Below are positions 1 to 39,556 of a stretch of 39,556 bases of DNA, piece by piece. How positions within the stretch are numbered: position 1 is the first letter of the stretch; each line of letters begins with the position of its first letter. Location of the stretch: IMG/VR virus record IMGVR_UViG_3300018416_000043, positions 1 to 39,556 of that record. One strand, written 5' to 3'. Position numbers and translations under genes: made by a program. The notes beneath the pieces are model-generated. The model saw only the letters and a program-made list of their open reading frames with translations. It did not search any database and had not been told where the DNA came from. Origin of the DNA: a virus.

Positions 1-1
1 A

Positions 2-1057
2 AAAGATACAAGAGATGCAGCTATCAAAGCTGGAACTCATGATGAGAAAGAAGAGGCAGAGAAGGGAGGTGATTCTGCCGGTGAGAAAGAGAAACCTAAT
101 ATGTTCTCTAAGGATGCTGGATATGATGCACCTGATACTAAAAAGAGTGAACCCAAATCAGAACCATATGGTGAATCTGATGAAAAGGATTTTGAAAACG
201 CATTAGAATCTGATGGATTCTCTTGGTTTGATGGTGGTTCTTTAGAAGGTACAAGTACATTTGGTGATGATAGTGGTAATACTGTATCTGTAGCACCGGG
301 TAGTGTATATGATAGTGAAAGTGCATTTGTGGTAAGTGGATACAATGAAGATGACCCTGCTGATGTTAAGGGAACGAAAGAGTTTGATAGTAAAGATGAT
401 GCAATTGCATACGCTAAGGAATTAGGACAGGAATTACAAAAACAAAATCCTCCTCAAAAATCTGAACCAAAATCAGATGAACCAAAAACAGCTGTGGGAT
501 TACCATCTCAAATTTCAAAAGAAACTGGTGTATTCAGAGTAAATAAAGGAGAACTTACACCTAAAGAAACTACTGTAAAAGATAGAAAATTTATTAATAA
601 AATAATTTCAAAAAGAAAATTTGACCCTAATAAAGTTGGTCGTGAAGAATATGAAAAACGAATGTTGAGTATAGTACATGATACATTAGAAGATTCAAAC
701 TTCCATGGTGCTAATAGACAAATCTTCGCTGACTTACAAGGAAAACCTGAATTAGCAAAAAGACCTGATTACTCAAAAGCTCCTGAAATGGGAACGCCTG
801 AAAGAGAAGAGTGGGATATGGATAATTCCATCTACAATAAAAACTTTAATGGTATTACATCTGAATTTGATGGTTCTAATGATGTAGCAACAACAATCTC
901 TTCACAATACGGATGGGATGGTGAAAAAGCTATCGCTGCAATTTTATGGAAAATGAGAAACGATGGTCATGGTGAATTAGCAGATAAAGTCCAAACATCT
1001 TTTGATAAAGCTATGGCTAATAATGAAGCTAAATTAAAATTAGGAGACTTAATCTAA
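2..1057 (+). CDS. Left-truncated acidic protein of unknown function
   Basis: The reading frame is open from the left edge of the window, so the true start lies upstream; the first internal Met codon is at 101. The visible 351 residues begin with a highly charged, low-complexity stretch rich in Lys, Glu and Asp (including KSEPKSEPYG and later a similar QKSEPKSDEPK), typical of disordered linkers. A compact part follows (about residues 85-140, with FDSKDDAIAYAKELGQELQ), then a basic/helical C-terminal half that includes REEYEKRMLSIVHDTLED and an end rich in Ala and Lys. I do not recognise the family. Because it lies directly upstream of head-assembly genes with no terminator between it and the next gene (13-base gap), it probably belongs to the same late head operon; a prohead core or head-associated role is only an inference. 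Confidence 0.7.
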   Translation, partial: KDTRDAAIKAGTHDEKEEAEKGGDSAGEKEKPNMFSKDAGYDAPDTKKSEPKSEPYGESDEKDFENALESDGFSWFDGGSLEGTSTFGDDSGNTVSVAPGSVYDSESAFVVSGYNEDDPADVKGTKEFDSKDDAIAYAKELGQELQKQNPPQKSEPKSDEPKTAVGLPSQISKETGVFRVNKGELTPKETTVKDRKFINKIISKRKFDPNKVGREEYEKRMLSIVHDTLEDSNFHGANRQIFADLQGKPELAKRPDYSKAPEMGTPEREEWDMDNSIYNKNFNGITSEFDGSNDVATTISSQYGWDGEKAIAAILWKMRNDGHGELADKVQTSFDKAMANNEAKLKLGDLI

Positions 1058-1070
1058 AAGTAATAATACT

Positions 1071-1733
1071 ATGCCAGCACAATCACAACAACAACAAAAA
1101 TTATTCGGTTTAGCATTAGCTGTTAAAAGAGGAGAAGTTCCTGCTTCTGAAGTTTCTGATGAAGTAAACGCAATCGTTGATAGAATGAGTGAAAAGGATA
1201 TCGAAGATTTTGCATCAACATCTCATAAAGGTTTACCTAAAAAGGTAGAAGCTCAACTTAGAGAAATCGTAAGAGAGATTATGAGAGAAAGAGCAATCTC
1301 TGAAATAAATGAAAATGAATCAGTAAACGAAGCTGATGTTAAAAAGAAAATAAATAGAAGAGGTGATATAGATGGTCTTATAGTAACTCATAAAGGTAAT
1401 GATTATGAGATTGTTTATTCGAGTGATTTTAGTATGAGTGGGGCTATACAACCATATGGTATTGTAATGCCAGGTGATGATGTAGTTTCATTTTTAAGTA
1501 AAGATAAAAAAGCTAAATCTATTTGGAAAGAATTAAAACCAAAGGTTGATAAGTTTGTAAAATCAAACGAATCAATAAACGAAGGTGCATCAACCGAAGA
1601 AAAGAGAATTGTAATGGCGGTAATTAAAAAGATTGCTAAATATCGTAATGTTCCTCTTGATTATGCAGTAGGTGATGTAATTCGTGCAGCAGAAGAGTTG
1701 GAAAGAGATATCCAAAAAGGAAAAGTAAAATAA
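1071..1733 (+). CDS. DUF3008-like head-region protein
   Basis: This 220-residue protein opens with MPAQSQQQQKLFGLALAVKRG and continues through a Ser-x-Lys-Asp...DFASTSHKGLP block (residues about 38-56), the pattern of the DUF3008 family found next to capsid genes in T4-like phages; its function is unknown. Three parts are visible. The first is the DUF3008 part (1-60). The second is a helical LREIVREIMRE segment followed by an acidic linker ISEINENESVNE. The third is a small alpha/beta part (about 110-165), then a second linker with SNESINEGA and a C-terminal helix pair ending in a Lys-rich tail. The two INE-containing linkers resemble the (Leu/Ile)-x-Glu recognition pattern of the T4 prohead protease gp21 (inference). 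Translation starts at ATG 1071 with no obvious Shine-Dalgarno sequence. A strong terminator follows five bases after the stop codon. Confidence 0.8.
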   Translation: MPAQSQQQQKLFGLALAVKRGEVPASEVSDEVNAIVDRMSEKDIEDFASTSHKGLPKKVEAQLREIVREIMRERAISEINENESVNEADVKKKINRRGDIDGLIVTHKGNDYEIVYSSDFSMSGAIQPYGIVMPGDDVVSFLSKDKKAKSIWKELKPKVDKFVKSNESINEGASTEEKRIVMAVIKKIAKYRNVPLDYAVGDVIRAAEELERDIQKGKVK

Positions 1734-1737
1734 AAAG

Positions 1738-1763
1738 AAAAGGTGGTTTATCCACCTTTTTTT
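1738..1763 (+). terminator. Rho-independent terminator after DUF3008-like gene
   Basis: A perfect 9-bp stem (AAAAGGTGG at 1738-1746 with CCACCTTTT at 1752-1760) closes a 5-base loop TTTAT, and the T run extends to 1763. It lies five bases after the stop codon at 1733 and separates the upstream unit from the scaffold/capsid unit. Confidence 0.85.
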
Positions 1764-1823
1764 ATGTCTTATAGATAAAAACTAAAGAAAATATAATATT
1801 TTTTTATGGTTTTCTAAATTTGA

Positions 1824-1834
1824 TTATATTTATC
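1824..1834 (+). promoter_or_regulatory. Putative late promoter of scaffold/capsid unit
   Basis: TTATATTTATC occurs here, one base different from the TTATATTTATA found in front of three other transcription units in this window. It lies between the terminator at 1738 and the scaffold start at 1975, so a transcript would carry a leader of roughly 130 bases. The preceding bases AAATTTGA resemble those in front of the copy at 4854. The motif assignment rests on recurrence and position only. Confidence 0.55.
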
Positions 1835-1843
1835 ATTGTTAAT

Positions 1844-1861
1844 AACCCATTTTTATGGGTT
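1844..1861 (+). other. Leader hairpin upstream of scaffold gene
   Basis: A 7-bp stem (AACCCAT at 1844-1850 with ATGGGTT at 1855-1861) closes a TTTT loop. It would lie near the 5' end of the scaffold/capsid transcript and could stabilise the mRNA 5' end; it could also be a weak terminator, although no long T run follows. The rest of the leader up to 1974 has no other structure I can support. The start codon region reads AAAAGGTAAAAGTAAATGG, an A-rich leader with a weak AAAGG ribosome-binding site. Confidence 0.4.
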
Positions 1862-1974
1862 TATTGGTTTATGAATACTAACTTTTAATGTTTAGTGACC
1901 GAACGACCAATTTACAACTAATCTACATTGGGGTTCCCAAATAACTTCAGAAAATTTTTAAAAGGTAAAAGTAA

Positions 1975-3093
1975 ATGGCAAATTCAAAATTGTTAAAAGA
2001 AGCAATTGCTGATGCCAAAGCTGTAAGAGAAACTGCAATCGCTAATGCTAAAATCGCATTAGAGGAAGCTTTCGCTCCACGTTTACAATCTATCCTATCA
2101 AAGAAGCTAACTGCTGAAATGGAAGGTGAAGAAGAAGAAACTATGGAAGAGGGAGATTACTCTGATACGAATGAAGTTGAAGATGATGCTGTGGAAGAAA
2201 CAGTTGAAGCAACACCAGCAATTACCGAAGAAGAAGAATCTGAAGAAGATTCTATCGAAGAAGGTGAAGGCTCTATTGAGGACCCAACTAACGCTGACGA
2301 TGCTACTATCTCTGAAGAAGATGAAATGGAAGATGAAGTGGAACCAGAAATGGACATGGAAGATGAAATGGAAGCTGATGAAGAAATGGAAGATGAGGAT
2401 GAGTTAGATTTGGAATCTATCATTAGAGAATTGGAAATGGGTATGGAAGATGAAGAAGAAATTTCTGAAGAGGAAATGGATTCTGAAGAAGAAGTATCTA
2501 TGGAGGAAGAATTGGACTCTGAAGAAGAAGAGGAAGTAGCAGATATCGCATCTGATGAAATCGAAGACCACGAAGCAGAAATGCATGGTGAGGAAGAAGT
2601 TTCTGAAGAAGAAGATATGGATGACGAAATCGACTTGGAAGAAATCCTAAGAGAAATGGGATACGGAGATGATGAAGAAGAAGTAAACGAAGAAGAAGAA
2701 GTTGAAGATAAAACTGCTGAATTAGAAGCAGATTTAGAAGAAGCTTTGAACACTGTTAAATCACTTCAATCTACAATCAACGAAGTAAACTTGTTAAATG
2801 CAAAGTTATTATACGCTAATAGATTGTTCAGAGGTTACAACCTAACTAATGAGCAAAAAACTAAAGTTGTAGAAAACTTAGACAGAACTAGTTCTGTTAG
2901 AGAGGTAAAATTGGTTTACGCAACGTTAGCAGAATCGATGAATTTCACAGGTACTGAGAAGAAAACTAAAAGAGTTGTAGCAGAAGCTGCAGTATCTAAA
3001 CCAGTTGCTTCAACTGCACCTAAGAAAGAAATCATTTCTGAGAGCACAAACTTGATGGCCGAAAGATTTAAAGAATTGGCTAACATCAAATAA
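1975..3093 (+). CDS. Prohead core scaffolding protein, gp22-like
   Basis: In T4-like phages gp22 forms the internal core around which capsid protein assembles, and it is later degraded by the prohead protease. This 372-residue protein shows the family's three-part plan. The N-terminal helix (MANSKLLKEAIADAKAVRET, then a segment through ALEEAFAPRLQ) matches the family start. The very long middle part (about residues 48-255) consists mostly of Glu, Asp, Met and Ser. The C-terminal helical domain (INEVNLLNAKLLYANRLFRG ... VREVKLVYATLAESM) is the best-conserved part. Two near-copies of an LES/EEI-IREL/M-G helix lie inside the acidic part (residues about 144-156 and 219-231). It is longer than T4 gp22 (269 residues), the extra length being the acidic tract. 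It is followed 38 bases later by the capsid gene, the usual 22-23 pair. Methionine is unusually frequent in the acidic region. Confidence 0.9.
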   Translation: MANSKLLKEAIADAKAVRETAIANAKIALEEAFAPRLQSILSKKLTAEMEGEEEETMEEGDYSDTNEVEDDAVEETVEATPAITEEEESEEDSIEEGEGSIEDPTNADDATISEEDEMEDEVEPEMDMEDEMEADEEMEDEDELDLESIIRELEMGMEDEEEISEEEMDSEEEVSMEEELDSEEEEEVADIASDEIEDHEAEMHGEEEVSEEEDMDDEIDLEEILREMGYGDDEEEVNEEEEVEDKTAELEADLEEALNTVKSLQSTINEVNLLNAKLLYANRLFRGYNLTNEQKTKVVENLDRTSSVREVKLVYATLAESMNFTGTEKKTKRVVAEAAVSKPVASTAPKKEIISESTNLMAERFKELANIK

Positions 3094-3131
3094 TTATTAT
3101 TAACAAACAAACATTAAAAAGGAAAAATAAA

Positions 3132-4751
3132 ATGGCAAATTTTGATTTATCTAAGTTGATGGAAGGAAAGAACCCACAAGCGGTGATGTTGTCTGAAACA
3201 AGACAATTGAAAAGCAAATGGGATGCAACTGGACTTCTTGAAGGCTTAAACGCAAAAGAGCAAGGCGCAATGGCGGTTATGCTCGAAAACCAAGCAAAAC
3301 AATTGCTTGATGAGGCAACTCAAACAGGTACTGCAGCTAGCTCGGAAGAGTGGAGTGGTGTAGCTTTACCTTTGGTAAGAAGAATCTTTGGTGAGATTGC
3401 TTCTAAAGAATTCGTTAGTGTACAACCTATGAACTTACCTTCTGGACTTGTATTCTATCTTGATTTCAAATATGGTACTGCTCAAGGTGGTAACCCTGCA
3501 TTCTCTGGTCAATCACTTTTCGGTGGTACTGGTGCTGATGTAGGTTCTACTGATGCAGCTGTAAATGGTTTATATGGTGAAGGAAGATTCGGATATACTG
3601 CAAATGATGTAACTGCATCTACTGCTGTTGCTTCAGTAACCTTTACTTCAGCTTCTTGGGCTGATGTAGGTTTTGACGCTTCTTTATCGGCTTCTATCTC
3701 TGATGGTGAGGTTGTAAAAGCAACTTTCGCTAAACCAGCAACTGCTGATGTAGATGGTGTACGTTCGTTCAATATCGCTAACGCTGAGATTGCAACTAAC
3801 TTAAACCAATTCCATAGTGTATCTGGTAACAACTTAGTAATGATGGTATCAGCTTCTGCTGGTCTTGAAACTGCTAAAGCTGGTAACGTTGAATTGACTT
3901 ACTCAGTTGTTCCAACTGATTACGCTAGAGGTGATTTCGAAGATGGTAAAAACGCTGGACAAGTAGCTGGTGCTGCTGGTACTGTTGGTACTTCTATCGA
4001 TATTCCAGAAGTTGATTTAGAATTGAAGTCTGAAGCAATCGTTGCTAAGACAAGAAAACTAAAGGCTGTATGGACTCCTGAATTGGCGCAAGATTTGAAC
4101 GCTTACCACTCAATCGATGCTGAAGCTGAATTGACTTCTATGCTTTCTGACTACATCTCATTAGAGATTGACTTGGAAATCTTAGATATGTTGAAATCTA
4201 ACGCATTGACTACTGAGTACTGGTCAGCAACTATCGGTGAGGAGTACAACTCTTCAACTGGTGTATGGTCTGGTGCTAATACAGCTGTTGCATACCAAAA
4301 GAACACTTGGTTCCAAACTTTAGGTACTAAATTGAACAAAGTATCTAATAAGATTCACCAATTGACTTTAAGAGGTGGTGCTAACTTCGTAGTTGCATCT
4401 CCTGATGTATGTACTATCTTAGAATCTATCCCAGGTTTCACTGTTTCTGCTGATAAAGATGCTTCATCTTTCGCTGCTGGTGTAACTACGGTAGGTGCTA
4501 TCGCTAACAGATACACAGTTTACAAAAACCCTTACATGACTTCAAACGAAATCTTGTTAGGATTTAGAGGAAGCAACTTCCTAGAAACTGGTGCTGTTTA
4601 CGCTCCGTATGTACCATTAATTATGACTCCATTGGTGTACGACCCAACCAACTTTACTCCACGTAGAGGTGTGATGACTCGTTACGCTAAGAAAATGGTT
4701 CGTCCTGAATACTACGGTAGAATCTTCGTTAAAGATTTAGCTTCTATCTAA
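3132..4751 (+). CDS. Major capsid protein, gp23-like
   Basis: This 539-residue protein is the hexamer-forming shell protein of the T4-like head (HK97 fold). Support comes from its position directly after the scaffold gene, a length near T4 gp23 (521), and family signatures: GLLEGLNAKEQGAMAVMLEN near the N-terminus, LVRRIFGEIASKEFVSVQPM (about residues 80-100; T4 has a similar R-R...VQPMNSPTG block), and GVMTRYAKKMVRPEYYGRIF at the C-terminus. A predicted maturation cleavage is after Glu61 in LLDE-ATQTG, which fits the prohead protease rule and lies close to the T4 site (Glu65). Residues about 150-260, rich in Ala, Ser, Thr and Val, probably form the inserted accessory domain. AAAAAGGAAAAATAAA precedes the ATG, giving a clear AAGGA ribosome-binding site. 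A strong terminator follows 45 bases downstream, suited to a very highly expressed gene. Confidence 0.95.
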   Translation: MANFDLSKLMEGKNPQAVMLSETRQLKSKWDATGLLEGLNAKEQGAMAVMLENQAKQLLDEATQTGTAASSEEWSGVALPLVRRIFGEIASKEFVSVQPMNLPSGLVFYLDFKYGTAQGGNPAFSGQSLFGGTGADVGSTDAAVNGLYGEGRFGYTANDVTASTAVASVTFTSASWADVGFDASLSASISDGEVVKATFAKPATADVDGVRSFNIANAEIATNLNQFHSVSGNNLVMMVSASAGLETAKAGNVELTYSVVPTDYARGDFEDGKNAGQVAGAAGTVGTSIDIPEVDLELKSEAIVAKTRKLKAVWTPELAQDLNAYHSIDAEAELTSMLSDYISLEIDLEILDMLKSNALTTEYWSATIGEEYNSSTGVWSGANTAVAYQKNTWFQTLGTKLNKVSNKIHQLTLRGGANFVVASPDVCTILESIPGFTVSADKDASSFAAGVTTVGAIANRYTVYKNPYMTSNEILLGFRGSNFLETGAVYAPYVPLIMTPLVYDPTNFTPRRGVMTRYAKKMVRPEYYGRIFVKDLASI

Positions 4752-4769
4752 TAGACAGTTAACTTAACG

Positions 4770-4786
4770 GAATCTACTTTAGATTC
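4770..4786 (+). other. Small hairpin upstream of capsid terminator
   Basis: A perfect 7-bp inverted repeat (GAATCTA at 4770-4776 and TAGATTC at 4780-4786) surrounds a 3-base loop. It lies between the capsid stop codon and the main terminator with no T run of its own. It may protect the 3' end of the capsid mRNA; this is inference. Confidence 0.45.
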
Positions 4787-4796
4787 TTAATAAATT

Positions 4797-4826
4797 AGAG
4801 GGAAGAGAAATCTTCCCTCTTTTTTT
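4797..4826 (+). terminator. Rho-independent terminator after capsid gene
   Basis: A perfect 10-bp stem (AGAGGGAAGA at 4797-4806 with TCTTCCCTCT at 4811-4820) closes a GAAA tetraloop, a GNRA-type loop, and is followed by a T run to 4826. This is the strongest terminator in the window. Confidence 0.93.
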
Positions 4827-4853
4827 ATGCCAATATCTTATTACTGAAATTTA

Positions 4854-4864
4854 TTATATTTATA
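4854..4864 (+). promoter_or_regulatory. Putative late promoter before the 73-residue gene
   Basis: An exact TTATATTTATA lies 28 bases after the capsid terminator and only five bases before the ATG at 4870. If this is a -10/-7 type core, the transcript would start at or very near the start codon and be leaderless or almost so, unless translation begins at a later codon. Confidence 0.6.
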
Positions 4865-4869
4865 TTCAT

Positions 4870-5091
4870 ATGATGAATTGGCACACATATTATGAGTTAA
4901 ACAAACACATTGGTAATATCAATGAGGTGGTATCTCAATACAATATGTACGTTTACCAATCACAAGAACAATATGATGTAGAGTTAATTCGTAAGATGGG
5001 AAATAATTCCAACTTTATTTTACAAGAAGAACCTTACAATTATATTATCTTACAAGAAGGTAAACACGAATATGGAATATTACAAGAATAA
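4870..5091 (+). CDS. Small protein with triple ILQE decapeptide repeat
   Basis: This 73-residue protein is not recognised. The N-terminal part (MMNWHTYYELNKHIGNINEV, then residues 21-45) is rich in Tyr, Asn and Glu with no signal peptide or membrane segment. The C-terminal part repeats ILQE at residues 50-53, 60-63 and 70-73, spaced exactly ten residues apart, and the 9-mer TTACAAGAA recurs each time in the DNA. Two adjacent ATG codons (4870 and 4873) could both serve; there is no ribosome-binding site because a promoter-like motif ends five bases upstream. The stop codon overlaps the next start by one base (TAATG), so the two genes are probably translationally coupled and the product may act with the following fibre-like protein (inference). 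Confidence 0.7.
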   Translation: MMNWHTYYELNKHIGNINEVVSQYNMYVYQSQEQYDVELIRKMGNNSNFILQEEPYNYIILQEGKHEYGILQE

Positions 5092-6353
5092 TGGGAAATA
5101 AGAGAATATCAGAATTACAAATAGAAGTTAATCCACAAATTAGTGATTTGGTGGCATTGGCATCCGATGGTCAGTCCAAAAGAACAACATTAGGTTCTAT
5201 ATTAAATTCCGATTTACCTACAACATTTGGCGATACTACTATTAATGGTGATTTAATTGTAATTGGAACTGAAACTATTATATCATCATCTATTCTTTAT
5301 GATAGTGGTTCAACTATTTTTGGAAACTCGGTCAATGATACACATGATTTTATTGGAGATGTAACAATTTCAGGTTCTCTTTTCGTAAGTGGAACAACGG
5401 AGTTAGGTGGTGATATGTTACCAAAAATCGGTGTAGGTGTAAGATTAGGTTCGTTAGAACGACCTTTTAAAGAATTATTTCTACAATCTGGTTCAATTCA
5501 TATAGAATCTCAACAAAGTGGAGAACTAACTGTTGATATCGTAAACAACCTCGGAAACTTGGACATATCTTCGGGTGGTATGAGATTAGTAGAACCTGGA
5601 AACTCATTCATTGCAGAAACTGGTTCATTCCAATACATTTCAGGTAGTATGACCCAAGTTGGTGATTATATCCAATATGGTGATAAAATCATAGAAGGGA
5701 ATTTGAGAGTTACTGGTTCAGTAGATATTACTGGTGATTATACCCTAAATGGAAATTCATTTTCATCATCACTATTCCAAAGTTCATCTATATCTGGTTC
5801 GGTAATAGAGTTTACCAAAGGTGATAACACTACACAACAAGTCCAAATACCAAAAGGTTTAGGATATAGTGGATTGGGTTGGGCAAGATACGATGATACA
5901 ACCTACACAACATCTTCTGGATTCTTAATAGGTGATGGTCAAACGATAGTGATACCTTGTAATGGTTCTGGTTCTATTGAAACTCACATGCATTCATCCG
6001 TTCCATTCTTCAATCCAAACGAACAAAAAATACAAGCTGAGAACGATGGTGATGTATATACCATTACTATTGATTTTAGTATGAAAGCAGCAGTCAATCC
6101 CAGTTTTGAGAACTACGCTAGATTAAGTATGAATAATACTGTTGGAACTCCATATACGAGAGTTGGTAGAGATTTATTCTTTTCCAAAAATGATACTGAG
6201 TGGCATAAGTTCCATGAAATATTTCAATATTATTCTGATTCCGATTTTGTATTAAATGGGAATGAGTTTAATATTACTCCATTTGGAGTGGGGGTACAAA
6301 TAGCAGATGTGATTATCTTCATCCAAAGAACTCAAAACCATTCTCAACACTAA
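5091..6353 (+). CDS. Fibre-like appendage protein, 420 residues
   Basis: The N-terminal third carries beta-rich fibre motifs typical of phage tail or head fibres: ISELQIEVNPQISDLVALAS, then GDLIVIGTETIISSSILYDSG, followed by VTISGSLFVSG and repeated 'xITGxYTLNGxS' strands. Residues 63-107 match the SSIIYSSGSN...EFTGSV module found in three other places in the window. A Ser-rich stretch (SSSLFQSSSISGSVIEFT, about 222-240) leads into a C-terminal domain of about 160 residues (from roughly 255) of a different, more globular composition (GWARYDDTTYTTSSG ... IQRTQNHSQH), which may be the tip or a ligand-binding domain. I cannot tell whether it decorates the head, the neck or the tail. It starts within the previous stop codon (TAATG); no clear terminator follows. 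Confidence 0.7.
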   Translation: MGNKRISELQIEVNPQISDLVALASDGQSKRTTLGSILNSDLPTTFGDTTINGDLIVIGTETIISSSILYDSGSTIFGNSVNDTHDFIGDVTISGSLFVSGTTELGGDMLPKIGVGVRLGSLERPFKELFLQSGSIHIESQQSGELTVDIVNNLGNLDISSGGMRLVEPGNSFIAETGSFQYISGSMTQVGDYIQYGDKIIEGNLRVTGSVDITGDYTLNGNSFSSSLFQSSSISGSVIEFTKGDNTTQQVQIPKGLGYSGLGWARYDDTTYTTSSGFLIGDGQTIVIPCNGSGSIETHMHSSVPFFNPNEQKIQAENDGDVYTITIDFSMKAAVNPSFENYARLSMNNTVGTPYTRVGRDLFFSKNDTEWHKFHEIFQYYSDSDFVLNGNEFNITPFGVGVQIADVIIFIQRTQNHSQH

Positions 6354-6374
6354 AACACCTATTCTTCTTTTTCT

Positions 6375-6385
6375 TTATATTTATA
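6375..6385 (+). promoter_or_regulatory. Putative late promoter of neck/tail unit
   Basis: An exact TTATATTTATA lies 28 bases before the ATG at 6414, in the 60-base gap between the fibre-like gene and the gp13-like gene. The start has a good ribosome-binding site (AGAGGA at 6401-6406). Confidence 0.65.
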
Positions 6386-6413
6386 GATAAGATATTAAAG
6401 AGAGGAATAATAA

Positions 6414-7559
6414 ATGGCAGTAGAATACATATACCCTGGCTCATCATCGTTCTCAGTAGGAGATACTCCATTTGGCACATTTGATAGTGATACAGTTTTT
6501 CAAACTGATGCACCTAAAATTGCCAATTGGTGTGCAAAAAGATTGGGATATCCAATACAAAATGTTGAATTAGTTGATGAAAGTTTTTACTCATGCTTTG
6601 AGGAAGCAACTGCGGAATATGCGGCACAAGTAAACCAATTTAATATCAGAAATAACCTCGATGTACTTAAAGGTGTACCAACGGGTGAAAATTATTCACA
6701 AAAATTAGTAGAGGGTTCTTTCTTACCAACATTGATTGGTATTTCTGATGCCTATGGTACTTTAGTTGGTGTGGGTGGTAATACTGATATAAAAACCGAT
6801 TACATTGAAGTTGTAGCTGGTCAGCAAACATATGATTTAGAACTATTCGCTAGTTCTTCTGAAAATGGTAATAGAATTGATGTAGTTAAGGTATTCCATG
6901 AAGCAACTCCAGCAATCAATAGATTCTTTGACCCTTATTCGGTAAGTGGGCAAGGTACTCTTAATTTGATTGATGAGTTTGGATTCGGTTCATTCTCACC
7001 AGCCGCACAATTTATCTTAATGCCTGTTTATGAAGATATACTTAGAATTCAGGCAATTGAATTTAATGATGAAATTCGTAAATCAGCACACTCATTTAAC
7101 ATTACAAATAATAAATTACAAATATTCCCAATACCAACTACAAATGGTAGAATGTTTTTTGAATATTTTGTAAGAAATGAATTTGTTGAGAATTCAACAA
7201 CTATAAAACCTGATGTAATTTCAGATTACTCAAACGTTGGATATGATTTTATCCCATATCAATACATAAATGATGTTGGTAAACAATGGATTAGAAAATA
7301 TACACTTGCTCTTACAAAAGAACTATTAGGAGCAATCAGAGAAAAATATAGTTCAGTTCCAATTCCAGGTTCTGAAATATCTTTAGATGGCGCAGCTTTA
7401 CGAGCTGAGGCCCAAACTGAAAAGGATAATTTGATTGAACAACTAAGAGAAAACTTAGAAGAGTTGAGTAGAAAGACTCAATTTGAAATTAGAAACAATG
7501 AATCTAACTATCAACAAGAGATGTTGAGAAAAGTTCCATTATCGATTTATACCGGATAA
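6414..7559 (+). CDS. Neck protein, gp13-like
   Basis: In T4, gp13 caps the DNA-filled head and, with gp14, forms the neck to which the tail attaches. This 381-residue protein has features I associate with the gp13 group of T4-like phages. There is an early block IANWCAKRLGYPIQNVELVD (about residues 36-56) followed by a Tyr/Glu-rich helix (FYSCFEEATAEYAAQVNQFN). The middle part is beta-rich, with VVAGQQTYDLELFA and VVKVFHEATPAINRFFDPYS. Then comes a block with FIPYQYINDVGKQWIRKYTL and a C-terminal coiled-coil-like tail (AEAQTEKDNLIEQLRENLEE). It is longer than T4 gp13 (309). The gp14-like and gp15-like genes follow immediately, which strongly supports the assignment. The start is chosen at 6414, with AGAGGA eight bases upstream. 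Confidence 0.75.
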   Translation: MAVEYIYPGSSSFSVGDTPFGTFDSDTVFQTDAPKIANWCAKRLGYPIQNVELVDESFYSCFEEATAEYAAQVNQFNIRNNLDVLKGVPTGENYSQKLVEGSFLPTLIGISDAYGTLVGVGGNTDIKTDYIEVVAGQQTYDLELFASSSENGNRIDVVKVFHEATPAINRFFDPYSVSGQGTLNLIDEFGFGSFSPAAQFILMPVYEDILRIQAIEFNDEIRKSAHSFNITNNKLQIFPIPTTNGRMFFEYFVRNEFVENSTTIKPDVISDYSNVGYDFIPYQYINDVGKQWIRKYTLALTKELLGAIREKYSSVPIPGSEISLDGAALRAEAQTEKDNLIEQLRENLEELSRKTQFEIRNNESNYQQEMLRKVPLSIYTG

Positions 7560-7565
7560 TAAGAT

Positions 7566-8021
7566 ATGCCAAGATTTGCATTAGATAGAGATATAAGATT
7601 CTTTGAAGGAATCTCAAGGGAGTTAGTGGATGCGGTTATTGAAACAACTGTTGTTCTATTTAAACTTGCCATTGAAGATATATCAACAAACCTGTATGGG
7701 GAATCCCTAAATAAAACATATTATCAAGGAACTGAATGTTCTGCCGTAATTGATAGAGATGATAGTAGTGTATCATATGAAGGATTCGGTTCGGATTCAG
7801 GTCAGAATGTAGAATTCAGATTTAATCGCTTTACGTTGAAGGATAAGAACTTCTATCCAGAGATTGGTGATATTATAATGCATAATGATGCATATTTTGA
7901 AATCGATAATGTGAGAGAGGACCAATTAGTTGGTGGACAAAGTTCTGAGAAATTCTCAATTGTATGTTCAACATTTATGACTAGAAGAAGTTCTATTCAA
8001 ACTGAAATGAGAGTTATCTAA
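7566..8021 (+). CDS. Neck protein, gp14-like
   Basis: This is a 151-residue head-closure/neck protein that works with gp13. The segment GDIIMHNDAYFEIDNVREDQ (about residues 98-118), followed by ...GGQSSEKFSIVCSTFMTRRS, aligns by eye with the T4 gp14 region [20 protein letters not shown] and its continuation ...LGQN..RKITAGKFIY. It is shorter than T4 gp14 (256 residues), lacking most of the C-terminal extension. It begins six bases after the gp13-like stop and ends with a TAATG overlap to the next gene, so 13, 14 and 15 are translated as a coupled series. Confidence 0.78.
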   Translation: MPRFALDRDIRFFEGISRELVDAVIETTVVLFKLAIEDISTNLYGESLNKTYYQGTECSAVIDRDDSSVSYEGFGSDSGQNVEFRFNRFTLKDKNFYPEIGDIIMHNDAYFEIDNVREDQLVGGQSSEKFSIVCSTFMTRRSSIQTEMRVI

Positions 8022-9085
8022 TGAATAAGCGAGAAACAAATAGAGCAAATCAAATAAGTATCAGTAAGGAGTTCACTAAGGGTGTTCAGCTTATTGATAT
8101 AGATACAACTATTGCCGAATATATGGTTGATTCTATTATTCCAACAGTGGAGGAGAACGGAAATCAAGTTAAAATTCCTCTTTTATATGGTAACGCTGAA
8201 CGTTGGAATAATGCACGAACAAACGGATATCTAAGAGATAGTAGAGGTAGGATTCAATTACCATTGGTAATGTTTAAACGAAACTCCATTGATAGGCAAG
8301 ATGGAATGGCTCAGTTTAAAGATGTAAATACATTACCTGCTTACAAAAAATATTCTAAACATAATAGATACGAACGATTTACTTTACAAACTGGTGCAAG
8401 TAGAGCAACTGAACAATATGAGGTATCGGTTCCAGATTATGTAACTGTAACATATGAGGTAATGATTTGGACATCATTTACCGAACATATGAATACTATT
8501 GTAGAACAATTCCAATATGCTACTGATAGGTATTGGGGTACTGAAAATGGATATAAGTTTAGAACTCGTATTGATTCATTTGATAATCAGCAAGAAGTTG
8601 GTGAAGGTTCGGAACGAATAATTAGAACATCATTCACAATGGTGACTAACGCTTATTTATTACCTGAAACTTATGATGATAAACCAACTGTTAAGAAATC
8701 ATTTACACCAAAGAAAGTGATGTGGGGTGTTGAGACTGATTTAACAGGTACATCATTTACAAATCCTAACATATACAATGAATATCAATCGGTAATTGAT
8801 TTTGTGGCAATACGAAGTTCTCAAAGAGCTGAATTTACAAATGCCACAACTGTTACATTGACAAATGTTAGATTACCAATTTTACCTGTTGAGCTGATTG
8901 GTTCATTTGATACGTTAAATTGGTTTAGGGTATATGTTAATTCAGAATTCAGACCCGCATCAAATTACACATATTCTTTTAATGGTACCGATGATGAAAT
9001 TATATTTACATTCAACTCTGAATTAGGATTTGATTTAGATGAAAATGATGAAGTTGATATTGTTGGAAAATACGAGCAATTATGA
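8021..9085 (+). CDS. Tail completion / sheath stabiliser, gp15-like, with extra C-terminal domain
   Basis: T4 gp15 forms a ring at the head-proximal end of the tail and locks tube and sheath before head joining. Here the core (about residues 20-240) shows the family blocks: IPTVEENGNQVKIPLLYGNA near the N-terminus, a Pro-rich LQLPLVMFKR-type strand, and VTVTYEVMIWTSFTEHMNTI-VEQFQ, which parallels T4 IKMIYELSIFTRYEDDMFQI-VEQIL. The last 90 or so residues (from about 260) are extra relative to T4 gp15 (272 residues). They form a beta domain with FRVYVNSEFRPASNYTYSF ... IIFTF ... DEVDIVGKY that resembles the two small proteins encoded next. It overlaps the next gene by four bases (ATGA). Confidence 0.8.
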   Translation: MNKRETNRANQISISKEFTKGVQLIDIDTTIAEYMVDSIIPTVEENGNQVKIPLLYGNAERWNNARTNGYLRDSRGRIQLPLVMFKRNSIDRQDGMAQFKDVNTLPAYKKYSKHNRYERFTLQTGASRATEQYEVSVPDYVTVTYEVMIWTSFTEHMNTIVEQFQYATDRYWGTENGYKFRTRIDSFDNQQEVGEGSERIIRTSFTMVTNAYLLPETYDDKPTVKKSFTPKKVMWGVETDLTGTSFTNPNIYNEYQSVIDFVAIRSSQRAEFTNATTVTLTNVRLPILPVELIGSFDTLNWFRVYVNSEFRPASNYTYSFNGTDDEIIFTFNSELGFDLDENDEVDIVGKYEQL

Positions 9086-9456
9086 ACATAAAGACTCTTA
9101 AAAATATAATGAAAGAGGTTAATCAACCCAATGAGTTTACAATGGAAATTGTAAATCTAACACATGAATTGTATTGGATTTATAAAGCTAATAATTGTAG
9201 ATTAAAAACTTTAGATAGTAGATTAGAATCTAAGAGAAATTCTGATAGTAGATTTGATGTATTTGTAAATGGTGGATTTATAGCACCAAGAGATTATAAA
9301 TTTAAGCAAGTTGGAAATGATTTTCATATAAAATTTATTAGAGAAAACTTCCCAGCAATTATTGAAAATCCAAATGACCCAAATTATGGACAACCATGGT
9401 CATTCGAAATTGGTGATGTGGTAATAATTGAGGGTGATTTAGAAAATATATCATAA
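9082..9456 (+). CDS. Small beta-domain protein, possible tail-associated
   Basis: This 124-residue protein of unknown function has a helical N-terminal half (MNIKTLKNIMKEVNQPNEFT through HELYWIYKANNCRLKTL, then several Ser/Arg repeats SRLESKRNSDSR). Its C-terminal half has the pattern FDVFVNGGFIAPRDYKF...FHIKFI...IGDVVIIEG. The latter matches the extra C-terminal domain of the preceding gp15-like protein and the following protein, and resembles a domain widespread in phage fibres (V.VNG......Y.......I.F......GD.V.I). It overlaps the gp15-like gene by four bases (ATGA) and the next gene by one (TAATG), so it is surely part of the tail operon. Confidence 0.7.
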   Translation: MNIKTLKNIMKEVNQPNEFTMEIVNLTHELYWIYKANNCRLKTLDSRLESKRNSDSRFDVFVNGGFIAPRDYKFKQVGNDFHIKFIRENFPAIIENPNDPNYGQPWSFEIGDVVIIEGDLENIS

Positions 9457-9842
9457 TGGCAAGAAAAAAACCAAACATAGATTTAGGTAATATCACTAAA
9501 CGAAGAGATAGGCAATTCTTCAAAAACTTTGTATTAGAAGTTATTGAAGATACTTTTATTTTTGAGGTAACTCCTACATCTATATCACTTGATGGTGATA
9601 CCGAAACATTATTTACTTTGGTATTGGATGGGTATCGATTTGTGTATGAAGATTTAGTAGTTTCAGATTCAAAAGATTACTTAGATGTATATTTATATGG
9701 AGTGAAGCAAAGTGAAAATTATGATGTAACATTTGATGATACTTCAATTACAATAACTTTTACTGAAAGTATAACAAGAGTTCCAGCTGATGTGGTTGAG
9801 ACTGATTTTGAAATTAAAGGTAAAATTACACAAATAGTATAA
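9456..9842 (+). CDS. Small beta-domain protein upstream of giant fibre
   Basis: This 128-residue protein of unknown function begins MARKKPNIDLGNITKRRDRQ, followed by a beta-rich part with 'ISLDGDTETLFTLVLDGYRF' (about 49-68) and 'LDVYLYGVKQSENYDVTF...ITITFTES...DFEIKGKI' (about 79-125). The last part is a third copy of the domain found in the two previous genes. The start overlaps the previous stop by one base and its stop overlaps the start of the giant gene by one base (TAATG at both ends). It may be an adaptor for the giant protein; this is inferred from position only. Confidence 0.7.
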   Translation: MARKKPNIDLGNITKRRDRQFFKNFVLEVIEDTFIFEVTPTSISLDGDTETLFTLVLDGYRFVYEDLVVSDSKDYLDVYLYGVKQSENYDVTFDDTSITITFTESITRVPADVVETDFEIKGKITQIV

Positions 9843-12800
9843 TGGCTAGATTAATACCACAAAAACAGATTGAAGAAGTTAATATTTTTAAGGATAGTAT
9901 ATCTGTTAATAATTCTGTCTTTATATCTGGTTCACTCTTAGTATCTCAAAGTATAGATATTGGTAGTGATTTAACAACACCTCAACGAGTAACTGGTTCG
10001 GTTGAAATTACTGGTTCATTAACAATTGATGGGCCATTGGCATTTGCAAATGCTGCAAATAGATTAGATGCAACCGCATCATTTGCTGATGAGTCTGTGG
10101 ATTCGCAGAGATTTGGTGGGATACTAGCAAAAGAATTTGGGGAAAGTGATGCAACTCTTTATGTATCATCTACTAATGGTAGTGATGATAATGATGGTAG
10201 AACACCACAATTTCCACTAAGAACAATTAAAAAAGCAGCTAAGATTGCAACCGATGGTGATGATGGTAGATATGGTTTACCAACTGGTTCACTATTTACT
10301 GGTTTTGCTATTAAGGTTGATACTGGTACATATTTAGAAGATAATCCAATTGAACTTCCAAAGAACACAACTGTGTGGGGAAGTGGTTTGAGGGTAACTA
10401 AAGTACTTGCTAAAAACGAAAATGAAGATTTATTTTGGGTAAATAGTGGTAACTACTTATCTGAAATGACATTTGGTAATCTTAGAGTATTCCCATCGGT
10501 TGATGTATCTGAAAAGGGATTCGCTGTGGCATTCGCACCAAACGCATTTATCACAACATCACCATACGTTCAGAACTGTTCGATGATTTCTAATCAAGAG
10601 AACTCATTCTTAGAAAAGTATGAGGAGATTCCTGCTGGGGGTGGTGGTTTGAATGTGGATGGTAATAGAATACACCCCGATTCACCACTTGCTTCAATGG
10701 TATTGGATGCATATACACAAATCGCACCAAATGGTGTAGGTTGTCAAGTTGTTGGTAGGGGGTTCATTCAGTTGGTATCTTTCTTCACCAACTTCTCAGC
10801 ATATTCGGTAAAGGTAATCGATGGTGGTCAAGCGGTACTACTTAACTCAAACACTTCGTTCGGTGATTATGGTATGTATGCGTCTGGTTCACGTTTTATC
10901 ACTGGTAGTGGTGGTAATGCTGATGCATTTTTTAACGTACAAGATAACTACTCAATTATTGTTGATACCATTAAGAATGGGTTATCATCTATACCTGATT
11001 TAGTTCCAAATACATTTGAGGGTAGGAGAATTACCGACCCAAATGAGGTACCACAATATTTCATCTCAGAAGATTCTACAATAGATGTGGCTGAAAGGGT
11101 TAAATCTGATTTTAGACTTGTGAGTTCAATTGTGGAGGATGGTATAACTAATGTACCTAAATTACTTGCTAAAAGTGGTAAGGGTGGATACGGACCAACT
11201 TCTTTATATAATGTAAGTGGTGATACTCAATATACAAATGTAGCAACTGCATCATCTGATGATATTGAATTTATTGATACTAATTTTGATATCACATTAG
11301 ATATCATTGATAGAGGTAACGCTGCAACGGCATCTTATGTTCAGATAGATAATGTTTCTTCTTCTATTAAGGTAAGTGATATTGAACAATATTCAACATT
11401 TGCAGTTCAATCCGATACATCTCAGAGAATAGTTGATAGATTTGATACGGTAATTAGTATTATAGAAAATGGATTAACATTTTCACCTGATATTGATAGT
11501 AACGCATCTGCAAGTTATAAACTTACGGAAACTCCTATATATGAAACTGATGTAACTTCATCATTGGAAACGATTGAATATGTAAGTTCATCGTTATCAA
11601 TTGTATATGATATTTTGGCAAACGGAACTGGTTCACTACCAACTACTATTTTAAGTAGCTCGGTTGAAAATCCATCTGTTGATATTCAAAACGCATATAC
11701 ATTATTAATTGAAAATATACCATTCATACAAGATGAAACTATTGCATATTTAAGTTCTTCTTGGAGTGACCATTCATATAATCAAGAAACCTGTAAAAGG
11801 GATGTTGGATTTATAATCTCATCTTCAGCACATGATTTATTATTTGGTGGAAATGAGGAATCAATTCGTAGTGGTGTTTACTACTATCAATTCCCATCAA
11901 ACGCAACAACAACTGAAAAAGACCCAACATTAACCGGCGTAAAGTATGCTAGTGAGTTGGCAATCAATATATTAGGTGGTAAGGTGTTTACGGAACCCTC
12001 TGTTGAGTTAGATAATGCATATGATATCATCTATCAAAACAAAGATTTTGTTAAAGCAGAGACTATCGCATACATTTCTTCATCTTGGAGTGAGTTTGAA
12101 TATAACGAAGCAAGTTGTAGTAGGGATGTTGGTTATATCTTAGATGCGGTAGCAACCGATATTCATTATGGTGGTAACGAACGAAGTGTAACCGCTGGTG
12201 AGTTTTATTACAAATATCCATCATTGGCAACTGTTGATAATAGAACTGTTGGTCAGTTACAACAAACTTTGGATGGTGTAAAATACGCAAAACGTATTAC
12301 CGAAAAGTTAGCTAACAATGATACATTTGTAACAGCATCAGCATCCGTACTTAATGCGGTTAATCTTATAAAAGAAAATCGTTCACTAATACAAAGTGAA
12401 ACAATAACATATATTGATACTCAGTATCCAAACTTCTCTTATGATAGAGTTAAATGTAGAAGAGATGTTGGTTATATAATTGATAACGTATTAACTGATT
12501 TACTTTATGGTGGAAACGAAAGAAGTGAATTAGCTGGATTATATTATTTCTTATATCCATCGATTGCTAATACAACTCAATTAGAGGAAACCTTAGAAGC
12601 AATTAGATATACTAAGGAATTCACAAAAGCAGTAGCTCAATCTATTGTATTGGAAACTCCACAAGTAATATTGAATGTTGATGGTAATATTAGAGTAACA
12701 AGCTTTACACCAACAACTGGTTCAATTGATGCAACTGATTCGGAGGTAACTATTGTTTCTCAATCATTTGGTTTAATTGAGGATATTATTAGATATGGTA

Positions 12801-15800
12801 CTGATTCGGTATTGAGTTCTATTGCTGGTAATTCTGAGGATTATATTTGGAATTTGGAAAATCCACTAAACGTTAGTGGAATTACCCAAATCACCTCATC
12901 CATTGTAGCAACTGGTGAAACTACAAATGTGGTAACATCTAGCTTTGATACTGTAATAAAAATTATTCAAAGTGGTAGTTCGATTACAACTGAAGAAACG
13001 ATTGGAACTGATTCAAAGGGTAATCCAATATCAACAGTTGGTATTCCTAAAAATTCATATGGTGATAATTTAGTAACAACCACAATTGGTACTACAATTC
13101 CATCTGATATAACTTTAGTAAAGAATACTGAAGCAGGTATTTTGTTTGGAGATGGTGTACAAATAACATCATCAATTTCAGTAGATTCTTCAAATATATC
13201 TAAAGTATCATCATCATTCTCAATAGTATCTGATATAATAAAATATGGTATTAGTGGTAGTTTGAGTATAGTTGGTTCATCCGATACATCTACTTACTTT
13301 GAGGTGGTAACATTAGAAGATGGTAGTTTTAATATAAACAAAACACAACTTCAAAAATTCGATGATGTTGATGGTAGAATATTGGGTGAAAATACTGGTT
13401 CATTTGATGATAGTGTTAAAGACCCGACTCTTACTTTAAAGAGAGGTGATTTATACACATTCTCAATAAACTCATTAAATAATATAAATGCAATCCCTAC
13501 CGAAACTGAACCATTCTTCATAACAACTCAACGAAGTATTGATTCAAAATATAGATATAATAGTGGGGTAACTAACAATGGTACTACATTTGGAACTATT
13601 ACATTTATTGTACCATTTGATGCACCTGATACCCTATTTTATGTAAATGGTAATGATATAAATGCAGGTGGTGTAATTAACATCGTAGATGAGTTACCAC
13701 TATCGGATACTCAGAGATACGTTAATGTTCCATCATTGGGTTCGTTTGAGGTTATTACAAATAATGTTGATAATATTAAGGTAACCGACCTTTCACAATA
13801 TTCATCTGAAGTAACTGCATCGATTAGTGAATCATTTGATATAAGTTCATCATTCTCAAATGTGATTGATATCTTATCGAATGGTGTTGGTGTTATACCA
13901 ACAATTTCTAAAAACGCAAGTGGTAATATTAAAAAAACATCACTTACTCAATATACATCATCGGTTGATTCTACTGATGGTATAATTAATACAATCACAT
14001 CATCATTTAATAATGTGATGAATGTGATACAAAATGGAACGGGTTCAATTCCAACGTTAATTGAAAACACAACTGATTTAATCAAAGTAAGTTCAGTAAC
14101 ACAAATTACTTCTTCGTTAAGTGGTAGTAATACTGAAGTTGTTAACGTAAGTTCATCATTTGCTATCGTATTAGATATATTAGGAAAGGGTATAGATTCA
14201 TTACCCATCGAAGTTTCAAATACAAATTCAAATATTAAATTCTATTCAGCTGAACAATTTACTGGTTCATTGAGTGGTAGTTTAGAAGATATAAGTTTTG
14301 TATCTTCATCAATTTCAATTGTAAGTTCTATAATATCATATGGTAGTGGTTCATATTTAACCGCAAGTAATTATGGTGCGATTTCAACGAATCCATCTAC
14401 TATTGCAGCGTATGAAATTATAAAAGAAAATATACCATTTATTCAAAATGAAACAATAGCTTATCTATCTTCATCTTGGAGTACTGCTTCATACAATGAA
14501 GCTAGTTGTAGTAGGGATGTTGGTTTAATAGTAAGTGGGGCAGCTGAAGATTTATTATATGGTGTTTATTCATCATCTATTGTAAATGGTAAATTCTATT
14601 TAGAATATCCATCTGAGGCAGAAACTTCACAACTAAATCAAACTTTGGATGGTATTGAATATGCTAGTAAATTAACTCAGAACTTAATCCAAAACATTGA
14701 GTTTGTAACTGCATCAACTGAAGTATCAGCATCATATAATTTAATAAGAAATAATAGAGAATTCATAAAAGAGGAAACTATTTCTTACTTATCTTCTTCT
14801 TGGAGTACATTTGATTATAACGAAGTTACTTGTAAGAGAGATGTTGGTCATATTATAGATGCCGTATCAACGGATTTACTATATGGTGGAAATGAAAGAA
14901 GTTTAAACGCTGGTGTATTCTATTATCAATACCCATCTGAAGCTACAAGCTCACAATTAGACCAAACAAAGGATGGTATCAATTATGCACGAAGATTGGT
15001 TGAAAACATTGTAGTTGGTAATCAATTTGCGGCAGCACCATTTAGTAGAACAAATGGATATGATTTATTATTTAATAATAAAGAATTTATACAAAATGAA
15101 GTAACTGAATACATTTCATCTTCTTGGAGTGAGTTCGAATATAATGATGTAACTTGTAGAAGGGATGTTGGTTATATTATAGATGCTGTGGCAACTGATT
15201 TACTTTATGGTGGAAACGAACGTAGTAATAAAGCCGGTGAGTTCTATTATCTATATCCATCAACAGCAACAACATCACAATTAGACCCAACGATAGATGG
15301 AGTTGGATATGCTAAAAATCTTTCAATTGAGTTATTACAAAATAATGTATTTGTAACGGCTTCTCAACAAACGATTGAAGTATCTAATCTAATTTCTGAA
15401 AATAGAAGTTTAGTACAAAATGAAGTAATTGCATATATTTCTTCTTCTTGGTCAAATTTTGAATACAATGAAGCAAGTTGTAGTAGAGATGTAGGATACA
15501 TCTTAGATGCAGTTACAACTGATTTCTACTATGGTGGAAATGAAAGAAGTAGTAAGGCCGGTGAGTTCTATTATCTATACCCATCTTCAGCAACTGTAAG
15601 TGGTAGTGAATCTCCAAACGTAGATGCACAATTATACCCAACTGTTGATGGTGTTAAGTACGCTCAAAGATTGACAAACAAATTAATAAACAATGTAACC
15701 TTAGTAACTGCTTCAATTGAAAGACAGACTGTTCATAGTTTAATGGTTGATAATAGGGAGTTAATTCAAAGTGAAGTAATCTCATTTATGAGTTCTTCTT

Positions 15801-18800
15801 GGAGTAACTTCCAATACGATGATATTAAGTGTAGAAGAGATGTTGGTTATATCGTAGATGCGGTAGCAACTGATGTTTTATATGGTGGTAACGAAAGAAG
15901 TGTTACCGCTGGTGAGTTCTATTACCTATTCCCATCTGAGGCAACAACGATACAATCAGACCAAACAATAACTGGTATTACACATGCCGCTGGATTGGCT
16001 GATAAGATTATTCAAAGCACATTGTTGGTAAACGCAGATTCGGAAACGATATCCGCATATAATTCAATGTTGGATAATAAGGAGTTGATACAAAATAACG
16101 TAACTGAATTTATAGACCAATTATATCCATACTTTACTTATGATAGAGTTAAGTGTAGAAGAGATGTTGGATATATAATTGATGCTGTTGCAACTGATTT
16201 ACTATGGGGTGGTAATGAAAGAAGTATTGTAGCTGGGGATTACTATTATAGATATCCATCTAAAACAACTTCATTAGAGTTGACTGAAACTACAATGGCT
16301 ATTGAATACGCCAAATTAATTGTAAACAAACTAATTACGAATGTTGAATTAGTAGTTCCATCAATTTCATTGAATGCTAATAATAATATTAGATTTAACG
16401 ATACTGAACAATATAGTGGTTCACTTGCAATTAGTGGAAGTAGTTTAACTGATATAAGTTCATCATTCTCAGTTGTAGTTGATACGATTCAGAATGGACT
16501 GGTATCATTACCAACTGAATTCAAAAATATTGAATCTCTAACAAAAGTAACTGATGCAACCCAAGTAACGGAATCTGTATCGGCAAACGAACAACTTGTA
16601 AGTTCATCATACGCTGTTGTATTGGATATTTTACAAAATGGTGTTGAAGTAATACCTACATTGGTTGAAAATACAAATGGAAATATTAAGGCAACATCTA
16701 CAACCCAAATCACATCAGCATCTGCTGCTGGAGCAACTGAAATTACCAAAGTAAGTTCTTCATTCGCATTGGTTGAAAGAATTGTTGAGGGTGGTGTTGA
16801 TGAATTAGAAACGATTGTTTACAACACCGCTGGAAATATTAAAGTTGGAAATGTTTCTCAATACATAGGAGGTGTAGGTGGTAACTCATCTGATGTAACT
16901 GCAATATCCGAATCAATATCGATTGTAACTGATATTATTCAGAATGGAACTGGTTCATTACCAACTATAATCGAATACACAACTCCATCGACTGATGTTA
17001 ACACATTAGCTGCATACGAAATATTAAAACAAAATATTGGATTTATCCAATCCGAAACTATTGCTTACTTATCTTCATCTTGGTCAACAGCTTCATACAA
17101 CGAAGCAAGTTGTAGTAGAGATGTTTCATTGATTGTAAGTGGAGCAGCTGAAGATTTAATTTGGAATAGTAATTCAGCATCCATAATGAATGGATACTAT
17201 TACTACTTATTCCCATCGCAAGCTCAAGGTGCACAATTGAATCAAACTTTGGATGGAGTATTCTACGCAAGTAGATTGGCACAAAAACTTATCCAAAATG
17301 TTGTATTCGAATCTCCATCAACTGCAAGAATTGCAGCATTTGACTTATTAAGAGACAATACTGAACTTATCCAAAATGAAACAATAGCATACCTATCTTC
17401 ATCTTGGAGTGGGCATTCTTACAACGAAACAACTTGTAAGAGAGATGTTGGATACATCATCGATGCAGTAAGAACCGATATCCTCTATGGTGGTAATGAA
17501 AGAACTAATAAGGCGGGTGAATACTATTATTTGTATCCATCAAACGCAACTGGTTCTGAACTAATCCAAACTTTAGATGGTATCAATTATGCTGGTAGAT
17601 TGGTACAAAAAGTGGTTCAAAATACAACCCTTTCTAATCCATCAACATCAGTTGTAAATTCTTACAATTCAATCTTAGATGATAAATCAACTATCCAATC
17701 TAAAGTGATTGCATACTTATCATCATCTTTCCCAACTCACCAATACAATGAGAGTAAGTGTAGTAGAGATGTTGGATATATCATTGATGCAGTTGCAACC
17801 GATTTATTCTATGGGGGTAACGAAAGAAGTATTGAAGCGGGTAGATTCTATTACCTATATCCATCTCAGGCAACCGGATATCAAATTGAAGAAACTGTAG
17901 CTGGAATTGAATACGCTCAAAGATTGACAGAGGTTTCATCTAAGAATAAAGGAACTCAAATTGGAATTGTATCTGCTAGTATTGATTTAATCAATGATGT
18001 AATCAGATTAGGTTCTGATAACATTCCATTCGCAATCGCTAAAAACTTCCAAACATCCGAATTAGATACTCCTCAAAATCTAACAACTGGTAGATATGTT
18101 ACTGCTAGTGGAGATTATGAAGTTGGAAACGAATTAGCAATCGTAAGTTCTTCATTCTTACAAATAAATGATATTATCGAAAACGGAATAGATATCCTAC
18201 CAACGTTGGTATTGAATACTGAAAATACAATCAAAGTAACTAACCTAACTCAGTTTACATCTTCACTTAGTGGAACATCAGCTGAAATTACAAAGGTAAG
18301 TGGTAGTGTTGCTATTGTTGAAAACATTGTTCAAAATGGGTTATCCGTATTACCAACAATTGTTGAAAACAATACAAACATAAATAACCTAATCAAAGTA
18401 GGTTCAGTTGAACAATACGTTTCAGCAAGTGGAGCTGATAAGATTCAATCTAAGATTGTATCATCTTCATTTGGATTAGTTATAGATGGTTTAACAAACG
18501 GAACTGGTTCATTACCAACTATCATAGAATATACTGAAAGAGTTGATGCACCTAAGACTGTATTGGCTTACAATTTGATAAAAGAAAACATCGAATTTAT
18601 CAAAGAAGAAACTATTCAATTTATGAGTTCTTCTTGGAGTAATTTTGTGTACAATGAGGCAAGTTGTAGTAGAGATGTTGGTTTAATAGTAAGTGGGGCA
18701 GCTGAAGATTTAATTAATAACTCAAATTCTGCATCAATTGTAAATACCAAATTCTACTTTGAGTATCCATCGGATGCAACTGGTTCACAATTAGACCAGA

Positions 18801-21800
18801 CTGTAACCGCTATTAGATACGCAAGTAATTTGGTACAAAATATTGTAAGAAACTACGAATATGTAACGGCATCTGCTGAAGTATCTTCTTCATACAATTT
18901 ATTAGTTGAAAATAAAGAATTTATTGTATCCGAATCTATTCAATTTGTATCATCTTCTTGGAGTGATTTTGATTACAATCAAAACACTTGTGGTAGAGAT
19001 GTAAGATACATAGTAGATGCGGTAGCAACTGACCTTCTTTACGGAGGAAACGAACGAAGTGTAACTGCTGGTAGATATTACTATGAGTACCCATCTTCGG
19101 CTATCGTAGGTGGAGTTCCATCAGCAACTCAACAAAAAGACCCAACCGTAACTGCAATCAATTATGTAAGTGGTTTGGTAACTAAATTAGTTGGTGGTTC
19201 GGTATTTGTAACATCATCAAATGAAGTTGAATATGTTTACGATGCACTTAGATTGAATAGAGAGTTTATCCAAAACGAAACTATTGCATTCGTAAACGCA
19301 AAATATCCAAACCTACAATACAACGAAGCTAGTTGTAAGAGAGATACTGGATTTATAGTAGATGCAGTGGCAACTGATTTAAGATGGGGTGGTAACCAAA
19401 GAAGTTTAACTGCTGGTGAGTTCTATTATAGATTCCCATCACAGGCAACCAACGTTCAGTTGGGTGAAACTACTGATGCAGTTACTTACGCATCTGATTT
19501 GGTGAAAGAAATTGTATTAAAGAATACATTATCTATTCCAACTCTAACTGAAAACTCAGCAAACAACATCAAAGTAACATCAGCAACTCAAACATTGGGA
19601 GTTGGTACATCGGATGAATATACATTAAACGCTGTAAGTTCTTCATTTGGTATAGTAATGGATATTGTACTTAATGGAATTGGTTCTTTACCAACTATTT
19701 CTGAATATACTCAATCTTTAAATGATACTGAGGTTTCTGAAGCATATTCATTATTAAAATCTAACATTCCATTTATACAATCTGAAGTAATTGCATATAT
19801 TTCTTCTTCTTGGAGTGGATTTGCATACAACGAAGCAAGTTGTAGTAGAGATGTTGGTTTAATAGTAAGTGGGGCAGCTGAAGATTTACTATTCGGTTCA
19901 GTATCAGCATCAGTAACTAATGGTGAATTTTACTACCTATATCCATCAGATGCAACTGGTTCTCAGTTGAATCAAACTTTGGATGGAATTAGATACGCTA
20001 GTAGATTGGCTAACAACATTATACAAAGTGTAACATATGTAACTTCTTCAATAGAGAACGTTACATCTTATAACTTATTAAGAGATAACAAAGAGTTCAT
20101 TCAATCAGAATCAATCGCTTACATATCTTCTTCTTGGAGTACATTTGGATACAATGAGGAAACTTGTAAGAGAGATGTTGGTTATATCGTAGATGCTATC
20201 GCAACCGATATCCTTTATGGTGGAAATGAAAGAAGTGTAACCGCTGGTGATTTCTATTATAGATATCCATCGAACGCTACAACATCTGAATTGGAACCAA
20301 CTACAACTGGTATAGAATATGCTGGTGATTTGGCAGAAAAGATAATTGTGAATGAAGTATTCGTATCACCATCGGTTGAAAGAATTGCTGGTAACGAAAC
20401 TTTACTAAACAATAGATTATTCATTCAAAATGAAGTTATATCATATATTTCATCATCTTGGAGTAATTTTGAATACAATGAAGCAAGTTGTAGTAGAGAT
20501 ACTGGGTATATTGTAGATGCAGTAGCAACTGATTTACTTTATGGTGGAAATGAAAGAAGTAGAACCGCTGGTGAATTCTATTACAAATTCCCATCATCTG
20601 CAACTGTTGCTGGAAGCGAATCACCTAATGTGAACGCACAATTGTATCCTACTATTGATGGTATTAGATACGCTAATGGTATTTCACAAAAGTTAGTTCA
20701 GAACATCGAATTTGTAACTTCATCAAACGAAGTATCATCTTCTTGGAATTTATTAAGAGATAATAAAGAGTTTATCCAAAATGAGGTAATCGCTTATGTA
20801 TCTTCGTCTTGGAGTGGTGTATTCTACAATGAGGATAAATGTAAAAGAGATGTTGGTTACTTAATTGATGCAGCCGCAACCGATATGTATTATGGTGGTA
20901 ATGAAAGAAGTGTAACGGCTGGTTCGTTCTACTACTTATTCCCATCTTCGGCAACTGAAAAGGGTGTTCCTTCAACAACGGCTCAATTAGACCCAACTGT
21001 TGATGGTATTAGATACGCTGGTAAGTTATCAACTAAAGTAATTAAAAACGAACCATTTGTACAACCATCTGCATCCGTATTAGTAGGTGCTGATTTGTTG
21101 GTTGGTAATAAAGAACTTATTCAAAAAGAAACAATCGCATTCCTAAGTTCATCTTGGAGTGAATTTGAATATAATGAAGCGAGTTGTAGTAGAGATTTAG
21201 GATACATCATAGATGCCGTTAGAACCGATTTGGTTTATGGTGGAAATGAGAGAAGTGTACAAGCGGGAACATTCTACTACTATATTCCTTCAGTAGCAAC
21301 AACGGAACAAAAACCACAAACAACTGATGGTATTGATTTCGCTAAAGGTTTATCTGAAAAGGTAATTCTTAAAGAACAATTAGTTAGAGCACCATTCCAA
21401 ACGAGAGAATCAGTTGATTATTTGATAGCTAGTAAAAAAGAATTACAATCAATTGCAATTTCTTACACTAATGGGGCATTTCCAGGGTTTGAATATAACG
21501 AAGAAAAATGTTATAGAGATACTGGATTTATTGTAGATGCAATTGCAACTGATTTATACTATGGTGGTAATGAAAGAAGTATCGCAGCTGCAGAATCATA
21601 TTACACTGGTGTGTATGGTTCAGCTGCAGAGGTAATTACCAATCAACAATACGAAACTGCTGATGTTAATAGATATTTAAGAACCCAATTCCAAAGAATT
21701 GTGAGAAACTCACCATTGGAAGAATTTGGTTCATTAATTATTACAACTGGACATGATTTCTCATACGCTGGTTCTGGTGTAACTTATAAAGCATTACCTC

Positions 21801-22015
21801 CTAATCAGGGTGGTGCTGGTATACCTGACCCTGATAAAGAAATTACGGAAATTGCGGGTGGTAGAGTGTTCTTTACTTCAGGTAACGAACTTGGTGACTT
21901 TAGAATTGGTACGGGACTTGTGATTAATCAGGCAACTGGTACGTTGCAGGGTAGAACATTCTCTCGTTCATTATTCTCATTAGTTACACCATTCTCTCTC
22001 GCATTGGAAGGGTAA
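9842..22015 (+). CDS. Giant tail-fibre-like structural protein, 4057 residues
   Basis: This is a very large appendage protein. Residues 1-100 carry short fibre repeats (VFISGSLLVSQSIDIGS, VEITGSLTIDG). At about 107-380 there is a right-handed beta-helix-type domain opening YVSSTNGSDDNDGRTPQFPL-RTIKKAAKIA, like pectate-lyase-fold phage proteins often annotated VrlC-like in cyanophages. From about 385 to 3925 two repeat types alternate: 'SSSF.IV.DII.NG...LPT..' (about 21 copies) and a helical repeat of about 110 residues with C.RDVGYIIDAVATDLLYGG and AGEFYY.YPS (21 copies, each with one Cys). At about 1190-1287 a cupredoxin-like domain interrupts the array. The C-terminus (from about 3940, GHDFSYAGSGVTYKALPPNQ ... 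FRIGTGLVINQATGTL) is a conserved end of this family in marine T4-like phages. The ATG overlaps the previous stop (TAATG). Function as a long fibre or tail spike is inferred; enzymatic activity of the beta-helix is not shown. Confidence 0.9.
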   Translation: MARLIPQKQIEEVNIFKDSISVNNSVFISGSLLVSQSIDIGSDLTTPQRVTGSVEITGSLTIDGPLAFANAANRLDATASFADESVDSQRFGGILAKEFGESDATLYVSSTNGSDDNDGRTPQFPLRTIKKAAKIATDGDDGRYGLPTGSLFTGFAIKVDTGTYLEDNPIELPKNTTVWGSGLRVTKVLAKNENEDLFWVNSGNYLSEMTFGNLRVFPSVDVSEKGFAVAFAPNAFITTSPYVQNCSMISNQENSFLEKYEEIPAGGGGLNVDGNRIHPDSPLASMVLDAYTQIAPNGVGCQVVGRGFIQLVSFFTNFSAYSVKVIDGGQAVLLNSNTSFGDYGMYASGSRFITGSGGNADAFFNVQDNYSIIVDTIKNGLSSIPDLVPNTFEGRRITDPNEVPQYFISEDSTIDVAERVKSDFRLVSSIVEDGITNVPKLLAKSGKGGYGPTSLYNVSGDTQYTNVATASSDDIEFIDTNFDITLDIIDRGNAATASYVQIDNVSSSIKVSDIEQYSTFAVQSDTSQRIVDRFDTVISIIENGLTFSPDIDSNASASYKLTETPIYETDVTSSLETIEYVSSSLSIVYDILANGTGSLPTTILSSSVENPSVDIQNAYTLLIENIPFIQDETIAYLSSSWSDHSYNQETCKRDVGFIISSSAHDLLFGGNEESIRSGVYYYQFPSNATTTEKDPTLTGVKYASELAINILGGKVFTEPSVELDNAYDIIYQNKDFVKAETIAYISSSWSEFEYNEASCSRDVGYILDAVATDIHYGGNERSVTAGEFYYKYPSLATVDNRTVGQLQQTLDGVKYAKRITEKLANNDTFVTASASVLNAVNLIKENRSLIQSETITYIDTQYPNFSYDRVKCRRDVGYIIDNVLTDLLYGGNERSELAGLYYFLYPSIANTTQLEETLEAIRYTKEFTKAVAQSIVLETPQVILNVDGNIRVTSFTPTTGSIDATDSEVTIVSQSFGLIEDIIRYGTDSVLSSIAGNSEDYIWNLENPLNVSGITQITSSIVATGETTNVVTSSFDTVIKIIQSGSSITTEETIGTDSKGNPISTVGIPKNSYGDNLVTTTIGTTIPSDITLVKNTEAGILFGDGVQITSSISVDSSNISKVSSSFSIVSDIIKYGISGSLSIVGSSDTSTYFEVVTLEDGSFNINKTQLQKFDDVDGRILGENTGSFDDSVKDPTLTLKRGDLYTFSINSLNNINAIPTETEPFFITTQRSIDSKYRYNSGVTNNGTTFGTITFIVPFDAPDTLFYVNGNDINAGGVINIVDELPLSDTQRYVNVPSLGSFEVITNNVDNIKVTDLSQYSSEVTASISESFDISSSFSNVIDILSNGVGVIPTISKNASGNIKKTSLTQYTSSVDSTDGIINTITSSFNNVMNVIQNGTGSIPTLIENTTDLIKVSSVTQITSSLSGSNTEVVNVSSSFAIVLDILGKGIDSLPIEVSNTNSNIKFYSAEQFTGSLSGSLEDISFVSSSISIVSSIISYGSGSYLTASNYGAISTNPSTIAAYEIIKENIPFIQNETIAYLSSSWSTASYNEASCSRDVGLIVSGAAEDLLYGVYSSSIVNGKFYLEYPSEAETSQLNQTLDGIEYASKLTQNLIQNIEFVTASTEVSASYNLIRNNREFIKEETISYLSSSWSTFDYNEVTCKRDVGHIIDAVSTDLLYGGNERSLNAGVFYYQYPSEATSSQLDQTKDGINYARRLVENIVVGNQFAAAPFSRTNGYDLLFNNKEFIQNEVTEYISSSWSEFEYNDVTCRRDVGYIIDAVATDLLYGGNERSNKAGEFYYLYPSTATTSQLDPTIDGVGYAKNLSIELLQNNVFVTASQQTIEVSNLISENRSLVQNEVIAYISSSWSNFEYNEASCSRDVGYILDAVTTDFYYGGNERSSKAGEFYYLYPSSATVSGSESPNVDAQLYPTVDGVKYAQRLTNKLINNVTLVTASIERQTVHSLMVDNRELIQSEVISFMSSSWSNFQYDDIKCRRDVGYIVDAVATDVLYGGNERSVTAGEFYYLFPSEATTIQSDQTITGITHAAGLADKIIQSTLLVNADSETISAYNSMLDNKELIQNNVTEFIDQLYPYFTYDRVKCRRDVGYIIDAVATDLLWGGNERSIVAGDYYYRYPSKTTSLELTETTMAIEYAKLIVNKLITNVELVVPSISLNANNNIRFNDTEQYSGSLAISGSSLTDISSSFSVVVDTIQNGLVSLPTEFKNIESLTKVTDATQVTESVSANEQLVSSSYAVVLDILQNGVEVIPTLVENTNGNIKATSTTQITSASAAGATEITKVSSSFALVERIVEGGVDELETIVYNTAGNIKVGNVSQYIGGVGGNSSDVTAISESISIVTDIIQNGTGSLPTIIEYTTPSTDVNTLAAYEILKQNIGFIQSETIAYLSSSWSTASYNEASCSRDVSLIVSGAAEDLIWNSNSASIMNGYYYYLFPSQAQGAQLNQTLDGVFYASRLAQKLIQNVVFESPSTARIAAFDLLRDNTELIQNETIAYLSSSWSGHSYNETTCKRDVGYIIDAVRTDILYGGNERTNKAGEYYYLYPSNATGSELIQTLDGINYAGRLVQKVVQNTTLSNPSTSVVNSYNSILDDKSTIQSKVIAYLSSSFPTHQYNESKCSRDVGYIIDAVATDLFYGGNERSIEAGRFYYLYPSQATGYQIEETVAGIEYAQRLTEVSSKNKGTQIGIVSASIDLINDVIRLGSDNIPFAIAKNFQTSELDTPQNLTTGRYVTASGDYEVGNELAIVSSSFLQINDIIENGIDILPTLVLNTENTIKVTNLTQFTSSLSGTSAEITKVSGSVAIVENIVQNGLSVLPTIVENNTNINNLIKVGSVEQYVSASGADKIQSKIVSSSFGLVIDGLTNGTGSLPTIIEYTERVDAPKTVLAYNLIKENIEFIKEETIQFMSSSWSNFVYNEASCSRDVGLIVSGAAEDLINNSNSASIVNTKFYFEYPSDATGSQLDQTVTAIRYASNLVQNIVRNYEYVTASAEVSSSYNLLVENKEFIVSESIQFVSSSWSDFDYNQNTCGRDVRYIVDAVATDLLYGGNERSVTAGRYYYEYPSSAIVGGVPSATQQKDPTVTAINYVSGLVTKLVGGSVFVTSSNEVEYVYDALRLNREFIQNETIAFVNAKYPNLQYNEASCKRDTGFIVDAVATDLRWGGNQRSLTAGEFYYRFPSQATNVQLGETTDAVTYASDLVKEIVLKNTLSIPTLTENSANNIKVTSATQTLGVGTSDEYTLNAVSSSFGIVMDIVLNGIGSLPTISEYTQSLNDTEVSEAYSLLKSNIPFIQSEVIAYISSSWSGFAYNEASCSRDVGLIVSGAAEDLLFGSVSASVTNGEFYYLYPSDATGSQLNQTLDGIRYASRLANNIIQSVTYVTSSIENVTSYNLLRDNKEFIQSESIAYISSSWSTFGYNEETCKRDVGYIVDAIATDILYGGNERSVTAGDFYYRYPSNATTSELEPTTTGIEYAGDLAEKIIVNEVFVSPSVERIAGNETLLNNRLFIQNEVISYISSSWSNFEYNEASCSRDTGYIVDAVATDLLYGGNERSRTAGEFYYKFPSSATVAGSESPNVNAQLYPTIDGIRYANGISQKLVQNIEFVTSSNEVSSSWNLLRDNKEFIQNEVIAYVSSSWSGVFYNEDKCKRDVGYLIDAAATDMYYGGNERSVTAGSFYYLFPSSATEKGVPSTTAQLDPTVDGIRYAGKLSTKVIKNEPFVQPSASVLVGADLLVGNKELIQKETIAFLSSSWSEFEYNEASCSRDLGYIIDAVRTDLVYGGNERSVQAGTFYYYIPSVATTEQKPQTTDGIDFAKGLSEKVILKEQLVRAPFQTRESVDYLIASKKELQSIAISYTNGAFPGFEYNEEKCYRDTGFIVDAIATDLYYGGNERSIAAAESYYTGVYGSAAEVITNQQYETADVNRYLRTQFQRIVRNSPLEEFGSLIITTGHDFSYAGSGVTYKALPPNQGGAGIPDPDKEITEIAGGRVFFTSGNELGDFRIGTGLVINQATGTLQGRTFSRSLFSLVTPFSLALEG
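11668..21610 (+). repeat. 21-copy helical CxRDVG repeat array in giant fibre
   Basis: Each copy reads roughly (N/D)..LI..NKEFIQ.E.IAY.SSSWS.F.YNEASC.RDVGYIIDAVATDLLYGGNERSVTAGEFYY.YPS.AT...L.QT..GI.YA..L, and each has a single Cys. Copies occur in five runs of 3, 6, 3, 3 and 6, separated by the SSSF..NG repeat. The first copy of each run has SGAAEDL or a similar sequence and lacks a full GGNERS (4 of 5 runs). The last copy of each run has (Y/F)P instead of SWS before the Cys. Some copies share long identical DNA, for example 18659-18712 and 19835-19888. Confidence 0.92.
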
Positions 22016-22027
22016 TAATTAAAAAGG

Positions 22028-22038
22028 TAATATTTATA
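22028..22038 (+). promoter_or_regulatory. Putative late promoter before adaptor and collagen-like fibre
   Basis: TAATATTTATA lies here, one base different from TTATATTTATA, in the 41-base gap after the giant gene and 18 bases before the ATG at 22057. AGGAAAAAGACAATAAA between the motif and the start supplies an AGGA ribosome-binding site. Confidence 0.55.
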
Positions 22039-22056
22039 TAGGAAAAAGACAATAAA

Positions 22057-22923
22057 ATGGCAGATGTATTTGTACCGCTAAATGCGTTTAAATCGGTAGT
22101 AACAACTCTGACAGGTGAAGATGATATCGTATATTCAACTCCTACGGGAGTTTCCACGATTGTTCTATCAGCTCAGATTACTAACAATAGTAATTCGCAA
22201 ACAGAGGAAGTAACTATAAAATTAGATTCAAATAGAGAAATACCAGAACCACAATTACAAAATGTGGTAAATACTGGTAGTTTTTATAGTGCTTCGGCAT
22301 TATTGGAAATTAATAGAACTTATATTGAAAAAGAAGCCGCAGCATACGTTGGATTTCAAAACAATTTACAAGATATTCCATTCTCATTTACATCTTCAAT
22401 ATTTGAAGAAAGAATAAATACCGCATTTGATGGTATTTTATATGATATAGAGAATGGTGGTACATTACGAACTAAAAAAGCTGCATTATCATTCTATGAT
22501 AAAAATGGTGTAAGTTTAATTACTGATGAGGCTCAATTAACATCATCATATGATGCTATCACATATGCAAATATACTTTCACAACAAATTTTACTAAATC
22601 AATCAGTTACTGGTTCTGGTGATGTTGAGAGATTATATCAAACAACATTTACTCAATCATATGATACAAATATAGTTATTGAAAGTGGGTCTGCTACATT
22701 AGTTTCCGATTTACTTACAATTATCGCAGATACAATATACGACCCGGTAACACAACCACAAGAACAAATTGAGTTTATTAGTAATTACCCAATACCAAGA
22801 GGTGATTCACTATCTCCAGTTGTTGCTGGTAAATTGGTTTTAGAGCAAGATTTTGCATTAGTATTTTCGGGTTCGCAGGATTTAAAAGTTGTACTTTCTA
22901 TTTTGGAAAGTGCTAATGAGTAA
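22057..22923 (+). CDS. Fibre adaptor-like protein with one helical repeat copy
   Basis: Three parts can be seen in this 288-residue protein. The N-terminal beta part (FVPLNAFKSVVTTLTGEDDI ... GVSTIVLSAQITNNSNS ... EVTIKLD, residues 4-65) resembles small structural proteins of marine T4-like phages. Residues about 80-182 form a divergent copy of the helical repeat of the giant protein (LLEINRTYIEKEAAAYV ... INTAFDGILYDIENGG ... AITYANILSQQILLN) that lacks the otherwise invariant Cys and RDVG. The C-terminal beta part (YPIPRGDSLSPVVAGKLVLE ... LKVVLSILE) resembles the C-terminus of the 110-residue protein at 36737. Shared modules and position between the two giants suggest that it joins or caps one of them (inference). 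The next gene starts 22 bases downstream. Confidence 0.75.
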   Translation: MADVFVPLNAFKSVVTTLTGEDDIVYSTPTGVSTIVLSAQITNNSNSQTEEVTIKLDSNREIPEPQLQNVVNTGSFYSASALLEINRTYIEKEAAAYVGFQNNLQDIPFSFTSSIFEERINTAFDGILYDIENGGTLRTKKAALSFYDKNGVSLITDEAQLTSSYDAITYANILSQQILLNQSVTGSGDVERLYQTTFTQSYDTNIVIESGSATLVSDLLTIIADTIYDPVTQPQEQIEFISNYPIPRGDSLSPVVAGKLVLEQDFALVFSGSQDLKVVLSILESANE

Positions 22924-22945
22924 TATTTAAGTTGAAGAATAATAG

Positions 22946-25900
22946 ATGAGTCAATTATTAAGCGGTAAGGTAAGGGTAGTTCGTCCGCAGGATGTATCCG
23001 ATGATAGGTATGAGTACTTATCATTACAGGAAGCAGAACCCAATTTAGGGGTTCCACTAAGTGGTAGCATCCAAAGTGGTTCTGTTGCACTTATTGCATC
23101 TGATATTGATGGAAATCGTTTATTTATCACAAAAATACAATTAGAGGAATTTAGTGGTTCATTCTCAGGCTCATTTGCCGGAGATGGTTCTCAATTAAAT
23201 AATCTACCATTCTCAAGCCAATTAATAAGTGGTTCTGCATCCGCATCGATTGCACCAAATACTGGATTCTTAGTAAATGTATCATCATCATTTGATGGTG
23301 ATATGGATATCAATGGTGATGTTAGAGTTACTGGTGATTTATTTGTAGATAATAGAATAGTAGCTAGAGAAATTTTAGTTGAGATAGTATCTTCATCTAT
23401 TATATTCTCATCTGGTTCGAATCGATTTGGTAATACAACTGGTGATTTGCAAGAATTTACTGGTTCGGTTGGTATAACTGGTTCATTAGATGTTGAGGGT
23501 AGTACAACCATATCAAACGATTTAGTAGTTAGTGGTAGTGGTACCATTAGTGGTTCCCTATCGATAGGTAATGAGTTGGTTATTAGTGGTAGTGGTGATA
23601 TTAGTGGCTCACTTAAAGTTGGTGGTGATATATCAACCAATAATGTAACTGCCTCATATGTATCTTCTTCATTTTTCGAAGGAGATGGTAGTAGATTATT
23701 CAATCTACCTGCCGCTGCTGAATCAACTAGGATAGTTGATGGTAATGTAACCGCATCGGTTGATAATAATGATGGATTCATTGTAATATCAGTAGATAGT
23801 GGTTCACAATTTACAGGTTCATTATTTGTAAGTGGAAATATTGAAATCAATAGTGGTTCATCCTTTAGTGGTAGTGGTGCCAACTTATTTGATATTCCAA
23901 AAGCAGCATTAACCCCTGATGCATTATTATCATCATTTATTGTAAGTGGTTCAGTAACTGCATCGGTTGACCCTAATTTCGGATTTAGATTAGAGGGTAC
24001 CGATAGAGCTGAATTCAGTTCATCATTATTTGTAAGTGGTGGTGTTAGTATAAAAAGTGGCTCATCTTTTAGTGGTAGTGGTGAAAATCTATTCAATATT
24101 CCAAGAGCAGCATTAACACCGGATGCACTTCTTTCAAATTTAATTGTTAGTGGTGCTGTAACCGCATCTGTAACACCTGAAGGTGGATTCTTAGTAACTT
24201 CTGTTGAAAGTGGTTCAACCTTTAGTGGAAGTATATTCCTAAGTAGTGGTTCGTTCTTCTCTGGTAGTGGTGAAAAACTATTTAATATTCCTCGTTCTGC
24301 GCTTACCCAAGATGCTCAATTATCTAACTTAATTGTAAGTGGAGCTGTAACCGCATCCGTAACACCCGATGGGGGATTCTTAGTAACTTCTGTTGAAAGT
24401 GGTTCAACTTTTAGTGGTTCGATTTTCTTATCATCTGGTTCTTTCATTAGTGGTAGTGGTGAACAACTATTTAATATACCATTATCCGCACTTGCTGAGG
24501 AAGTAGTTGCGGCAACTAAAATTACCGAAGGTGATGTAACCGCATCAGTTTCAAACGAAGATGGATTTGTAGTAACATCAATTGATAGTGGTTCAACCTT
24601 CTTTGGGGATATACAACTTCAAACTGGTTCATTTAGTGGTAGTGGTGCTAATTTATTTGATATACCGAGAGCAGCATTAACCCCTGATGCATTATTATCA
24701 TCATTTATTGTAAGTGGTAGTGTAACAGCGTCTGTAACACCTGATGATGGGTTTGTTGTAACTTCAATTGAAAGTGGTTCAACTTTCTTTGGTGATGTAA
24801 AGGTACAAACTGGTTCATTTAGTGGTAGTGGAGCTAATCTATTTGATATACCACGTTCAGCACTTACGCAAGATGCACTTTTATCCAATTTAATTGTAAG
24901 TGGGGCAATAACCGCATCTGTAACTCCGGATGATGGATTTGTTGTTACCTCAGTTGAAAGTGGTTCAACTTTCTTTGGGGAAGTTAGAGTAGAAAGTGGT
25001 TCTGCTTTTAGTGGTAGTGGTGAGAAATTAAGAGATATACCATTCTCAGCACTTTCTGATGATGCGCAGGCATCTATCACATCGTTAGTATCTGATGAAT
25101 CAAAAATATTAGTAAGTGGTTCGGTAACTGCATCAGTTGATGCTAATGCTGGATTTATTATAACATCCGTTGCGAGTGGTTCAACTTTCTTTGGAGAAGT
25201 TAGAGTACAAAGTGGTTCTGCTTTTAGTGGTAGTGGTGAAAGGTTATTTGATATTCCATTCTCAGCACTTTCCGATGATGCACAAACATCTATCATATCA
25301 TTGGTATCGGATGAATCGAAGCTATTAGTAAGTGGAAGTGTAACTGCATCCGTTGATGCAAAAAATGGATTTATTGTAACATCAATCGCTAGCGGTTCAA
25401 CATTCTTTGGGGATGTTGGTGTAGTTAGTGGTTCATCCTTTAGTGGTAGTGGTGCTAAATTAACTGATATACCATTTGCGGCAATATCTGTTTCATCCGA
25501 AGATGCATTTGCATCGGTTGTAGCTGGTGATTCAAAACGATTGGTTACTGGTTCAGTTACTGCATCCGTTTCAAAGGAGGATGGGTTCAAAGTAGAATCC
25601 ATTGCTAGTGGTTCGACCTTCTTTGGTGATGTAAAAGTTCAAACTGGTTCATTTAGTGGTAGTGGTGCACAGTTATTTGATATACCTCGTTCAGCACTTA
25701 CACAAGATGCACTTTTATCAGCTTTAATAGCTAGTGGTAGTGTAACTGCATCTACCGAAGATAATGTGTTTAAAGTAGTATCGGTTGATAATGGTTCCAT
25801 ATTTAGTGGTTCAATACAAGTTGATAATGCAGTAACCGCATCTGGTTTCAAAGGTAGTGGTAGAGATTTGACTGATGTAGTTGTAACCGAAATGGTTAGC

Positions 25901-28900
25901 GCATCTGTTGTAGCTGATGTATCACCTGATGCTGGATTTAGAGTAACATCTCAAATAGTTGGTTCACAATTTACTGGTTCAGTAAAAACAACAACTTCTA
26001 TAACTGCTGGTACATTCGTATCTGCATCTACTTTCAAAGGTAGTGGTGCTGAATTAACTGATATTGTTGTTAATGAAATAGTAAGTGGGGCAGTTACCGC
26101 AACTGTTGCACCAAATGAAGGATTTGTTGTAACATCAGCCGAAAGTGGTTCCACATTTGTAGGTAGTGTTGATATAAATGGATTACTTAATGTAGAGGGT
26201 AATGTATCCGCATCTATGTTTACTGGTAGTGGTGCCGGTTTATTTGATATACCCCGTTCAGCACTTACCGAAGATGCTCTTTTAACTACTGAAATTGTAA
26301 GTGGTTCAGTAACCGCATCCGTTTCACCAAACAAAGGATTTGTTGTAACATCAGCTGATAGTGGTTCTCAATTTACTGGTTCGGTAAGTATGGATACATC
26401 GTTGAGTATAACTGATGTAATCGAACTTGGTGAAAATGGTATTATTGCTGAGCCTGGTAAAGTATTTAGTGGTAGTGGTGCTGGATTATTTGATATTCCA
26501 GAAGCAGCATTATCATTTGAAATTAGTAAAATAACGTCTGGTTCGATTACCGCATCGGTAACACCTGATGATGGATTTGTTGTAACTTCAATCGAAAGTG
26601 GTTCAACTTTCTTTGGTGATGTAAAACTTCAAACAGGTTCATTTAGTGGTAGTGGTGCTAATCTATTTAATATACCAAAATCGGCAATATCTGATTTAGA
26701 TACATCTTTAATCTTTAGTGGTAGTGTAACTGCATCTACACATCCAGAAAATGGATTTATTGTAACATCAGTTGATAGTGGTTCAACTTTCTTTGGAGAA
26801 GTTAGAGTACAAAGTGGCTCATCCTTTAGTGGTAGTGGTGCCAACTTATTCGATATTCCAAAAACCGCACTTACCGAAGATGCACTTCTATCAGCATTTA
26901 TTGCAAGTGGTAGTGTTACTGCTTCTACATCACCTGTTGATGGATTTGTTGTAACTTCAACTGATATTGGTTCAACTTTCTTTGGAGAAGTTAGAGTAGA
27001 AAGTGGTTCTTCATTTAGTGGTAGTGGTGCATTATTATTCGATATACCTGATACAGCGTTATCTGATGAAGCACAATCTGCAATTACCGCATTACAATCT
27101 ATTGATGCTTCTAAATTAGCAACTGGTAGTGTAACCGCATCTGTTGACCCGATTGATGGTTTTGTTGTAAACTCACAAGTAAGTGGTTCAACTTTCTTTG
27201 GGGATATCCAATTGACAAGTGGTTCATTTAGTGGTAGTGGTGCTAAACTATTTGATATACCGAGAACGGCATTAACCCCTGATGCATTAGTTAGTACATT
27301 AATTGCGTCTGGTTCGGCAACTGCATCTATTTCACCAAACTTAGGGTTTGTAGTTAATACATCATCATCTATTGAAGGTGATTTGAGTGTTGATAATGAT
27401 TTATATGTAGGTGGTAAAATAACCGCAACTGAATTAAACGTAACATTTATAAACTCAGAAGTAATTTATTCTTCTGGTTCAAACACATTTGGTGATAAAA
27501 CATCAGATAGACAAGAATTTACTGGTTCCGTAAACGTAAGTGGTTCACTTAACGTTGATGATGGAATCATTAGTGGTGATGGTAGTGGATTATTTAATAT
27601 CCCACAATCAGCACTTACAGATGATGCTGTAAGAATCTCAAGCGGTTCAGTAACTGCATCAGTTTCACCTGAATTTGGATTTAGAGTAGAATCATCATTA
27701 GAGGGTTCTGAATTTACTGGCTCGGTTTCTATAACTGGTTCGGTTGATGTAACAAACACAATCACATCACAAATTGTAATAGCTGATTCTATTAGTGGTT
27801 CATTTAGTGGTAGTGGTAGAGATTTAATAGATATACCATTTTCTCAACTAACCGGTGATGCATTTAGAATCGCAAGTGGTTCTGTAACCGCATCGGTTTC
27901 ACCTAATAATGGATTCGTTGTAACATCAGTTGATAGTGGTTCTACCTTTAGTGGTTCAGTATCAGTTGATGGTAATGTAACTATACCATCTGGTAGTGGA
28001 TTCTTTAGTGGTAGTGGTGAGGGGTTATTTAATATTCCACAATCTGCATTTAGTGGGGATTCATTTAGAATAGCAAGTGGTAGTGTAACCGCATCGGTTT
28101 CACCTAATTTTGGATTAAAAGTAGAATCAGCTGATAGTGGTTCTCAATTTACAGGTTCATTATTTGTAAGTGGTGGTATAAGTGTTAATAGTGGTTCTAC
28201 CTTTAGTGGTAGTGGTGCTGAATTATTTGATATACCACTAACCGCACTTTCAATTGAAGCTATTGAAGCTCTAATTTCAACTGAAATAAAGAGTGGTAGT
28301 GTAACCGCATCGGTTTCACCTGATAATGGATTCATTGTAACCTCTGTTGATAGTGGTTCTCAATTTACTGGTTCTATTAATGTAACTGGTAGTTTGGTTG
28401 TAAGTAATGATATTACCACAACTATATTAAGTGCTAGTATTGTAACTGCGGATGAACTTAGTGGTTCATTCTCCGGTTCATTTGAAGGTGATGGTAGTGG
28501 ATTAACAAATATCCAATTAGCAAACTTATCTTTAGAAATAAATCAAATCACATCTGGTTCAGTAACTGCATCAGTTGACCCTGATACTGGATTTGTAGTA
28601 ACTTCAGTTGAAAATGGTTCTACATTTACTGGTTCAATTGATGTAAGTGGTTCAATTACCATAGATGGTATTTACACTGGTGATGGTAGTGGATTGAGAA
28701 ATATCGATATCGCTAATTTGGCATTCGATACTACTCGTATTTTTACTGGTTCAGTTACCGCATCGGTAGATGCTGGTGGATTCTTCAGAGTAGAAGATTC
28801 TAACGGACCAATTAAATCTGAATTTAGTGGTTCGGTATATGTTTCCGAATCTGTAATAGCTAGAGCATTTGTTGGAGATGGTTCTCAGATTACAAACGTA

Positions 28901-31900
28901 CAAGCGGCGGCATCTCCAAAGATAGCAAGTGGTTCGGCAACCGCATCTGTTGAGAGTGGTGAGTTCTTTATTGTAAATACATTTAGTGGTTCTCAATTTA
29001 CATCTTCGGTTGATATTAGTGGTTCATTATCAGCATCACTATTCCAAGGTGATGGTGGTGGATTATTTAACATTCCACTTGATGCACTTGAGGATTTGGA
29101 GTTAAATATAATTAACTCTGGGTCTGGATTCGCAGAAGTTGACCCTGAGAGATTATTAGTTAATGTTCCAATAACCGCATCTCGATACGATGGTGATGGT
29201 AGTGGATTATTTAACATCCCAGCTGAATCATTACAAGATTTAAAATTAGATAAAATTGAATCTGGTTCGGCAGTAGCAGTTATTTCTCCTAATAAAGGAT
29301 TGGAAATAAATGTAGGAGTTAATGTATCCCAATCTCTACAAGTGAGTGGGGGGATATTTGTAACTGGTAGTGATGTTGTTGTAGCTAGTGGTTCATCATT
29401 TGTTGGGGATGGTAGTGGATTGAGTAATATCAATATCGCTAACTTAGCATTTGAAACTTCACTTTTAGAGAGTGGTTCGGCATTTGCACAAATTTCACCA
29501 AACTTAGGATTACAAATAAACACTTCAGCATCCATTAGTGGGGGGTTGAGTGTAGAAAAAAATATATACTCACCAATTATTAATGGTGGGCAAATTACTG
29601 GTTCACTTTATGGTGGATATTATGGTGAAGGTGATGCTGATGATAGAGATATTCTTATCTATGATGAAGCTCGTTCTAAATATGTACCTGTACCTGAAAG
29701 TACACCAACTTTAGCAGAACCATTTACAAATGTAACTGAGGTAACAATTGTACACAACTTTGATGTTGAGTACCCAATCGTACAGGTTTATGAAACTGGT
29801 TCGAATGGAATGATTATTCCTCAAGCAATTGAACCTTTAAATAGTAACACTGTAAGAGTAACCTTTAGTGGGTTGACAAGTGGACACGTTGTTGTTGGTA
29901 CTGGTGGTTCAAAAATAAGTGGAGCAATTAGTGGAGATAATGTAATAGGTATAGTACCATCAGCATCTAGAGCAATTTCAGCAGCAACTGCGGATATAGC
30001 ACAAAATGTTGCAGGTATTGATTCCGCATCCATTGCACTACTTAATGATTTAGAAAACTTTGTAAGAAACGAACAAACCGCATCTATGACGGTGTTGAGT
30101 TCATCGTTCGCTCTTACCGCATCATACGCATTAAACGCAGCATCTTCTGAAGGTGGGGACTTTATTCAAAGTTCACAAACATCTTCTATGAGTGTTGCAA
30201 CATCATCATATTCATTCTACGCATTAACTGCTTCATACGCATTGAACGCTGGTGAAGCTGGTGGTGGTGGCGATTTAAATTCTGACCAAACGGCATCGAT
30301 GTATGTTTACTCAGCATCATTTGCTTCGATTGCAGAATACGCATTAAACGCCGGTGGTAGTGGAGCTGGGTTCCCATTTGAGGGATACGCTGAACTAACT
30401 GGTAGTTTGGATATAAGTGGTAGTTTAGTTATTACTGGTAGTACATTCATACAAAATTTAGAAACTGGTTCATCTGATTTCGTAGTAACATACAATGAGG
30501 TAACTGGTAGATTAGAAAAAAGAGATATAGAAGCCGCACAAGGTGCTGATGGTGTGGATGGTTCTTCTGGTAGTAGTGGTACAACTGGTACCGCTGGTAG
30601 TGGAGGTACTTCTGGTTCTTCTGGTTCGTCTGGAACATCTGGGACAAGTGGTACATCTGGAACCAACGGAACATCAGGTTCATCTGGTAGTAGTGGAACA
30701 TCTGGTACATCGGGAACATCTGGTACAACCGGTACATCTGGTACTTCTGGTAGTAGTGGTTCATCGGGTTCATCTGGTTCAAGTGGTAGCTCTGGTTCGT
30801 CTGGAACTTCTGGTACAAGTGGTACATCAGGTTCATCTGGGACAAGTGGTACTTCCGGCTCATCTGGTTCATCTGGTAGTGGTGGAACCTCTGGTTCTTC
30901 TGGTTCAAGCGGTAGTAGTGGAAGTAGTGGTTCCTCTGGAACAACAGGTTCAGCTGGTACTTCTGGTTCAAGTGGAAGTAGTGGTAGTAGTGGTAGTGGA
31001 GGAACTTCAGGTTCTTCTGGTTCATCAGGCTCATCGGGTTCTTCTGGTTCAGCTGGGACAAGTGGAAGTAGTGGAAGTAGTGGTTCCTCTGGAACATCTG
31101 GTTCTTCTGGCTCATCAGGTTCTTCTGGGACAAGTGGAAGTAGTGGAAGTAGTGGTTCTTCGGGTACCGCAGGTTCTTCTGGTACTTCTGGTAGTGGAGG
31201 AACATCTGGGACAAGTGGAAGTAGTGGTACCTCAGGTACATCTGGTTCTTCTGGTTCAAGTGGTACATCTGGAACATCAGGTTCAGCTGGAACTTCTGGT
31301 TCTTCTGGGACAAGCGGTACTTCTGGGACAAGTGGTTCTTCTGGGACAAGCGGAACATCTGGTACCAGTGGAACTTCTGGTAGTAGTGGAACATCTGGGA
31401 CAAGTGGTAGTAGTGGAACATCTGGGACAAGTGGAAGTAGTGGTAGTAGTGGAACATCTGGAACATCTGGAACCTCAGGCTCATCTGGTTCTTCAGGCTC
31501 TTCTGGAACATCTGGAACTTCTGGTTCATCTGGTTCATCTGGTAGTAGTGGAACTTCTGGTTCATCTGGCTCTTCAGGTTCATCTGGTACTTCGGGTTCT
31601 TCAGGTTCGTCTGGTAGTAGTGGAAGTAGTGGAACATCAGGTACATCTGGTTCAACCGGCTCTTCGGGTTCTTCTGGAACAAGCGGTTCAAGCGGCTCAT
31701 CTGGTACTTCGGGTTCATCTGGCTCATCTGGTACAAGTGGATTGAGTGGTTCATCTGGTACTTCAGGAACGAGTGGAAGTAGTGGTAGTAGTGGTACTTC
31801 TGGAAGTGAGGGTTCATCCGGTACATCTGGAACATCTGGCTCTTCGGGTACTTCTGGTGAAGATGGTACATCTGGAACATCAGGTTCAGCTGGGACAAGT

Positions 31901-34900
31901 GGAAGTAGTGGTTCTTCTGGAACAAGCGGAACATCGGGTACTTCTGGAACATCGGGTAGTAGTGGTACATCTGGACAAGCTGGTTCATCTGGTACTTCTG
32001 GGACATCAGGTAGTAGTGGTACTTCTGGGACAAGTGGAACATCAGGTACATCTGGAACAAGCGGTACGTCTGGAACTTCTGGTACTGATGGAACGTCTGG
32101 GACAAGTGGAAGTAGTGGTACTTCTGGTACGAGTGGTACAACTGGTTCGCATGGTACTTCGGGAACTTCTGGAACAAGCGGAACATCTGGAACGGATGGT
32201 ACCTCAGGTACGTCTGGTTCAACTGGTACTGATGGAACATCGGGTACTTCTGGAACTTCTGGCACAAGCGGAACATCTGGAACATCTGGTACAAACGGAA
32301 CTTCTGGTTCATCTGGAACATCAGGTTCAACTGGTACCGATGGTACATCTGGAACAAGTGGTATAAGTGGTTCATCTGGTAGTAGTGGAACTTCAGGTTC
32401 TTCTGGTAGTAGTGGGACAAGTGGTAGTAGTGGTTCAGCTGGTACTTCTGGTACATCGGGTTCATCTGGGCAAGATGGTACCTTATTTGGTAGTAGTGGT
32501 TCATCTGGAACCTCAGGCTCATCTGGAAGTTCTGGTTCATCGGGTTCATCTGGAACCACTGGAACTGGTGGTACTTCTGGAGTTGATGGAACATTCTTTG
32601 GTTCATCAGGTTCATCTGGTATAAGTGGGACAAGTGGTAGTAGCGGTTCATCTGGAACAAGCGGTGAAAGTGGTTCTGCTGGTACTTCTGGAACTTCAGG
32701 TGTAGATGGTACATTCTTCGGTTCATCTGGTTCTTCGGGTATAAGTGGTACATCGGGTTCATCGGGTTCTTCTGGAACATCTGGATTCGGTTCATCGGGT
32801 ACATCTGGTGTGAGTGGAACATCTGGACAAGATGGTACCTTATTTGGTAGTAGTGGTACATCAGGTGAGGCTGGAACTTCTGGTTCATCAGGTTCGACTG
32901 GTACTGATGGTGTAAGTGGAAGTAGTGGTACTTCTGGTATAAGTGGTACATCTGGTGTTGATGGTACATTCTTTGGTAGTAGTGGTAGTAGTGGAACTTC
33001 TGGTTCTTCTGGTAGCAGTGGTACATCTGGGTTAGGTTCATCTGGAACTTCTGGAACAAGCGGTAGAGATGGAACTTTATTTGGTTCATCTGGTACAACT
33101 GGTACTTCTGGTTCATCTGGCTCATCTGGTACGAGTGGATTGGGTTCTTCAGGTACTTCAGGTATCAGCGGAACTTCTGGGCAGGATGGTACCTTATTCG
33201 GAAGTAGTGGTACTTCTGGAGTTGATGGTACTTCTGGTAGTAGTGGTTCATCTGGAACATCTGGATTCGGTTCATCAGGTACTGCTGGAACATCTGGTAG
33301 AGATGGAACTTTATTTGGTTCAAGCGGTTCTTCGGGTTCTTCTGGAACAAGTGGTTCATCGGGTACGAGTGGATTAGGTTCTTCGGGTACTTCTGGTATC
33401 AGCGGAACGAGCGGACTTGATGGGACATTATTTGGTTCTTCAGGTACTACTGGTACGTCTGGTAGTAGTGGTTCATCTGGTACTTCTGGTTTGGGAAGTA
33501 ATGGTACTTCTGGAACATCTGGACAGGATGGAACTTTATTTGGTTCGTCTGGTTCTTCAGGTACAGCAGGTTCTTCTGGTTCTTCTGGAACAAGCGGATT
33601 GGGTTCTTCGGGTACTTCTGGGACAAGTGGTAGAGATGGAACATTATTCGGTTCTTCTGGAACAACAGGTACTTCTGGTGTTAGTGGTTCGTCTGGTACT
33701 TCTGGATTAGATGGGTTAATTGGTTCAAATGGTACTTCTGGTACTGGTGGTACCTCAGGTAGAGATGGAACTTTATTCGGTTCGTCTGGTACTTCTGGAA
33801 CATCTGGTGTTAGTGGAAGTAGTGGTACATCTGGATTGGGCTCTGATGGTACTTCAGGTGTTAGTGGTACTTCTGGACTTGATGGAACTTTATTCGGAAG
33901 TAGTGGTACATCTGGTACTAATGGTACATCTGGTCAAAGTGGTTCTTCTGGAACAAGCGGAGTTGGTTCGTCTGGTACATCTGGTGCGAGTGGTACATCT
34001 GGTAGAGATGGAACTTTATTTGGTTCTTCGGGTTCATCAGGAACTAACGGAACATCTGGTATAGATGGTTCTTCTGGTACATCTGGAATAGGTTCATCGG
34101 GTACTTCGGGTGTTAGTGGAACATCTGGACAAGATGGTACCTTATTTGGTTCTTCTGGTTCTTCGGGTACTTCTGGTGCAGGTTCATCTGGAACATCAGG
34201 GTTATCTGGTTCTGATGGTACTTCTGGTATAAGCGGTACTTCTGGACTTGATGGTACGTTATTTGGTACATCGGGTTCATCGGGTACGTCTGGGGCGGGT
34301 TCGTCTGGTACATCTGGTATTACTGGTTCAAACGGAACTTCGGGTTCATCTGGTTTAGATGGTACAAACTTTGGTAGTGCTGGTAGTAGTGGTTCATCCG
34401 GTACTTCTGGTGAGAGTGGTGTTGATGGAACGAATGGTGTTGATGGAACTAATGGTAGTGCTGGTAGTCATGGTTCTTCGGGTTCTTCTGGAACAAGTAT
34501 TAATCAAAATGGTACAACTGATGATGGTGTAGTTCGTTGGGATAATACAAATAATTACCAATACGTTAATACTGATTTAGTTTACGATGGAACTACGTTA
34601 AGTGTAGTTGGTGATGTTAACCTAAGTGGTGATTTAATCGCAAGTGGTGAAGTTAGTGGTTCAACCTCAATTCACACTAAAAACTTTGTTGAACTTTATT
34701 CAACTTTGGGAACTGGTGGTAGTACATCAATCGATTTAACATCAGCAAATAACTTTGAGTACACTGTAAACACAACATCAACAATATCGTTTACAAATTC
34801 ACCGGCAGCTCCGAAAGCATTTGGATTTACATTGGTATTAAATAATGGTGGTTCACAAGCAATCACATGGCCAGCTGGAGTATTATGGGCAGGTGGTGTT

Positions 34901-35002
34901 GCACCGGCTTTAACTGCGGCTGGAACGGATATTTTGGTATTCTATACTTATGATGGAGGGGTATCGTATTACGGATTCCTATCCGCAGCAAATATGAGTT
35001 AA
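22946..35002 (+). CDS. Giant collagen-like tail-fibre protein, 4018 residues
   Basis: The N-terminal SGKVRVVRPQDVSDDRYEYL-SLQEAEPNLG block is a conserved start of marine T4-like fibre proteins, probably the attachment end. Residues about 91-2215 hold some 30 copies of 'SGSVTASV.P..GF.VTS..SGS.FFG......GSFSGSGANLFDIP.SAL...'; two SSIIYSSGSN modules are embedded (about 149 and 1503). About 2225-2330 is a beta domain (VTIVHNFDVEYPIVQVYETG ... TVRVTFSGLTSGHVVVGTGG). Three 'QTASM.V.S.SFA..A.YALNA' repeats follow (about 2375-2480). Residues 2533-3851 are about 440 Gly-X-Y triplets, mostly GSS and GTS. The C-terminal 167 residues form a globular tip (VELYSTLGTGG ... AITWPAGVLWAGGVAP ... GGVSYYGFLSAANMS), a tip type common on phage fibres. 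This is probably a long fibre with a collagen-like or polyglycine-helix shaft and a receptor-binding end. Confidence 0.92.
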   Translation: MSQLLSGKVRVVRPQDVSDDRYEYLSLQEAEPNLGVPLSGSIQSGSVALIASDIDGNRLFITKIQLEEFSGSFSGSFAGDGSQLNNLPFSSQLISGSASASIAPNTGFLVNVSSSFDGDMDINGDVRVTGDLFVDNRIVAREILVEIVSSSIIFSSGSNRFGNTTGDLQEFTGSVGITGSLDVEGSTTISNDLVVSGSGTISGSLSIGNELVISGSGDISGSLKVGGDISTNNVTASYVSSSFFEGDGSRLFNLPAAAESTRIVDGNVTASVDNNDGFIVISVDSGSQFTGSLFVSGNIEINSGSSFSGSGANLFDIPKAALTPDALLSSFIVSGSVTASVDPNFGFRLEGTDRAEFSSSLFVSGGVSIKSGSSFSGSGENLFNIPRAALTPDALLSNLIVSGAVTASVTPEGGFLVTSVESGSTFSGSIFLSSGSFFSGSGEKLFNIPRSALTQDAQLSNLIVSGAVTASVTPDGGFLVTSVESGSTFSGSIFLSSGSFISGSGEQLFNIPLSALAEEVVAATKITEGDVTASVSNEDGFVVTSIDSGSTFFGDIQLQTGSFSGSGANLFDIPRAALTPDALLSSFIVSGSVTASVTPDDGFVVTSIESGSTFFGDVKVQTGSFSGSGANLFDIPRSALTQDALLSNLIVSGAITASVTPDDGFVVTSVESGSTFFGEVRVESGSAFSGSGEKLRDIPFSALSDDAQASITSLVSDESKILVSGSVTASVDANAGFIITSVASGSTFFGEVRVQSGSAFSGSGERLFDIPFSALSDDAQTSIISLVSDESKLLVSGSVTASVDAKNGFIVTSIASGSTFFGDVGVVSGSSFSGSGAKLTDIPFAAISVSSEDAFASVVAGDSKRLVTGSVTASVSKEDGFKVESIASGSTFFGDVKVQTGSFSGSGAQLFDIPRSALTQDALLSALIASGSVTASTEDNVFKVVSVDNGSIFSGSIQVDNAVTASGFKGSGRDLTDVVVTEMVSASVVADVSPDAGFRVTSQIVGSQFTGSVKTTTSITAGTFVSASTFKGSGAELTDIVVNEIVSGAVTATVAPNEGFVVTSAESGSTFVGSVDINGLLNVEGNVSASMFTGSGAGLFDIPRSALTEDALLTTEIVSGSVTASVSPNKGFVVTSADSGSQFTGSVSMDTSLSITDVIELGENGIIAEPGKVFSGSGAGLFDIPEAALSFEISKITSGSITASVTPDDGFVVTSIESGSTFFGDVKLQTGSFSGSGANLFNIPKSAISDLDTSLIFSGSVTASTHPENGFIVTSVDSGSTFFGEVRVQSGSSFSGSGANLFDIPKTALTEDALLSAFIASGSVTASTSPVDGFVVTSTDIGSTFFGEVRVESGSSFSGSGALLFDIPDTALSDEAQSAITALQSIDASKLATGSVTASVDPIDGFVVNSQVSGSTFFGDIQLTSGSFSGSGAKLFDIPRTALTPDALVSTLIASGSATASISPNLGFVVNTSSSIEGDLSVDNDLYVGGKITATELNVTFINSEVIYSSGSNTFGDKTSDRQEFTGSVNVSGSLNVDDGIISGDGSGLFNIPQSALTDDAVRISSGSVTASVSPEFGFRVESSLEGSEFTGSVSITGSVDVTNTITSQIVIADSISGSFSGSGRDLIDIPFSQLTGDAFRIASGSVTASVSPNNGFVVTSVDSGSTFSGSVSVDGNVTIPSGSGFFSGSGEGLFNIPQSAFSGDSFRIASGSVTASVSPNFGLKVESADSGSQFTGSLFVSGGISVNSGSTFSGSGAELFDIPLTALSIEAIEALISTEIKSGSVTASVSPDNGFIVTSVDSGSQFTGSINVTGSLVVSNDITTTILSASIVTADELSGSFSGSFEGDGSGLTNIQLANLSLEINQITSGSVTASVDPDTGFVVTSVENGSTFTGSIDVSGSITIDGIYTGDGSGLRNIDIANLAFDTTRIFTGSVTASVDAGGFFRVEDSNGPIKSEFSGSVYVSESVIARAFVGDGSQITNVQAAASPKIASGSATASVESGEFFIVNTFSGSQFTSSVDISGSLSASLFQGDGGGLFNIPLDALEDLELNIINSGSGFAEVDPERLLVNVPITASRYDGDGSGLFNIPAESLQDLKLDKIESGSAVAVISPNKGLEINVGVNVSQSLQVSGGIFVTGSDVVVASGSSFVGDGSGLSNINIANLAFETSLLESGSAFAQISPNLGLQINTSASISGGLSVEKNIYSPIINGGQITGSLYGGYYGEGDADDRDILIYDEARSKYVPVPESTPTLAEPFTNVTEVTIVHNFDVEYPIVQVYETGSNGMIIPQAIEPLNSNTVRVTFSGLTSGHVVVGTGGSKISGAISGDNVIGIVPSASRAISAATADIAQNVAGIDSASIALLNDLENFVRNEQTASMTVLSSSFALTASYALNAASSEGGDFIQSSQTSSMSVATSSYSFYALTASYALNAGEAGGGGDLNSDQTASMYVYSASFASIAEYALNAGGSGAGFPFEGYAELTGSLDISGSLVITGSTFIQNLETGSSDFVVTYNEVTGRLEKRDIEAAQGADGVDGSSGSSGTTGTAGSGGTSGSSGSSGTSGTSGTSGTNGTSGSSGSSGTSGTSGTSGTTGTSGTSGSSGSSGSSGSSGSSGSSGTSGTSGTSGSSGTSGTSGSSGSSGSGGTSGSSGSSGSSGSSGSSGTTGSAGTSGSSGSSGSSGSGGTSGSSGSSGSSGSSGSAGTSGSSGSSGSSGTSGSSGSSGSSGTSGSSGSSGSSGTAGSSGTSGSGGTSGTSGSSGTSGTSGSSGSSGTSGTSGSAGTSGSSGTSGTSGTSGSSGTSGTSGTSGTSGSSGTSGTSGSSGTSGTSGSSGSSGTSGTSGTSGSSGSSGSSGTSGTSGSSGSSGSSGTSGSSGSSGSSGTSGSSGSSGSSGSSGTSGTSGSTGSSGSSGTSGSSGSSGTSGSSGSSGTSGLSGSSGTSGTSGSSGSSGTSGSEGSSGTSGTSGSSGTSGEDGTSGTSGSAGTSGSSGSSGTSGTSGTSGTSGSSGTSGQAGSSGTSGTSGSSGTSGTSGTSGTSGTSGTSGTSGTDGTSGTSGSSGTSGTSGTTGSHGTSGTSGTSGTSGTDGTSGTSGSTGTDGTSGTSGTSGTSGTSGTSGTNGTSGSSGTSGSTGTDGTSGTSGISGSSGSSGTSGSSGSSGTSGSSGSAGTSGTSGSSGQDGTLFGSSGSSGTSGSSGSSGSSGSSGTTGTGGTSGVDGTFFGSSGSSGISGTSGSSGSSGTSGESGSAGTSGTSGVDGTFFGSSGSSGISGTSGSSGSSGTSGFGSSGTSGVSGTSGQDGTLFGSSGTSGEAGTSGSSGSTGTDGVSGSSGTSGISGTSGVDGTFFGSSGSSGTSGSSGSSGTSGLGSSGTSGTSGRDGTLFGSSGTTGTSGSSGSSGTSGLGSSGTSGISGTSGQDGTLFGSSGTSGVDGTSGSSGSSGTSGFGSSGTAGTSGRDGTLFGSSGSSGSSGTSGSSGTSGLGSSGTSGISGTSGLDGTLFGSSGTTGTSGSSGSSGTSGLGSNGTSGTSGQDGTLFGSSGSSGTAGSSGSSGTSGLGSSGTSGTSGRDGTLFGSSGTTGTSGVSGSSGTSGLDGLIGSNGTSGTGGTSGRDGTLFGSSGTSGTSGVSGSSGTSGLGSDGTSGVSGTSGLDGTLFGSSGTSGTNGTSGQSGSSGTSGVGSSGTSGASGTSGRDGTLFGSSGSSGTNGTSGIDGSSGTSGIGSSGTSGVSGTSGQDGTLFGSSGSSGTSGAGSSGTSGLSGSDGTSGISGTSGLDGTLFGTSGSSGTSGAGSSGTSGITGSNGTSGSSGLDGTNFGSAGSSGSSGTSGESGVDGTNGVDGTNGSAGSHGSSGSSGTSINQNGTTDDGVVRWDNTNNYQYVNTDLVYDGTTLSVVGDVNLSGDLIASGEVSGSTSIHTKNFVELYSTLGTGGSTSIDLTSANNFEYTVNTTSTISFTNSPAAPKAFGFTLVLNNGGSQAITWPAGVLWAGGVAPALTAAGTDILVFYTYDGGVSYYGFLSAANMS
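23218..29600 (+). repeat. About 30-copy GSVTASV/FSGSG fibre repeat
   Basis: The unit is about 60-75 residues: SGSVTASV(S/T/D)P..GF.VTS(V/I)(D/E)SGSTFFG(D/E)V.VQ(S/T)GSFSGSGA.LFDIP.SALT.DALLS..I. Units 2-11 and 16-19 are the most alike. Later ones shorten (SGSGFAEV..., SGSAVAVI...) and swap FSGSG for GDGSGLFNIP. The pattern is that of trimeric beta-fibre shafts. Two similar units occur in the gene at 37082. Confidence 0.9.
30541..34498 (+). repeat. Collagen-like Gly-Ser/Thr-Ser repeat, about 440 triplets
   Basis: The stretch encodes Gly every third residue over about 1,320 residues with period 9 bases. X and Y are mainly Ser and Thr, with rare Asp, Ala, Asn, Glu, Gln, Arg, Leu, Val, Ile and His; I see no Pro. 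The first 2 kb is almost pure. From 32477 the array is punctuated by 17 DGT(L/F/N)FG segments and about a dozen two-residue breaks such as SGLGSS. The reading frame is open throughout; the stretch is not a CRISPR array. Confidence 0.95.
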
Positions 35003-35021
35003 AGGTTAATAGTTATGAATT

Positions 35022-35897
35022 ATGAGTATAGCAAGAAGATTAGTATCATCATCGGGAGGAGGAGCAGTGGAACCATTTAGATTTCAATTGACAGTGGCAT
35101 CTGGCCAAACGTATGGGTTACCTTTATTTTCGGTATCAGGTACACAACCTAATATTATAGTAGATTGGGGTGATACATCTGAAAGTACTATAACAGATGT
35201 AAATGATAGTGCTAGATTTCATGCATATACTTCAGCAGGTACATATACTGTTTCAATCATTGGTTCATTACCTGGTTTTAGGGTAGATAATGATATATAC
35301 AAAACATTATATACGGCAATCTTAGATTGGGGAAATGTTGGACTTCGTAGTTTAAATTTCTATGGATGTGTAAATATTACATCAATTCCAAACGCAACTT
35401 CTGGTTTGGGTAGGGTAACTCAATGGAACAACACATTTAGGGGAACAAGTATTACATCAATCCCATCTGGTTTGTTTGATTTCTCAACATCTGCATACGA
35501 ATTTGTGGATACATTTTCATTTACAAAGATAACATCAGTTCCCAACAACTTATTTGATGCTTGTACTGGTGCATCTTCATTTTCATCAACATTTAACGCA
35601 TGTACATCATTAGTAAGTGTACCTAATGAGTTATTCAGATATAATACTAATGTAATTAACTTCTCATCAACATTTAGAAACAACCGAGCATTAACAAATA
35701 TACCTACATTTCAATATAATCAAAATGTTAGTATCTTTTTGAACATATTCAATATGTCATCTACAAATAATGGTTCATCTTCTTGGGGAAATGTTGAAGA
35801 ATTATGGACTAGAAGTCCTGAACCATTGGGAACAAACGCTTTTAACAATTGTACTGGTGCAACTAACTACGCATCAATACCATTTAATTGGAAATAA
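35022..35897 (+). CDS. PKD-like plus BspA-type leucine-rich repeat protein, probable fibre tip
   Basis: This 291-residue protein has an N-terminal PKD-like beta domain (FRFQLTVASGQTYGLPLFSV ... IIVDWGDTSESTITD ... ARFHAYTSAGTYTVSIIGSL, about residues 19-90). About five leucine-rich-like units of the BspA/DUF285 type follow (about 105-260), with the unit SIPSGLFD.ST...FVDTFS.T, FDACTGASSFSSTFNACTSL and LFRYNTNVINFSSTFRNN. It ends with Cys-containing NNCTGATNYASIPFNWK. BspA-type repeats occur in bacterial surface adhesins; a phage tip using them as receptor-binding scaffold fits the position directly after a giant fibre and before a tail-fibre chaperone (inference). An ATG at 35014 is out of frame and leads to an early stop, so 35022 is chosen. 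No signal peptide is seen. Confidence 0.75.
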   Translation: MSIARRLVSSSGGGAVEPFRFQLTVASGQTYGLPLFSVSGTQPNIIVDWGDTSESTITDVNDSARFHAYTSAGTYTVSIIGSLPGFRVDNDIYKTLYTAILDWGNVGLRSLNFYGCVNITSIPNATSGLGRVTQWNNTFRGTSITSIPSGLFDFSTSAYEFVDTFSFTKITSVPNNLFDACTGASSFSSTFNACTSLVSVPNELFRYNTNVINFSSTFRNNRALTNIPTFQYNQNVSIFLNIFNMSSTNNGSSSWGNVEELWTRSPEPLGTNAFNNCTGATNYASIPFNWK

Positions 35898-35899
35898 TT

Positions 35900-36349
35900 A
35901 TGTATTTAAAGATAGAAAACGAAAATATAATATATCCATACACACTTAGTGATTTAAAAATCGATAATCCTAATGTTAGCTTCCCATTATCAATTACTAA
36001 TGATATTTTAGCAGATTTCAATGTATATCCAGTAAATTCAGTAGAATGTGGTACTGATTACACAAAAAATTACGAAGAAGCTACACCAATATTAGTGGAT
36101 TCATCATACATTCAAGTTTGGAACGAATCCGATGCATCTGCTGAAGAAATTTCAACAAAAATAGAAGAAAAGTGGTTAGAAGTTAGAGAACTTAGAGATA
36201 ACTTATTATCACAATCAGATTGGACTCAATTCCAAGATTCCCCAATAACAGGCTCCTCATTAACTGAGTGGCAAACTTACAGACAATCACTTAGAGATAT
36301 AACCTCACAAGAAAATCCATTTTCTTTAACTTGGCCTGCTAGACCTTAG
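35900..36349 (+). CDS. Tail-fibre assembly chaperone-like protein
   Basis: This 149-residue protein has the C-terminal signature of phage tail assembly chaperones: W.E.RE-LRDNLLSQSDWTQFQDSP-(x)-LTEWQTYRQSLRDITSQENP-F...WPARP. These chaperones help fold or trimerise fibre tips and usually sit right after the tip gene, as here. The N-terminal part (MYLKIENENIIYPYTLSDLK ... VNSVECGTDYTKNYEEATP) resembles the beta domain common to this group. The open frame extends to a TTG at 35888, which would overlap the previous gene by ten bases, but the ATG at 35900, two bases after that stop, is the better start and fits the compact style. It is probably specific for the LRR protein or for the collagen-like fibre tip. 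Confidence 0.82.
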   Translation: MYLKIENENIIYPYTLSDLKIDNPNVSFPLSITNDILADFNVYPVNSVECGTDYTKNYEEATPILVDSSYIQVWNESDASAEEISTKIEEKWLEVRELRDNLLSQSDWTQFQDSPITGSSLTEWQTYRQSLRDITSQENPFSLTWPARP

Positions 36350-36368
36350 AAGGTAAAAGATAAATACT

Positions 36369-36379
36369 TTATATTTATA
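36369..36379 (+). promoter_or_regulatory. Putative late promoter of the last unit
   Basis: An exact TTATATTTATA lies in the 56-base gap after the chaperone gene and 26 bases before the ATG at 36406. It is the fifth copy of the motif in front of a transcription unit. Confidence 0.65.
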
Positions 36380-36405
36380 TCTACAAAGAATAGATTTAAA
36401 GTGAT

Positions 36406-36726
36406 ATGAGAATAGATTCACCAAGTTTTTCGGGTTCGATTAATCAAGCACCATCGGCATATGCTGATTTAAGTGGTTCGTTTACTGGTTCCTTTACTGG
36501 AAGTTTTAAGGGTGATATTTCGGTAGATACTGCAGAGTTTACTAACCTAAGTGTAAGAGATTCTCTTAGTTTGGGTTATGAAAAGGATAATAATACCGAA
36601 TTTGTACTCGTATCAAGTGGTTCAATAGCTCTTTCTGGTTCAATAGAATTACAAGGTGGTTCATATAATGTAGATGGGGTAAATGTATTGGATTCGGCAA
36701 TCGCATTCGCAATAGCATTAGGATAA
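36406..36726 (+). CDS. Small fibre-like protein, 106 residues
   Basis: The N-terminus, MRIDSPSFSGSINQAPSAYA, is followed by DLSGSFTGSFTGSFKGDISV, a short Gly-Ser-Phe repeat like those in the large fibre proteins (SGSFSGSFEGDGSG). A beta-rich part follows (EFTNLSVRDSLSLGYEKD, LVSSGSIALSGSIELQGGSY) and a hydrophobic end (DSAIAFAIALG). It looks like a short, separately encoded segment of the repeat modules used in the giants. The function is not known; it may be an adaptor or an evolutionary fragment. It is 10 bases from the next gene and part of the last transcription unit. Confidence 0.65.
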   Translation: MRIDSPSFSGSINQAPSAYADLSGSFTGSFTGSFKGDISVDTAEFTNLSVRDSLSLGYEKDNNTEFVLVSSGSIALSGSIELQGGSYNVDGVNVLDSAIAFAIALG

Positions 36727-36736
36727 AATATAAAAT

Positions 36737-37069
36737 ATGGCAAATACATTTAAAAATAGTATAAAAGGACCAGCTGGAACGGGTGGTTTATTAGTTTATA
36801 GCTGTCCTTCGGCAACTTCGGCAACAGTTATTGGAGTAAATGTGGCTAATATTGTAGCACAAAACATCGAAGTAGATGTTGAGATAACCGATAATTCGGC
36901 TGGAGTAACAAAATATTTAGTAAAGGGGGCAACACTTCCTCAAGGTTCATCAACAATTTTGGTTGGTGGAGAACAAAAGGTGGTTTTGGAAGCAAATGAT
37001 TCAATAACTGTAACATCTTCGGTAAATTCATCAGTAGATGTGGTTGTATCGGTATTGGAAATTACATAA
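36737..37069 (+). CDS. Small beta structural protein, 110 residues
   Basis: The sequence opens MANTFKNSIKGPAGTGGLLV and continues with beta strands SATVIGVNVANIVAQNIEVD, KYLVKGATLPQGSSTILVGG and QKVVLEANDSITVTS ... VDVVVSVLEI. This is a small family I associate with T4-like marine phages, located in fibre gene clusters; its role is unknown. Its C-terminal part parallels the C-terminus of the adaptor at 22057 (GK-LVLE ... VVLSILE), so both may present the same docking face. It lies 12 bases before the second collagen-like fibre gene. Confidence 0.7.
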   Translation: MANTFKNSIKGPAGTGGLLVYSCPSATSATVIGVNVANIVAQNIEVDVEITDNSAGVTKYLVKGATLPQGSSTILVGGEQKVVLEANDSITVTSSVNSSVDVVVSVLEIT

Positions 37070-37081
37070 AAGAAAAAGTGA

Positions 37082-39556
37082 ATGAAATACACAGGTAAAG
37101 ACCCTAATGGTTTAAATCAAATCAGTCAAAGTTTATTATCATTAGATGTAAACGGAGAATCGCAGGTAAATATATCTACTGATTCGGTAAGTATTAATAC
37201 CGAATTATCGGTTGAGAATGGTATTTCAGCTATCTCATATACTGGTTCTGTATTTAGTGGTAGTGAAGTGGTTACATCCACAATTACTGCTGATAGTATA
37301 GTTGTTGATACCATCGATGGTACAACTATTACGAGTACTGAATTTAGTGGTTCTTTTAGTGGTTCATTTCAAGGTGATGGAAACGCTATAACCAATATAC
37401 CTACATCAGCATTAGTTGGTGATATCAATAGAATTGCCGAAGGTGATGCAAATGCAACTATAACCGAAGATAAATTTTCGGTAAATGTTGATGCTGATAT
37501 AACAGGTTCACTATTAGTAACAAATACAGTATCGGCATCATTCATAAAGGGTGATGGTAGTGGTTTAACAAACATATCAGCTGATTCAGTTGGTGATATC
37601 AATAGATTACAATCGGGTTCAGCAATAGCTAGAATCTCTCCTAACGAAGGTTTAGTTACGAACGTGGGAATTGTAACTGAAAAGTATTTAGGCGTAACTG
37701 GTTCGGCTAAAATCGGTGAAAACTTAGATGTAGATGGTACTACAACCACACAAACATTAGATGTAGATGGTACAGCCACAATAAGTACATTAGATGTAGA
37801 GGGAACTGCTACAATTCAAAACTTAAATGTTGAGGGTACAATCACAACAACTGAGTTAAAGGCAACTTACATCTCATCATCAATAATTTATGCAACTGGT
37901 TCAAATAAATTCGGAGATTCGATATCGGACAAGCAAGAATTTACTGGTTCCGTATCTATAAAAGATTCAATACAAATACCATCATATTCTTCAGACCCTG
38001 CGTCTGGTGAAGTTGGTGAAATATATTACAACACTTCAGATACTAACATATATCGTTATACTGGTACTGAATGGGAACAAGCAGCCGGTACGGCTGGTAC
38101 GTCTGGTACATCTGGAACATCGGGTACTTCTGGTACTGGTGGTTCATCAGGTACTGGTGGTTCTTCTGGAACTTCTGGAAGTGGAGGTTCATCTGGGACA
38201 AGTGGAATAGATGGTACATCTGGTTCGTCTGGTTCATCTGGTTCATCTGGTAGTGGAGGAACAAGCGGTAGCGGTGGTACATCTGGTTCATCGGGTAGTA
38301 GTGGTGTTAGTGGTTCATCTGGGACAAGTGGAACTTCTGGTTCATCAGGTACATCTGGTAGTGGTGGCTCTTCTGGTTCAAGCGGTACATCTGGTAGTGG
38401 GGGAACATCTGGTGTAGATGGTTCATCTGGTACATCTGGTAGTGGGGGAACATCAGGAACTTCTGGTTCTGGTGGTACTTCCGGCTCTTCTGGAACTTCT
38501 GGGTCTGGTGGTTCATCTGGCTCATCTGGAACTTCTGGTTCTGGTGGTAGTTCAGGTTCTTCTGGATTTGGTTCATCAGGTTCATCTGGTAGTGGTGGTA
38601 CTTCTGGAACTTCTGGAAGTGGAGGAACATCTGGTTCATCTGGTAGTGGTGGAACCTCTGGTTCTTCTGGAAGTAGTGGTACTTCTGGTAGTGGTGGTAC
38701 ATCTTCATCAGCTGGTACTGGTGGTACTTCAGGTTCATCTGGTTCGTCTGGAACATCTGGTAGTGGAGGAACTTCTGGAAGTGGAGGAACAAGCGGTAGC
38801 GGTGGTTCATCTGGAACTTCTGGAAGTGGAGGTTCTTCAGGTTCTTCGGGTTCGTCTGGTAGAGATGGTGTGAGTGGTGAAGGTGGTGCAGCTGGTTCTT
38901 CTGGTTCATCGGGTTCTTCAGGCTCATCGGGTACATCTGGTTCATCAGGTACTTCGGGCTCTGGTGGTTCATCAGGTACTTCAGGTTCTGGTGGTACATC
39001 AGCATCCGCTGGTAGCGGTGGTACGGCTGGTACATCTGGTTCTTCGGGTTCGTCTGGAACAACTGGTTCACGTGGTACATCTGGTAGTGGAGGAACTTCT
39101 GGTAGTGGAGGAACTTCTGGAAGTGGAGGAACATCTGGTTCTTCTGGAAGTAGTGGTACATCAGCATCCGCTGGTAGTGGTGGTACGGCTGGTACATCAG
39201 GTAGCGGTGGTTCATCTGGAACATCTGGTAGCGGTGGTACATCAGGAACTTCAGGTTCTTCTGGAACATCTGGTTCTGGTGGAACTTCAGGTAGTGGAGG
39301 AAGTAGTGGTACAAGTGGAAGTGGTGGAACATCCGGTTCTGGTGGTACATCTGGTGCATTAGCATTGACTGGTACAACTAACAATGGTTTACTAACATAT
39401 GCTGGTGGAGGAGCCGCAAATGTTGAAAGTAATCTTACCTTTGATGGTTCTATATTTGCAGTAACTGGTAACGCAACAATTACTGGTGATTTAACTGTAA
39501 GTGGTACAACAACATATATCAATACCACAACTCTTAATATTGGTGATAATATTATC
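37082..39556 (+). CDS. Second collagen-like fibre protein, right-truncated
   Basis: The frame is open to the right edge (825 codons visible, no stop). The N-terminal part has fibre repeats like those of the 4018-residue protein (SGSFSGSFQGDGNAITNIPT, KGDGSGLTNIS). At about 220-262 there is a run of four 'TLDVDGTATI'-type units. A SSIIYATGSNKFGD module lies at about 266. A segment IPSYSSDPASGEVGEIYYNT ... IYRYTGTEWEQAAG (about 300-335) looks like a short linker domain seen in phage fibre proteins. Residues 336-757 are about 140 Gly-X-Y triplets, mainly GSS, GTS, GSG and GGT. After this comes LTGTTNNGLLTYAGGGAANV ... ITGDLTVSGTTTYINTTTLN-IGDNII, a classic fibre motif, cut by the window edge. 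The ATG at 37082 is preceded by AAAAGAAAAAGTGA with no strong ribosome-binding site. Confidence 0.88.
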   Translation, partial: MKYTGKDPNGLNQISQSLLSLDVNGESQVNISTDSVSINTELSVENGISAISYTGSVFSGSEVVTSTITADSIVVDTIDGTTITSTEFSGSFSGSFQGDGNAITNIPTSALVGDINRIAEGDANATITEDKFSVNVDADITGSLLVTNTVSASFIKGDGSGLTNISADSVGDINRLQSGSAIARISPNEGLVTNVGIVTEKYLGVTGSAKIGENLDVDGTTTTQTLDVDGTATISTLDVEGTATIQNLNVEGTITTTELKATYISSSIIYATGSNKFGDSISDKQEFTGSVSIKDSIQIPSYSSDPASGEVGEIYYNTSDTNIYRYTGTEWEQAAGTAGTSGTSGTSGTSGTGGSSGTGGSSGTSGSGGSSGTSGIDGTSGSSGSSGSSGSGGTSGSGGTSGSSGSSGVSGSSGTSGTSGSSGTSGSGGSSGSSGTSGSGGTSGVDGSSGTSGSGGTSGTSGSGGTSGSSGTSGSGGSSGSSGTSGSGGSSGSSGFGSSGSSGSGGTSGTSGSGGTSGSSGSGGTSGSSGSSGTSGSGGTSSSAGTGGTSGSSGSSGTSGSGGTSGSGGTSGSGGSSGTSGSGGSSGSSGSSGRDGVSGEGGAAGSSGSSGSSGSSGTSGSSGTSGSGGSSGTSGSGGTSASAGSGGTAGTSGSSGSSGTTGSRGTSGSGGTSGSGGTSGSGGTSGSSGSSGTSASAGSGGTAGTSGSGGSSGTSGSGGTSGTSGSSGTSGSGGTSGSGGSSGTSGSGGTSGSGGTSGALALTGTTNNGLLTYAGGGAANVESNLTFDGSIFAVTGNATITGDLTVSGTTTYINTTTLNIGDNII
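38087..39352 (+). repeat. Collagen-like repeat of second fibre, about 140 triplets
   Basis: Gly recurs every third residue with Ser/Thr at X and Y, and SGSGGTSGSGG units (Gly also in the Y position) are common, unlike the first array. SASAGSGGTAGTSG-like segments recur near 39000 and 39160. The repeat period is 9 bases; no proline is seen. Confidence 0.93.

Follow-up and report, generated by a model that had tools for sequence, protein, structure and literature searches.

A recurrent aromatic insertion motif in the distal half of the proline-free collagen-like array of a phage tail fibre: a candidate register-locking element

The window, by which is meant the whole stretch of DNA that was analysed, is a linear IMG/VR virus record of 39,556 nt. 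Its major capsid protein gave a T4-type match (phrog_138; E = 1.4e-71) and was found to be 51–55% identical to the capsids of Flavobacterium phage immuto (51%), Microcystis phage Mel-JY01 and a 484-kb metagenomic phage, and on these sequence grounds the virus is assigned to the T4-like phages. Head and connector genes lie upstream of the fibre gene considered here and a tail fibre assembly chaperone gene (35888–36349, plus strand; PF16778, Phage_tail_APC) lies downstream, which places the fibre gene amid phage structural genes. A second collagen-like fibre gene, an open reading frame with orthologues in other contigs, begins on the plus strand at 37082 and runs past the window end at 39556; it contains no DGTxFG and served as an internal control, its sequence being marked by many GSG and GTG triplets and by the replacement of Gly with Ser or Ala (GTSSSAG, GTSASAG). 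A giant protein of 4057 aa is encoded at 9842–22015 and matched phage fibre and virion structural PHROGs (phrog_4527, 5342 and 701), its gene and the fibre gene together accounting for ~60% of the window.

The fibre gene (22946–35002, plus strand) encodes 4018 aa and was recognised as a tail-fibre gene from its open reading frame, a Pfam Collagen match (E = 1.7e-122) and PHROG matches at its C-terminus. On translation, the N-terminal 2,532 aa (22946–30541, plus strand) proved to consist of tandem fibre repeats (SGSGANLFDIP, GDGSGLxNI) followed by linker domains, for which the PHROG match was weak; the GSTFFG(D/E) found within these repeats resembles the GTFFGSS described below, either through common origin or by chance. 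The ~1,316 aa that come next (30542–34498) form a Gly-X-Y array with Gly at every third position (PF01391, E = 1.7e-122), the composition of which (502 Ser, 444 Gly, 218 Thr) includes no Pro at all. The Pro-rich X and Y positions of stable PF01391 collagens were therefore not found anywhere in these ~1,316 aa, a result that limits any claim to a typical collagen and makes the stability of a triple helix uncertain, while leaving the Gly-X-Y pattern untouched; the sequence matches of the array in the PDB, like those in Pfam, were collagens. Modelling of the array as a single chain with AlphaFold2 was uninformative (pLDDT 30). Two open frames antisense to the array on the minus strand (30307–33125; 750 and 892 aa) are by-products of the repeat and do not count as evidence of genes.

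The gene closes with a beta-rich domain of 170 aa (34490–34999, plus strand), modelled by AlphaFold2 with a mean pLDDT of 84.6, homologues of which were found in 80 loci. The domain matched tail fiber protein PHROGs (phrog_9017, 7760 and 22179) and, in BFVD, viral fibres including that of Roseobacter phage CRP-4; a fold search of the PDB gave no confident whole-domain match, the best being 9ny6_C (TM 0.40). It is likely to be the fibre tip.

Parsing the array by Gly step divided it into two very different halves. The proximal half (30542–32476, plus strand) comprises 645 aa of GTS and GSS triplets without a single phase shift, in agreement with the initial annotation, which had described the first part as almost pure Gly-X-Y. 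The distal half (32477–34498, plus strand) contains all 17 of the four-residue (+1) steps that had been reported there, together with exactly 12 two-residue (−1) steps where about a dozen had been estimated. The +1 steps, or nodes, have their first Gly at 32477 through to 34361 and all conform to [Q/V/R/L]DGT[L/F/N]FG, the residue before Asp being Arg or Gln (five each), Leu (four) or Val (three), the same four residues as previously listed. In order along the plus strand they are QDGTLFG (32471–32491), VDGTFFG (32582–32602 and 32702–32722), QDGTLFG (32828–32848), VDGTFFG (32957–32977), RDGTLFG (33065–33085), QDGTLFG (33182–33202), RDGTLFG (33299–33319), LDGTLFG (33416–33436), QDGTLFG (33524–33544), RDGTLFG (33632–33652 and 33761–33781), LDGTLFG (33878–33898), RDGTLFG (34004–34024), QDGTLFG (34130–34150), LDGTLFG (34247–34267) and LDGTNFG (34355–34375). 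The −1 steps all take the form GTS, GX, G, with X being Leu (six), Phe or Ala (two each), Val or Ile (one each); on the same strand they are, successively, GFG (32783–32791), GLG (33029–33037 and 33137–33145), GFG (33263–33271), GLG (33371–33379, 33488–33496, 33596–33604 and 33833–33841), GVG (33959–33967), GIG (34085–34093) and GAG (34175–34183 and 34292–34300). The resultant order of interruptions is +++-++-+-+-+-+-+-++-+-+-+-+-+, and a representative repeat unit is GTSGSSGTSGQDGTLFGSSGTSGTSG. Distances from a + to the next − were 22 or 25 residues, except for 13 in the last two cases, and from a − to the next + were 14, 17, 23 or 26; in the 11th interval GLDGLIG, composed of ordinary triplets, stands where GLG would be expected.

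The DGTxFG motif recurs in more than 100 other viral contig stretches, and homologous arrays were collected as three samples: contigs fetched by the motif itself, contigs fetched by a plain GTSGTSGTSGTSG pattern and contigs fetched by the C-terminal domain, the last two being independent of the motif. The GTSGTSGTSGTSG sample yielded 72 +1 steps, among which the types listed were all [DN]GTxF or close to it. C-terminal homologues of at least about 43% identity carried both array and node wherever enough of the gene was present, and the sole more distant locus with results (33% identity) had no array. A frame or assembly artefact was ruled out, independent contigs sharing the same architecture. 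The pooled set comprised 80 arrays, each sharing at most 35% of its 15-mers with a longer one, and 604 +1 steps; since it includes loci fetched by the motif, the frequency of node-bearing arrays within it is biased, while spacing and phase lay outside the search criteria. The profile obtained was G(T/S)S-G[L/Q/V/K/F]-[D537/N64]-G-T599-[F352/L115/Y99/M18]-F592-G-S-S, and 589 of the 604 steps (97.5%) fitted x[DN]GT[FLYMN]F, with Asp or Asn conserved in 601, Thr in 599 and Phe at +3 in 592. The X position was hydrophobic in 71% of the triplets preceding a node as against mostly <10% elsewhere.

Among close relatives, with C-terminal domains 57–85% identical, the node counts were 17, 17, 17, 17 and 16, and interval lengths and − steps varied while node number stayed at 16–17; from these sequences the nodes are read here as conserved and the − steps as labile. 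Searches for the array beyond such contigs gave little: tblastn returned no cultivated relative with a node, for which the low-complexity masking of BLAST is probably responsible, and no Gly-X-Y array was present in the stretches of phages immuto and Mel-JY01 that were read. Of 25 motif matches in bacterial and archaeal genomes only one fell within an array; this contig, binned as Ca. Nitrosotalea (L130), carries VDGTFFGTSG within an array of 125 aa, the frame being 271 aa long, and is perhaps a misbinned or integrated virus. In one relative (L261, aa 1510–1620 of the frame), and likewise in other C-terminal homologues, a domain of ~110 aa that is absent from the window's array breaks the collagen array near its start. 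This domain has no Pfam match, matches phrog_677 ('baseplate wedge tail fiber protein connector'; 1.2e-17) and ends in YQCVNHSGMIGTI, a C-x2-H-x2-M pattern that, in our reading of the sequence, recalls a cupredoxin copper site.

Node spacing was constrained, the median distance from one + to the next across the 80 arrays being 39 residues, with 501 of 524 distances falling within 31–52. The deciles of relative node position ran from 0.52 to 0.92, which places the nodes in the distal half adjoining the tip domain. Other interruptions occupied other positions: those of the GTSAE type mostly 0.31–0.65, the GTTPPNFTS and GTNAPGFSS types 0.91–0.98, and Gly substitutions mostly proximal. Within the arrays of loci L009–L339 (e.g., L292, L278 and L283) the order along the shaft was Gly substitutions (GTSATS), GTSAE, +1/−1 steps and then GTTPPNFTS/GTNAPGFSS, at spacings of ~29–32 aa for GTSAE, ~39 aa for the nodes and ~21–27 aa for the types beside the tip.

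By way of control, the main fibres contained 713 nodes in 60,175 aa (the contigs not being independent of one another), as against none, together with 15 − steps, in 22,314 aa of the second collagen-like gene of those same contigs. The sole blastn match to the array was the 735-kb metagenomic phage LR756501, in which two frames carry GTS arrays, one of the two having arrays of 900 and 1,437 aa; these are likewise Ser/Thr-rich, Pro-poor Gly-X-Y sequences, but have no +1 node and only three −1 steps, two of which precede SPG (GVGSPG, GSGSPG). The nodes are thus peculiar to fibres of this type and, within these, to the distal half; and, as the proximal half, the second gene and the 1,437-aa array all lack them, they are not required in every long array.

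It was apparent from the codons that the motif is maintained as protein. The D, G, T, F and G residues are invariant across the 17 copies in the window despite being differently encoded (Gly by GGT, GGA or GGG, Thr by ACC, ACA, ACT or ACG, and Phe by TTT or TTC), with the Ser immediately after the motif using both TCN and AGY codons; taken with its recurrence in other contigs, this places the motif far beyond chance. On a rough measure, pN/pS was 0.31 in the motif core and 0.54 in plain-array windows.

It is proposed, with a confidence not quite amounting to an even chance, that the node is a structured, three-chain aromatic element that would both lock the register of the chains and give shape to the fibre. 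On this proposal a T4-like aquatic myovirus would carry a trimeric tail fibre of great length, for which the gene encodes shaft and tip; the shaft would be a proline-free Gly-Ser-Ser/Gly-Thr-Ser collagen-like helix. A known phage collagen stalk is a trimer of the length expected at ~2.9 Å per residue (PMC3368898); at 0.29 nm per residue the present array would form a homotrimeric rod of ~380 nm, and x-D-G-T-[F/L]-F-G-S-S (x often hydrophobic), recurring every ~39 residues, would recur every ~11 nm if the shaft is triple-helical. At each node a homotrimer would gather three Phe and three Leu, Phe or Tyr, often with three further hydrophobic residues, at a single level, and this putative aromatic knot would mark and lock the register of chains whose repeat is otherwise degenerate, while locally altering the helix as a kink or a step in twist. 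The − steps (GTS-GX-G) would be secondary weak points, labile in evolution and lying about half-way from one knot to the next, and not correctors of phase. The degeneracy of the plain repeat is evident on shifting each half against itself: 98% of Gly residues in the plain half align at shifts of, for example, 30, 39 or 66 residues, whereas no non-zero shift of the distal half aligns more than a fraction of 0.86 (at three residues) and most align less than 0.7, a difference through which the series of insertions may raise the cost of slipped registers. A vernier-like contribution to register is not universal, however, as in one homologue (L263) the intervals are regular, mostly 36, and would allow slippage by whole units.

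Five other explanations of the node and its spacing, and a sixth at the level of DNA, were weighed against this proposal. The most probable of these, though itself unlikely, is that the node is a pure hinge, the distal half being a chain of ~11-nm rods on flexible joints that assist the receptor search of the tip; this accords with the bending of collagen helices by interruptions (PMC9898670), with the distal location of the interruptions beside the tip in most arrays and with a minimum distance of ~3 triplets between them, but a hinge has no need of a near-invariant D-G-T-x-F, since the far less constrained −1 steps or Gly substitutions would suffice.

Rather less probable is a patch for binding or lateral association, in which the Leu/Phe patches would contact, at regular intervals, a molecule on the host surface, a further fibre or the tail of the phage itself. 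Regularly spaced hydrophobic residues in an otherwise Ser/Thr shaft would suit such a role. Receptor-binding sites usually diversify, however; this motif hardly varies among fibres with tips just 46–85% identical, and its spacing changes by whole triplets.

That the array adopts a non-collagen fold, with the interruptions as turns in a bundle resembling polyglycine II, is improbable. Gly-X-X bundles of polyproline-II helices do occur in the phage S16 fibre and in a snow flea protein (PMC11869133), and the array has no Pro; but 645 aa pass without any turn, the turns thereafter would be unevenly spaced, and the database matches are to collagens.

Still less credence is given to the motifs as handles, spaced at ~39 residues, by which a fibre chaperone or host Hsp70 might hold the chain during assembly. 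The tail assembly chaperone gene lies just downstream, and plain GTS/GSS offers no hydrophobic grip, but the motif is absent from the proximal half and from the second collagen gene, and an Asp next to the hydrophobic patch is atypical of Hsp70 sites.

The initial annotation had interpreted the +1 and −1 steps as pairs, each insertion being followed by a deletion that restores triplet phase. The window does alternate strongly, and alternations across the arrays exceeded those in permutations (310 as against 245 ± 9); nevertheless, this interpretation is now very hard to sustain. Just 12 of the 17 insertions precede a deletion, leaving five uncompensated and a net shift of +5. Many homologous arrays contain + steps only, one (L034) having eleven in succession, and over the 80 arrays net phase modulo 3 was uniform (28/23/29). 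Distances between successive + steps were 37, 40 or 43 without an intervening − and 36, 39 or 42 with one, so that interval length is kept and the − merely shortens one triplet. Intervals 3 and 5 have a − in the window and none in the orthologous array L261, and orthologues lacking the step keep the downstream repeat intact, an outcome that the initial annotation had itself named as contrary to its proposal. Excess alternation is largely attributable to exclusion at short range: few interruptions lie nearer than 3 triplets to each other, the distance from a − to its nearer neighbouring + averages 4.1 triplets as against 2.5 ± 0.16 under uniform placement, and an interval of 11–13 triplets therefore takes either no − or one (nine + intervals had two − steps, as against 124 with one). 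Equivalent spacing with and without a −, the many arrays free of them and the uniform net phase together indicate that phase compensation is not selected; furthermore, in a homotrimer an identical insertion would shift all chains alike, so that phase along a single chain need not be restored.

With regard to DNA, the nucleotide identity of 84-nt units in the window was 0.656, as compared with 0.642 ± 0.009 in a null in which codons were redrawn from the array's own usage, and that of adjacent units was 0.663 where 0.658 ± 0.013 was expected; no synonymous codon memory between units was detected at lags of 3 to 39. Unit identity thus stands at the codon-resampled level, which implies that it is the protein, and not recent DNA copying, that maintains the pattern. 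A by-product of repeat expansion, in which a unit of 108–126 bp is copied by slippage or unequal recombination, is accordingly the least credible explanation of all: units with a +/− pair are multiples of the 9-bp DNA period of the array, but they retain no codon memory at the separations tested, and node count is steady at 16–17 among close relatives. Tandem duplication was ruled out for the present array by the codon-resampling test, although the array may have originated in an ancient duplication. The further suggestion in the initial annotation of a periodic Leu/Phe patch under selection is accordingly upheld, the ~39-residue spacing being common to 80 non-redundant arrays, the motif near-invariant and its copies not DNA duplicates.

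Interruptions in type IV and other non-fibrillar collagens are varied in sequence, whereas in the phage arrays a single insertion sequence accounts for 97.5% of the +1 steps. The Bella 2014 census, to the extent that it is cited in PMC9898670, concerns long triple helices in which, as in the phage arrays, the interruptions are mixed. One-residue changes to Gly-X-Y, whether a deletion (GQG of MBL) or an insertion (C1q), are known to bend the triple helix in those proteins (PMC9898670), to which the present steps bear a resemblance of sequence type; MBL and C1q have one interruption per chain, and the window fibre a repeated, spaced, aromatic motif. The closest phage counterparts, EPclA-D of E. 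coli O157:H7 prophages, likewise have an N-terminal part and a C-terminal domain joined by a collagen-like shaft, which in some of them carries one conserved interruption, but their shafts are Pro-rich and of 63–322 aa (PMC3368898), as compared with ~1,316 aa, no Pro and 29 phase-shifting interruptions of two kinds in the window. Collagen interruptions in a phage fibre are of a known kind, and what is unusual here is their regularity and sequence constraint; in the papers searched, a spaced +1 motif was nowhere described for phage collagens. It is tentatively suggested that x[D/N]GT[F/L/Y/M]FGSS may be a previously undescribed three-chain aromatic register-lock module which, as one of an ordered set of interruptions, might enable collagen-like fibres hundreds of nanometres long to be built of Ser/Thr triplets free of proline.

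In natural collagens the use of interruptions is irregular. Evolution in many aquatic phages has arrived at a single insertion sequence with a single spacing; the same protein also offers an array free of interruptions, and a nearby gene one free of insertions, as natural controls, and the function of an interruption thereby becomes directly testable with short peptides. The arrangement may also offer a rule for constructing long collagen-like rods without proline in bacteria.
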